DNA of 64,000 bases, taken from assembly GCA_030272585.1 (NCBI GenBank), contig BSYQ01000004.1, positions 868,001 to 932,000 on the forward strand. Direction: 5' to 3'. Shown here one piece after another: positions 1 through 64,000 of the stretch. The position numbers and the translations under genes are program-made. This DNA is from Bryopsis sp. KO-2023. Its lineage: Eukaryota > Chlorophyta > Ulvophyceae > Bryopsidales > Bryopsidaceae. Numbering within the stretch: the first letter of the stretch is position 1; each line of letters begins with the position of its first letter. Under the pieces are notes generated by a model that was not told where the DNA came from, searched no databases, and saw only the letters and a program-made list of their open reading frames with translations.

Positions 1-1
1 G

Positions 2-874
2 GAGCCATCTACAACCCCACCAACTCCTCCGCCCCCAGCTGATGATAATGATGCATCAGGAGGAAATTCTATCAAATTTCTGAAAGCTGCTGTAGATGGG
101 GACATTGAAGTTGTGAAACAGGAGGTAGAGAATGGGGTTGATCTTGAAGCAAAAGGATCTTCTGGAGCAACAGCTCTTCTGTATGCTGCGCAGAATGGTC
201 ATCCAGACATAATTCTTTTTTTAATCGAGAATGGTGCGGATATTGAGGCTACTACTGATGGTGGTCACAATGCGCTCGATTGGGGAGGATTTCATGGGCA
301 CACCGAGGTCTTGCAAGTTTTGATTGATGAAGGAATGGACATTGATGAGAGCAGCAGTGGGGCAACTCCTCTTTACTCAGCGGCAGAAGGTGGTCAGTTG
401 AACACTGTACAGTTCTTTCTGGACAATGGAGCTGAAATTGATGCCCCTTTTTCAAGAACTGGAGGAACGCCCCTTGCCATCGCTGGAGAGGAAGGGCATC
501 TGGCTGTGGTTGAAGAGCTCATCTCCAGAGGGGCAGATGTAAATGCAAGGAATGATGACGGAAGTACAGTGCTCATCACGATCCCGAGGAACAGTGAAAG
601 AGCCGAGGTTATCTTTGCACTGATTGATGCTGGTGCTGAGATCGATGCAACAGACCCCAATGGAAATACTGCTCTACACTATGCAACCTATTTTGGTCGA
701 AAATCGAATGTTGAGGCCCTCTTGAGCCGAGAAGCTGACACAACAATTGTAAATAAGAAAGGAAACACGCCAAGAGATGAAGTGTGTCTTTGTTTTCTGG
801 ATAAAGATAGCTCTTTTTGTGATTCTGAACAATGTGAAAATGGGGCTGATGAGATCCGTGGCCTCTTTGACTAG
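2..874 (+). CDS. Protease-ankyrin fusion, copy A (3' exon only)
   Basis: This is the last exon of the protease-ankyrin family described for copies B and C; the protease exons lie off the left edge. The frame is open from base 2. It starts with a Pro/Asp-rich linker (PPTPPPPADDND), then about six ankyrin repeats of 33 residues (motifs such as GATALLYAAQNGH and GNTALHYATYFG), and ends with a conserved tail containing CLCFLDKD and EQCENGADEIRGLFD before the TAG. The nearest paralogue is copy B at 4105-4869, nearly identical over the tail. Ankyrin repeats normally bind proteins; here they are inferred to sit behind a secreted protease. The fragment itself shows no damage. Confidence 0.8.
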   Translation, partial: EPSTTPPTPPPPADDNDASGGNSIKFLKAAVDGDIEVVKQEVENGVDLEAKGSSGATALLYAAQNGHPDIILFLIENGADIEATTDGGHNALDWGGFHGHTEVLQVLIDEGMDIDESSSGATPLYSAAEGGQLNTVQFFLDNGAEIDAPFSRTGGTPLAIAGEEGHLAVVEELISRGADVNARNDDGSTVLITIPRNSERAEVIFALIDAGAEIDATDPNGNTALHYATYFGRKSNVEALLSREADTTIVNKKGNTPRDEVCLCFLDKDSSFCDSEQCENGADEIRGLFD

Positions 875-2125
875 AAATGCTTTCTTGACCTGGGTGGGCA
901 GCTGAATCATTTGATCGTTCGAATTGCGGATAGGTGTTTGTTCCAACTTTGTTTTGTTTTTCAGTCATGAGGGTGTTTGTTTGTTTTTTGTGTTGGTTTT
1001 TTCTTTTTTCTTTTTTTTTTTTGCCCTGGGGGGGGCATACGAGGGCTTTGAGTTCGTAATCTGAGCTTCAGTTGCTCAGGGATTTTTGTCTGCAAGGGAT
1101 GCTGTGACAAAGACACATAAATTGACTGCAATTTTCAACGTGTAAAAATCTCGTGGTGGATTGATAAAGATTCACCAAGCAAGGTGTTCAGATTTGCATC
1201 CACTCCACAAATATTTTTTTACACGAGATGAGCTCTTTGTTGGTAGGGAAAACCTGGTGGTAAGAACTGAGATAAAAGAGAATTCTGGAAACGGAACCTT
1301 GTTAACAGTGGGGTCTTCAGCTTTCTCAAAAACAATAGGTAAAATATCGGCAGCTTTCCAAGCGCATTATGATCCATGTGCACTTACAATGCAATTGAAA
1401 GTTGAAAATTTCCACCCCCCAAAATTAAAAAACTATACGGGATGTTGGGCTGGGTGGTTACAGATATTGAGCTGGAGTTGCTTACTTTTCTTTTCACAGG
1501 GGCAGACAAATTTCGGGTAGCTCGTTTTCTTTTTGAATTGCAAGAGACATCGTCGGTATCTTCTTTCTATTTGAGTTCATTTGTTTTTTGGGATGATCTG
1601 TCTTTCTTCAATGAACCACTCAACCACACCACTAGTTCATCCCATCTCAACCATAGTCCTGCACTATGGACTATATAGTCTCAAGCGTGATGCCTAGTGT
1701 CTTACCTTGGTTTTCAGGTCTTGGTTGGGCCCCCAACCCTCAAAAACCCCCCAAATGGAACAAAAATCTCAAATCTTAAAACAAATATCTTATACTTCAT
1801 ATTTTTTTGCTCACATGTTATCATATATTTTTGTTCCAGCTTTGTTCACCTCGAGGTGAATTGGGAGCTCCCAATTCCACAGAAGAGCAGAGGCGCAGAG
1901 GCTCAGGGGCACTTGACTTTAAAACATATATGAAAATATATAGGAAAGAAGAACTGAACATACAACCCTTTCCAGATGCCGGAAACGTCCGAGACGATGG
2001 ATGCAGAGTCACATAGTTCACACTTCCATCGATTCTGGAAGGACACTGGTGGAGCAGCTGTGGATCCACTTCTGGAGGTTATGGCAAAGTCGTGTTACTT
2101 ATTTGTTTTTGAACTGTACAACATC
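875..2125. other. Intergenic, conserved 3' flank of the protease-ankyrin family
   Basis: No gene is visible. The first 270 bases recur after copies B (4870-5140) and C (8618-8880) and, inverted, beside copy D (about 28700-28951): a G/T homopolymer run, then a block containing cgtaatctgagctccagttg and atgctgtgaca. This is probably 3' UTR plus duplicated flank. The rest is AT-rich and unrecognised. Confidence 0.5.
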
Positions 2126-2228
2126 CCATCAATCATGATAACGTTCGTCCCTCGCGTCGGGCCGTGTGGGCTTTGAAGTAGTATTGAATAAGAAAATCCT
2201 AAGCTCAAAGGTAGGCCAAAGAGCAAAA
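2126..2228 (+). promoter_or_regulatory. Conserved upstream block of protease copy B
   Basis: The 103 bases before the ATG share ordered blocks with copies C and D: ccatcaatcat, then cgtccctcg, then gccgtgt and ctttgaa. The body of the upstream region elsewhere is less alike. It is probably core promoter plus 5' UTR. No classic TATA box is evident. Confidence 0.45.
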
Positions 2229-4869
2229 ATGCTTTTCTCGCTGCTGGTTTTGTGTTTTGCGGGGCTGAGCATCGCACCTCAAGTGAATGGCGGTAGGATC
2301 GCTCATCCAAGCGTTGGGACAAGGATTCCCGTTCGCACTTTCCAATCGACGATCGTGAGGAGGTTGTTGGGTGCTGCGATCAATCGAGGACGGCTGGCTG
2401 AGGTGACAAAGAGTCTGTAGGGAGAACACCCAATTCATGTCGATTCGTGTGAATGGCCTCGGGGCTCTTGGCTGGAATTGAATTTCCAAGGATTTATTTA
2501 CAGGAATCGGGCGACGGCGGCGGCGAATCACACATTGCAAGGGCACTGTTGCAAGAGGCGGAAGAGTTTTTTGTGGTAAGCACTAACCCCTCAATCCGTT
2601 GTCGTGTGAAATTCGTCTGTTCTTCAGCCGACGATTGTGTGCGTGCGCAGGGGGGGCGTGACGCCCCGAAAGACAGGTTTCCGTATGCATGCTCGCTGAG
2701 AGTGGATGGCACCCGAGTGCATGGCTGCGGTGGAGCGTTGATCGGCACCAAATGGGTGCTGACTGCGGCGCATTGCGTGACCGGTTCGGAATCTGTTGGT
2801 GCTACACCCATTGTGTACGTGGGTGCCTATGGAATCGAAGATCCTGCAAGCGCTGAGGTGAACTCCCTGTGCTCTCGTCCTGTCGGTACTCGTCGCAAAA
2901 AGTGCGGCCAACGAGGTAATTTTCAATTTGTGGAGTGCAGGTGATCAAGTCGGTGAATGTGTTCATCCACGAGGGTTGGACCGGCAACGCAAAAGATGGC
3001 AATGATATCGCCTTGCTATTGCTGGAAACGGAAGCAACAAAGACGTATCTCAGACTGCCCCACTCAACCCACGAGCCTGGAATCAGTCAAATTGTGATGG
3101 GGGTCGGATGGGGGAGGACTTCAAAACACGGATCTTTGCCAGCAGTCCTGCAGCTTGCCGATAAACTGGAATACGTTAGAAATAGCAACTGCCAAAATGT
3201 CTGGGATCAAGTCAAGGAGAGCATGCTGTGTGCCCATGCGAATTCGCAAACACCATGCCAAGGTTCATTCAGCTGACTTCGATTGCCCGAATTAAGCCAA
3301 TTTTTTTTTTTATTTAATTTTCTTGATCCATTTTTGGTACAGGGGATTCTGGAGGTCCCTTGGTGATCCCTGATACGGAGGGAAGATTTGAAAATGGCAA
3401 CCCAGGATTTGATTTGCTGGTTGGTCTGGTGTCTTTTGGACCAGATGATTGTGGAGAAAGTCAAAAAGGGAAAATAAAGCCAGGGGTGTTCACGAGGATC
3501 AGTTTTTTCCGCGGATGGATCGATGAAAAGATGGTGAGGATCTCAATCAACTAATGATTAATTCTTGAGGCTTTCAGATGTTTTGACCTTATGTTATGTA
3601 CTGTTTCTTGTGAAGGGCAAGGGCAGCACTGGAAGTGAAGTTTCCGGGAAAGCAGCACCAGAACCATCTGAATCACCTAGTGAGGGTGAGCCGGAGGAGG
3701 TATCCGAGAAAGCAGCACCAGAACCATCTGAATCAACCAGTGAGGGAGAGCCGGAAAAGGTGAATGTTACTCGGCTTCAAATTGGTAGTACATGTGTATT
3801 GAAGGCTCCTCCATGATCTATAAGATAACCTCTCAGAAGATCTTCCGAGGTTCTGGATACACAAAATGCGCATCAGTGTCCATCATGTCAATACAGGCCC
3901 TTCCAAAGAGGTCCACATTTCGATTTTGTCAGCCTTCACTTGTAAATCTGTGGAAAAAGAGCCACTCAGGACTGTGCTGAGATGCTGTAGGAGCAGGAGG
4001 AGCCATCTACACCTCCACCACCTTCCCCAGCTGATGGTGATAAACCATCAGGACGAAATTCTCTCATATTTCTGAAAGCCGCTATAGATGGGGACATTGA
4101 AGTTGTGAAACAGGAGGTAGAGAATGGGGTTGATCTTGAAGCAAAAGGATCTTCTGGAGCAACCGCTCTTCTGTATGCTGCCCAGAATGGTCATCCAGAC
4201 ATACTTCTTTTCTTGATCGAGAAAGGTGCGGATATTGAGGCTACAGATGATGGTGGTCACAATGCGCTGGAGTGGGGAGGATTTTTCGGGCATATCGAGG
4301 TCTTACAAGTTTTGATTGATCAAGGATTGAACATTGATGAGAGCAGCGAGACTGGAGCAACGCTTGTGTATTCAGCTGCGGAAGGTGGTCAGTTGAACAC
4401 TCTACAGTTCTTTCTGGACAATGGAGCTGATGTCGATGGTCGTTTATCGAGAACTGGAGCAACGCCCCTCGTCATTGCTGGAGAGGAAGGGCATCTGGCT
4501 GTGGTGGAAGAGCTCATCTCCAGAGGGGCAGATGTGAATTCAAAAACTGATGACGGAAGTACAGTGCTTATAACGGTCACAAGGAACGGTGAAAGAGCCG
4601 AGGTCATCTTTGCACTGATTGATGCTGGTGCTGAGATCGATGGAACAGACCTTAATGGAAATACTGCTCTACACTATGCAACCTATTTTGGTCGAAAATC
4701 GAATGTTGAGGCCCTCTTGAGCCGGGACGCTGACACAACAATTGTAAATAAGAAAGGAAACACGCCAAGAGATGAAGTGTGTCTTTGTTTTTTGGATAAA
4801 GATAGCTCTTTTTGTGATTCTGAACAGTGTGAAAATGGGGCTGATGAGATCCGTGGCCTCTTTGACTAG
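2229..4869 (+). CDS. Secreted trypsin-fold serine protease fused to ankyrin repeats, copy B
   Basis: Seven exons: 2229-2402, 2504-2575, 2651-2857, 2941-3262, 3343-3533, 3616-3759, 3991-4869, coding for 662 residues. All junctions are GT-AG and phases match copy C. Order: signal peptide (about 1-21), short propeptide, S1 family protease domain from residue 83 (VGGRDAP start), then two repeats of a 24-residue Ser/Glu/Pro linker, a Pro-rich linker, and about six ankyrin repeats with a Cys-containing tail. The triad is complete: His123 in TAAHC, Asp173 in NDIAL, Ser261 in GDSGGPL. The specificity residue (chymotrypsin position 189) is Thr, not Asp, so Arg/Lys preference is unlikely. No Arg/Lys precedes the VGG activation site. 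Predicted to enter the secretory pathway; substrate unknown. The start is supported by alignment with copies C and D. Confidence 0.85.
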
Positions 4870-5922
4870 AAATGCTTTCTTGACATGGGTGGGCAGCTGA
4901 ATCATTTGATCGTTCGGATAGGCTGTGTGCGGATAGGTATTTGTTCCAACTTTGTTTTCTTTCTCAGTCATGAGGGTGTTTGTTTTCCTTGTTTTTTTTG
5001 GGGGGGGGGGGATACGAGGGTTTTGAGTTCGTAATCTGAGCTCCAGTTGCTCAGGGGATTTTGACTACAAGGAATGCTGTGACAAAGAAAAACATAAAAA
5101 ATAAAAAATAGACTGCAATTTCATCGTGTAGAATTCTCGTCGTGAATGTTGTGTCCAGGTAAACTGATGAAAATCTACCAAGCGAGGTGTTCAGATTTAC
5201 ATCCACTTCACACATAATATTTCACACGAATTGAGCTTATAAAGCTTGTTATCAGGCAGGGGAAACCTGGTGGTGATCTTGCAAACTACATTTTGTTGTA
5301 TTTTGTGCAATAGATGCTTTTTACACTCGTCCGTTTTTACTTCCACAATCAATCAACCCGAAACCCAATACCTTGTCTATCCTCGATCAAAAGAAAAACA
5401 ATCAAACGACAAAGAGGATCGCTCCAAAAATCGAAGAAGATGATTTTGGAATGCATTTATGAAAAGACAACGAAGGATATTTTTGCTTAATTTTTTCTTC
5501 CTGTTTTATTTTTTTTTCATTGTTTCTGTTTTTTCTGTAGAGATTTCGAGATTGAAACTTCTACATTTCAATTTTTGGGGAAGTTTATGGGGGTTTTCCA
5601 GCCAGTGAAAACCCCTGACTGATCTTCATTGGAATCCATGGAACCTGAGATGATACATATCAAAAAATTGGTGAGTGCTTTTGGAAAGTGTTATCTTTCA
5701 TGCAAACATGTAGCCACTCAATCATTGCAAAGTGTGAAATGTATTTCCATCTAGAGTGTACGATGTCATCTGTTGAAAAAAAATAATGCAGTTTGACCTG
5801 TGAAAGCAAACAAACAAACAAACAAACAAACATCAACCTGTGAAAGCACCCCCAGGTAGGAACATCAACCTTGTGTGGAAAGTTGTGTTTGTGTGTGTGG
5901 AACATCATCGGCCGTGTAGCTT
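4870..5922. other. Intergenic region
   Basis: No gene is visible. It begins with the family's conserved 3' flank, continues AT-rich, and holds a short (CAAA)n tract near 5806-5832. Confidence 0.5.
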
Positions 5923-6038
5923 TCCATCAATCATATGATTATGCAGAACAACGCTCGTCCCTCGATCTTTTCTGCTTCGTGCCGTGTAAACTTTGAAGTA
6001 TTGAACAGGAAAATCTCAGACTTGACGAAAAAGCAAGA
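5923..6038 (+). promoter_or_regulatory. Conserved upstream block of protease copy C
   Basis: Carries the same ordered blocks as upstream of copies B and D (ccatcaatcat, cgtccctcgatctt, tgccgtgtaaactttga) directly before the ATG. Probably promoter and 5' UTR. Confidence 0.45.
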
Positions 6039-8617
6039 ATGCTTGTCAAGCTGCTGGCTCTGTGGTTTGCGGCGCTGACCATCGCACCCCCGGTGAGCGT
6101 TGGTTGCCTGCTTGCAGGAGCTTCCAAGGCTGCGATCCATCGGGGGGGGCTGCCTGAGGTAACGCGAAGTCTGATTTTGGGGAGCACCGGCGATCCGTGT
6201 GAATGGCCTGACCTCGAGAAAGGCTCTCGACTGGAATTTATCTTCCAAGGATCTGCCTACAGGATGCGGGCGACGGCGGCGGCGAATCACACATTGCAAG
6301 GGCACTGTTGCAAGAGGCGGAAGAGTTTTTTGTGGTGAGCACTGGCTCCTCAATCCGTTGTCGTGTGAAATTCACCGTTTCCCTCAGCCGACGATTGTGT
6401 GCGTGCGCAGGGGGGCTATGACGCCCCGAAAGACAGATTTCCGTATGCATGCTCGCTGAGAATAGACGGCACCCGGGTGCATGGCTGCGGCGGAGCGTTG
6501 ATCGGCACCAAATGGGTGCTGACTGCGGCGCATTGTGTGACCGGTTCGGAATCTGTTGGCCCCACACCAATCGTGTACGTGGGTGCCTATGAAACCCAAG
6601 ATCCTGCAGGCGCCGAGGTGAAATCCCTGTGCTCTTGTCCTATCCTGCTCGCGTCGAAAATTGCGGCCAACGAGGTAATCTTGTGGAGTGCAGGTGATCA
6701 AGTCGGTGGATGTGTTCATCCACGAGGGCTGGACCGGGAATGTGGACGACGGCAACGATATCGCCTTACTGTTGCTGGAAACGGAAGCAACAAAGACGTA
6801 TCTCAGACTGCCCCACTCAACTCACGAGCCTGGAATCAGTCAAATCGTGATGGGGGTCGGATGGGGGAGAATTTCAAAACACGGATCTTTGCCAGGAGTC
6901 CTTCAGCTTGCCGATAAACTGGAGTATGTCAGGAACAGCAATTGTCAAAATGTATGGAGCCAAGTCAAGGAGAGCATGCTGTGTGCCCATGCAAATTCCC
7001 AGGCACCATGCCAAGGTTTGGCTGATTCCAGTCAATTTTTTGGAGCCCTAATTTAGATTCCTCGACTGAGATTCACTTTCCATCTCTGCAGGTGATTCTG
7101 GAGGTCCTTTGGTGATCCCTGATACGGAGGGAAGATTTGAAAATGGCAACCCAGGATTTGACATTCTGGTGGGTCTGGTATCTTTTGGACCAGATGATTG
7201 CGGAGAGAGTGAAAAGGGAAAAATAAAGCCAGGGGTGTTCACGAGGATCAGTTTTTTCCGTGGATGGATCGATGAAAAGATGGTGAGGATCTCAATCAAC
7301 TAATGATGAATTCTTGAGGCTTTCAGATGTTCTGACCTTATGTTGTCTCTTTTTTAATTTTGAAGGGCAAGGGCAGCACTGGAAGTGAAGTTTCCGGGAA
7401 AGCAGCACCAGAACCATCTGAATCACCTAGTGAGGGTGAGCCGGAGGAGGTATCCGAGAAAGCAGCACCAGAACCTTCTGAATCACCCAGTGAGGGAGAG
7501 CCGGAAAAGGTGAATGTTACTCGGCTTCACATTAGTAGTGCATGTGTATTGAAGGCTTCTCCGTGATCTATAACATAACCTCTCAGAAGATCTTCCGAGG
7601 TTCTGGATACACAAAATGCGCATCAGTGTCTTCATCATGTCAATTCGAGCCCATCCAAAGAGCTCAACATTTCGATTTGTTTAGCCTTCACTTGTGAATC
7701 TATGGAAGAAGAGCCACTCAGGATTCTGTGCTGAGCTGATGTAGGAGCAGGAAAAGCCCCCATCTGAAAATCCCCCAGCTGTTGGTGATAAAGCATCAGG
7801 AGGAAATCCTCTCAAATTTCTGAAAGCTGCTAAGGATGGGGACATGGAACTTGTGAAACAGGAGGTGGAGAATGGGATCAATCTTGAAGCAAGAGGACTT
7901 GGTGGAAATACAGCTCTTCTGTATGCCGCCGAGAATGGGCATTCAGATATATTTTTGTTTTTGATTGAGAAAGGTGCAGACCTCCAGGCTACGGATGAGG
8001 TTGGTTATACAGCACTTCAGGCGGCAGGATTCAATGGGCGTATCGAGATCTTAGAAATTTTACTAGATCAAGGAATGGACATTGAAGAGAGAGGTGATAT
8101 TGGAGCAACTGCTCTATACACAGCAGCGGAAAACGATCAGTTGGATGCTGTCAAGTTTCTGTTGGAGAAAGGGGCTGACGTTGATGCTGAGTTTTCAAAA
8201 ACTGGAGCTACCCCCCTCGTCATTGCTGGAGAGAAAGGGCACATGAGTGTGGTGGAAGAGCTCATATCCAATGGAGCAGATGTAAATTCAAAGAGTCATG
8301 ATGGATTTACAGTGCTCATGTGGGTCGCAAGAAACAGCGAAAGAGCCGAGATTATCTCTGTACTGATCGATGCTGGTGCTGAGATCGATGCACAAGACCC
8401 TTTTGGAAATGTTGCTCTGGGTTATGCAGCCAATTTTGGTCACAAGAGCAACATTGAGGCCCTCTTGAGCCGAGGAGCTGACAAGACAATTGCAGATGAA
8501 GAAGGAGACACGCCAAGAGATGACGTCTGTCATTGTTTTCTGAGGAAAGATAAAGCCTTTTGTGATACTGAACAGTGTGAGAATGGGGCTGATGAAATCC
8601 GCGGCCTTTTGGACTAG
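6039..8617 (+). CDS. Secreted trypsin-fold serine protease fused to ankyrin repeats, copy C
   Basis: Seven exons: 6039-6158, 6263-6334, 6411-6617, 6694-7015, 7092-7282, 7366-7509, 7745-8617, coding for 642 residues. Signal peptide MLVKLLALWFAALTIA, short propeptide, S1 protease domain from about residue 65, two linker repeats (SEGEPE type), Pro-rich linker, about six ankyrin repeats and the EQCENGADEIRGLLD tail. Triad His105, Asp155, Ser243 is intact. Position 189 is Ala (SQAPCQGDSGG), which again argues against trypsin-like specificity. The ankyrin part has diverged more from A and B than the protease part. Inner exons 2-6 have the same lengths as copy B; exons 1 and 7 are shorter, which supports the splice model. 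Function inferred from fold only; secretion inferred from the leader. Confidence 0.85.
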
Positions 8618-9289
8618 AAATTCTTTCTTGGCGTAGGTGGGCAGTGGGGCAGTGAATCAGTTGATGGGCTGTGTGGGGTCATGTTTGTGCCAATATGCAA
8701 CTCAATGATCAAAGAGTTTTCTGTTTTGTTTTTTGTTTTTTTTTTGGGGGGGGGGTATGCAGGCGAGGGTTTTAAGTCCGTGATCTGAGCTCCAGTTGCT
8801 CAGGGGATTTGGTCTGCTGGGGATGCTGTGACAGACGAGAAATTTGCAGTAAATTTTTCACGTGTTGAAATCTCGTAGTGAACTGATCAAGATATTGGCA
8901 TTCTTTACCTTTACGCCTCCATTTGATCACTTGGTTGTTCGGGTATGGGACTATGTGTGATCACATTTAGAGCATCGACGATCATGGGTTCAACTGGTTC
9001 TTTTCTTAATACATCCATGAGCTATTTTTGGTTGTTTCTTGAAGAAGGGCTTATGGATCCACTTATTTTTTTAGTGTTCTTTTATTTTTGAAGAGGTAAT
9101 TGTTTGGTATTAGGTTGCGATAGGAGCAGAGCGGGTCCTCAGGCATTCGGGTCAGAACACCACACCCCTTCGATTAATTTTTCTTTTGACCGAGATACAA
9201 TCGAAGGGGGATTCGAAAGTGGCACCCAAAATCGAAACCAAAAAATAGAATGTCAAATTTACCTATCAAATCCTCATGACGGGACGGAT
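8618..9289. other. Intergenic region
   Basis: No gene is visible. It holds the conserved family 3' flank to about 8880, then AT-rich sequence with no recognised motif. Confidence 0.45.
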
Positions 9290-9920
9290 TTAAGGAAATG
9301 AGTAAATGCACTCTCTATCTATGATACACTCCAGCCAACCAGGTTTTTGAACAAGCAACTGAGAAGTGGTACACAAGTGGACATCTATACATCTATTTAT
9401 CAAAAGGAAAACATTCCTGCTTCTAGGTGCTAGTTTTCCACCGTCAATAAGCTTTGTTGTCTTTAAAGGCAATAAGATTAGATCTTCCAGACAAAGCAAC
9501 CGCCAAGAAAAAAGAAAACATAGTTATTATGACATCAATTTTAGGTGTATAACTTTTTCGTTGGAGAATTATGATGGAATCAGGGCGTCCTAATTCAAAA
9601 GCCTGCTGAAGAAACCGTAACAAGAGGTCGATTGTTGATTCGACTGCAACACCTTCATTTCGATTTTGGTATTGGTGAGGGATCAAACATGCTTTGCAAA
9701 ACCTTTCCCCATAAACAAACAGCTCGACCACATTCCGAAAAGAAATGAAGTGCATCTCTTGCACATGACACTTGGTCCACGTTTGTGAGGTTCTCTTCGA
9801 CCAAAACCCCAGGGAGAAGAAAGCACGAAACCATCAAGATCAAAACAATATTACAGACAGTTTAATTCACCCCCCCTAATTCCCCCCTTAAACAATGCTT
9901 TTCCCAACTCACACTTCACC
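9290..9920 (-). mobile_element. Decayed LINE-type fragment (left arm)
   Basis: Read on the minus strand, it contains a stretch resembling the C-terminal zinc-binding part of non-LTR retrotransposon polymerases: ALHFFSEC, ten residues, then LWGKVLQ, followed downstream by GRSNLIAFKD, which resembles the usual W..RN...F block. Frames are interrupted. The segment is an inverted copy of about 50640-51350, and a third, weaker copy lies at about 57200-57790. In all three places it follows ARM/U-box gene sequence. Confidence 0.4.
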
Positions 9921-11630
9921 ACACCACAAATTTCGTGATTCTACACAATATTTGATTAGTCACTGGTGGCTTGCACTTGTCTTTTTTGAATCGCGTCGTT
10001 GAGGTCAGCCATAAAGTCTGTGTCCCCATCCAAAGCAAAAAAGGGAGCCAACCCAAATCATTTTGGGAGCAAAAAAAACCCAATCTGCGCGACATTACAT
10101 TAACACCGACTTTGGCACAGCATCATCTTCAGTGTTTTTTCAAGGTATTGGGTGTGTCATCTTGCTTGTTCTGCCTGTTGATTGACAGCCACCTTTCGGT
10201 CAGTCCCAGCCGTCACCACTTGACTTTGGTTTGGATGGTCCACGCTTTCTCCTCTTGAACGTGTTCAGGTCCCAAATGATGCAACTGACATCCGAGCTAC
10301 AGCTGACACATTCATCGTCGGTGCTCTCTGTCATTTTTGTGCAGTTCCCCGATGGTCTGTCATGGATGCCACCATGTGTTGATTGTTTTGGAGAGACTCT
10401 CCAGACCCTGATCAATCTGAGAAATTGTTGATAGAATAATTCTCTTATCTTCAAATGCACTCCATAGATCTTTTTGATCGCCCCCTACCTACATTCGATC
10501 CCCTCAAAATCCCGTTCCACCCAGTGGCATTCCAGATTGGGCAGTTGAGGATTTCAGCACTTCACGGCAAGAAGTTGCATGTCAGACTCTGATGTCACTC
10601 ATTCCTGCTGTGGCACAGACCTTGCTGTATTGATAAGGGAAGGGCAAGTCGTCGATCTTGTCGGAATGGGCGCTCTGGAGAATCTCAGATGACACCCTGG
10701 AGAATCAAAATGCAGAAATTCAGCGGTCGAGCATGAAACACCAACAAAATCTTCATGTGAATCTTTGATTATTTCAACCTGGAACGAGTGGGACCATGTC
10801 AGTTGCGCAAAGTGGATAGCCAACATGAAGGTTTCAGCCGTGTCGTATTATTTGGAGGAGAACCGTCTTGAAAAAACAAATTGTAAGAAATGCAACAAAA
10901 TATGCTTTCAAGCACGGACTCCTGGACAATTATATCACACCAATGTAAGACACTTGTAGTTCACAGAAGTTGTTCAAGACATGCAGCATCCACATTTTCT
11001 CTCCTGTTTGGCCTGAATCCACAGCCTTCTGGCTCCTTTCCCCCAACAAATGGCCAGCCGACGCTCCCAAGATTCGAACGCATCGAACAACATTCTGTTC
11101 ACAGCAATGGATGCTGTTTCACTGGAGCGGAGGTCTTTCAAAGTTGATAGGGCCCAGAGGCGCCAGATGACCTCGCTTCAGAATTTCAATCAACAAATCT
11201 GTCCCATGCTCAGCATCGAAAGAATCTCTCCAAACCAGGGCAGCGTCGAACAATGATATCAAATCTTCAGGCACAGTCGCCTGCCAAAATTTAAGAATTG
11301 CCTGCACTCCAGAAGCTTCCCCCATCAAGAGCCCTCTGTTGCCCTGAGACCACGACTTCTCGCTTTTTGATTTGGTGGAACCATTTCTTGAATCTGACGC
11401 CAGTGCAAACAGGACTTGATGGAAAGAATGTCGCTCTTTTTCCTTTTGACAGAAGCACACACCACAAGCGTTCAAAAGGTTAGGGACGATTTACCCCAGC
11501 AGGCGACATGACGCTTTCAAACCCCTTGAAAACGAGCCCCCCGTTGGTTGTCTAGTTTTGCCGAAGGGGAAGAGCAAGTGACAAGAGACGAACACCCCGG
11601 AATCGAGACAGCAGTTGTCTCAGGAATCTT
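9921..11630 (-). pseudogene. ARM-repeat/U-box ligase pseudogene (left arm)
   Basis: Pieces of the intact gene at 52273-56895 occur in order on the minus strand. 11119-11475 matches its first exon (NRGLLMGEASGVQAIL and DLISLFDAALVWRDSFDA against GLLIQEGGMQVML and EALISLFDSGLDWRGAFDA). 10960-11100 matches the following ARM segment (RMLFDAFES against RMLFNVSES). About 9930-10030 matches the U-box in frameshifted form. 11540-11610 matches a block upstream of the right-arm copy. Frames are broken and internal exons cannot be traced, so this is decayed. About 10040-10590 is unrecognised and may be an insertion. Confidence 0.6.
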
Positions 11631-11788
11631 GTTAACACACAACATCAATACAAACTCTCACCCCCCGTGCTTCATCATTCTTGAATTGTTGGCAATGTTT
11701 GGCCCTGGAAGGGCAGTGTTATGGAGGCTCTTATATTTTCACCTGTTGCCGGCCTCTCACCTGTGGGAAAGAACATTGAGAACAGGTG

Positions 11789-11980
11789 TTAATATGAGCA
11801 GGGTTTTTTTTTCCCAGCGGAGTTGAGCGGCTCACGCGGTGGCTGCCACGCGACGTATCGTGTCAGCCGTTCTCTGGCTTGTTCCCTGATCGTGTGTCGG
11901 TCTTCGAGAAACCGTGCCAGCCTCTTCACGCCCGACACGGCCAGCAGTGTGACTCCAGTTATGAGGAGCGAGCGAAACAT
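11789..11980 (-). CDS. Small hypothetical membrane-anchored protein
   Basis: A 63-residue minus-strand frame beginning MFRSLLITGVTLLAVSG, a hydrophobic segment suited to a membrane anchor, then a basic helix (KRLARFLEDRHTIREQARE) and a Pro-rich end. It is more GC-rich than its surroundings, as real exons here tend to be. No homologue is recognised and no copy is seen in the opposite arm. It could equally be one exon of a longer gene or chance. Confidence 0.3.
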   Translation of the reverse strand: MFRSLLITGVTLLAVSGVKRLARFLEDRHTIREQARERLTRYVAWQPPREPLNSAGKKKPCSY

Positions 11981-12660
11981 TTTCGGCACACTCCTGATGG
12001 TCTCAACGACGACGTGTTGGCTCAGTCAAAGACACTCTCGCGACCCCACGTCCAAGATTTACTGGAGAGACTCGCCGTCAAATGGGGGATGACAGAAACT
12101 GAGGTCGACAGAAACAACAGAGTTGGAGAGCGCCGCCAATTTAGCTAAATTGGAACCTGGCAAAGAAAAGAATTGATTCCAAAAACGTATAACCGTCTCA
12201 TAGCACCGAGAACAAAACTTAGACGATCCAGAGAGTGTAGCTTTAATCAATCCCAACCAATAACAATGCGCGAAAAAGACAATTTTAACCAAAACTGACG
12301 ACCTTTTTCGCTTGCCAGGGCCTCCAGCTCTTTTCCTGATTCTGTAGACTCGACTCCTTTTCATTCTTTCTTTTCTACTCATTTTCAACCAAGTCTGCTT
12401 TTTCAGCAAGCGAGGCCCGAGGTTGGCAGGAAGCTTGTTTCCAATGAATCGATTGCAAACTCAAAAGTGGGTTCTGCATTCGCGTGGAAATTCTGTGCCT
12501 GACTCTGAGTGTCAAGTTTCCACGTCAGCATGCATCACGTGTTCTTGCTTGGGTAGCATTGTGTCCACAAAATCATTTTCATGTAAAAAGGGGGCTTGAT
12601 TCTCAGCAGTCCAGTTGCCCGCCACAAACCCCAAATTTGTGTTCACCGTGCGCAACCACG

Positions 12661-13941
12661 ATGCTGTCTTTTTCCAACCCCAATCTTGTAAACGGAGGGT
12701 TCACAAGAGCGTCTCGACGGTCGCTTTCGCTCCATCCAAAGCGACTACCTGCTGCGATGGGGTTGTCTGCTGGACTTGGAGTTTCTTCTGCCCCCGACAC
12801 AGAAGTCGCTGTCAAGGAGGCAGTCACCGCTGCGCGAGCGAAACTACCAGAGGGTAGCGCCCCCACCATCGCTTTCGTGAACGCCACCGTCGACCGAGAC
12901 ATGGGAAAGTTTTCCGAGTGCCTCGCGGAGCAGTTGGGGGGCGTTCCCTTGCATGGACACACGTCGTGCGCATCCATTCTCGACGGTACAACTATCGTTC
13001 CCAACGGCGTGGGAGTGCTTCTCTTAAATACGGAGGAGGGGGCTCTGGTGTCGGCAGCGCAGCCATTGACGGATTCGGTCTCTCCGTATCAAGCTGGATG
13101 GATGGCCGCCCAGGCGCTCGTGGAGCAAGTGGGTTCTGCTGCGGACGTCAAGCACGTGCTGTTCACTGCGACGCCTGGGATAGAAGATGAGGTAATGAAA
13201 GGCGTCGAGAGCGTTCTTGGCAGCACACCCTTGTTTGGGGGGCCAGCTGCGGACAACACAATCGAAGGCAACTGGAACCTCGTGACGTCCAGCGCAGGGG
13301 TTTTCCCCAACGGCGTATCGCTGGTGGGCGTGACGGGAAAAGTATCGTTCGGCGCGAGCTTGGTTTCTCCTTACACTCCGTCAGACCGGTCGGCAAAAAT
13401 CACGGGTGCCGAGGGACGTCGAATCCTGACACTTGACGATTGACCCGCTGCTGAAGTTTTGAACGAATGGATGGGAGGGCAAATCGAAACTCAATACAAA
13501 GAGGGTGGAAGCATAGGTTTGGAGTGTTCTACTTTCCCACTGGCCATCCAAAAGGAAAACGGCTCCTACGCATCCCTGCATGCCGCCGGGGTTAATGCTC
13601 CAGAGGGGTCCATCGATTGCTTTGCCCAGGCCGAAGTCGGCCAGACGCTGACGGTGATGAACAAGGACGGTGGGAAAGACTCGGTACTGGCGGCATCCCT
13701 GGGCTTGGAGCGCGCATACGATGCGGCGAAGCAAAAAGGGGAAATCACTGAGCCTGCCGCCGGTCTGTTTATCTATTGCGGGGGACTGAGTTTCGCTGTG
13801 GGGGATCGATTCGAAGAGAGCTTGGCGCCACTCAAAGACAAGGTGCCAATGATCGGATCGACCGTCTTTGGAGAGCAAGACAATTTTGACGGCAGCAATT
13901 TGCATTGCAACCTTGCCGTAGGAGTGGCCCTTTTTGAGTAG
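12661..13941 (+). pseudogene. FIST-domain protein, copy 1 (in-frame stop)
   Basis: One uninterrupted frame of 427 codons except for a TGA at 13441-13443. The N-terminus (Arg/Ser-rich, FTRASRRSLSLHPKRLP) looks like an organelle-targeting leader. Then comes a FIST N-region (LHGHTSCASILDG, HVLFTATPGIEDEVMKGV, GGPAADN) and, after GRRILTLDD, the FIST C-region (LNEWMGG, GLFIYCGG, GSTVFGEQ). FIST domains are sensory modules thought to bind small ligands. The second copy (45523-46798) has CGA (Arg) where this one has TGA, so a single C-to-T change explains the stop; this is not a selenocysteine site. Start chosen at the first ATG in frame shared by both copies. Confidence 0.75.
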
Positions 13942-15061
13942 GAATGCGGTGAAAGCTTGTTTTCAGGAAAAGAATTCAGTTCTGGGGGAATAAACCGTTT
14001 AGTAAGCGTCGTGGCTCGCCGCGGCTGACGTGACTCCAGTCCGTACCCCCTGTATACACCTCGTAAGATCCTCGACGGGAGCTAGTCCCATCGATTCACC
14101 CCTCGTGACAGCGCACCCTCGTCAGTGGCATGCTGGTGCCACTAAGTACTAGCGCCTGTCCGGACGGTGGTTCCTCACGGGACGTCACTAAGACCCCCCG
14201 ATCGAACCTATGGCCTTCTCAGACCTCTAGTTTCCCTCTCAAAGGTTCCAGGAATTTGGTGACCGCCGGTCTGGGCTTGGGGGCATACAACGTGCTCACA
14301 TGAATCCTTAAGGTTAGAGGAATTCCAGCAAGCCGGAATTCCCCACCCCTTACCCAACCAAATGGTCCGGCCATTCAATGTGTGCACTCTAGGTCTACCC
14401 CCTGCACTACCTGGGTAGTCCATGGCACAAAGCCCAGCCGAGAAGAACAGGGCCTCCTTGGAGGGTCCTGCCCCCAACGACACCACGGCCTCGCCAAACC
14501 CTGAGAACCCCGCAAGGTGCACGGTGATCGCTAGAGGAGCCTCCAAAAGGCGGCTCCCGTCGATGACCTGGGCCATACGAGCGCTGGATCCCGGGGACGA
14601 GCCCTTGCGTAGCCAAAGGGAACTTGTTCCCCATATAGCTTGCGGATGATTCGGCTCTCGGGCCTGGCAAGCTGCCCACCCCCACTGGTGGGAGCGTGAA
14701 TCGTAACGTCAAAACAATCACACACAGCAAAGAAGGAGTCAGCACACACTGGTACACAATGAGACACTCAAAAGCTGCGACAAGAACAAAAACGACGGGA
14801 GATGGAATACTCACAAAAAGCACTCCCCAGGACTCCTTCCTGCGTGCGCCTTGCCCTGGGAATAAAAACCCGTGGTTCGCTGCTTCCCTGGTCGATCGCT
14901 CCCCTCGGAGGCGACGCTCACGTTTCTTTCCTAGTATGGCAGCGAGCGAATCGATCCACGATGCCTTCTAGGCGATGCTGAGCAGTGCTCAGTGAGCACC
15001 CTAGGGATCGCTCAGCACCATACACCCATCTTCTTGACCTGTGCTATTTTCCTTATGTCGT

Positions 15062-17400
15062 GATCGCGAACGACCCTTGGAAACCCTTCGTAGGAACACT
15101 GGGGCTGACTAGGAGGTGAGGCTCCGCAGCCTTTTGTGTCCAATGTGAACGACCCTTGGAATTGATTCCTAGGAACCTTAAGACCGACAGAAAGAGGTGA
15201 GGCTCTGTAGCCTTTTGTTTCGAATGTGGACGACCCCCGGAATCGATTCCTAGGAACCTTAAGACTCACAGAAGGAGGTGAGGCTCTGTAGCCTTTTGTG
15301 TCGGATGTGAACGACCCCTGGAATCGGTTTCCAGGAACCTCAGGACTCACTGAAGGAGGTGAGGCTCTGTAGCCTTTTGTGTTGAATGTGAACGACCCCT
15401 TGGAATCGATTCCTAGGAACCTCAAGACGGACTGAAGGAAATGAGGCTCTGTAGCCCTTTGTGTCGAATGCGAACGACCCCTGGAATCGGTTTCCAGGAA
15501 CCTTAAGACTCACCGAAGGAGGTGAGGCTCTGTAGCCTTTTGTGTCGAATGTGAACGACCCCTTGGAATCGATTCCTAGGAACCTCAATACTGACTAAAG
15601 AAAATGAGGCTCTGTAGCCTTTTGTTTCGAATGTGAACGACCCCTGGAATCGGTTTCCAGGAACCTTAAGTCTCACTGAAGGAGGTGAGGCTCTGTAGCC
15701 TTTTGTGTCGAATGTGAACGACCCCTTGGAATCGATTCCTAGGAACCTCAAGACTGAGTAAAGAAAATGAGGCTCTGTAGCCTTTTGTTTCGAATGTGAA
15801 CGACCCCTGGAATCGGTTTCCAGGAACCTTAAGTCTCACTGAAAGGGGTGAGGCTCTGTAGCCTTTTGTGTCGAATGTGAACGACCCCTTGGAATCGATT
15901 CCTAGGAACCTCAAGACTGACTGAAGAAAATGAGGCTCTGTAGCCTTTTGTTTCGAATGTGAACGACCCCTGGAATCGGTTTCCAGGAACCTTAAGTCTC
16001 ACTGAAAGGGGTGAGGCTCTGTAGCCTTTTGTGTCGAATGTGAACGACCCCTTGGAATCGATTCCTAGGAACCTCAAGACTGACTGAAGAAAATGAGGCT
16101 CTGTAGCCTTTTGTGTCGAAAGTGAACGACCCCTGGAATCGGTTTCCAGGAACCTTAAGTCTCACTGAAGGAGGTGAGGCTCTGTAGCCTTTTGTGTCGA
16201 ATGTGAACGACCCCTGGAATCGGTTTCCAGGAACCTTAAGACTCCCCGAAGGAGGTGAGGCCCTGTAGCCTTTTGTGTCGAATGTGAACGACCCCTTGGA
16301 ATCGATTCCTAGGAACCTCAAGACTGAGTAAGAAAAATGAGGCTCTGTAGCCTTTTGTGTCGAATTTGAACGACCCCTTGGAATCGATTCCTAGGAACCT
16401 CAAGACTGACTGAAGAAAATGAGGCTCTGTAGCCTTTTGTGTCGAAAGTGAACGACCCCTGGAATCGGTTTCCAGGAACCTTAAGTCTCACTGAAGAAGG
16501 TGAGGCTCTGTAGCCTTTTGTGTCGAATGTGAACGACCCCTGGAATCGGTTTCCAGGAACCTTAAGACTCCCCGAAGGAGGTGAGGCTCTGTAGCCTTTT
16601 GTGTCGAATGTGAACGACCCCTTGGAATCGATTCCTAGGAACCTCAAGACTGAGTAAAGAAAATGAGGCTCTGTAGCCTTTTGTTTCGAATGTGAACGAC
16701 CCCTGGAATCGGTTTCCAGGAACCTTAAGTCTCACCGAAGGGGGTGAGGCTCTGTAGCCTTTTGTGTCGAATGTGAACGACCCCTTGGAATCGATTCCTA
16801 GGAACCTCAAGACTGACCGAAGAAAATGAGGCTCTGTAGCCTTTTGTGTCGAAAGTGAACGACCCCTGGAATCGGTTTCCAGGAACCTTAAGTCTCACTG
16901 AAGGAGGTGAGGCTCTGTAGCCTTTTGTGTCGAATGTGAACGACCCCTGGAATCGGTTTCCAGGAACCTTAAGACTCCCCGAAGGAGGTGAGGCTCTGTA
17001 GCCTTTTGTGTCGAATGTGAACGACCCCTTGGAATCGATTCCTAGGAACCTCAAGACTGAGTAAAGAAAATGAGGCTCTGTAGCCTTTTGTTTCGAATGT
17101 GAACGACCCCTGGAATCGGTTTCCAGGAACCTTAAGTCTCACTGAAGGGGGTGAGGCTCTGTAGCCTTTTGTGTCGAATGTGAACGACCCCTTGGAATCG
17201 ATTCCTAGGAACCTCAAGACTGACTGAAGAAAATGAGACTCTGTAGCCTTTTGTGTCGAAAGTGAACGACCCCTGGAATCGGTTTCCAGGAACCTTAAGT
17301 CTCACTGAAGGAGGTGAGGCTCCGCAGCCTTTTGTGTCCAATGTGAACGCCCCTGGAATCGATTTCCAGGGACCTTAAGACTGACTAAAGGAGGTGAGGC
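15062..17400. repeat. Tandem array of about 28 units of 81-82 bp
   Basis: Each unit carries gtgaggctctgtagcctttt, then gtgaacgacccc, then a short palindrome, then ggaacctcaagact or ggaaccttaagtct. Two unit types largely alternate, giving a higher-order period near 163 bp: one has the hairpin cctggaatcggtttccagg, the other ttggaatcgattcctagg. Minus-strand frames crossing it are by-products, since 163 is not a multiple of three. It lies wholly inside the 13984-18270 insertion. Confidence 0.9.
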
Positions 17401-17650
17401 TCTGCCCTTCCCCCACTGCGTGTCGATCAAGAGCGACGACGGCCGGTCGCAGCAGGTCGTCACAGCCAAAACTCATGTTCCGCGTAAATAAGTGACGCTT
17501 TAGCAGCTTTTTACTCACCCTCCTCCTCCTGATCGAACTCGTGCTTCCCAACAGAAGCAAAACGCGCGAACTGCCCTGTAAGCGCGGCCACGCCCCTAGG
17601 GTCGCGATCCTCCTGCGCTGGCAGCGCATGCCTCGGCATTTATTAATCTC

Positions 17651-17861
17651 GAGCTTCCCGCCTAAACGGAATGTCGACAGCGAAAAGCCTAGGCTCCTCT
17701 GCCGACTCCGGCCCCTGATATCACCTCATGCGCTTGGAACCGCATGCCTATGCGTTTGGTAATTTTGAGCTTCCCGCCTAAACGGAATGTCGACAGCGAA
17801 AAGCCTAGGCTTCTCTGCCGACTCCGGCCCCTGATATCACCTCGTGTGTTTGGAACCGCTC
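17651..17861. repeat. Two direct repeats of about 95 bp
   Basis: gagcttcccgcctaaacgga begins copies at 17651 and 17767. Both run through gtcgacagcgaaaagcctag to a shared ggaaccgc. They are nearly identical, with small transitions, and lie inside the 4.3-kb insertion. Confidence 0.8.
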
Positions 17862-18197
17862 CCGCCACAATCAAAAACCCCCTCGGCTCCCGCGTCCACT
17901 TCTCAGGGAGTCCTGTGATTGCCGATCCACCGCTCTGTAACGTCGCTCGTGCTTCCAGGCCGATCGCTTGGAAGCGCTGCAGCCCCGACCGAACCCCCGA
18001 CGATCGTCGATCCCTCGCGCCCAAACGTCGCATCGCCCCGCTGCGTCGGAGTCCGAGAATTTTCGCCCTGGAACGAAACACGCCTTACGAAACGGTAACC
18101 TTACCCCGCCTCGTCCCCTTTATAAATCCTCCACGTCGCTTCACCTGTCTGCCAGAAATACCTGAAGCGTCATTGCATCGAAGGGACCTTCATCATC

Positions 18198-18268
18198 CGT
18201 ACCATCTGACGTCATCAGGGAGGGTACGAGGCGCCGTGCTTCGTACCAGGGTACGATAGCACGGCCAG
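18198..18268. repeat. Two hairpins at the right end of the 4.3-kb insertion
   Basis: The first palindrome centres on tgacgtca (cgtaccatctgacgtca pairing with tcagggagggtacg). The second pairs gccgtgcttcgtacc with ggtacgatagcacggc and ends three bases before the target duplication. A terminal hairpin recalls Helitron ends, but the 8-bp duplication does not fit that class. Confidence 0.6.
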
Positions 18269-19562
18269 ACTCAGTTCTTGTTGAATTCACATTCTTACGT
18301 TGCAAAAAGTACCGTCCCTGTTCCAACCAAAGTCCCTTCAAATACCAAAGCTTAGATCCCCAACTGTACAAACTGCCAGCAACTGGCCAACTGTAAGATA
18401 CTCCTTTCCAGTGTGAAATTCCTGCCAGCCAGTTATCAGACAGTGAACCTTGTGTAAAACAGGTTTCACATCGTTTGTTCCATTCTCCAACAAATCCCTT
18501 TTTTATCCCTAAAACCGCAATCCTGGATTGATGACCACAATGTTGCCTCAGAAGCATACGCGCAACCAGGATTTCACGAAAGGGGGGGCCAAAATAATTT
18601 CTGGGGGGGCAAATCGTTTTTGAAGTTTTGTTACTTTTTTCTCGTTGGCAGACCTATTTTTGGTTTGGAAGTTGGACCGGCATGAAATTGTTTTTTGTTT
18701 TTTTGAACTGTTCAAAGAACAACCCTTCTTTATTTTTGGTGGGTTCATTCATCACCCATCTTGATTTTCCTTTTCCGTTTTTCTAGCATTTTTATTTTTA
18801 TTTTTTGGGGGGGGAAGGTTTTTCAGACAGCTGTCGAGGGTTGGTAGCCACGATGCATTTCCCTTGTCCGTAAGAGATCAATAAGACAACAGTGAAAGGA
18901 TGTGGGGGGAGGAGGCGGGTTGCTCTAGAGGTTGTGAACCATTTAATCAAATTGTTAATGATACACCTCCAATATCAGTCCTTCAACGGAGTAGGGTTAA
19001 ATTTAACATGTGCTTTATAAAGCACCTGTCTGTAAGTTTACAGACTCTTCGATGTTGTCACTTTTGCACCCTGGACGTCCCAACACTTCGGGCTGTGAAC
19101 GGTGAATTGTTTTTGGAAGTGATTATGGCTTTTTTTCGAAGGGATATAATGCAATCCGGAAGTCAGAATGAAAACTGCAAAATTCAGATTCCCAAGTTAG
19201 CATCGATTACATTGGCCTAGGCCTTACAGGCCTGTTAAGTCTTTCTGGACCGGCGGCGGCCGAAGTCCCTAACGAAAATACCACACACGATTCCACACAC
19301 GCCACCACCTCCCACGCACGAAAGGAAGACAGCTCTCGCCCCGGTCAGGTCCAAATGCAAGTGCTTTCATGCCACCCACAAACGTGGCTCAAAATATAAC
19401 AGAAAGAGGGCTTTCCACTGCTTTTCAAGTGGATTCTGCCCCAATGTTCACTTCTCCACAGAAGAGGTGAACGATGCTCGTGTACGCCCGAAATTATACG
19501 TGATCCTCTGGTTGGTGTTCCTTTTTTTTTTTGTTGTTGCTCGATAAACGAACGTGCTGGTA

Positions 19563-20947
19563 CTAGTAGCAGAAGCACTGGGGCACCGATGATCCCAAGG
19601 GGAAAATCAGCAGATTGTGGTTGGGGTCGAAAGAAGCCCCGCTTCTTAGCCCGTTCTTGGCGCATCTGCGCACAACACGAAACACAAATGCAGCTCATCA
19701 ACAATACAAACACGGTTACCAGTGAACAACACAATATCAACAATGCGAGCCTTCTCACCCTGGAGCATCCCAGCAGCAAGAGTACTCTGCCATAGTGGTA
19801 CAGACTGGGAGCTGGGAACCGGCCGTGGTCGAGGAGGAGCCAGAATCAGCAGTGCCATCGCCGGTCGTCGTTGGCGCTGGGTCGCCCACCTCATTAAGGT
19901 TGATGTTGGTGGCGGTGGAGCTTCCCTCCACATCGACTCCGCATTCGGAGCTGGTACCCAATTCGCCTGCTCTCAACACATTCGCACGTTGCTTGCTGTC
20001 CATGGCCACACAAGAAACGAGATGAACAACAAACGTCCGAACCTGTGCAGACTTCTGAAGTGGCAATTGCCAAGGCGTCAGCTATGGCTGTTGTTGCCGA
20101 GAGCACAAACTCGGAGCGAAAAGCCTCTGCTGTTCCGCTGCCTTCGACGCACGCCCTGGTGCTGCCTTCCGCAGCGGCTTTCGCGAATCCCACCGCTATC
20201 GCGGTCAGGTCTCCCATACACACTGCGCCGGATTCGCCGCTGGCTGCGACTGCTACGGCTCGAGCAAATGCTTCTGCATAAGCGGTTGCAAAGGAATCTC
20301 CACGGGCTACGCTGAAACCGCATCCAAAGCCCTGACCATCACAGGAGACCTGTACGAGCAAAGCAGGGGGTCAATGCACGAAAAGGGATACACAAAAAAC
20401 TGACAGTCAACTTCAGCCAGGCTGCACCGACCTTTGCCAGCGCCTCGAAATAAACAGACGCCACGGCAGTTGCGGCGGCCGTTGCTGCAGCTTGCGCCGA
20501 CACGGGACTGCACAGATCATTTGTCAAGATCTCCTTGACTTCGCTCTCCAGTGTTGATTCCGCGAAAGCGAGAGACTGCCGATCCACCACACACGAGACG
20601 TTTTCTGATACTTAGGTTTTCTGAACAAGTTGGGAACAGCATGAAAAGCTCACAAGAGACGATGCCGACAGCGAGGAGAAGAGCTCTTACATTGCAACTC
20701 GCCCCGGCCCAGCCCTTGCACGACCCCGACTTCACCACGAGGCTCACCGAACCGAACACTTGGCAAGAAGTGGTCGAGGTCTGATAGAGGCGTCGACCTG
20801 AATAAAAGCATACACATCTAAGGTGGTGCATCCAAGCCAGAGCAGGAAAACGAGAGCCTGCGCCCACATGTGCTGTAAACCTGCCAAAGCTTGTGGCGGC
20901 GCCACGAGTGCAAGGAAGGCCAACACGATTGCAGCTTTCATCATCAT
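19563..20947 (-). CDS. Secreted Ala/Cys-rich protein
   Basis: Six exons on the minus strand: 20881-20947, 20691-20797, 20432-20575, 20043-20349, 19759-19966, 19563-19665, giving 311 residues with consistent phases. The first exon is a signal peptide (MMMKAAIVLAFLALVAPPQA). The mature part has scattered cysteines (SCKGWAGASC, VSCDGQGFGCG) and long alanine-rich helices with an A-x-A-x-A rhythm (AQAAATAAATAVAS, AYAEAFARAVAVAASG), then a Ser/Thr/Gly stretch and a Cys-rich end. No family is recognised; an extracellular matrix or wall role is a guess. If the last intron is retained the protein stops at WDAPG. It sits inside the 3.8-kb TIR element. Confidence 0.6.
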
Positions 20948-21174
20948 TGTGAGGAAAGAGTCGAGACAAAGAAGTCGATTGAGAGTAGAAAAAACGCACG
21001 CACAGAGCACAGAGAGAACACACCAGTCGTTGCTTTGCGATCCTTGTCGAAGAGCCGGTTTTAATGCTGTGCGCAGCAAGCCAGTTGCAACTTTTCCTAT
21101 CCGACGTGCATAACTTTCAACCGCCATTGTTGAGATGTCGTTGTACGTTTCTTATCAGTACAAAAAAAACCGTA

Positions 21175-22327
21175 TACAGTCGGGTCACGCAATACCGCCG
21201 GTGTGTGTCAGCTCAAAAAAACCGGCGGTATATCGAGTACGGCGGTATTCACATTATAGGTCGAAAATGACACAAAAGTCTAATCGAATGAAATCGCTGG
21301 CAAGCAAATTCGCAGCCGCAGTCACATCGAAATCATTTGGCGCTGGCAAGCAAATTCCCAGCCGTAGCCATGCCTCCAAAGCGAAAACGTTTGAACTTAC
21401 AGCAAGCGATTCTGAAGAAGAGTTTCCAAAAGAAAAAGCAAATGACGTTGGAAGATGTAGGGTTCTTTGTTGTGTTCTTTTCAAGAAAGTGAGCTTACAT
21501 TTCTGTGGTGTAATGACCAGTTGTACTGTAAGGAGGTTCTCGGGATATCTTACAGTACAACTCTCCTGACCAAAAAGTGGCCAATAAGAGAGTATTTTTT
21601 TATCCCAAATTTTTAGGCAACCACTTTCTGAAACGCCTCGAAATTTTAACTGTATGTTAAAAACATTGCACAGCCACCATCAAAGTTTCGTTTCGATTGC
21701 CTGCGTAAATTGTGAGTAATCGACGAATCGTGACTTAATTCAGGCGAAAAATCGTCTGAATCGTCGATTTTTCGCCCGTAATTCGTGTCTGTTACCGCCG
21801 TGCTGGGTATTTTTGAAGTGCGCTAATTTATTTGAGAGAACCACGACCCCGTGGTTATGTTTTTGAGTGCAATGTAATTGAGGAAGTGGATGAAAGATGA
21901 GGCTAGATTTGTCCAACCAACAGCAAAAGATTGGACAAATCCAGGCCCCTAACAAACACACCCCAAATAACTCAAAAATCACAAAAATTTGAAGAAGTGT
22001 TGGAAAACACTTGAAACAATTGCTGCCGAAAGTTCAAATCGAAAGACATCGATTCAAGTCCTCTTTTGATGCAATGACTGGAACAATGATTTTGCGTGTC
22101 CGAAATCAGACGATTTGGTCACAACAGTTGTACAACTGGTCTAATGGAAGATTTTTGGTGTTTTTAAAGTTGTTTTCCTATGGTTTCACACTTCTGTCCT
22201 AGTTCTACAGTCTCTCAGCCACATCTAGGATCACATTTAAGGTGTGCCAAGATTTTCCCAGTTTCAAACCGGCGTTATATCGAGTACGGCGCTATTCAAA
22301 GCGGCGGTATTGGGTGACCCGACTGTA
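21175..22327. mobile_element. Pogo/Tc1-like DNA transposon with TA duplication
   Basis: The element is 21177-22325, flanked by TA (21175-21176 and 22326-22327). Terminal inverted repeats: cagtcgggtcacgcaatacc on the left, cagtcgggtcacccaatacc inward from the right. Near each end is a direct repeat containing tatatcgagtacggcg. A TA duplication and a CAGT start fit the pogo branch of the Tc1/mariner superfamily. Only a stub of coding sequence remains, so it is non-autonomous. Confidence 0.8.
21370..21492 (+). pseudogene. Pogo/CENP-B-like transposase N-terminal stub
   Basis: A 40-residue frame starting MPPKRKRLNLQQAILKK, which resembles the basic start of pogo, jerky and CENP-B helix-turn-helix proteins. 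It stops soon after at TGA, and no DDE catalytic core follows. The assignment rests mainly on position inside a TA-flanked TIR element. Confidence 0.35.
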
Positions 22328-22697
22328 GCTCTTAAGCTTGGCGGTTGAAAGCCCCCCTGGTTGCGCCTATGCTCAGAAGCCAGTCAGACTCACCAGCTTC
22401 TATCGCTTGATTTGTCGATTCTTTCGGGGGTTTCTTTTTCTTCAAACCATCCTTCGTGGAGCTTTGCCGCTGTGCAACTTGATGATATTTTGCCGCCAGC
22501 AGCACTCAGTTCCCCCGAGGAGTGGTTCTCTCTTCCTTATTCTGGGGCTTACCTTTCTGCTTTGCCTAATCAGGCGTTGGGGACGGAGCTTTCTTCGGCG
22601 GCGTTCAATATTTTATTACGATGGCGGTTAGGTCTCCCCATGTATGAGGATGGCGCTGTTTGTCCCATGTGTCATTCGTCCATGGATGTTTTTGGTG

Positions 22698-23179
22698 ATC
22701 ATGCTCAGAGATAGGACTTTCCGGTTACGGTACCGTAAACCGTACCGTAACCCCACTCCGGTCACTTACGGTTACGGTAGTTACGGTCCGGACCGGAGTG
22801 GTTTTCGTGCTCGGAACCGGACCACCGTACCACTCCGTACTGCTCCGGTACCGGACCGTACCAACCGTAACCACCGTACCAACCGTAAACCGTAAATAGT
22901 AACCCCCGCAGGGTCCCGAGAACCCAAAGGAACCCAAGGGGATTCGAACCCACGACCTTACAGACTACAGTCTAACGCTTTAGCACTGAACCACACTACT
23001 TCACGATGATTTAGGGGCTGCCGTAGCTATACCGTACCTGTTCCGTACCGTAAAAACAACATATTACTCCGGTTACGGTACGGAGTTACGGCCGTAATAC
23101 GGAACCGTAAACCGACCGTAACCGGACCGGACCGTAGCCGGACCAAAAATTTGGCCCAAGTCCTATCTCTGATCATGCT
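22698..23179. mobile_element. hAT-like MITE, 466 bp
   Basis: The element is 22706-23171, with terminal inverted repeats cagagataggactt and an 8-bp duplication atcatgct (22698-22705 and 23172-23179). It splits the GDHA...C motif of the LINE frame; removing it and one duplication restores the LINE reading frame. Inside are dense palindromic ggttacggtaccgtaa motifs and a tRNA-like segment. Size, TIR and duplication fit a hAT MITE. Confidence 0.85.
22936..23004 (-). other. tRNA-like segment inside the hAT MITE
   Basis: On the minus strand it reads tggttcagtgctaaagc (A-box-like), gttagactgtagtctgtaag (anticodon-arm-like with GTA) and ggttcgaatcc (a perfect B box). Acceptor and anticodon stems do not pair cleanly, so a working tRNA-Tyr is unlikely; a tRNA-derived insert is the better reading. 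Confidence 0.4.
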
Positions 23180-24260
23180 ATCATGTGCCAAGTGGGGGGC
23201 AGTGTTTTGGCTCGTCATAATAGTATCCGGAACTTTTTGTTCCATTTTTCTCGGTCGGCGGGTGTGCGTCCTCGCATGGAGTTGCACGTAGATTCTTCTT
23301 TTGAGCGTCCGGCCGACGTATTTTTTCCGTCTTGGCGGCATGGTAAGGCGTGTGTTATTGATGTCACTGTATCGCATCCTTTACAGCAAGCCACTTTGGC
23401 TCGGGCTACTCGCGAAGCGGGGGCGGGCATTTTACGTTGTGTGGATCGCAAGGCTCAAGTGGCTGAGAAATGTCATCGTTTGGGGTTTGATTTTATCTGT
23501 TTTGCGGCCGAGTCTTTTGGCGGGTTTTCTTCGGATAGTGGTCATTTGATTCGTTCTTTATCTCGCGCAGTTGCGACTTGTCAAGACCTCCCGGTTTCAG
23601 TTGTTGTTGAAAGAGCGTGGCAGCAGCTCTCTCTTTCTTTACATCGGCCTCAGGGTAACGCTTTTTTGGAGCGATCTTCTTTGTCGTTTGATTCTTTTGC
23701 TTTTGATCGAGGGTAGACACAGTATTGGGTTTGAGGTTGATGGATTGTGGACATAAATACTGACTTGTGTAATTAGCTTCTATCGTAACCAATACCTAAC
23801 ACCAGTCCAAAACCCACAAAAAACCACAGAGCCAAGAATACTCGTTGAAACCTTAAAATTGTAAAATTTGCCACCCTACCTTGATCCTGATTCAAAGAAA
23901 CAAAGCACACAAAAATGTAAAAAATTCCAAGAACTCTGGGGAAGGTATTACGAGCAGAAAACATTGCCCCACAAAAACACAAAAAATTGAATCTCCATCA
24001 TTTCCTGGATGATTTTGACGGAGGCCTGCGGTGACCAGAAACAACCTGAAATTTGCAAGAACCAAATTGGGTAATGGCCGGAGCAGACGGCTTTGAAGGA
24101 TAGAAGTGGCGTAAAAAAGTCTTGGGGCAGAAAGACTCCCCCAAATATACGCATGGACCGAGCCTGAGATCAACGAGTTCTAAACTCGCTGCGTAGCTGC
24201 TACACCGTTGTGTTGCAGGTCATCCAAAACATATATATGAACATATATTTAGTTTCTAAA

Positions 24261-24467
24261 TTATGGATTCATTTTGAAGAATGGGTTGCCGGTTCCTACA
24301 GCCAACCAAGTGGAAACCTGCAGTGTAGGCACAAAAAATATTCTCGAACTATTGTGTTCTTTAACATTGTTGTTGATCAGTACAGTGCCATTTATTGGAG
24401 CTATAAATTCTTTGATTTTTTGTGGGATGGCAGCTGACTGATCGCCTCCAAAGCTCCAAAAAACCAT
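24261..24467 (-). CDS. Conserved short frame, possibly last exons of an unknown gene (left arm)
   Basis: The frame ends in APINGTVLINNNVKEHNSS, IFFVPTLQ and VSTWLAVGTGNPFFKMNP, then TAA. The right-arm counterpart (44457-44696) keeps this region almost unchanged but is shifted upstream. An ag acceptor lies before gtttccacttgg in both arms, so splicing is possible. The APxNGTV motif recalls lipoyl/biotinyl-type hairpins but is too short to assign. Upstream exons were not resolved. Confidence 0.3.
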   Translation of the reverse strand: MVFWSFGGDQSAAIPQKIKEFIAPINGTVLINNNVKEHNSSRIFFVPTLQVSTWLAVGTGNPFFKMNP

Positions 24468-25343
24468 CCATTTGCATGCCCTGGGGTGAGCTCCACACCT
24501 TTGCTAAAAGTGATTCATTTTCCAGGCTGTAGAAGTCACATCGACACATCAAGCTCATCCAACACATCACATCACCCTGAGTGATTATTGCACCTGATCA
24601 TCCTCCCTTCTTTTTGCGGTCAAGTGTCTTTTTGCATCCGACCATTCATATTTTTTTAAATATGAATAAAGGAAGAGGGTAGGATCTGGATGTGGATGCT
24701 TTGTTCCCAGAAATCAGTCAACTTGATTATTGTGGGTTAGGCAGTTGCCCAATAAAGAGGTTGGATTGAGCCTAGGCACAGATATTGTGATTTCTACGAG
24801 TTGAACCAAGAAAGGGGAAAAACCAGGAAAATGTAAATGTTGGATTCCCATGACTGACATGAGGAGTCCTCATTGAGGACAGAAACTTTGGTTTCATTTC
24901 ATACGTCATTGATCCAAGCTTCGCCCCGTGAAATCCAGAGTTAATATAAATCATTTATATTTATTTATTTATATTTATTTGCATTAATCGCATCAATGCT
25001 TGATAGCCACAACCACAACAAGGCAATTTATTATGCAATGTAGAATCTGCATCACCTCAAAGAACCACCCACCCACCCAACACCCCGAATGCACAATTCT
25101 TGTACAGCAACAAAACATGTCCCAATCAAAATCCAAGAAAATAAATCCCTATTCCCACATCCCCAGATCATTCCATCACATATAAATTCTCAGATCTATA
25201 TCCATTGTTGTAGTACAAAAGAATCGTCGATTTGACAAAAAAAAACATTCTAAAGAAATCAATTTCAGAAGTTTCACCTGTCACCTCAATCGAAAGTTAA
25301 TAAAAGTCAACTTACCTGAAACTTTTTTGGTTGGGGATAGTAA

Positions 25344-25394
25344 GGCACAGGGGGGATCGAACCCCCTTTCTTTTGGCCCCATCCAGGCTGTGCC
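25344..25394 (-). other. Mini tRNA-like hairpin (left arm)
   Basis: Minus strand: a 7-bp outer stem ggcacag/ctgtgcc closes on a T-arm of five G and five C around ttcgatc, with only about 20 bases where D and anticodon arms should be. The right arm has the same structure at 43699-43749. Probably a decayed tRNA relic or a structured element. Confidence 0.35.
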
Positions 25395-25866
25395 TGTTTT
25401 TTTTGGAAAAAACCCCTTTCGGGAAAAACCTTGAAATTCTAATATTTCTTTTATCAAGACCATAACACTTGGTCTAGATTTTTTTTCTTTTTTTCTTTTT
25501 TTTCCCTGGATTTTTTCCCCACTTAACAAACTATCCCTGTTTGTCAACCCTTTTTTTTCATATTGATTCTAATATTAATATCCCCATTTTCCCCTGGGTT
25601 TTTCTCCCTTTTTTAACAAATGATGAACACACAATATCACTGAACATACTAATTCACTGAACAAACCATTCCCCGTTTGTTACCCCTTTTACATTTTTAT
25701 CATTTTTTTTTCTTTTTCTTTTTTCATATATTTTTTTTCTTTTGGTGGAGTGTGAACTCCTGTTTTTTTTGCTCCCCTTCATATCCCCTTTTTTTTTAAC
25801 ACCCTAAACCTAAAAACTTTTTCATTTCGGCTCTCCTCCCTTCCTTGCTGAGCCATTTTTAAGAAT

Positions 25867-27392
25867 TCACTGGAAACAAAGAAAATAAACAAACTCACTG
25901 ATAATCCTACCGGAAATAAAAAAAAATTGTCTCTTTCTTGGGGGGAAACATAAAATTCAAGGAAAAACATGATCCTCAGCCAGGGGTTCATCTTATAGTC
26001 ACCTTTCTAAGGTCCTGCCTTGCGTTTTCAATCGCCAATGCCATTGCGTTGCAGCTCTCCACAATAAACGTTTCCAGCTCAGCATTGCTTTTTATCATGA
26101 TCCTCGCTTCATTGTTTTGTCTCTGCATACATACCACATTTTCAACATTTGGATTTGTATACTCGTTTTTATAGTTTACATGCTTTTTTATTACCTCTTT
26201 CCAACTTCTCGAGCGTGATGGTCGTAAAGGCCCGAGAATGTATTCACTGTATACTACCAGGAGTTTCTTTTGCCATATTTTAAGAGGATCAAAGAACCTA
26301 CCACAACTTCTGCCCCGTTTGTCGGAAGATGCTTGATCCTGCAGACATCATCTCGCAGCCAGATCAGCGAGTTGACCATATTGAGGATAGACCTGAGAAT
26401 GGCATCAGAGTCCAAAACCTACACAAAACACACACAGCCTTCTTGGAATCTTTCAAAAGCATCATGCAAGTCTCAAGTTTCCCACAAAGAATTCAAAACA
26501 GGATTTGGTTTCGGGCTGCTTCCAATAAAGAGGGGGAATTTTCAAGAGGGGGGTGGGGGAAAATCATACCGTAAAATGCTCCTCATTTTCTGCTTCTTCT
26601 TGCGTTTCATTTCCACTGGCTTCTTTTTTGTCTTGCTCCTCAAATCCAGATGAGCCATCAGCCTCCTCAGTCGTCTGATTTTCACAGGTATTTCAACGAT
26701 GGGCTATTACATTCAAACACGAATCTTTCATCAACGAAGCTCACAAACGCACTCACCTCAGAATAATAATCCTCAGTCTTGAATTCTCTCTCTTCCTCTT
26801 TTGCAGTGGTGTCTGACTCTGAGTTCGAGTTTACCTGAAAACACACATTGAAAAACAAACAATTTGGGATTTGGGGGGGAAACGGGCGCTGCTGCCCCAT
26901 CATGTGTCAAAACAGATCAACAATCCCTCAAGAGTTTTCAAAAACAAGAGGGCTTTTCTCAAGGCAAAGATGATGGCCACCTTCTGTTGCAGTTTCCTCT
27001 CTCGTCGCTGGAGGTCTGCCAAGTGTCTTTCCAGCTTTTCTTCCCGGGCTTGCACGGGTTTTTCCCTGACCTGGTAACATTGATACACAAAAAATACTCG
27101 TGAAAAGTGACTCCATGTGAAACCCAGGGAAATATCACCAGAAAGAAAGAAAAAGTCACCTGAAGTCGCATCCTTGATGCTATGTTCCTCATCTGCAGGC
27201 ATCAGCACATTCAATTTACGTTCTATCCAAATGCAACATCTATTCGACGTCTTTGCCTGACGTCTGGAAATGCATGCTCTGACGACCACCACCCTGGTTT
27301 ACCTTTTGCCATACGAGAGGCCACATCCAATCCGCGATCGAAAGCAGCAAGCTCACAAACACCAATCGCGCGCAGTCATCCACAGAGATCAT
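25867..27392 (-). CDS. Small membrane-anchored coiled-coil protein (left arm)
   Basis: Exons on the minus strand, all phase 0: 27303-27392, 27160-27192, 26981-27070, 26757-26834, 26570-26674, 26302-26418, 26003-26122, and a last exon beginning with the stop at 25867-25869. This gives 211 residues. The N-terminus has a hydrophobic stretch (LVFVSLLLSIADWMW), then a charged coiled coil (REEKLERHLADLQRRERKLQ), an acidic segment, and a conserved C-terminal region (ILRSILNMVNSLIWLRDDVC; AMALAIENARQDLRK). No family is recognised. Codon-sized exon lengths and conservation in the opposite arm are the support. If the last intron is retained the protein gains four residues. Confidence 0.6.
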
Positions 27393-28951
27393 CTTCGCCA
27401 AAAAACCGGAACAAACGTACCAGAACCTGACGACTCAGTGGGTGACACCAACAAAGACGTCAGCTGGGTTTATACTGACATTGCGCTGCGGTTACAGAGT
27501 TTCTGTAATTTCACTTGAACTTCTTGTTTCTGGAATAAAGAACGTGCAGGAGTCGAACCCACACCGCGCCGCCATTCTCTTTCGCATGACGTCCAGGGAA
27601 GAACGACTTCAGCATGGCCGCCACTAAAATATTCCTTAAAGCGCAATGCAAAAGGAGTGTTTTTCAGCAGAGAAACGAAACAAACAAAGGCTCGCCTGGT
27701 GTGCGAAGGCAGGCTTCCTGCAAAGATCGAGTGGTGGCTGCGTTCCTTCCAGTGGAACTTCACAAACGCGAGCCAGCTCCTGTCGGTATCGGGAATAAAC
27801 GCAGGCTTGCAGTGGAAGCAGATTTCTTCCTCCTGCTCGCCACAATGAACTGCTTTCAGAAGAAGTTGAGCTCAGAAGCTTAGCTTTTGTTGCTCTTTGT
27901 CAGTCCCCGCATCCATGCCCCATGCGTGAAGCAATTGGCAGATCGCGCCGCCGATCGATCGACGCTGCGTTGTGCAGCGGAGGGGCCTCGCACCAGCAAA
28001 ACCAAAATCCTGGGCTTGTTTAGTTTTTTCAAGCTCAGGTCACCTCATTTGGGAGCCCCAAGAAACCTTGGCGCAAACCTTGGAATTTGTTGCTCATCAT
28101 ATGGGAAAAAATAATTATCATGGAAACACAAAATCGACAACAATTGTTGTTATCTTAAGATACAGCTGTAACAGAAAAAACTCACTGCAGTGAGTTGTTG
28201 CTGTTTTATCAAACAGCAAATTCTAGCTGGCCAAACACAAATCTACACACAAACACAAGTGATGATAAACTGAACGTTTTGAATTTGGAGAAACACGGAT
28301 TCGAAACAATTGTCCGGTCAAGTACCAAAGATTACAAAAAAAGCAAATGCGGAGGGTGGGTGGAAATGAAAATTAGTACATAAGTGGCTTGTTGCGATTG
28401 GATCGATCCAAACCCAACAATCTGGTTATTTTGGTTTCAAAAAAGTCTGTGTTGTTGTTTGGGTTTAGCACAAAGTTGGTGTTGTGATCGGGTCGTGATT
28501 GGACTGCGCTTGTATACGTTTGAAAACAGATTATCTTTTTCTTCTCAACGCAAACCCTATATCGTTCCTGCCAAACAAGGATTCGTATCTAGAATTCTCT
28601 TTTTTCTCAGTTGTTAGTGCCAGGTTTCCTCTACCAACAAAGATAAGCTCATCTCGTGTGAAATATGATGTAAATCTTTGTCAGGTCACCACAGATTTCT
28701 GCACGTTGAAAATCCCAGTCAATTTTTGCGTCTGTGTCACAGCATCCCTTGCAGACAAGAATCCCTGAGCAGCTGAACCTCAAACCCTTGTCTGCCCCCA
28801 CCCCTTCAAGATTAAAAGAAAAAACACAAAAAAACAAAACGAAAAACACCCTGGATCACTGAGTAAGAAACAAAGTTGGAACAAACACCTGACCACACAG
28901 CCTATCGAATTATAAAATGATTCGGCTACCCACCCAAGCCAAGAAGCATTT
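27393..28951. other. Left-arm spacer and family 3' flank
   Basis: No gene was resolved. To about 28560 it matches the right arm (40790-42047). From about 28700 it carries the inverted copy of the protease-ankyrin 3' flank. Confidence 0.4.
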
Positions 28952-31900
28952 CTAGTCAAAGAGGGCACGGATCTCATTGGACCTATTTTCACACTGTTCA
29001 ATATCACAAAAGGCACTGTCTTTCGACTGGAGACAATGACACACTTCATCTCTGGGTGTGTATCCTTGTTCATTTACAATTGTTGTGTCAGCTTTTCGGC
29101 TCAAAAAGGCCTCAACATTCGATTTTCGACCAAAATAGGTGGCATAGTGCAGAGCAACGCTTCCAGAAGGGTCTTTTGCATTGATCTCAGCACCAGCATC
29201 AATCATTGCAAAGATGATCTCGGATCTTTCGCTGTGCCTTGTGACCATCATGAGCACTGTAATTCCTTTATTACTCTTTGCATTTACATCTGCCCCTCTG
29301 GAGAGGAGCTCTTCCACCACATCCAGATGCCCTGTCTCTCCGGCGATGACGAGGGGTGTAGCTCCAGTTCTCGATAAAGGAGCATCAATTTCAGCTCCAT
29401 TGTCCAGCAAGAACTTCACAGTTTTTAATTGGCCACCTTCTGCTGCTGAGTACAGAGCAGTCGCTCCAGTACTACCTCTCTCATCAATGTCCATTCCTTG
29501 ATCAATTAAGACTTGCAAGACCTCAATATGCCCATTATATCCGCTCCACTCGAGTGCATTGTTACCATCATCATTAGTAGCCTGAAGATCCGCACCTTTT
29601 CCGATCAAGAAAAGAATTATATCTGGATGACCACCATGGGCAGCATACAGAAGAGCGGTTCCCCCATCGATTCCTGCTACTTCAAGATCAACCCCATTCT
29701 CCACCTCCTGTTTCACAGCTCCAATGTCCCCATCGACAGCAGCTTTCAGAAATATGAGAGGATTTCCTCCTGATGCTTTATCACCATCATCCTCATCATC
29801 ATCAGCTGGGGACGGTGGTGGATAATCATCATCATCATCATCATTATCACCAGCATCAGCATCAGCACCAGCACCATCATCAACATCCTCATCATCATCA
29901 GCTGGGGACGGTGGTGGAGAATCATCATCATCCTCAGCATCAGCATCATCATTATTACCAGCATCAGCATCAGCACCATCATCAACATCCTCATCATCAT
30001 CAGCTGGGGACGGTGGTGGAGAATCATCATCATCATCCTCAGCATCAGCATCATCATTATCACCAGCATCAGCATCAGCACCATCATCAACATCCTCATC
30101 ATCATCAGCTGGGGACGGTGGTGGAGAATCAGCATCAGCATCATCATCATCATCCTCAGCATCAGCATCAGCATCATCATTATCACCAGCATCAGCACCA
30201 GCACCATCACCATCATCAACATCAACATCCTCATCAGCTGGGGACGGTGGTGGAGAATCATCATCCTCATCCTCAGCATCATTATTATCACCAGCACCAT
30301 CATCAACATCATCATCATCATCAGCTGGGGAGGGTGGTGGAGAATCATCATCCTCATCCTCAGCATCATTATTATCACCAGCACCATCATCAGCATCCTC
30401 ATCAGCCTCATCATCATCAGCTGGGGACGGTGGTGGAGAAGAAGAAGGAGGGGGAGTTGGTGGAGGTGTAGATGACTGCTTTGGGTCCTCCTGCTCCTAC
30501 AGCATCTCAGTATCGTCTTGAGGGGCTCTTTTTCCAGAGATTCACAAGTAAAGGCTAACAAAATCGAAATGTAAGAAGAAGCCTCCAATACACATGTACT
30601 ACTAATGCAAGTCAAAATACTTGGGGTACATCTGCTCATTGCCTAACCCCATTTCAGAAAAAAAGAAGAAAGAGAACGAAGATTCAAGGGCATTCACCTT
30701 TTCCGGCTCTCCCTCACTGGGTGATTCCGAAGAATCTGGTGCTTTTTTCTCAGATACTTCACTTTCTGTGCTGCCCTTGCCCTTCAAAACAAGGAAGCAG
30801 ATCAGCAAACCTCAACATTGGTGATTGGTCCAATGTTGATGGATTGAGATTGGAAAGCTGTCTCACCATCTTTTCATCAATCCATCCACGGAAATAACTG
30901 ACCCTCGTGAAAACCCCTGGCTTTACTTTTCCCTTTTCACTCTCTCCGCAATCATCTGGTCCAAAAGACACCAGACCAACCAGCAGGTCAAATTCCGATT
31001 CACCTTTTTCAATTCCCCCCACCGTATCAGCGAGCACCAAAGGACCTCCAGAATCCCCTGCAGAGATGAAAATTGAATCTCAGTCAAGGAAATATGAATC
31101 AGGGCTCCCAAAAAATTGACTGCAATCAGCAAGACCTTGACATGGTGCTTGGGAATTTGCATGGGCGCACAGCATGCTCTCCTTGAGTTGATGCCACACA
31201 TTCTGGCAATTGCTGTTCCTGACATACTCCAGTTTATCGGCAAGCTGTAGGACTGCTGGCAAAGATCCGTGTCTTGAAGTCCTCCCCCAGCCTACCCCCA
31301 TCAGAATTTGACTGATTCCAGGCTCATGAGTTGAGTGGGGCAGTCTGAGGTATGTCTTCGTTGCTTCTTTTTCCAGCAATAGCATTGCCATCGTCGACAT
31401 CGCCGGTCCAGCCCTCGTGAATGAACACATCCACGGACTTGATCACCTGCATTCCACAAAATCAAAGTGCTAGTTCTACGACGCGTCGGCTCCAATTTCG
31501 AGACTGGTACCCAGAGGAAAGGGTGCAAAGGGAGTTTACCTCAGCGCCGGCAGGATCTTGGGTTTCATAGGCACCCACGTACACGATGGGTGTGGGGCCA
31601 ACAGATTCCACACCGGTTACACAATGCGCCGCAGTCAGCACCCATTTGGTACCGATCAACGCTCCGCCGCAGCCATGCACTCGGGTGCCGTCTATTCTCA
31701 GCGAGCATGCATACGGAAACCTATCTTTCGGGGCGTCACGCCCCCCCTGCGCACGCGCACCATATCCGCTGAGAAAAGGAAAGATTGAAGACAACGGATT
31801 GAAGAGCCAGCGCTCACCCCAAAAAGTTCTTTCGCGTCTTGCAATAGTGCCCTTGCAATGTGTGTTTCGCCGCCATTCTTGCTAGCATCCTGCAGACAGA

Positions 31901-32118
31901 TCCTTGGAAAGTCAATTCTTACCGAGAGCCCCTCCCGAGACCATTCACACGAATCGACTTGAATCCAGTGTTATCCCCCAAATCAGACTTCGTATTACCT
32001 CAGATGACCAGCCTCGATGGATCGCAGCCTTGGAAGCTCTTGCAAGCAGGCAACCAACGCTCACCGGGGGTGCGATGGTCAGCGCTGCAAACCACAGAAC
32101 CACCAGCGAGAAAAGCAT
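28952..32118 (-). pseudogene. Protease-ankyrin fusion, copy D (11-bp deletion)
   Basis: Seven exons on the minus strand with the same phases as copies B and C: 31999-32118, 31818-31889, 31540-31746, 31136-31446, 30867-31057, 30698-30781, 28952-30496. Exon 4 is 311 bp instead of 322: compared with copy B, 11 bases have been lost after DDGN, removing the catalytic Asp codon and shifting the frame to a stop about 17 codons later. His and Ser regions and the ankyrin exon are otherwise intact. The linker exon has one Ser/Glu/Pro repeat instead of two, while the Pro/Asp linker has expanded greatly. The residue before GGRDAP is Gly. An expressed, protease-dead or internally initiated form cannot be excluded. 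Confidence 0.8.
29795..30450 (-). repeat. Expanded acidic linker repeats in copy D
   Basis: The minus strand encodes repeats of PPPSPADDD followed by Asp/Ala-rich runs (EDVDDGADADAG, NDDADAEDDDD), about seven blocks. Copies B and C have a single block of about 20 residues here. The DNA is an imperfect (ATC/AGC)n tract, so slippage plus unequal exchange is the likely cause. The frame stays open. Confidence 0.85.
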
Positions 32119-32225
32119 TCTAGCTTTTTGGCCTACCTTGAGTCTGGGAATTTCTTTTTCTTATTCAAAGTTTACACGGCACGAAGCAGAGAAGATCGAG
32201 GGACGAAGGTTATTATGATTGATGG
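32119..32225 (-). promoter_or_regulatory. Conserved upstream block of protease copy D
   Basis: On the minus strand it shows ccatcaatcat, cgtccctcgatctt, tgccgtgtaaactttga and aggtaggcca, as before copies B and C. The block survives although the gene is broken. Confidence 0.45.
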
Positions 32226-32335
32226 AATGCCCCACAGTCGATGATGTTCCACACCCAGCATCGAATGTCATGCTGCTCACTTTTGCATTCCGATCCATCT
32301 TTTCTCTCGCACGCTCGCTCCCACACAAAGGGTGC

Positions 32336-32556
32336 AAAGAGGGTGGAAGCATAGGTTTGCAGTGTTCTACTTTCCCGCTGGCCATCCGCAAGGGAGAACG
32401 CATCCCTGCATGCCGCCAGGGTCAATGCTCCAGAGGGGTCCGGACCGATCGATGGATCCATCGATTGCTTTGCCCAGGCCGAAGCCGGCCAGACGCTGAC
32501 GGTAATGAATAAGGACGGTGGGAGAGACTCGGTGCTGGCGGCATCCTTGCGCACCA
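32336..32556 (+). pseudogene. FIST gene fragment, copy 3
   Basis: It matches the middle of the FIST C-region: KEGGSIGLQCSTFPLAIRKG against the same segment of copies 1 and 2, then frameshifted sequence still alignable through gctttgcccaggccgaag and acgctgacggtaatgaa. A short extra block (gatcgatggatcc) and small deletions break the frame. Neither end of the gene is present. Confidence 0.75.
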
Positions 32557-32639
32557 CCCACCGTAATCAGACGCGCTTTGCGCCAAGCAGCACGCGATGA
32601 GGCCAGCGCAAACTGCGATAAAAAGCGATCGAGCCATTC

Positions 32640-32790
32640 TGCAGGGATGTTATGTTGACAGAGGCCAGCGGTGACCAGCAACCACCACCATATAGCGGCT
32701 CCGCTGTCTATCGCCTCCGGAGGCAACCTGAAATTTGCAAGAACCAAATTGGACAATGGCCCGAGCAGACGGCTTTGGACGGACTCTACG
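32640..32790 (+). repeat. Scrap of the duplicated segment
   Basis: gaggccagcggtgaccagca and acctgaaatttgcaagaacc match 24020-24080 and its right-arm copy, but about 50 bases (near 32685-32730) are added between them. This is a third partial copy of the arm sequence, next to the FIST scrap. Confidence 0.6.
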
Positions 32791-33089
32791 TGGGTGACAG
32801 TGACATTTTTTTCAGCCCGACTCACAAGATCGCATCATTTTGGGTACATCCAAAAAAAAAGTGCCTGGAAATTCAGTGCCTGACTGGACAGCGTCCAACC
32901 GACAAAAACGTCCTTCCGTTCAGCATACCACTGTTCTCCGCTTTTTATCACGCCTTTCCTTTCCCTGCCTGGCGACAGTGAAAACGCAAAGCGCCCTGCA
33001 GGCAGATCCTTTTGCAGTCCCACCAACGCTACTTTTCGTCTGAAACTACCGCCGCTGGCGGAAATCCAACGAACGAGTTCTGAATAGTC

Positions 33090-36000
33090 ATGTCTGCTTT
33101 GGGCAACGGCTCTTTGAAGCAAGCGGGGGGACTGGGTGCCGCCTCGCTGCACTGTAGAGTGCAAGCCCCCAAGCGAGCAAGGTCAGTACAAATTCCCCAT
33201 TTTTTTCCCATTCCCTTTCCTGCGTCGTAACAACGCGCGTTCCAACCAACAGTTTTCTGGACTCTGCGCGCGCGTATTGCGGGTCTCTGAGATCCTGAGG
33301 CTTTCAGTGTGGCCTGGTTTTTCAATCGGCCTGTCGCGACGCAGGATATCGTCATGAATTTTTTTATAATGCGTTTCTCTGCAACAACACGTTCATCCAC
33401 ACTCCATTTTTGAAAAGAATCTGTTGCCAAGACCCTCTCAAGCAAACCATCGAGCCTGCTGTTGGGCAGCTTCGGAAAGTTATGTCCAACAGATCATTCT
33501 TGACTGATTCTTACCAAAAAAAAAAATGCTTATGAAGGTCGCACTGCGCCACTCACAACGAAGAATGCGTGGGTTCCCCCGCTGTGGATGCGGGATACTT
33601 CGAAAGAGTCAGCTTAAAACAGCGGGGTGCCAACGGACGACCCGATTTATCTCGCAGAAGTGTCAATACGGACGCCCAGGACGTCGCCGAACTCGCCAAG
33701 GATGCCTCAGAGGCTGCATCCAGAGCCTCCCAAGCTGAGGTGAACTGGAAAAATCCTTTCCACATAATATACATGCTTTCATCCCTCCCCTCCTATGTTT
33801 TTGTTTTTCTCCAGATTTTTCAACCCATGTTCCAATTCAAAAATCATGAAAAAAGAAAAGAAATTTCCTATTGTCTGAATGGCAAAGGATGGGCTCAGTC
33901 TGACATCCAGAAGGACGATGGAGGGTGATAATCTGTGTTTTTCATAATTGGAAAAAAATGTGATCAACTCTCCTCCATTTGGTTCAGGGCAAAATGGGAG
34001 CCCTTGTGTCGGAGCTGGTGGCAATCGACAACACCCTGGCCGATCACGAAAAACGAATCAATGAGATGCATTTTGGGATGTCCATGGCTGTTCAGCTGCC
34101 GAAAATCCCCTCATTCCTGAAGAGACTCCAACCGCAGATAAGAAAACAAATCCATGAGGGAGAACAGCAAGCCTGTGGAACTGGATACGAGATCCTGCTC
34201 CAGGTGTGGATAAACATCAATATGTTTATGTCAATTGGGAGGGGGGGGCGGGGGTTGAGTTCTGATTTTGGTGGAGGAAGACGACTCTGGAAAGAAAAAA
34301 AAAACTTATCCATAAAATTTCCAACTGGAACGCCAAACTCGTGGAACGTCTCACACAAGATCTGAAAATAAAATTGGCTGTGAAAAAAATTGAAAAAAAA
34401 GCTTCAGAGTGTGAGTTTTTTTCCCCTGTTTCTTTTCCCTTCACTGTCAGGGGTTCAATTGGGAATCGCATCAGTGTGGGTGGTATCAAACCATGATGGA
34501 GCAAGCCGCCTGGATATCTCAGATCGGCTTCACCATGGTGTGGCTGCCCCCACCGACAGAGTCCGTTTCTCCACAGGGTTATCTGCCCAGGGATCTGTAC
34601 AACCTCAATTCTCATTATGGGTCCGTGGAGGAACTGCAGAGCTGCTTGTCAATGTTTCAGAACGTGGGGATGAAGGTTGTGGGGGATGTTGTGCTGAACC
34701 ACAGATGTGCCACTTATCAAAACCACGAGGGAATTTGGAATCAGGTCCGTTGCTTTTGAAACACACAAAAGGAAAAACTGGAAGAGTGGTTCGGGAAAAA
34801 AAAACGTAAAAAGGGCTGGGTTACTGAGCATTGCCTTCGGAATGTCAATCGTTTGGAGGAGGAGGGAAAAAAAAATGCAAAATTGAGAAATTGATAAATT
34901 GATGCAGAAAGAGTTGTGCATGGGAAGAGTGTGGTTTCGTTATTTTGATTTTGATTTTTTTTCTTTGCTTGATTTGAAGTTTGGTGGAAGGCTGGACTGG
35001 GATGCGAGAGCTATCCTTGGCAACGACCCTAACTTTCGCGGACTCGGCAATTCTGGCAAGGGTGTGTTTTCCTTCTGTTCAACATACACTGAATGTCACT
35101 TGATATATATATATATACCATAGTTTAAAACTGGAGCCCCAATATTAACTACCAGAAAAGCAAACGTGATTTCTTCTCCTCTTTCTAGACACAATTTTGC
35201 ACTTTGCAATCTACGACACAGCAATCATTCTTGAATGCATTGTTGAAATTTCTGGTTTCGTGAAACATCAGTTTTGCTAATCGGACGTAGGTGAGATGTT
35301 TCTTGCTGCACCCAACATCGACCATTCCCAAGAATTTGTTCGCCATGATCTGGCCCATTGGTTGAAGTGGCTGCGGAGCATGGGATTCGATGGGTGGAGG
35401 TTCGACTTTGTCCGCGGATTCGAGGGCAAATACATTCAAGAGTACATCGAAGCCTCGGATCCTCACTTTGCTGTCGGGGAATTCTGGGACTCCCTCAACT
35501 ACGATGGCGACGGTTCCCTCAGTTTCAAGCAGGATTCGCATCGCCAACGAATATGCGATTGGATAAATGCTACTGGTGGTCTGTCGGTGAGAAAGCCCAC
35601 TCGTCAATTTCTGCCGAATATTTTCCACAGTTGATGATCGCATGGTCGTTTTGTGGATTTCATCCTCATTGCCAAGTTCGAAAAGTGCCTGTTGCTCCCC
35701 TGGGAAAAGACTGGGAAATACAAATATCAAAGAGGATGCAGGATTTGCTAATTTGGTGTTGATAGTGAAGGGAATGGTCTAGCTTTACACAAGCAACGAC
35801 AAAACAGGAATTTATCATGGTTGTTTCTGGTTAATAGGTTAACAGATTGCTTTCCGGAATTTAATTTTAGGGTTACAGAAAAAGATAATTATTTATTAAT
35901 ATTTTTATAATTATTATTTTTATTTAGTTTTTTTTTGAAAGTCAGCTGATGTATTGTCGAAAAGCTTGTTGCATGGAGATCACTTGATTCATTTTTTTTC

Positions 36001-37700
36001 CGTATTTTCAGACCGCCTTCGATATCACTACAAAGGGGATTCTGCATGCAGTTTTTGAGGTAACAAATCGAGTTGGGCAAAATGAAATGAAGCATTTTTG
36101 TTGTTTTTCGTTAGTGTTCAGGGAAACTTTGTGACAATCCATTTCCGAGCAAAGTGAAATCCTCTTGTTGGATGCTGTTGCGAAAGCAATTTTCAAGAAA
36201 ATGTCCCGGCAATAATGCACCCCTCCTTCAGCCTGGCCATTAAAAACTTCTCGTACTCTCCGTCTTCAAATTTCTTCCAAATTTCTTCCAATTTCTTCAA
36301 ATTTCTTCCAAATTTCTTCAAATTTCCGTGCTGAGATGAACAAGACAGATGTATGTTGAGAATCTAGACTCACTTTTTTTGTATGGTGTGTTCCCTTCAC
36401 AGAGGTCAGAATATTGGCGTCTCAGGGATGATCAGGGAAAACCTCCAGGTTTGATGGGCTGGTGGCCGTCTCGCGCTGTCACGTTTCTGGAGAATCACGA
36501 TACCGGATCCACTCAAGGTCATTGGAGGTTTCCTGACCACGGGGTGGAGCAAGGTTACGTCTATATTCTAACTCACCCAGGAACACCCACCGTAAGCAGA
36601 CGTTTTCCCCCCTGTTGAGTAACCGAGTTCATGAACCGTTCACCTCAAGAAAATAAATAAAATAAAATAAAAAGATAATGAATGGAACAAAATATCCATA
36701 TTTGATGAAGAGAAAAAGGGCACCCCTCAAAACGACTAAAATTTGTTTGGATTTGTTTATTTTTGGACCTGCGTTTCAGGTTAATATTTCACTGAGTTGC
36801 TCAACTCTTCGCCTAACCAACTCTGCAATTTATTCAAATTTAACTTATAGCTGATTTTCACTTCTGTTTATATCTTTGTTTCCACAGTGTTTTTTGGTTT
36901 TTTTTTTGTCCCAGGTGTTCTATGATCATTTGGTGCTCTGGCAACATGTCCGGGATGTTGTCATGAATTTGATCGAGATTCGTAAGAGAATTGGCATTCA
37001 TTCTCGAAGCCACGTAAAAATCGTGGAGGCAGGGACAGATGCATATGCTGCCGAGGTAACCATAGTGTGCTCACTTTTGATTTTTTTATCGTCAGATAGG
37101 CTTGATAATAATAGGAAATAAGTAGGAAAAATAAGAAGAAAATTGGATAATAATAATAGGAAATAAGGAGGGAAAAAAGGAAGAAAAAACGATATTAATA
37201 ATAGGAAATAAGTGGATAATAAATAAACAGGAAATGTATTTGTGATAAAAGGGGAACAGTGAGGTGTTTGGTAACTGCATCTCAGTTTTATCAGAGTACC
37301 TCAAATTCGTCCCCTTCCTTTTTTCGTGATTAAAACTTGTTCTCTTTTCCTCAAGTTTTTTTTTTTTGGGGGGGGGGGGGGAGAAGTCGGGTCGAAATTG
37401 GATTTATGTGAAATACACCATCTCAAAAACAAATTTAATCGCCAATGCCACGGAGTTTAGTCAAATTTTTTTATTGTGTGTGTGTGTGGGCGGGGGGGGT
37501 CTGATACATTATTTGCAGCAACCCGCCAATCAATTTTTTTTTTTGTAAGGTGATTCTTTTTTTGATTTTTTTTTTTTTTTGGCTTGTAGATTGATGGGAG
37601 ACTTTTGATGAAAATTGGGCCGGGACATGTCCACGTCGATTCCTCCTGGGAACTCGTCTTGAGCGGTCACAACTGGGCTGTGTGGGAAAAGCTTAACTGA
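33090..37700 (+). CDS. Alpha-amylase, plant type (glycoside hydrolase 13)
   Basis: Ten exons: 33090-33181, 33607-33739, 33988-34203, 34451-34744, 34980-35061, 35291-35586, 36012-36059, 36403-36591, 36915-37055, 37590-37700, giving 533 residues. It hydrolyses internal alpha-1,4 bonds of starch. Seen: [50 protein letters not shown] (nucleophile Asp), AVGEFWDSL (acid/base Glu), [14 protein letters not shown] (third Asp), and a C-terminal beta domain ending AVWEKLN. All catalytic residues are present. The first 75 or so residues form an N-terminal leader ([20 protein letters not shown], basic and Ser/Ala-rich) suited to a plastid targeting signal, then a helical region before the barrel. The first junction (33181 to 33607) is chosen by phase and is the weakest. 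Confidence 0.9.
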
Positions 37701-40700
37701 CTCTCGTCGATCATCCAATTTGAAAAACAGTCGCCCACTATATAAATATGTATTGTCTGGATTTGACCTTTAAAAAAAAAAAAAAGCCCTCCCTGTCATT
37801 CGCACACCCCCTGATGAATTCGTTTTTACTCGGAAATTTGGTTGTTTTAATGATTGGTTTGAGGGGGGGGGGGAAGTGATTGAATGGGAGGGGCAACTAA
37901 TGATGACCCAACGTTATTATTAACACGTACATTGTTGAGAAAGCAAACAAAAAATACATGTGTGTGTGTGTGAAAAAGAGTGAAGAAAAAAAAAACAAAT
38001 GGGAGAATATTTACGAAAAAAAAAGATTATGTAGGGTGCAGTGATTTGATTGTTTATTAAAAATTTGTTCCGAGGAGATATGAACCCTGTTTCGAAGGGC
38101 AATGTATATTGACCTATTGGGGGGGTGAAAAATCGGGTAACGAGAGTGGAGCGAAACTGGGGGGAGGGGGGGGCAATTGTGGATTCCGATTGATTTTTTC
38201 TTTTCTGAAAATTCCTTTTTTTTTCGGGGGGGGGGTTTGGAAAGACCTCGAGATTCAGGGAAGAAAAATTGGTTGGAAGTCTGAGGTGGGCAGCAAGGGA
38301 TTTCGAACGGTTTCAAATTTGGAAATCCAGGGCAGCATTGAGTAGGTTGAATTTCGTTCCACTGATCGAAAGTTTGAAGAAGATTTGCAACTGGGTGTTG
38401 CGTTTTATTGAAATGGGAAGAGAAATCTTGGTCTGGAAAAAGAACAAGTTGCAAACAGGAGGATTGGCCGAGTAAAGGAAAAGAAAGGGAAAAGGGGGGG
38501 GTGGAGGAGAAGAAAAAAAAGAAATCAAAAAAAATGAATTGGAAGGGTTTATACAAAACAAACAAACAAACAAAAAATATGTGGGGAGCGTGTTGAGGAT
38601 GGATTTCATGCTAGGGTGGCTTTGTTATTCTGATGTTTTCAAGGGAAAAGAATTTTTTTTTTAAATGGAAAAATTGGGATGGTTGGTTTTGCGGAGAGTG
38701 GGGTTCGATATGTGTGTTTCTTTCACAAGGGTGTGGAAATTGAAGGGGGAAAAAAGAAAAAAAAAAAGAAAAGGGAGGGAAGGGAAGGGGGTACAATGTT
38801 GGGATTATGTGTGTATGGATATTGCTCTATGTCTGGGCTGGTATGATTCAGCCCAAATTTCGAAGTTTGTTGTTGGTTTTTTTTTTCTTTCTAATCTATT
38901 TGTTTGGTGGGGTTTTTTTGGGAGGGTGGCTGTTCTTTACCATTTTTCGTCTGCTTCCTTGAAAGGTAATTTTTTGCAGTTGAGGGAAACAGGTTTGAGA
39001 AGAAATACGAAAAAAAAAGAAAAAGAAAAAAAGAATTCAGCGGAAGTGACATCAAAAGGAAAAAAAGAAATGGGGGAAAAAAAAAGATGAAAAAAAAAGA
39101 ACATGTGGATTCTTTAAAAAAAAATGGACAAAAACGCACAAAGCCAACAGCGTTTTGGACATTGTTTTGTACAAATGAGGGTTTTTACACACTGTCGGGC
39201 AAAAAAGAAAGAAAGAAAGAAAAATGAGGGAGGAAAATGCATGTGGGGATTCATGTCCATCAAATCTGTGTGTGTAAGTGGAGAATTCGTTTGTTGAATT
39301 TTTCTGCAATGTGTTTCTTTCTTTCTTTTTTTTTGCCACCTTTTCAAATTCTATATCCTTTTTGGACTTCTTGACGATGCACGACATGATTTTCTTCACT
39401 TCAAAAAATAATAAGAAAAAAAAAGCCCGTGTCAGTGTTGTAGGGCTGGGGGGGGGGGTTGAAATTATTGATGGGGATGTTCTGTCTATGTTTTTTTTTT
39501 CCAGGGCAAAAAAAAATGGGGGGTGATGGATGAGTGTTTTTTTTTCCTGTTTTTTTTCTTAATCGAAGGAATGATATGCAAATTGAGAAATGTATGAGAG
39601 TCTACTTCCAGCAGGTTTTTTTTGTTTTTTGTTTTTTTCCCTGTTTTTTAGCTTGTTTTCAAATGGACGATAATTTACACTCGTTTCTGTCTTGTTTTTT
39701 TTCGAACAGTCTTTCAGAAATATTTTTTTCACAGCTCTATCGTCCATTGTGTGCGTTTTTCATTATGGTTCTTTTCATTTCTTTTCATTAGAAAGTAGAT
39801 TCTTTTTTTTTACTTGCCAGCAGAAAAAAAAAATCCCAAAAGCATCTCAAGGAAAAAAGCGAAAGTGGCGGGTAGTTGGTTGTTTCTGCTTGTTGTTTCA
39901 AAATCAGAAGGGGAAGAAAAGTTCATTTTAAAAAAATGTGAAATTTGTGACTGACTCCCCACCTTTGGGGTCATTTGGGTTTTTAAACTGAGAGCAGATA
40001 CTTGTTGAGAAAAAAGGGGGGGGGGAGGGGGGTAATCAAGACGAGGGGAAAAAAAGATGCAACGTTTCTATGCTATTGTAAGTATTGGTCAGTTGAGAAT
40101 TTGTGCGGAGCATCCGGAGTTACATCGGCACCAATTCATATTCAAAATTGTTATTATTATTGTTATTTTCATATTCAAAATTTTCCATTAGGGTACTACT
40201 GAAAGTCTTCTTCCTTCCTCTCAGAGGTTGTTTGGGGGGCTGCCCAGCTTTCCATGATGGGTGGGATTCCAACTACTTGTAGTTATTCTCCTCTCTTCCT
40301 GATGATTTTATATTTTTGAAAACGTTCTGTTGAGAGGAGGCCTTTGTTGAGATGAAAAACGATGGTCCAGGCTCGATATTATAATCAGAACCTTTTTCCT
40401 CTCCTTGAAAAAGTCGTTTGCCACTGTGAACGACAGTGGAGCAGTTTCAACAAACAATCCCAAAAGAGTGTTCCATCTTTGAGTTTTACAGGCGGCATCT
40501 TGGCGTGTTACTGTATTTGTATGTATATTTGTTCCATATTTTGCGAAGGGGGCCTGAGACGCACAGTGGATTTTCGAATAGAGCGACTGCCTTGGTCGGG
40601 ACACTTCGTGTGGACACAATTCGATTCAATAACATGACATTATAGCAAACAAACAAATATAATGCAAAAGACTTACTATGACAAGCAAACATCGAAGTTG

Positions 40701-40789
40701 CACGGTCCGATGTTCCATGACGAACAAACATCAAATTACAGTGTGAAGGATAATTTATCGTTTCATTGGGTACGGATTCCGTGCCCGGC
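37701..40789. other. Homopolymer-rich intergenic region
   Basis: No gene is supported. It is full of poly-A, poly-T and poly-G runs and GT/GA tracts, with opposing chance frames. Around 40320-40560 the composition is more ordinary but nothing was recognised. Confidence 0.5.
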
Positions 40790-40996
40790 ACAGGGACCCG
40801 ATCGCGCGGATCTACCCGATCACAACACCAACTTTGTGCTGAAGCCAAACAACAACACAGGCTTTTTTGAAACCTAAATAACCAGATTATTGGGTTTGGT
40901 ATAGAAATCAAACAAAGATACAGCGATATTTGGCCGAGGCCAGGGTAGGACACACTTTTCAACAAGGCTTTTGCCTTAAGAGGACTTACAGAGCTG

Positions 40997-41064
40997 ATCA
41001 ACATAACCCACAGCACCAATATATATTTCCATCAACATAACCCACAGCACCAATATATATTTCC
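40997..41064. repeat. Tandem duplication, 34 bp x 2
   Basis: atcaacataacccacagcac followed by caatatatatttcc occurs twice in direct succession. Absent from the left arm. Confidence 0.9.
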
Positions 41065-42047
41065 ATAACCATGCGTACTGATTGTCCTGCCACTAGCAAT
41101 ACAGTCCCTTTTCCGTACTTCTTCTTCACACCCTCACTCCTATCACCACAGTTCATTACATCCAATCTAACCCTCCTTTTCCACATTTGGATCGATCCAA
41201 TCGCAACAAGTCACTTATGTACTAATTTTCATTTCCACCCACCCTCCGCATTTACTTTTTTTGTATTCTTTGGTACTTTACTGGACAATTGTTTTGAATC
41301 CGTGGTTCTTCAAATTCGAAACGTTTAGTTTATCATCACTTGTGTTTGTGTGTAGATTTGTGCTTGTCCAGCTGGAATTTTCTGTTTGATAAAACAGAAA
41401 GAACTCACTGTAAGTTGTTGTCGATTCTGTGTTTCCATGAAAATCGTTTTTCATTTGTTCCCCGTGATGGGCAACAAATTTCAAGGTTTACGGGAGGTTT
41501 CTTGAGGCTCCCAAATGAGGTGACCTGAGCTTCAAGAGAATAAACAAGCCCAGATGATTCTGGTTTTGCTGGTGCGAGGCCACTCCGCTGCGTTGATCGA
41601 TCGATCGATCGGCGGCGCAGATCTGCCAATTGCTTGATCGTGCTTCATGCACGGAGCATGGATGCGGCGGGGACTAACAGAGAGCAACAAAAGCTAAGCT
41701 TCTGCAGGAAGCCTGCCTTCCCACACCAGGCGAGCCTTTGTTTGTTTCGCTTCTCTGCTGAAGAAAAACACTCTTTTTGCATTGCGCTCCAAGAAATATT
41801 TTCATGTGCGGACGTGCTGAAGTCGTTTTGCCCTCGACGTCATGCGAAAGAGAAATGGCGGCGCGGCTGCTGGGTGTGGGTTCGACTCCCGCACGCTCTT
41901 TATTCCAGAAACAAGAAGTTCGGGTGAACTTACAGAAACTCTGTAACCGTAGCGCAATGTCAGTATTAACCCAGCTGACGTCTTTCTTGGTGCCACCCAT
42001 TGAGTCGTCAGGTTCTGGTACGTTTGTTCCGGGTTTTTTTGGCGAAG

Positions 42048-43223
42048 ATGATCTCTGTGGATGACTGCGCGCGATTGATGTTCTTGAGTTTGCTGCTTTC
42101 GATCGTGGATTGGATGTGGCAACTCGTTTGGAAAAAGGTAAACCCAGGGTGGGGGTCGTCAGAGCATGCATTTCCAGACGTCAAGCAAAGACGTCAAATA
42201 GACGTAACATTTGGACACAACGTAAATTGAATGTGGTGACGCTTGCAGATGAGGAACTTAGCATCGAGGATGAACGGACTTCAGGTGACTTTTTTTTTTC
42301 TTTCTGGTGACATTTTTCTGGGTTTCACATTGAGTCACTTTTCACGAGTATTTTTTGTGTATCAATATTTACAGGTCAGGGAAAAACTCGTGCAAGCCTG
42401 TGAAAATCAGACCGAGGAGGCTGATGGCTCATCTGAATCTGAGGATCGAGACAAAACAAAAGGAGAAGTCAGTGGAAATGGAACGCAAGAAGAGGAAGGA
42501 AATGAGGAGCATTTTACAGTATGATTTTCCTCCACCCCCCTCTTGAAAATTCCTTCCCTTCATTGGAAGCAGCTCGAAACCAAATCCTGTTTTGAATTCT
42601 CTGTGGGAAACTTGAGAATTGCATGATGCTCGTGGAAAAACAAGATTCCAAGAAGGCTGTGTGTGTTTTGTGTAGGTTTTGGACTCTGATGCCATTCTCA
42701 GGTCTATCCTCAATATGGTAAACTCGCTGATCTGGCTGCGAGATGATGTCTGCAGGATCAAGCATCTTCCGACAAACGGGGCAGAAGTTGTGGTAGGTTC
42801 TCTGATCCTCTTAAAAAACATGGCAACAAGAAACTACTGGGTTTTTTTTGGTGAATATATTCTCGTGCCTTGCCCATCACGCTCGAGAAGTTGGAAAGAG
42901 GTAATAAAAAGGCAACTGTAAAAACGAGTATACATAATCCAAATGTTGAAAATGTGGTATGTATGCAGAGAGAAAACAATGAAGCGAGGATCATGATAAA
43001 AAGCAATGCTGAGCTGGAAACGTATATCGTGGAGAGCTGCAATAAAATGGCATTGGCGATAGAAAACGCAAGGCAGGACCTCAGAAAGGTGACTATAAGA
43101 TGAACCCCTGGATGATGATCATATGTTTCCTTGATTCTATGTTTCCCCCCAAAAAAGAAAGCAATTTTGTTGATTTCCGGTAGGATTTTCAGTGAGTTTG
43201 TTTATTTTCTTTGTTTCCAGTGA
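42048..43223 (+). CDS. Small membrane-anchored coiled-coil protein (right arm, shortened)
   Basis: Right-arm counterpart of the gene at 25867-27392. Exons 42048-42137, 42249-42284, 42375-42518, 42676-42792, 42969-43088, stop at 43221-43223; 169 residues. A deletion relative to the left arm has joined the start of exon 3 (VREKLVQA) to sequence just before exon 5, in frame, removing most of the coiled coil and the next exon. The C-terminal regions (ILRSILNMVNSLIWLRDDVC; MALAIENARQDLRK) are almost unchanged and the phases hold, which suggests the gene may still be used. Function unknown. Confidence 0.55.
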
Positions 43224-43698
43224 ATCCTACAAAATGGCTTAGGAAGGAAGGGAGGAGAGCCGAAATGAAAAAGTTTGAAGGTTTTGGGGTTAACAAAAAA
43301 AGGGGGATATGAAGGGGAGCAAAAAAAAACAGGAGTTCACACTCCACAAAAAGAAAAACGAAAAAAAAAAAGATAACAACGTAAAAGGGGTAACAAACGG
43401 GGAATGGTTTGTTCAGTGAATTATTATGTTCAGTGTTATTGTGTGTTCATCATGTGTTAAAAAAGGGAAAAAAACCCAGGGGAAAATGGGGATATTAATA
43501 TTAAAATCAATATGAAAAAAAAGGGGTTACAAACAGGGACAGTTTGTTTAATGGGGAAAAAATCCTGGCAAAAAAAAGTGAAATGAAAAAAAAATGAAAA
43601 AATGAAGAAAAAAAAATAGACCAGGTGTTATGGTCTTGAAAAAAGAAATGTTAGAATTTTATGGTTTTTCCCGAAAGGGGTTTTTTCCAAAAAAAACA

Positions 43699-43749
43699 GG
43701 CACGGCCTGGATAGGGCCAAAAGAAAGGGGGTTCGATTCCCTCTGTGCC
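43699..43749 (+). other. Mini tRNA-like hairpin (right arm)
   Basis: Same shape as the left-arm hairpin at 25344-25394: outer stem ggcacgg/ctgtgcc, T-arm-like hairpin with ggttcgattcc. The A:T pair of the left arm is a G:T pair here, so the stem is kept. Confidence 0.35.
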
Positions 43750-44456
43750 TTAACCAAACCCAAACCAAAAGTGACAGGTAAGTTGACTTTTATTAACTTT
43801 CAAATGAGGTCACAGGAGAAACTTCTAAAATTGATTTCTTCAGAATGTCTTTGTTTTGTCAAATCGATTTCGTACGACACCAATGAATACAGATATGAGA
43901 ACCTATAAATAAATCGTGTGATGGAAGGAATGATCTGGGGATGTGGGAACAGGGATTTATTTATTTATTTATTTATTTATATTAACTTTGGATTTCATAG
44001 GACGAAGCTTGGATCAATGACGTATGAAATGAAACCAAAGTCTCAGAGTTATCCCTGCTGTTTATGTTCTCATGTCAGTCATGGGAATCCAACATTTACA
44101 TTTGTCTGTTTTTTCCCCTTTCTTGGTTCAACTCGTAGAAATCACAATCTCTGTGCCTAGGCTTGATCCAACCTCTTCATTGGGCAACTGCCCAACCCAT
44201 AATGATCAAGTTGACTGATTTCTGGGAACAATCAATCAATGATTTCCGGGAACAAAGCATCCACATCCAGATGCTACCCCCTTCCTTAGTCCCCCAATAA
44301 AATATGAATGGCCGAAAGCAAAAAGACACTTGACCGCACAAAGAAGGGAGGGTCATCAGGTGCAATAATCACTCAGGGTGATGTGATGTGTTGGATGAGT
44401 TTGATGTGTCGATGTGACTTCTACAGGTTGGAAAATGGATCACTTTTGGCAAAGGT

Positions 44457-44696
44457 GTGAAGCTCACCCCTGGGCATGCAAATGAATGGTTTTTTGGAGC
44501 TTTGGAGGCGATCAGTCTGCTGCCATCCCAAAAAAATCAAAGGATGGAATTTGTAGCTCCATTAAATGGCACTGTGCTGATTAACAACAATGTTAAAGAA
44601 CACAATAGTTCGAAAATATTTTTTTTGGCTACACTGCAGGTTTCCACTTGGTTGGCTGTAGGAACCGGCGACCCATTCTTCAAAATGAATCCATAA
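44457..44696 (+). CDS. Conserved short frame, possibly last exons of an unknown gene (right arm)
   Basis: Counterpart of 24261-24467. It shares APLNGTVLINNNVKEHNSS and VSTWLAVGTGDPFFKMNP before TAA. A small length difference upstream (near 44530) shifts the frame relative to the left arm, so at least one arm is damaged or the exon starts later than drawn. Confidence 0.3.
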   Translation: MKLTPGHANEWFFGALEAISLLPSQKNQRMEFVAPLNGTVLINNNVKEHNSSKIFFLATLQVSTWLAVGTGDPFFKMNP

Positions 44697-45522
44697 GGAG
44701 TAGAGATAATTTAGAAACTAAAGGTATCATTTTTCTATATGTTTTGGATGACCTGCAACACAGCGGTGTAGAAGCTACGTAGCGAGTTTAGAGCTCGTTG
44801 ATCTCAGGATCGATCCATGTGTATATTTGGGGGAGTCTTTCTGGCAAGCCTTTTTTACACCACCTTTATCTTTCAAAGCCGTCTGCTCCGGCCAATTTGG
44901 TTCTTGTAAATTTCAGGCTGTTGTTGGTTACCGCTGGCCTCCGTCAAATAATAATCCAGGAAATGATGGAGATTCAATTTTTTGTGTTTTCGTGGGGCAA
45001 TGTTTTTTTCTCGTAATACGCTCCCCAGAGTTCTTGGAATTTTTACATTTTTGTGTGCTTCGTTTTTTTGAATCAGGATCAAGGTAGGGTGGCAAATTTT
45101 ACAATTTGAGGTTTCAACGAGCATTATTGGCTCTGTGGTTTTTTGTGGTATTTTGACTGGTGTTGGGTACTGGTTGCGACAGAAGCTGGTGAGTCTAACC
45201 GGCTTCTGAGGCAACATTGTGGTCATCAATCTAGGATTGCGGTTTTAGGGATAAAAAGAGGATGTGTTGGAGAATAGAACGAGCGATGTGAAACCTGTTT
45301 TGCAAAAGGTTCACTGTCTGATAACTGGATGGCTGGAATTTCACACTGGAACTTACAGTTGCTAGTTGCTGGCAGTTTGTAAGTTGGGGATCTAAGCTTT
45401 GGTACTTGAAGGGACTTTGGTTGGAACAGGGACGGTACTTTTTGCAGTGAAAGAATGTGACTTCAACAAAAATGGAATTCTTTGCCTATTGGGTGCGGCA
45501 AAAACAAGCTTTCACCGCATTC

Positions 45523-46798
45523 CTACTCAAAAAGGGCTACTCCTACGGCAAGGTTGCAATGCAAATTGCAGCCGTCAAAATTGCCTTGCTCTCCGAAGAC
45601 GGTCGATCCAATCATTGGCGCCTTGTCTTTGAGGGGCGCCAAGCTCTCTTCGAATCGATCCCCCACAGCGAAACTCAATCCCCCGCAATAGATAAACAGA
45701 CCGGCGGCAGGCTCAGTCATCCCCCCCTTTTGCTTTGCGGCATCGTATGCGCGCTCCAAGCCCAGGGATGCCGCCAGCACCGAGTCTTTCCCACCGTCCT
45801 TGTTCATCACTGTCAGCGTCTGGCCGACTTCGGCCTGGGCAAAGCAATCGATGGACCCCTCAGGAGCATTAACCCCGGCGGCATGCAGGGATGCGTAGGA
45901 GCCGTTTTCCTTTTGGATGGCCAGTGGGAAAGTAGAACACTCCAAACCTATGCTTCCACCCTCTTTGTATTGAGTTTCGATTTGCCCTCCCATCCATTCG
46001 TTCAAAACTTTAGCAGCGGGTCGATCGTCAAGTGTCAGAATTCGACGTCCCTCAGCACCCGTGATTTTTGCCGACCGGTCGGACGGAGTGTAAGGAGAAA
46101 CCAAACTCGCGCCGAACGATACTTTTCCCGTCACGCCCACCAGAGATACGCCGCTGGGGAAAACCCCTGCACTCGACGAGGTTCCAGTTTCCTTCGATTG
46201 TGTTGTCCGCAGCTGACCCCCCAAACAAGGGTGTGCTGCCAGGAACGCTCTCGACGCCTTTCATTACCTCATCTTCTATCCCAGGCGTCGCAGTGAACAG
46301 CACGTGCTTGACGTCCGCAGCCGAACCCACTTGCTCCACGAGCGCCTGGGCGGCCTTCTATCCAGCTTGATACGGAGAGACCGAATCCGTCAAAGGCTGC
46401 GCTGCCGACACCAGAGCCCCCTCCTCCGTGTTCAAGAGAAGCACACCCACGCCGTTGGGAACGATAGTTGCACCGTCGAGAATGGATGCGCACGACGCGT
46501 GTCCATGCAAGGGAACGCCTCCCAACTGCTCCGCGAGGCACTTGGAAAACTTTCCCATGTCTCGGTCGACGGTGGCGTTCACGAAAGCGATGGTGGGGGC
46601 GCTACCCTCTGGTAGTTTCGCTCGTGCTGCGGTGACTGCCTCCTTGACAGCGACTTCTGTGTCGGGGGCAGAAGAAACTCCAAGTCCAGCAGACAACCCC
46701 ATCGCAGCAGGTAGTCGCTTTGGATGGAGCGAAAGAGACCGTCGAGACGCTCTTGTGAACCCTCCGTTTACAAGGTTGGGGCTGGAAACAGATAGCAT
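45523..46798 (-). pseudogene. FIST-domain protein, copy 2 (stop plus 5-bp deletion)
   Basis: Inverted copy of 12661-13941. It has the Arg codon where copy 1 has a stop, but carries its own lesions: TGG to TAG at 46358-46360 (after SPYQAG), and a net 5-bp loss at about 46170-46180 between NWNLV and AGVFP. Total length, 1276 against 1281 bp, agrees with a single 5-bp difference. The leader-like N-terminus and both FIST regions are otherwise preserved. Neither copy in the window can make the full protein. Confidence 0.75.
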
Positions 46799-47285
46799 CG
46801 CGGTTGCACACGGTGAACACAAACTTGGGGTTTGTGGCGGGCAACTGGATAGCTGAGAATCAAGCTCCCTTTTCACATGAAAATGATTTTGTGGACACAG
46901 TGCTTCCCAAACAAGAACACGTGATGCATGCTGACGTGGAAACTTGACACTCAGAGTCAGGCACAGAATTTCCACATGCTTTCACGGGAGAATGCAAAAC
47001 TCACTTTTGAGTTTGCAATTGATTCATTGGAAACAATCTTCTTGCCAACCTCGGGCCTCGCCGTGCTGAAACATCAGACTTAGCTGAAAAATGAGCAGAA
47101 AAGAAAGAATTTTAAAAGGTGTCAAGTTTACAGAATCAGGAAAAGAGCTGGAGCCCCTGGCAACCGAAAGAGGTTGAGACCATCGTCAGTTTTGGTTGAA
47201 ATTGTCTTTTTTGCGCATTTTTATTGGTGATTGATTAAAGCTACACTCTCTGGATCGTCTAAGTTTTGTTCTCGGTGCACTGAGA

Positions 47286-49145
47286 GGGATCCCCCTCTGA
47301 AGGGAGATTTGAACCAACATTCTTGCCACCATGAAAGTGACTTTTACTTAGAGACTTTTTTCACACTGAGTAGAGGCATCGAAGAACCATCGACCACTTG
47401 CAAGCACTGTTACAAGGATACTTGCAAGCACCGTTACAAGACAGTATTTATTGCATTGAGAAAGACTGGTGATTACCAACTGCTTTTGAACACACGGAAC
47501 ATCGGTGTGTTTCGGATAGGGCGACGCTGTTTTCAGTTCAGTTTCCCAGCACAAAAAACCAATCGAATGAAAGATTGCCCATTCGTTACCCGTTACTGTG
47601 TGTGGTAAACTTCTCTGGTCCCCTCACGAATTCGAAATGATCTGCACCCCAAATCTAAAACGGATTAGGATGCATTAGCCATGCGACCTGAGCACTAAAT
47701 TCCATGGGTGTGAAATTGTTGCCCTTACGGTCAAAGGTTTACGGTTTGGTCTCCTTTTTCGTCTGTATTTCGCGAGGCATCTCAGACACAACCCAAAGAC
47801 AGGATGCTGAAAGCCCTTCCAGGTGTGATCCAAGAGAAGAGAAAGAAAAAACGAGTCTTCCACCGCCAGAAACTTAGTCGTCAGCAATCGTTCTAAGGGA
47901 ACTGGAACCACTAAAAATCCTATTTCCTATGTCTCAGGGATCCTGGCTGCAGGAATCATCACCTTTGCAGCTGTCAGGCGGCGCGCGCGGAAGGTGAGCG
48001 GGCGAAAACGCTGGGTTTTTTTGAAGATGAAGTGTCCAATTGGTGTTTGTTAGATGAAGTGATGCATGGATACATTGTTGAAACAAGACATCCAATCTGA
48101 TGTGCTGTAGAATCACATACAAAAACTTATCTTTCTCAGAAATAAAGTAGATCTACTCTATGGATCGATGCCCATAGTTCAACTTGCTGGTTCTTAGAAT
48201 CGAGCAGACGCATCTCATTCCAAAGTTATAACGCCATTGGCTCTTGTGAATCAGGATCGAACTCAGGAAGGCAGGTCCGACGCTCCCACAGTTTTGGTAC
48301 GTCTCATGCAATGAAATATGTGATTGATCACCGTAAGGAATGAAAAGGAACAAAAAAGTGTTTATTATTTTACTCTCAAACAACGGGACAGTAAGTAATG
48401 CAATATTGACACTTCCAAAAAGTGAAATCGGATTGGAGTGCAACACTCCAAAAAGACACGATGCCTGCAACTGTAGCGAACTAGAAAACGTGCGCAAACC
48501 CAAATGTTACACTGACGACTATATAACACCCAACCAAGAACCGACACGTTTCCTTACCATGATAGACAGAAAAATTATTTTCAAGAAAATGAAAACGATT
48601 TTCAAGAAGTCAGGAAAACAAAACTTTCCTTGGCAAATTTAACAAAATGCTGCCACCCAACTACCACCCATACAACAATTTCTTTATTAATCCCAACACC
48701 TGGATATCGTTCCCTGGCGAACCACCCATACAACCGCCAACCGCTTCCCTCAACAACTTCCAACAGCTTTGAAAGCCTACATGATTCAACCTTAAAAAAA
48801 AACAAAAAAAAAGCCTGTATGAACGTTGTTGTTCGCACCCACGTCTTCCATTAGACGAAGAGAGAAGACAGTCTCAGGTATCACATATATATAATAATAC
48901 AGTATAATATACTGAACACACTTCCAAAAAAGGCGTATATTGATCTAAATCAGAGAAGGCTGGGTTTAATGAGGGGCGTGAATATGCTATGAAAACGTCG
49001 TGGAAACTTCAAACAAAAAAACAAATACAATTGAGGTGGTAGCATATAAACAAATGATGCGAAAAGGTTTTATTCTCCTAGTTGCATTCGGAATTCGATC
49101 AATCAAAGGCAACCAAACCTTTTATGTTGTGCAAAGGAGTGTGTC
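47286..49145. other. Unassigned region of the right arm
   Basis: No gene was recognised and there is no counterpart in the left arm. It has AT-rich stretches near 48890-48930. If the ubiquitin-protease fragment downstream had N-terminal exons they should be here, but no Cys-box motif was found. Confidence 0.4.
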
Positions 49146-49775
49146 GCCAAAAGCGCTATTGGAACGATCGAGACGGGGGTTGAATGGTTCTGCGATGCTT
49201 GCATGACGAATGTCCAAGCCAACCGACGAACCATGATCGCCAAGTTCCCGGAAGTTCTCGTGATAATTCTGAAGCGCTTTCAATTTACTGTGAAAGGAGG
49301 GGTTCAAAAGAAAAAGAACCCCATCCAACTTCATAGAAACCAGATGAACTTTGGTTGCTAGGTGTGTTTTCTTTTTTGATGTTTGCAATATAAGGTATAA
49401 AAAAAGAGAAATAAATAAAATTATGAAAAGGACTAAAATATCTTTCAAATTTTGTAGATGGGGGTGCAAGAGGCACATTATCATCTTGCTGGACTTATAG
49501 ACCATCATGGCGGTCTTGGAGGTGGCCATTACACAGCTCGCGTCCTTAATCCCCAAAGCCAGAAATGGTAATCAAAACATGTCAGCATTTATTGATGTTT
49601 TTATTCATGCACACGTGACAATAATCGACCTACTGACCCGATTTTTTTTTCTAATGGTTACCCTCTTCAATGCTTTAGGTTTAATTATGATGATTCGCAT
49701 GTAGAAGAAATAGCCCCGCCTTCTCGAGCAGAATCGACCCCGTACGCAGTTTTGCTGCGGAGGTCGAGAATCTGA
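49146..49775 (+). CDS. Ubiquitin-specific protease, C-terminal fragment
   Basis: Exons about 49146-49301, 49458-49567 and 49679-49775 join in phase. They encode the C-terminal half of a USP catalytic domain: a Cys pair (WFCDAC), KFPEVLVIILKRFQF, then YHLAGLIDHHGGLGGGHYTA with the catalytic His, and FNYDDSHVEEIAP with PYAVLLRRSRI before TGA. USPs remove ubiquitin from proteins. The N-terminal Cys box expected about 200-300 residues earlier was not found in the preceding 1.9 kb, so this is either a truncated copy or has distant first exons. The first exon's left boundary is uncertain. Confidence 0.65.
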
Positions 49776-50189
49776 ATCTCCTGGCCCACCCCTATCCCCA
49801 ATAGGTAAGAATAAAAAAAGGAAAAGCCTGTTGAAGCTTATAAAAGCTAACCAACGAAAGAAAATCGACAGAAGTTTTTTTTTTTTTAAAGTTTTCTTTT
49901 GAAACTGAATATATGAACCGATGTAGATGTCCTTGCACCACTTTTTAAGCGTTTGGTCAAAAAACTGGTTGGCTGAAGTGTGTAGACTATGGAGAGTGAT
50001 TTTGTTTATTACTCTTTCATTAGTTTCCTTGTTTGCTGATGTTACAGCCCCCCCCCCCCTTTTCCTTCCATTGTCACATCGGGTACTCCGCCGCCACTCC
50101 TCCACTGGCTTGATGGATTGCTGTGATTGCTTTTCTTATTGCTGCCAAGAAACAAGACTCAGCGGATGCAATTATCGGTCTGGTGCGGA

Positions 50190-50640
50190 CGGAAATATGA
50201 TGATTTATCCTCGAAACTGAAATTCTTCACCGATCGGGAACCTCTATTTCTGTCGCTGGTCTCGATTTCGGGGTGTTCGTCTCTTGTCACTTGCTCTTTC
50301 CCTTCCGCAAAACTAGACAGACTGGGGGCTATCAGACTGCCATCTGATTCCCACACGTGCCATATTCGTGTAAATGAAGAGACAAAGAAATTTGAGGGTT
50401 TTTTGGAAGGTCAATGGGAAAGTCACAGTGAAGAAAAAAAAAGCAGAGTTCTTGATCCAAAAAGATCTTTTGGGGTTTTCTTTTGAGAGCATGCCTCAGT
50501 ACCTCTGTTGCTCCATGAGCTGGTGAAGGATCCATGGATCCTTCACCACTGGCCAGTGGTGGTGGATGGGGACGTTATGGCTGACCTCATCGACATGATT
50601 CAAAAAAGACAAGTGCAAGCCACCAGTGACTAATCAAATA
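50190..50640 (+). pseudogene. ARM-repeat/U-box pseudogene remnant (right arm)
   Basis: It aligns with the last two exons and the intron of the intact gene (56395-56895): the gggttttttggaaggtcaa region matches gggttttttagcaggtcaac, and attcaaaaaagacaagtgca followed by gactaatcaaatattg matches the end of the U-box. Frames are broken and the ARM-repeat part is gone. The same block is in the left arm. Confidence 0.6.
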
Positions 50641-51350
50641 TTGTGTAGAATCAGGACATTTGTGGCGTGGTGAAGTGTGAGTTGGGAAAAGCATTATGGG
50701 GGTCTTTTTAAGGGGTTTAGGGGGTGAATTAGGGGTGAATTCAACTTTCTGTAATAGTGTTTTGATCTTGATGATTTCTTGCTTTCTTCTCCCTGGGGTT
50801 TTGGTCGAAGAATCCTCACAAATGTGGACCAAGTGTAAGTGCAAGAGATGCACTTCATTTCTTTTCGGAATGTGATCGAGTTGTTTGTCTATGGGGAAAG
50901 TTTTTGCAAAGCATGTTTAATCCCTCACCAATACCAAAATCGAAATGAAGGTGTTAGGTGTTGCAGTCGAATCAACAATTGACCTCTTGTTATGTTTTCT
51001 TCAGCAGGCTTTTGAATTAGGACGCCTTGATTTCATCATAATTCTCCAACTAAAAAGTTATCCACCTAGTGATGTTATAACTATGTTTTCTTTTTTCTTG
51101 GGGTTGCTTTGTCTGGAAGATCTAATCTTATTGCCTAAAAAGACAGTAAAGTTTTTTGGAGGGGAAAAACTAGCACCTAGAAGCAGGAATGTTTTCCTAT
51201 GCTGCCACAGGTAATGAGAAAAAGAAGAGGGAAGAAATTGACTTGGAAAGGAATTGATTATTTCCCTTGGTGAATATTGATCAATAATACCCCCCAAAGA
51301 ATTGTGGGTTTTGTTTGGACCTCGTAACAAAGATTTTTGTTCAGAAATCA
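50641..51350 (+). mobile_element. Decayed LINE-type fragment (right arm)
   Basis: Inverted partner of 9290-9920. In one frame: KCGPSVSARDALHFFSECDR and VVCLWGKFLQ, a zinc-binding pattern typical of non-LTR retrotransposon polymerases, ended by TGA. Downstream frames are interrupted. Confidence 0.4.
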
Positions 51351-52272
51351 CAGTTCTATTTTAGGAGTGCACTGATGAGCATTTGCTGGCCCTTCCATTA
51401 GGTGGACAGTGGATCCCACTTAATGACGCTTCACTTTGACAGAAAGTTGTGGGGCAGGTGAGTTGTCGAGGCCTTTTTTTGCACATTTGTTTTTTCTGAA
51501 ATTGCTGTTGTGGATTGTCATGTTCCACCACACAGGTTTCCAGCTCCAATATGCGTATGCATGCAGTCAAGCTACCAAGTGTGGGGAGGGGATGCTGGTT
51601 GATTGTTATCATCGATTGATCAAATCTCATTCCAGATTATCCTTTTCACCTGACCGAAACAATGTCTCGCCTCCTAACTTCGGGGTCACCTAACCTCCAG
51701 GATCACGTGTCCAAAACCATCTGGGGATATGACAAAGCTCCATCGAAGAAGATTTCTCCTCTACAAAGAGGTTGCAACCTGTCATTTCATCATACATGAA
51801 CACGGAAGACTCAGCCGTCATTTACTTAGGACACAGAAAGAGCTTTCATCGTTTCATCGGATGGGAAGAGAAACCTTTCAACAAACAAAAATGAGACAAG
51901 TTCCCACCAAAAACAGACGGGCGCCGACTGCTGCTTCATACTGGTGCGGGAAGTTAGAGGATTTCGAATTCTTCCCCAGCTAGAAATGACTTTTTTTGTT
52001 GTCGCTCCAGATCTGTTGTTTGTTTTTCCTCACCAGCCCGGTTCCTTTCGCAACGCTAGAAAGTCTAACGGGGTCGTTTTCAGGGGGGTTCGAAACTCAA
52101 TCCAACTGGTGTTAACTTTCCCCTTGTGAGGGTGTGTGATGTGTTTTCCTCTCAACAGGAAAAAGGCAACATTTTTCGACGTTCCACATTTGCACAACCT
52201 CCACCCCCCAAAAAGAGAAATCAAAAACCCAAAGAGGGGAACAGAGCTGGAGGGCAGCTTTAAGTGTCTTTG
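51351..52272. other. Region upstream of the ARM/U-box gene
   Basis: No gene is visible. The last part before 52273 is probably 5' UTR and promoter; an in-frame TAA (52261-52263) precedes the chosen ATG. Confidence 0.4.
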
Positions 52273-55200
52273 ATGGTCAAATACAAGAAATGGCTGCACC
52301 GAGTCAAGAAGCCTTCCTTCCTTGGCGAGGAAAAGGAGGTCTTCAGCCCCTCCAACAGTTCCCATGTAAATTCGGGGATCGAGGAAATCGCCAGCTGTTG
52401 CTCCACCACTTCCCATGTCACTGCCATGGATGCGGATTCAGCCGGCATGTATGAAGATGTGGGGAAGGTTTTGAGGTATCTGAAAACAGGGGTCCGGTCC
52501 GAAATCAATGCTGCGCTGAGAGGGGTCATAGATTTTTCCCACGAAAACAAGGGGCTCTTGATCCAGGAAGGTGGAATGCAAGTAATGTTGAGGGTTCTGG
52601 AAGAGAAGCGTCCATGCCAGGTGTTGGTGCTGGAGGCTTTGATTTCATTGTTCGACTCTGGCCTGGATTGGAGAGGTGCTTTCGATGCCGGGAATGGGCC
52701 ACATCTGTTGGTCAAAATGCTGAAGCAAGGTGATCTGGCGGGGCTGAGGGTTGTCCCCCACTTGCTGGAAACCCGGGAGGGGATGGTGACTTTCCACGCT
52801 GCCGGTGGGATCGAGGCATTGACCGGAGCCCTTGTATTGGATGGGGAGGTAACTAGAATGGAGGCTGCCAAGGGACTCTCACAAATGGCCAGAATGAGTC
52901 CATCGTACCAGGATGAAATCGTCACCTCTGGGGCCCTGGCAAGTTTGACAAAACTCTGCACCAGCAAGAAAGCGTCCAGAGTGGCATGCATGAGTTTGAT
53001 CGCTGATTTGACCGCCAGCAGCCATCTTGCCCGGAATGAAATGGCAAGAAGTCAGTCATGGGATCCGATCGTGTCTATGTTGAGCTCGAGGACACCTGAG
53101 ATGAGGGAGGCTGTGGCCAGAATGCTGTTCAATGTGTCCGAATCTTTGGAGTGTTGGAGATTCATCCCTTGGAAGAAAGCAGTCAAAAGGTTGCTGGCCT
53201 GTCTTGACTCGGGCCAAACTGAAGCTGAATTGTGGATGCTGCGTGCCTTGAACAACTTCTGGATACCAACGTTTTACACAGGTGGGATACCTTCAGGACT
53301 TTGTTGCTTGAAAGCCATTTTTTTTCATAATTGGTGCTTGGAAGGGGGTTGTGCTGCAAGTAGAAAAGAAATTGCAGGTGAATTCCATGTGGATGTCATG
53401 CAATTTTCAGGCAGACATCTACCTGTAGATTAGTTATAAGCCTCACACCCAATATCATTCCTTTGTATAGTAGATGGGATAGGCAGGTAGAAAGGTCATC
53501 GGGTGCTTTGGCAAGTTATATTGCAGCTTTATAGAACACAGAATATTTCAATTTCAACCTGGATGCAAAATAACAGCAAATAAAGAAAAAGAATGATGAA
53601 GCAAAGTAGCTGGAACTATTGTACCACTGCATTTTTTATTTTTCATTATTGAATCAGTATTTTCATCCTTTGGCACCCAGAGCCGACGGGCCGTGCACTG
53701 GGAAGGTACTATGGTCTGGACCCACGCTACATACTGAATGACCCATCAATGGATAAAATCCTAGTCCAGGGAACCTCAGCTTGCCGTAGGGAAGCCCTCC
53801 GATGGTTGACCACAGCTACAGCAGGAAACAATGGCTACATGAAGAGCATCTCCACCACAGCTGCGATGGTCAAGAGCCTGGTGGAAATCCTTCACAGAGA
53901 GGACCTGGAGTTCAGGTGCCAAGCAGCCAGATTTTTGTACACTATGATGTGCTCGAACAAAATTCGGCGCCAAGTAGCGAGCAGTGGAGGGGTATTCCCC
54001 CTAGTCCAGCTTCTGAAATTAGGGGACCAAGGGAGGGTAAGTGCTCTCGTCCAGCTTTCTGAGGAGAAGTCTGTTCCTGGTATTTTTGTCTCCCAAGGGG
54101 CCATGGATGCTTTGGCCGCTTTTTTTTTGCACGTCCAGTTTTACGATGTGTTAGGAGGGTCTCTTGGATTCCAGCTTGAGTTGCCCATTGAAAATTAGAT
54201 TGCATTTTGGTAAAGTTCAAATCGTTTCGATTTTCTCATTTTCTCCATCAATTTTCCCATCAAATGTTCCATTTCTTGCTGATTTGAGTGCATGCCCCAG
54301 GTCAGCTTCAAACGGATGGACTCTGTAGTTCGTATGCTTCCCTATGCATCGCTGGAGGGAAAAAATTGCATAGCCGACATCGTGGGGGATTTGGTAACAA
54401 ATCAAGCAAAGGCCCAGCTTGTGCTGAATCTCCAGACCCATAGGTATCTTCTGAAGTTGCTGGATTCGGCATCACATGGGCCAGCAGTTCGAGCTTTGAC
54501 AAGCATTGCAGTCCACTCCTCAAGCCTGCGGGAGATCTTGGCCAGTGATTCGAATTTGCGTGAAATCATTCCCAAATTGGAAGGATTGGAGCTGAGCGAC
54601 ATCGCAGATGCTGCTCGATACATAGGCGTAGTCGTTTGTGAGGTTGGTCAGCCTAACTCGTTCTCACAGACAGTGCTGCAGACACCCATGAGCAGGTCTG
54701 CATACAACGATGCTGGTCAAAGCCATGGGTTGCTCCTGCGTAAAATCATGCATATACCAGCTAGCTAGGAATGGATCAGTTTCCTGCCTGGTCCCTGAGG
54801 TCATCGGTAGTTTCACTTACTTGGGTTGTCTGTCTTTCCCAGAACGGGGCTCACCAAAATCGAGTTGCACGATGTGGAGGGATTCCTCCTCTCGTTCAGC
54901 ACTTGTCTTGGCCCCATGCAAAATGCAAGGCTATGGCAGCCCTTGCGCTTGCTGAATTGGTGGAAAAAAACGCATCGAATCAACAGGCAGTTGTCAGGGA
55001 GGGTGCTATTCCGCATCTTGTATTGCAGCTTCATGATGAGGTAACAAAAGCATGCCACATCCAAATCGCTGAACGAGATTGACTGTAAATACTCGGAGAG
55101 GCTGTCATACACCCCCAAAAAATATGGATCATATGATCCAACGATTTCATAAGCAAAAAAAAAAGTGTGGATGACTGGTCCATTTTTCTTATTTATTATT

Positions 55201-56895
55201 TTTTGGGGGGGGGATGAGGGGTGCAGACTAGGAGATGGTGAGGCTTGTTTAAGGCATATGCTTCATCTTTTTCTGATTTTTAACATTTGGTGGCATCTTG
55301 CTGAAATGGGATTGGGTGTGTGTGGTAAGGACGATGAATGCAGGAAAGAGGCGGCTCATGCACTTGCAAACCTCACATTCCGAAATCCACAACACCAAGT
55401 CTTGTTGGCCAAACTCAAGCCAGGTAAACCGCTGCTCAAGCTGTTGGAGGGGAAATCCAGCACAGCTACGAAATGTCATGCTGGTAGGGTGTTCTCCAAC
55501 CTTGCTGAAAGCACCCAGCCAGGGGTGGTCGCCTTACGAAAACTTTGCATAAGGCCGCTGGTTGCCATGCTGTCATCCGAAATGAGGGAATGTCAGGAAA
55601 ATGCTGCAAAGTATGTAGCGAATCTGGCAATTTGCAGGGTGGAACAGAGAATGATTTTCAAGGCAGGGGGCATTCCACCTCTGGTCAATCTAGCGAGATC
55701 TAGACTGCCAAACGCACAGAAGCATGCTGTCCGCGCTCTCGCCAACCTTTCACGCCAGGCTGATCATGCTCCTGACATAGTCAGCGAAGGTGGCATTCCT
55801 ATCCTTGTGAATCTCCTCAGCTCTATTGGGAACAGCAGAGAGCAAGTGGTGGGGGCCTTGGCAAACATCGCATGTAATGCTCAAAGTAGCCACGCAATCA
55901 TTGAAGCAGGGGGGATCCGGCCCTTGCTGAATCTGTTGAGCAGTGGAGGGGATGCTTGTCAAATTGAATCCATTCGGATGATAAACAATATGGCAACTTA
56001 TTCTCCAGCCGGGAAAAAAGCGCTCATTGATTCTGGGGCATTGAACTATCTGACCGTCTTGCTGAAAGAAGGCAGCAAAGCAGATGTCAAAAAGAAGCTG
56101 ATTCGTGCTCTCATCAGCTTGATGTCTGACAATGAGGAAGCCCAGTTGTCTCTTCTGAATGAGGGGATGGTGGAGTCGGTGGTGGCTGCTGTGAAACAAG
56201 CTGGCATTGGGGACCCCCAGGTGGAAATGGAAGCGAGACGAGCTTTGCTCACACTATGTTGTGGGGTGGACGGTGAGGTGAGGTGCTAAACTCACACCAA
56301 GGGTAATTTTGACCCTCAGTCCATTTTGTCCAAGAAGTGACTTCATCAAAGTCTGGTGTTATTGTTGCTCTGATGGGAGGTTTTTATGGGCAGATGATTT
56401 GAGTTGGCCCCCTTTTTTTCTGTTGTAGGGATCTGCCCGGGGAGCACTCCAGGCTGGGCGAGCTCGATGTGTGACTTCTGTTCTCGACACGGCACCCTTT
56501 CCGGTGAGCAACAAAATGCAACAGCAATGTGTGGCTTGAAATGCCATCCGGTGCCCACAATTACAATATTCCCATCAATGCAGAGATACAGAAATTTGGG
56601 GGTTTTTTAGCAGGTCAACGAGGGTCAAAAAATTGAGAAAAAGGGAGCAGAGGCCTTGATCCGCAACCCTCGGCATCTCTGTTGCCCCATCTCACTCGAG
56701 TTGATGAAGGACCCTGTGATGGCGGTCGATGGTTACACCTACGAGAGGTCGGCCATCACGAAATGGTTCAGAAAAAACAAGTGCACCTCGCCTATGACTA
56801 ATCAAAGATTGGCCAGCTCGCAAATTTGCCCAAATCGCTTGGTAGCTAGCATGATACAGGAATTCAGGTCGAAGCAAGGAGGCGTCAGGTTATGA
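52273..56895 (+). CDS. Armadillo-repeat protein with C-terminal U-box (probable E3 ubiquitin ligase)
   Basis: Seven exons: 52273-53281, 53681-54132, 54301-54642, 54843-55040, 55330-56277, 56429-56503, 56614-56895; about 1101 residues. The long N-terminal part is a series of armadillo repeats (VLEALISLFDSGLDWR, GGIPPLVNLARSRLP, HAVRALANLSRQADHAP, GGIRPLLNLLSSGG). The last 94 residues hold a U-box: LCCPISLELMKDPVMAVDGY, TYERSAITKWF, CTSPMTN. U-boxes recruit a ubiquitin-charged E2; ARM repeats bind substrate. In plant PUB-ARM ligases the U-box usually precedes the ARM repeats; here it follows. The end of exon 2 is uncertain: a strong gtaagt at 54037 would drop one ARM helix pair. Two decayed relatives lie at 9921-11630 and 50190-50640. 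Confidence 0.85.
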
Positions 56896-57199
56896 ATGTT
56901 AATATTAATTTAGAAAAGTCGGCACACGAGGGAACGAAACATAAACAAAACCTCAGAAGTTTTGAATGAACAAGTGTTTTTTGCTTCTGAAAGATTTGAT
57001 TTCGAAAATCAGTGCAATGGAAATTAGTAATCATGTTGTCATTTTTTTTTTCTCTTTCGCTTTGGGAGCATTAGTTTTTTTTAGGGTCGTCATTGGGGGT
57101 GTGCTACGATTTCTTACATGCAATGTATTGAAAGTAGCAGTGCTTTTTCTTTTATTTTCGTTCCTTTTTTTCTTCCCTTTTTTGTTTCTTGTACTTTAT

Positions 57200-57790
57200 T
57201 GTTAGTAGCCCCCCTGAGAAGAAGACAAACTTGCCTTTGATCCAATTTTGATTTTTTTGTGCTTTCTCCTCACTGGGGTTTTGGTCGATAGAATCCTAGC
57301 AAAGGTAATATGCTGGCTGGAAAAAATATATGTTTTGGGGGGTGAGTATTCCAGGTGTTGGTGGTTAGTTGGTCTATAGACCAAGTGGTCAGGACGCACT
57401 TTATTTCTTTCTGGAAAATGATCAAGTTCAACAACTGGTTGGTTGATGGGAACAGTTTTTGGAAGACATGGAATTTAATGAGAGATTGTGATGTATCTGC
57501 TGGGAGGGTGAATGGTAAGGTGTGGGATCAATCAATCCACAACCTGGTTTTTCTGCAAGAAAACCAGAAGAAATCATGTCTCTTCATTGAAATAACCCAG
57601 AGATCCAATCAATTTTGCAGGACAAAAAGCAACCCTCCAAACCCTTTGCGGGATTTGGGCGTGTTTAATATGCTTCCACCGATGATAATGGCTACCTGCC
57701 AACTTTGCTATCACGGCACTGTTGCACATAGACACATGGTGAGTAACGCCAAAGTAATACAAACCTCGGATTCACTGACTGACTGAGACG
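57200..57790 (+). mobile_element. Decayed LINE-type fragment behind the intact ARM/U-box gene
   Basis: The start (ggggttttggtcgatagaat, then gaccaagtggtcagg and actttatttctttctgg) aligns with the fragments at 9290-9920 and 50641-51350. Further on it diverges. One frame stays open from 57355 to 57786, but no motif supports a working protein. Confidence 0.35.
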
Positions 57791-58880
57791 TTGAAAGAAA
57801 GAACCAGGAATGCGAGATAATCATGTCAAGACGTTGTCCATATGATTCGTTTGAATGCAGACTGGTCGAATGCTCTGCAAAGCCCAGAATGAGAAACCAG
57901 CCACCACCACCAAAACAGCATATCGGAAATACTGGGTGCCGACAATCTTGTCTTTGGAACTCTCATAGGATGTCCTTATCACCTTCAGGAACAATCTGAT
58001 TTGTTGGGAATGCTGCATTTGGATCAAGGTAATGAGAACTATGCAAATCAAGTGTTTTTGATGGTTTGTGTTTTTTTCTCAGACTCGCGCAGGCGTAGTC
58101 ACCCACCATCGTCTCTTCGTCAATTTAACAGACCCTTGACGACGAGATGGTCCTTTATCTAAAAAACCTGGCAAAGAATCGATGGAGTCGAAGGAAGAGT
58201 CATGTTTGATGTGAAAGGACATCTTTTTAATGGATGAATGAACAGTATTGGTTACATTGTTACATTGTTTCAGTTTAGTTCTCTTCCATAAGGCCCAGAC
58301 AGCATCTCAACATCGCAAACAGGAGAGGCTATATGTTAGGTCAGCACTATCCATGCAAGCTCAAAAGGGAACCAAGTGAAGAGAGAAAAAAACCAAACAG
58401 AGTGATGGTATCACAACCAAAACCAAACCATACCCGAAAGATTAATTAATAATATTCAATTGATTACAAATGATTCCTAATGTAGTAATGTTCACAACAC
58501 CATCTTTAGGAAATAGTCAAGCAGACAGACCCACTGCTGTTCTGTGGGACGGAAGCTTGGCAAAGGGATCAAATATCAAGCAAAATTTGTTTGAGATCTT
58601 GCCTACAAGGAAAAAAGGATAAAACCCTATTGGATACATCCAACCACAAACTCAATCACACGAAACGAACACCCCTCTCGTTCTTCTGAAGAAGATTCAT
58701 GAACAAGGCGTTCAGAACCAGCAAGGGCAACCTACAATATCGCCACGCATAAACACCACGTCACTACGACAGTGAATTTCCACAACCGATTTCGACAATC
58801 AGGAAAAAATATTTATTTATTGTCGACAGAACAATGATTTACTACCAACAGATACCATTTAACCGTACATAGACAAGGAA
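57791..58880. other. Intergenic region
   Basis: No gene was recognised on either strand. Moderately AT-rich, with a few short open frames lacking support. Confidence 0.45.
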
Positions 58881-59445
58881 TCAGCGGCCACCGCCACCTC
58901 CTCCACCGCCTCCGCCACCACCACCTCCGCCGCCGCCTCCTCCGCCACCACCTCCACCGCCGCCGCCGCCTCCTCCACCACCACCACCACCACCGCCGCC
59001 GCCACCACCGCCTCCTCCTCCGCCACCATAGCAGCCTCGATGGCACTTGCACCTGCAAGACCACTTGTCCCAATATGCGTAATGGCAGCACTGATAGTTC
59101 TTCCAACCACAATCTGCAAAAAATCGACACAAAAACCTGTCAAACATAGCTCCCACAAAAGAGATCATTGCAATTGCAACACAAAAGCGCGGCGACAATA
59201 GCATCTACAGTTTGTCTTTACACTTACTTCTCGGCCGACAACCAGCCAGCTGGCGTCCAGAAGACAAAGTAGTCTCGACGTCTGTATCGCACAACCAGAC
59301 ACCACGCGAATTAGGTTAAGGAGCAAGAGGCAGCTTAACATTCCTGCAACCAGAATCAAGCGTCGGCAAAATGCAACCAACCTGCTTCAGCCATAGCAGC
59401 AGCGGCTACGAGGCCGACCAACAAGATCGCAGCAAAGGTACGCAT
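58881..59445 (-). CDS. Secreted Cys-rich protein with poly-glycine tail
   Basis: Three exons on the minus strand: 59382-59445, 59228-59281, 58881-59113; 116 residues, all junctions phase 1. The first exon is a signal peptide (MRTFAAILLVGLVAAAAMAE). The next segment is a compact domain of nine cysteines (GCRPRNCGWKNYQCC, then WSCRCKCHRGCY). The rest is an almost pure glycine run of about 47 residues ending GR. Glycine-rich tails occur in structural wall and adhesive proteins, so an extracellular role is inferred. No family match is recognised. The split signal-peptide exon (phase 1) parallels the gene at 19563-20947. Confidence 0.75.
58890..59028 (-). repeat. GGN trinucleotide tract encoding poly-glycine
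   Basis: An imperfect (GGN)n run on the minus strand with mixed third bases. The mixed glycine codons with no other amino acid argue for selection on the protein rather than pure slippage. Confidence 0.85.
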
Positions 59446-60471
59446 GTTTAGATAAGATCACAAGTGTTCTGAACGAGTGTTCTGAAGGAGTGCGCTTTTT
59501 TTTGGTGGGAACGATCGCCCTTCCGCATTTTATCCCCCCCAGGCGCAACACGTGTGTTTCTTGATGCCCAGGAAGTCATATCATTACCGGCTGGGGACCA
59601 TATAAAGTCGTGTCAGAAAGGTGTAAGAAAGCGTCGACGTCAATGTCGTTGGCACCACGTTGCAACCAAACACCAAACGGCAACTGATCAATGGAGGTTC
59701 TGTTTTATCAGAACTGATGTGATAATGAGGACCGAAGGGGCCCCTAGCCAGTTCAACCCCCCACAAGCACCCACAACTAGATTTCCTTTTTGTTGTTCAG
59801 TTGCAAGACCTGGCTGGCATCTCCTCCTTATAAGGCAATGCATGTTTACATGTTTGTTTTACCATATCCCATCATTTTTCAGCCTTCACTAATTCGACAG
59901 ATTTTTGATCATTTTTTCAAATTCCTTGTGAGTGTTGATGCGGCTTCTTCCTTCTTGTTCTTGTTTTCATCATCCAATGCTCCGTTCCAACACAATGTTG
60001 GGTACAAATACAGCGCTCCCTTGAATGTTCGGTTGCGAGTAAAGACGTCGCTAGACGTCATATCCCATTCGTTCCTCAAGTAAGGTTCATTGCTTGGGGG
60101 ACGACATTAGAGACACAAAAGGCAGTTAGGGTCGAGGTCGCACAGGGAATTGGATAGCCGACCACCAAACTGGAGGCTGTTTCGTGCCAACTGGAATTGA
60201 GATCCGTGGTGTTGTGCGCACGGTACATGCTTTTGAAATTCTTACCTGGTAAAAACCCTGGCTTAGGGGTTTCCCAAAAAAAACCTTGATTGAAAAAGCT
60301 TTTTTTTTCAAAGTCTCATATCTGGAAATCTCTTTCTTTAGGCATTCACTTTTAAAATTTGAACCACCCCAATCCTAATGAGTGAAATACGTCTGTCCAT
60401 AGGTGCCACTCCAAAGACTATATTTTGGTAGTGCACGAAGATCCAGATTTTGTTCACAGCAAGCAAAAACA
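59446..60471. other. Intergenic region between divergent genes
   Basis: No gene is visible. It must hold the promoters of the minus gene at 58881-59445 and the plus gene at 60472. A TATA-like tttatatgg (minus strand, near 59598-59606) lies about 155 bases before the minus-gene ATG. Confidence 0.35.
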
Positions 60472-61598
60472 ATGTCTTGGGGATTTCAGCACAATGCATT
60501 GTGGCTTCCTGCCTTGCAACCACCCCCTCCAATGGGTCCTCCACCACCCCCCCCTCGACCACCCCTGGGGCCTCCCCCTAGTCACACAGCTTCTTTCATA
60601 TTTCCTGTCACTCGGGCTCAGTTTTGCTTGGCTGTCGAGAAGAAGTTTGTGGATGTGGAGGAAAAACACTGGGTGCATGTGCGTGAGGGGAAATGGGGGA
60701 CCATGGTTTCCCTGCTGGTGTCTGAGGATAAGCTTTTATATGGGAGGTTCAAGATCAGTGGAAAGGTGTTGCTCGTGGAGCAGGAAGAGAGCTGCGTAGC
60801 GAGGGTATGGGCAATTATTCTTGTTTTTCCAGGGAATGTGCTGTCTTTGGTCAGGAGGGGGGGCAATTCATACGATCCCAGTCTGACAAATAAAATAGAC
60901 AAAGGCAGAAGCATTGTATATTCCTCCCACCCATTTTTCAAAGCAGAGGGTGGAAATTTTCTGAAAGGATATCAATCGATGAGGGGCAGTGAAATCTCTA
61001 TTTTTGTACCAAAGGGGATCAACACTCGCAGATTAATCTCCAATATTCCAACAATAATGTTGACCTGCTGCAACTTCATCTAAAGTCAAAACTAAATAAA
61101 TATTTTTTTGAAAAGTAATCATTTCTTTGTTTTTAAAAAACTTCTAAGAAATGTAGTTTACAAAAAAAATGTTTTTGACTAAAACATTCGAGGGGTTCTC
61201 TGTCAATTTTTTTCTTATTTTAATTTTTAACTTTTGTGTGTGGCGAAACACAGGTTCCGATTGTTTGTGTGGACCAAGTGCCGCCTGTGCATGAGCAATG
61301 GTTTTTACACCTGATGTCCGAAAACTTTTACGGTCCCGGGCAATTCATTGTGGCTTTGAACGAGCTGCAAACCCAAGGAATCAATCGTTTACTGTTTCTC
61401 AATAAAGAGCATGCTGTGCCCGTAGAAGAGAAACCGCAAATGATGGCTGTGGTTGGGAAATGCGATGGTCCCTCCACCACATGTGGGGATGCATGCAAAT
61501 CTGGAGCACAGCAGAGGACATGCATATTGTGGAAACAGGTGTCCGAAAATCATTTTGGAAATGAAGAAAGGACACCAAAGTTGGAGGGGATGGAATAG
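60472..61598 (+). CDS. Proline-rich protein of unknown function
   Basis: Two exons, 60472-60804 and 61254-61598, joined in phase 0; 225 residues. The N-terminus has a polyproline stretch (PPPPMGPPPPPPRPPLGPPP) typical of SH3, WW or profilin ligands. It is followed by a globular-looking region (FCLAVEKKFVDVEEKHWVHV; LLVSEDKLLYGRFKISGKVL) and a second-exon part with Cys residues (CDGPSTTCGDACKSG). No family is recognised. The alternative, reading through the intron to a stop at 61083, gives a less convincing tail. Start is the first ATG of the frame after 5' AT-rich sequence. Confidence 0.55.
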
Positions 61599-62202
61599 CT
61601 GAACCGAAACGATCAATAACACCGTTAGAATTTTGTGAGTCCTTTTCTTTGCTTTCCTTTTTTTAGGGGTAGAAAATTTGATCCAGGCACAGCTTATATA
61701 TATATATATATATGTTAAGCAATTTTAACATGTGCCAGGATACACACTAGGAAAAATATAGAGCAAGATTTTTAGAGTGCATCTTCATAGATCGGGGAAA
61801 TACTTGTCGGGAGTTGGGAGAAGCCCATGTGGGCTTTGAATCTGATTTTCAAATGTACCAACATGACAAATTTTGAACGATTTCGAATGGGACTATAGAA
61901 GTGTTTGCGCTGTAATCACCGACATATGAAAGTCTTTTCCAATGATGGACAGACAAATGAAATGTGTCCTGGAAAGCAATTTGAATCCAGCATTTTTGTT
62001 CCCTCTTGTTTTCTACAGCCAGTCATTTCTCAAAATCCCCCTAGCCAGAATGATGCATTCCACCCCAAAATGCTCAAAAAATGGGCTCGTTCTTGTACGA
62101 GAATGACTAATCTGTTTTAGTTCCGATTGGCCAACAAGAAAACTGACCTCACCCTAAATTCAACAACTTGGTGTGAGTGGTGCAAGTTGAACGAAAACAG
62201 CG
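61599..62202. other. Intergenic region
   Basis: No gene is recognised. It contains a (TA)n run near 61697-61713. Confidence 0.45.
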
Positions 62203-63601
62203 ATGAGCGCTGAAGACCTTTTTTTGGCTTGCGAAAGTGGAAACTTATCACTTGTGCAGAAATTGCTGAAGGAAGGCGCCGATGCTGCTTTTCAAGACGA
62301 TGGAGGCGTGAGCCCCTTGATGGTAACACGCTATTCTGAAACAAAAACAAACAAATGATGAGACGAAAGCTGCGGAGCGCGAAAAACTGTTTTCCTTCCT
62401 GCACAGATTTCGAATTTAAATGCCTTTGAATGCGATCGACCCTCTGATCAAAAGCAGTCGTCTCCATGAGTGTTCAGCAAAAGGAAACCACTGTTGAGGA
62501 AGGGGCGGAGACAGTGTGGATGCATCTGTTGGAATGGTTTCTAAAGGAGTTGAATAAAAAGAGTGAGTGACATGCAAGGTAGCTGCCAAAGGGGGCCAGG
62601 GGGAAATCGTCAGCGAGCTGCTCATGGCAGGTGCCCCATGGAATGCACTGGACAAAAATGGGATGTGTGCTGGAGAACATGCATTGCAAAACGAACATGC
62701 AGATGTTGCCAACCAAATTTTGGATGCAGGTGAATCTGAATCCAAGGTTTTCAAAAAAGAAAATTGTCGAAATCCATCTCAAATAGTTTCTCAAAGCTTG
62801 AGAGGAAGGGGAACCCACCCCAGTGGCACGCACGTCTTCTGAAGGCAGTTTCCTGTGTGGGAAGGTGTTCGCGCGGAGCTGATTTTAGGCACAGTGGAGA
62901 GGCGATTGGGTAGACCAGCCGATCTGGCGGCTGAGTCCATGTCCAATGAAGAGTACCTACAGCAGAACCTTCAGTTCTCTTCCGGTGGGGACAAAATCAT
63001 CGACGAGAGTGGGGAAGCTGTCATGATGGATTGGGAGGCCCCGCTGATGGAAGCCCATGCCCAAGCAATAACATCGCCTGATGCTCATGTCTTGAATGTT
63101 GGATTTGGGCTAGGCCTGGTCGATGCAGCCATTCAGAGAAGGAACCCGAAATCTCACACCATCATCGAAGCACATCCAGATGTGTACAAGAAAATGGTGG
63201 CATTGGGGTGGGGCGAAAAACCTGGGGTAAGAATCGTGCATGGCCGATGGCAAGACGTGATTTCTGATCTGGGTCCGTTTGATGGGATATTCTTCGACAC
63301 CTATGGGGAGTATTACCCAGATTTGAGGAAATTTCACCAAGAGCTGCCGTCGCTGTTGGGTCCAGGGGGTATTTATTCGTTCTTCAATGGACTGGCACCG
63401 GACAACCCCTTCTTTCATGCGGTGTATTGCCAAATTGTGGAGTTGGAAATGCGGGCGCTTGGATTCGAAACCACGTTCGTTCCTTTGCCCATAGATGCCT
63501 CGAAGAAGGAAATCTGGAAGGGGGTGAAAAATCGATATTGGTGGAATGACACGTACTTTTTACCCGTGTGCCAATCGCTGGAAATCGAAGAAGGCGGCTA
63601 G
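62203..63601 (+). CDS. RMT2: Ankyrin plus methyltransferase, RMT2-like protein arginine methyltransferase
   Basis: Three exons: 62203-62322, 62579-62729, 62865-63601; 335 residues. The N-terminal part has two ankyrin repeats (DLFLACESGNLSLVQKLLKE; LLMAGAPWNALDKNG). The C-terminal part is a SAM-dependent methyltransferase of the RMT2/guanidinoacetate methyltransferase type: VLNVGFGLGLVDAAIQ (SAM-binding motif I), HTIIEAHPDVYKKM (motif II acidic residue), RIVHGRWQDVI, GIFFDTYGEYY and GIYSFFNGLAPDNPFFH. Yeast Rmt2 methylates the delta nitrogen of an arginine in a ribosomal protein; the same ankyrin-plus-methyltransferase layout is seen here. Substrate in this organism is inferred. A short open frame between exons 1 and 2 (62467-62560) was not included. 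Confidence 0.85.
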
Positions 63602-64000
63602 TAGTGGAGTTTTTCCACACAAGAGATGGAGAAAATGGGGTGTCGGATGTAATGATCTCTTTTCCAAATGCATTGGGATTCGTGTTATCCTCTCACCTCG
63701 TTTACATCCTTTGGTTAGTAATTGTTGCAAACACACCAGACACTGTTTCTGAACTAGCTTGGCATGGGATACACAATTCATCAAATGTTTTTCGAGAAAT
63801 TCTCTGGCCCCCGAGCTGAGCATATCGAAAGAAAAGGATTTGCCCAGCAAAGCAGCCAGAAGCAAGTTTGGCAACAATGATGAACAAGTTTCTGATAAAT
63901 TCGGGTGAAAATCCCACATATTTTTTAAAATGCCACAAACACATTATCCAACAGATTTTCTCAGGTGGTCCGTCAAACACCCCACCTCGATAAATGGATC
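63602..64000. other. 3' flank, possible partial minus-strand exon
   Basis: A minus-strand frame over about 63715-63919 (LPNLLLAALLGKSFSFDML; QKQCLVCLQQLLTKGCKR, then gtgag) has the look of an exon ending at a donor site. It is short, unrecognised and runs towards the window edge, so it is not called as a gene. Confidence 0.25.

Follow-up and report, generated by a model that had tools for sequence, protein, structure and literature searches.

Putative S1A proteases with a C-terminal ankyrin arm form a gene family in Bryopsis sp. KO-2023

In animals, mosaic S1A proteases such as hepsin, plasma kallikrein and the coagulation factors join regulatory domains (EGF, kringle, apple or CUB, on the N-terminal side) to one catalytic domain. 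Gene B, described here, has the same fold and the same catalytic triad, but the genes of this locus differ from these mosaics on two points: the auxiliary domain is a predicted ankyrin (Ank) solenoid placed at the C-terminus, and residue 189 is Thr or Ala, not Asp. The crab collagenase (brachyurin, 1azz), for its part, is devoid of Ank, and the present genes have Gly226. Ank repeats are mostly intracellular; the latrotoxins are nevertheless secreted proteins in which many Ank repeats come after a helical N-terminal region, without any S1 domain. Since the N-terminal part of B is S1A, B does not belong among the latrotoxins. Finally the DARPins are designed proteins, whereas the Ank arms considered here are natural, end in a Cys tail and are fused to a protease. 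To our knowledge S1A proteases are scarce in the green lineage, and a literature search on S1A in green algae gave nothing useful among the matches listed. The preliminary description of this DNA knew of no characterised family with such a domain order; none appears among the best open-literature matches listed, though a general absence is not established by this.

Exon layout and number of copies

The genome is algal, its light-harvesting protein giving its best match to Bryopsis. The window, i.e. the whole stretch of 64,000 nucleotides that was analysed, lies on contig C4 and holds two complete genes, B and C. Both have seven exons, separated by GT-AG introns, and the same domain order; the product of B is 662 amino acids long and followed by a stop, and C spans 6039-8617 (+). 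Their exons, with genes A1 and D, are as follows.

Gene A1, Ank exon: 1..873, + strand; S1 exons at C4:866.3-867.6 kb, just upstream of the window
Gene B, exon 1: 2229..2402, + strand; hydrophobic signal-peptide-like leader and propeptide
Gene B, exon 2: 2504..2575, + strand; propeptide with ARALLQ motif, its end directly 5' of the S1 domain (FFV)
Gene B, exon 3: 2651..2857, + strand; S1, catalytic His (TAAHC)
Gene B, exon 4: 2941..3262, + strand; S1, catalytic Asp (GNDIAL)
Gene B, exon 5: 3343..3533, + strand; S1, catalytic Ser (GDSGGP)
Gene B, exon 6: 3616..3759, + strand; Ser/Glu/Pro linker, a 60-base repeat present 1.9 times
Gene B, exon 7: 3991..4869, + strand; Pro linker, then Ank with N-cap, six repeats and C-cap, four-Cys tail; Met absent
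Gene C, exon 1: 6039..6158, + strand; leader and propeptide
Gene C, exon 2: 6263..6334, + strand; propeptide with ARALLQ motif
Gene C, exon 3: 6411..6617, + strand; S1, His
Gene C, exon 4: 6694..7015, + strand; S1, Asp
Gene C, exon 5: 7092..7282, + strand; S1, Ser
Gene C, exon 6: 7366..7509, + strand; linker
Gene C, exon 7: 7745..8617, + strand; Ank and Cys tail
Gene D: 28952..32118, - strand; S1+Ank copy whose exon 4 loses its frame at the catalytic Asp (Asp102)

For B and C, the prediction that a leader, an S1A domain, a Ser/Glu/Pro linker, the Ank exon and a four-Cys tail follow one another in one frame is well supported; this order, proposed in the preliminary description, is borne out by the open spliced frames of both genes. 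The domain search suggested there for the 662-residue product of B matches both kinds of Pfam model: Trypsin over its full length (residues 82-318 against positions 2-220 of 220, E 1.8e-41), and Ank_2 (E 9.1e-37) and Ank (E 1.3e-28), with Ank_4, Ank_3 and Ank_5 above the cut-off too.

The copies had been counted as two intact, one partial and one broken. B and C are indeed intact and D is broken, its linker being besides expanded into acidic PPPSPADDD repeats (about 29780-30496); A1 seemed partial only by being cut by the window edge, and its S1 exons are found within 1.7 kb upstream. The linker exon 6 of A1 was not recovered in the sequence upstream of its Ank exon, but as exon 5 and exon 7 share phase 0, its frame could join without it. 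Further S1+Ank copies on the same contig are A0 (C4:862.4-865.2 kb) and a sixth one (C4:750-753 kb), to which a fragmentary copy at C4:631-633 kb is added.

The family is not limited to four local copies: the genome search finds far more. For 56 of the 74 S1 matches on C4, an Ank match lies at most 5 kb downstream on the same strand, against 21 with Ank upstream and 6 with Ank on the opposite strand; shuffling the Ank strands 1000 times gives a chance level for downstream Ank of 30.6 on average and 45 at most. These counts come from search lists that are lower bounds and from which repeat fragments of a gene, rows that overlapped and a few degenerate ones were removed. The recent local expansion first proposed was thus seen as both too small and too young: the contig holds at least 56 S1+Ank pairs, and dS between nearby copies reaches 0.25-0.35 in S1 and 0.20-0.59 in Ank, so that the window copies are not very recent.

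One reading frame or two genes

Two adjacent genes, or alternative products (a protease and an Ank protein), could have been taken for a single gene. Solo Ank genes with their own leader are present elsewhere in the genome, Mets occur in frame upstream of the Ank exon in A0 and E, and exon 7 of gene C has internal Mets at 34, 111, 167 and 192. The last intron of B also contains ATG-led pieces, up to 69 codons long, and two of these starts are found again in C with similarly placed GT sites (3764/7514 and 3792/7542); their recurrence is explained by the 91% identity of this intron between the two genes. On the other hand, exons 6 and 7 of B are Met-free, as is the sequence from them back to the nearest upstream in-frame stop, and the in-frame stop at 3988 adjoins exon 7, which makes a separate gene unlikely for B. 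None of the ATG-led pieces listed for B, C and A1 opens, judged by eye, with a leader-like stretch, and in two other loci, L053 and L054, the S1 exon has an in-frame continuation that codes for a linker rich in Pro and Ser. All five copies read (B, C, A0, A1 and E) conserve the exon-5 donor GTGAGG. For B we reject separate protease and Ank genes; for A0, C and E they are only unlikely, since the in-frame or internal Mets of these copies might allow a separate Ank product. Altogether we give very little credence to the two-gene reading.

The protease and its ankyrin arm

B and C both have an intact catalytic triad. Among the 28 compared genes, 27 have Ser195, the remaining one having lost the catalytic Ser, and 27 have Asp102; His57 is present in all 24 whose own exon 3 part could be read. 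Residue 189 is Thr in B and Ala in C, and residue 226 is Gly in the window genes. Asp189 appears only in x1548 (L018); a trypsin (Lys/Arg) specificity is ruled out by its absence from the 27 others. The pocket of B and C would rather suit hydrophobic or small residues, and a chymotrypsin/elastase-like S1A enzyme, of putative activity, is the best reading for both. Hepsin is the best PDB match of the S1 domain (E 7.8e-27), and a divergent family member matches the crab collagenase 1azz (E 1.3e-24). The divergent clade combines a small residue 189 with Asp226, presumably close to the brachyurin pocket, where the window genes have Gly226 instead. Besides, an S1 gene from another cluster, on contig C14, carries Asp in place of the Ser and has no Ank in its vicinity.

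Four hand-picked S1-Ank leaders (B, C, L051 and L052) contain a hydrophobic 12-residue stretch, with a Kyte-Doolittle mean of 2.34-2.66. The signal peptide of the preliminary description is thus matched by a hydrophobic leader in B and C, secretion itself being deduced from the hydrophobicity of these chosen leaders. Such a leader would route the protein into the secretory pathway, the vacuole being as possible a destination as export. At the boundary between propeptide and S1 domain, B and C read EEF-FVGG, which resembles IVGG by position only, and A1 and D differ here. The presumed propeptide cut falls before F/V-G-G and would leave Phe at P1; as the pocket appears suited to hydrophobic or small residues, family members may make this cut themselves.

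In the AlphaFold2 model of the Ank exon (mean pLDDT 89.8) we read six repeats flanked by an N-cap and a C-cap and followed by a folded tail, in agreement with the “about six” repeats and Cys-bearing tail first described. Foldseek relates this model to Ank structures (best E 7.1e-17), the top matches being DARPin fusions; the exon is thus modelled as a helix-turn-helix solenoid, and a flexible Ser/Pro/Glu linker would tie it to the protease. The four tail Cys are invariant in 13/13 aligned Ank exons, and the Cys-tail motif occurs in 34 of 38 tails; these cysteines would form disulfides. The arm would bind a protein and thereby choose the substrate; it could alternatively serve as an anchor or as a dimerisation surface. 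The built-in binding arm of the earlier description therefore stands as far as S1 and Ank share one frame, binding itself being our best reading.

The same genome contains solo Ank-Cys-tail genes (L019-L021, L023 and L025-L030), most of them with the Cys tail. The four read for it (L023, L025, L028 and L030) have a leader, and the R-x-LLQ propeptide motif is present in 6 of the 9 scanned; no S1 exon match was found within 1.5 kb on either side of these genes.

Divergence of the arm and its possible role

The protease is the constrained half: over 10 pairs of genes, dN/dS is 0.10-0.25 in S1 and 0.28-0.54 in Ank. In 9 of these pairs the Ank dN is 2.5 to 8.7 times that of S1 while dS is much closer; the pair A1-B, in which Ank is no faster than S1 (0.9 times), is the exception. 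Within the arm, pN/pS reaches 0.94 at contact positions against 0.46 at other exposed positions and 0.36 in the core, for pairs that are not independent, and the contact-position pN of the S1-Ank genes was reached by none of 10000 permutations. The most variable positions coincide with those randomised in DARPins. Solo Ank genes show the same excess in a weaker form (contact pN 0.343 versus 0.182, 0/10000 permutations; pN/pS 0.69 versus 0.53), so that part of it reflects ordinary relaxed constraint or a trait that secreted Ank proteins share. We reject positive selection on the Ank face: a pN/pS of 0.94 is not above 1, and the tendency extends to the solo genes.

These figures bear on a first alternative, according to which these are nutritional or housekeeping proteases, exported or vacuolar, in which the Ank part only anchors the enzyme to the cell wall or to itself, with a relaxed Ank surface and a variety due to gene birth and death. 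Contact pN/pS values that do not exceed 1, and a tendency shared with solo Ank genes, speak for it; tandem arrays and gene exchange by themselves also yield many variants. It accounts less well for an Ank dN so far above that of S1 in nearly all pairs, and for an excess that concerns the canonical binding face, other exposed positions being spared. We hold it unlikely, while giving it real weight.

Exchange of arms is seen in one case. L052 and L054 are 90-91% identical in DNA across their 3' half, introns included, whereas merely 47 bp of their S1 halves align, and their pairing is rejected by the S1 data (p 4e-6); modules have been exchanged here. The further idea that the window group swapped its Ank type with the sister group defined by S1 was discarded: tested on the Ank data, the S1 grouping is rejected (p 8e-12), but the Ank grouping is not rejected when tested on the S1 data (p 0.116 to 0.119), and exchange is therefore claimed for L052/L054 only. 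In these grouping tests x1548 was left out of the S1 set, and x1754, x1649 and x1675 were used without exon 3, the piece matched for it belonging to other genes.

As to the origin of the fusion, the Ank profile found 30 loci in viral contigs and the S1 exon profile 3 loci in genome contigs. Their ORFs of at least 80 amino acids include 3 with S1 and 55 with Ank, and none of the 45 Ank ORFs listed, out of these 55, combines both. A viral or bacterial source is rejected on this narrow ORF test, which covered viral and genome contigs, eukaryotes lying outside it.

A conserved protease with a varying contact face makes the recognition of varied, possibly foreign, proteins the likeliest role, and the combination of a near-constant protease with a varying, exchangeable arm suggests a whole family of aimed proteases, not a single oddity. 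We would thus see these proteins as exported S1A proteases aimed by diversifying Ank arms that likely recognise varied proteins, perhaps in defence or wounding, a reading for which the chances seem to us about even. The defence or wound part is drawn from the biology of the genus, not from these genes: wounded Bryopsis extrudes its protoplasm into seawater.

Another alternative is a wound cascade, in which S1-Ank and S1-lectin proteins would act on the extruded protoplasm or on plug proteins and activate each other like clotting factors. In at least five places a fucolectin domain is preceded, on its own strand, by an S1 match (putative single genes, two of them with ORFs read), and a propeptide cut after Phe would fit the family's own pocket. 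The aggregation of Bryopsis protoplasm in seawater by lectins (PMC3252328) also counts in its favour. The likeness to clotting is however an analogy, and we find this cascade quite improbable.

The reading by aimed proteases may be carried further, to a germline repertoire with diversifying, exchanged arms and constant catalysis, to which the S1 matches followed by lectin domains would be added, comparable by analogy to the humoral recognition and cleavage of complement or clotting; this extension is rather doubtful. If true, such a repertoire would protect a giant unicellular alga, the protoplasm of which is exposed to seawater whenever it is wounded. In any case dozens of genes on this contig appear to unite S1A and Ank. 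Should the arms indeed choose the targets, nature would here offer its own counterpart to proteases directed by a DARPin-like binder, in many instructive variants, and the family could be tested as a means by which a giant coenocytic cell handles wounds and microbes.

Gene structure and family size

The two copies that the preliminary description took as intact, B (2229-4869) and C (6039-8617), indeed consist each of seven exons, joined by GT-AG introns and open throughout, and a Pfam search of the B product matches both Trypsin (residues 82-318, E 1.8e-41) and ankyrin (Ank) families (Ank_2, E 9.1e-37) in one protein. Hepsin is the closest solved relative of its protease (S1) half. The copy said to be broken is the minus-strand gene D of the window, whose exon 4 is disrupted at the place of the catalytic Asp. 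As for A1, announced as partial, it is cut by the window start, but its S1 exons do exist upstream of the window; its linker exon was not recovered. One further copy, A0, is situated before A1 and a sixth, E, at C4:750-753 kb. B and C have a linker built of a 60-base repeat; in D the linker is expanded into a long tract of acidic tandem repeats (window 29780-30496, minus strand, units of about 87-129 bases).

Could the S1 and Ank parts be two genes rather than one? Exon 7 of C encodes internal Mets, in A0 and E some Mets stand in frame ahead of the Ank exon, and short ATG-led pieces are shared by the last introns of B, C and A1, an intron that is 91% identical between B and C. On the other side, exons 6 and 7 of B encode no Met at all, exon 7 adjoining an in-frame stop and exon 6 having one 57 bases upstream with no Met in between. 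In the distant members L053 and L054 the S1 exon itself reads in frame into a Pro/Ser-rich linker, and all five copies read conserve the splice donor that closes exon 5. Two separate genes appear improbable, most clearly in B, and a single S1-Ank gene is the more probable reading.

The genome yields at least 121 matches to exon 4 of B, at least 151 to the Ank exon and at least 185 to the tail exon of a distant member. On contig C4, in rows compiled by hand, 56 of the 74 exon-4 matches have a same-strand Ank match within 5 kb downstream, whereas 1000 shufflings of the Ank strands gave 30.6 on average and 45 at most; 21 of the 74 have one upstream, which may belong to the preceding tandem gene, and six have one on the opposite strand. 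In the distant members read, the Ank repeats are interrupted by introns and the tail is of the same kind; three of them (L052, L053, L054) carry a Cys-bearing N-cap.

Other features of the window:
12448-13941, plus strand: gene copy 1, FIST N match (domain scan)
45451-46981, minus strand: gene copy 2, in opposite orientation, similar to copy 1 by eye
15111-17404: long minisatellite, 163/407-base periods, score 3548 (repeat scan)
52264-56289, plus strand: ORFs with armadillo repeats (domain scan)

Catalysis and specificity of the protease

Among 28 genes compared, Ser195 and Asp102 are each present in 27, and His57 in all 24 where it is readable. At position 189, B has Thr and the other five window-type genes have Ala; the remaining ones have Gly, Ala, Ser or Thr, save one with Asp. 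A divergent clade displays Asp226, aligned with a Gly of hepsin, in 8/8 genes having that stretch (six by pattern, two by eye); Gly189 with Asp226 is the combination of the crab-collagenase pocket. The propeptide of B and C ends in EEF-FVGG, so that activation would require a cut after Phe; we infer that such a pocket could make this cut.

The S1-Ank gene L017 (C4:1675270-1677233) has Ser195 changed to Ala (GDAGDP) and is apparently a non-catalytic member. A second S1 cluster lies at C14:1.11-1.39 Mb; the one member read, L055 (507-1181), has Asp instead of Ser195 (CQGDDGG), lacks an Ank match over the 5 kb examined, and is perhaps a pseudoprotease.

The ankyrin arm and its evolution

AlphaFold2 predicts the Ank exon as a confident solenoid (mean pLDDT 89.8), whose fold matches include DARPins and other Ank proteins. 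Its four tail Cys are invariant in 13/13 aligned Ank exons, three of these from genes without S1, and 34 of 38 tails contain the Cys motif; among the four misses two are truncated in the alignment, the other two being without cysteines. The propeptide motif R-x-LLQ occurs in 6/6 window-type genes, 4/5 distant S1-Ank genes and 6/9 scanned solo Ank genes (no S1 exon matched within 1.5 kb on either side). It follows the leader in solo genes L020, L023, L025, L026, L028 and L029 as in S1-Ank proteins, and may represent a propeptide or sorting signal that both kinds have in common. A leader is present in the solo genes where it was read (L023, L025, L028, L030); with R-x-LLQ, this suggests that the Ank module has a secretory life of its own.

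Over the 10 pairs of five copies, dN/dS is 0.10-0.25 for S1 vs 0.28-0.54 for Ank, with dN of 0.026-0.073 and 0.054-0.267 respectively; for the pair A1-B, Ank is not faster than S1. With position classes that are our assumption and pairs that are not independent, pN/pS reaches 0.94 at contact positions (six canonical positions, six repeats, six copies), vs 0.46 at other exposed and 0.36 at core positions, and the contact pN was attained by 0/10000 permutations among exposed sites (p 0.0007 with three copies only). An equivalent pN excess is seen in six solo Ank genes (0.343 vs 0.182, 0/10000 permutations; pN/pS 0.69 vs 0.53). This, together with the presumed classes, the non-independence and a pN/pS not above 1, weakens a strong reading of the contact-face excess.

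Two stretches of about 1.19 kb, corresponding to the Ank half with its introns, are 90-91% identical in DNA between L052 and L054; of the S1 half no more than 47 bp can be aligned. The sisterhood of these two genes is rejected by the S1 data (p 4e-6) and recovered in the Ank tree (SH-aLRT 95). The Ank data also reject a group made of the window genes and their S1 sisters (p 8e-12). The Ank grouping, however, is not rejected by the S1 data (p 0.116), and we therefore do not claim this larger swap.

Genomic setting and possible role

The genome (91.09 Mb, 28 contigs, the window being C4:868001-932000) gave 107 light-harvesting matches and 79 matches to the fucolectin domain PF22633. One light-harvesting protein, read across its intron, has 8hlv Bry-Lhcb1, to judge by its name a Bryopsis protein, as best PDB match (513.9 bits, residues 1-223), and Bryopsis is the probable genus. 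A Bryopsis genome paper reportedly describes about 90.7 Mb, 27 contigs and duplicated bryohealin lectins.

S1A proteases and Ank repeats are each well known; we class the protein as a mosaic S1A protease. Their union as a large exported family was not found among the literature matches listed, which covered neither the alga's genome paper nor eukaryote genome collections. We favour an exported protease to which the Ank arm would bring substrate, the catalytic part staying stable and the arm being changeable and exchangeable between genes. At five places an S1 match precedes fucolectin domains; two of them were read (L004 and L006 are among these loci).

S1 then fucolectin (PF22633) on the same strand, from domain matches:
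C9:2324203-2326614, plus strand
C9:2240265-2243254, minus strand
C9:2146516-2149338, minus strand
C3:4116180-4117083, plus strand
C4:86541-90232, plus strand

Protease with lectin is thus a possible second fused type, known here from adjacent matches. According to PMC3252328, protoplasts set free when Bryopsis is wounded stay alive in seawater for 10-20 minutes with no membrane; lectins help them form, and one lectin is said to carry an antibiotic domain. The main rival to a defence or wound role is a plain digestive or vacuolar protease. S1-then-fucolectin pairs occur in an alga that gathers its protoplasm by lectins, and together with this wound biology they make a defence or wound role of the S1-Ank proteases plausible, but unproven.
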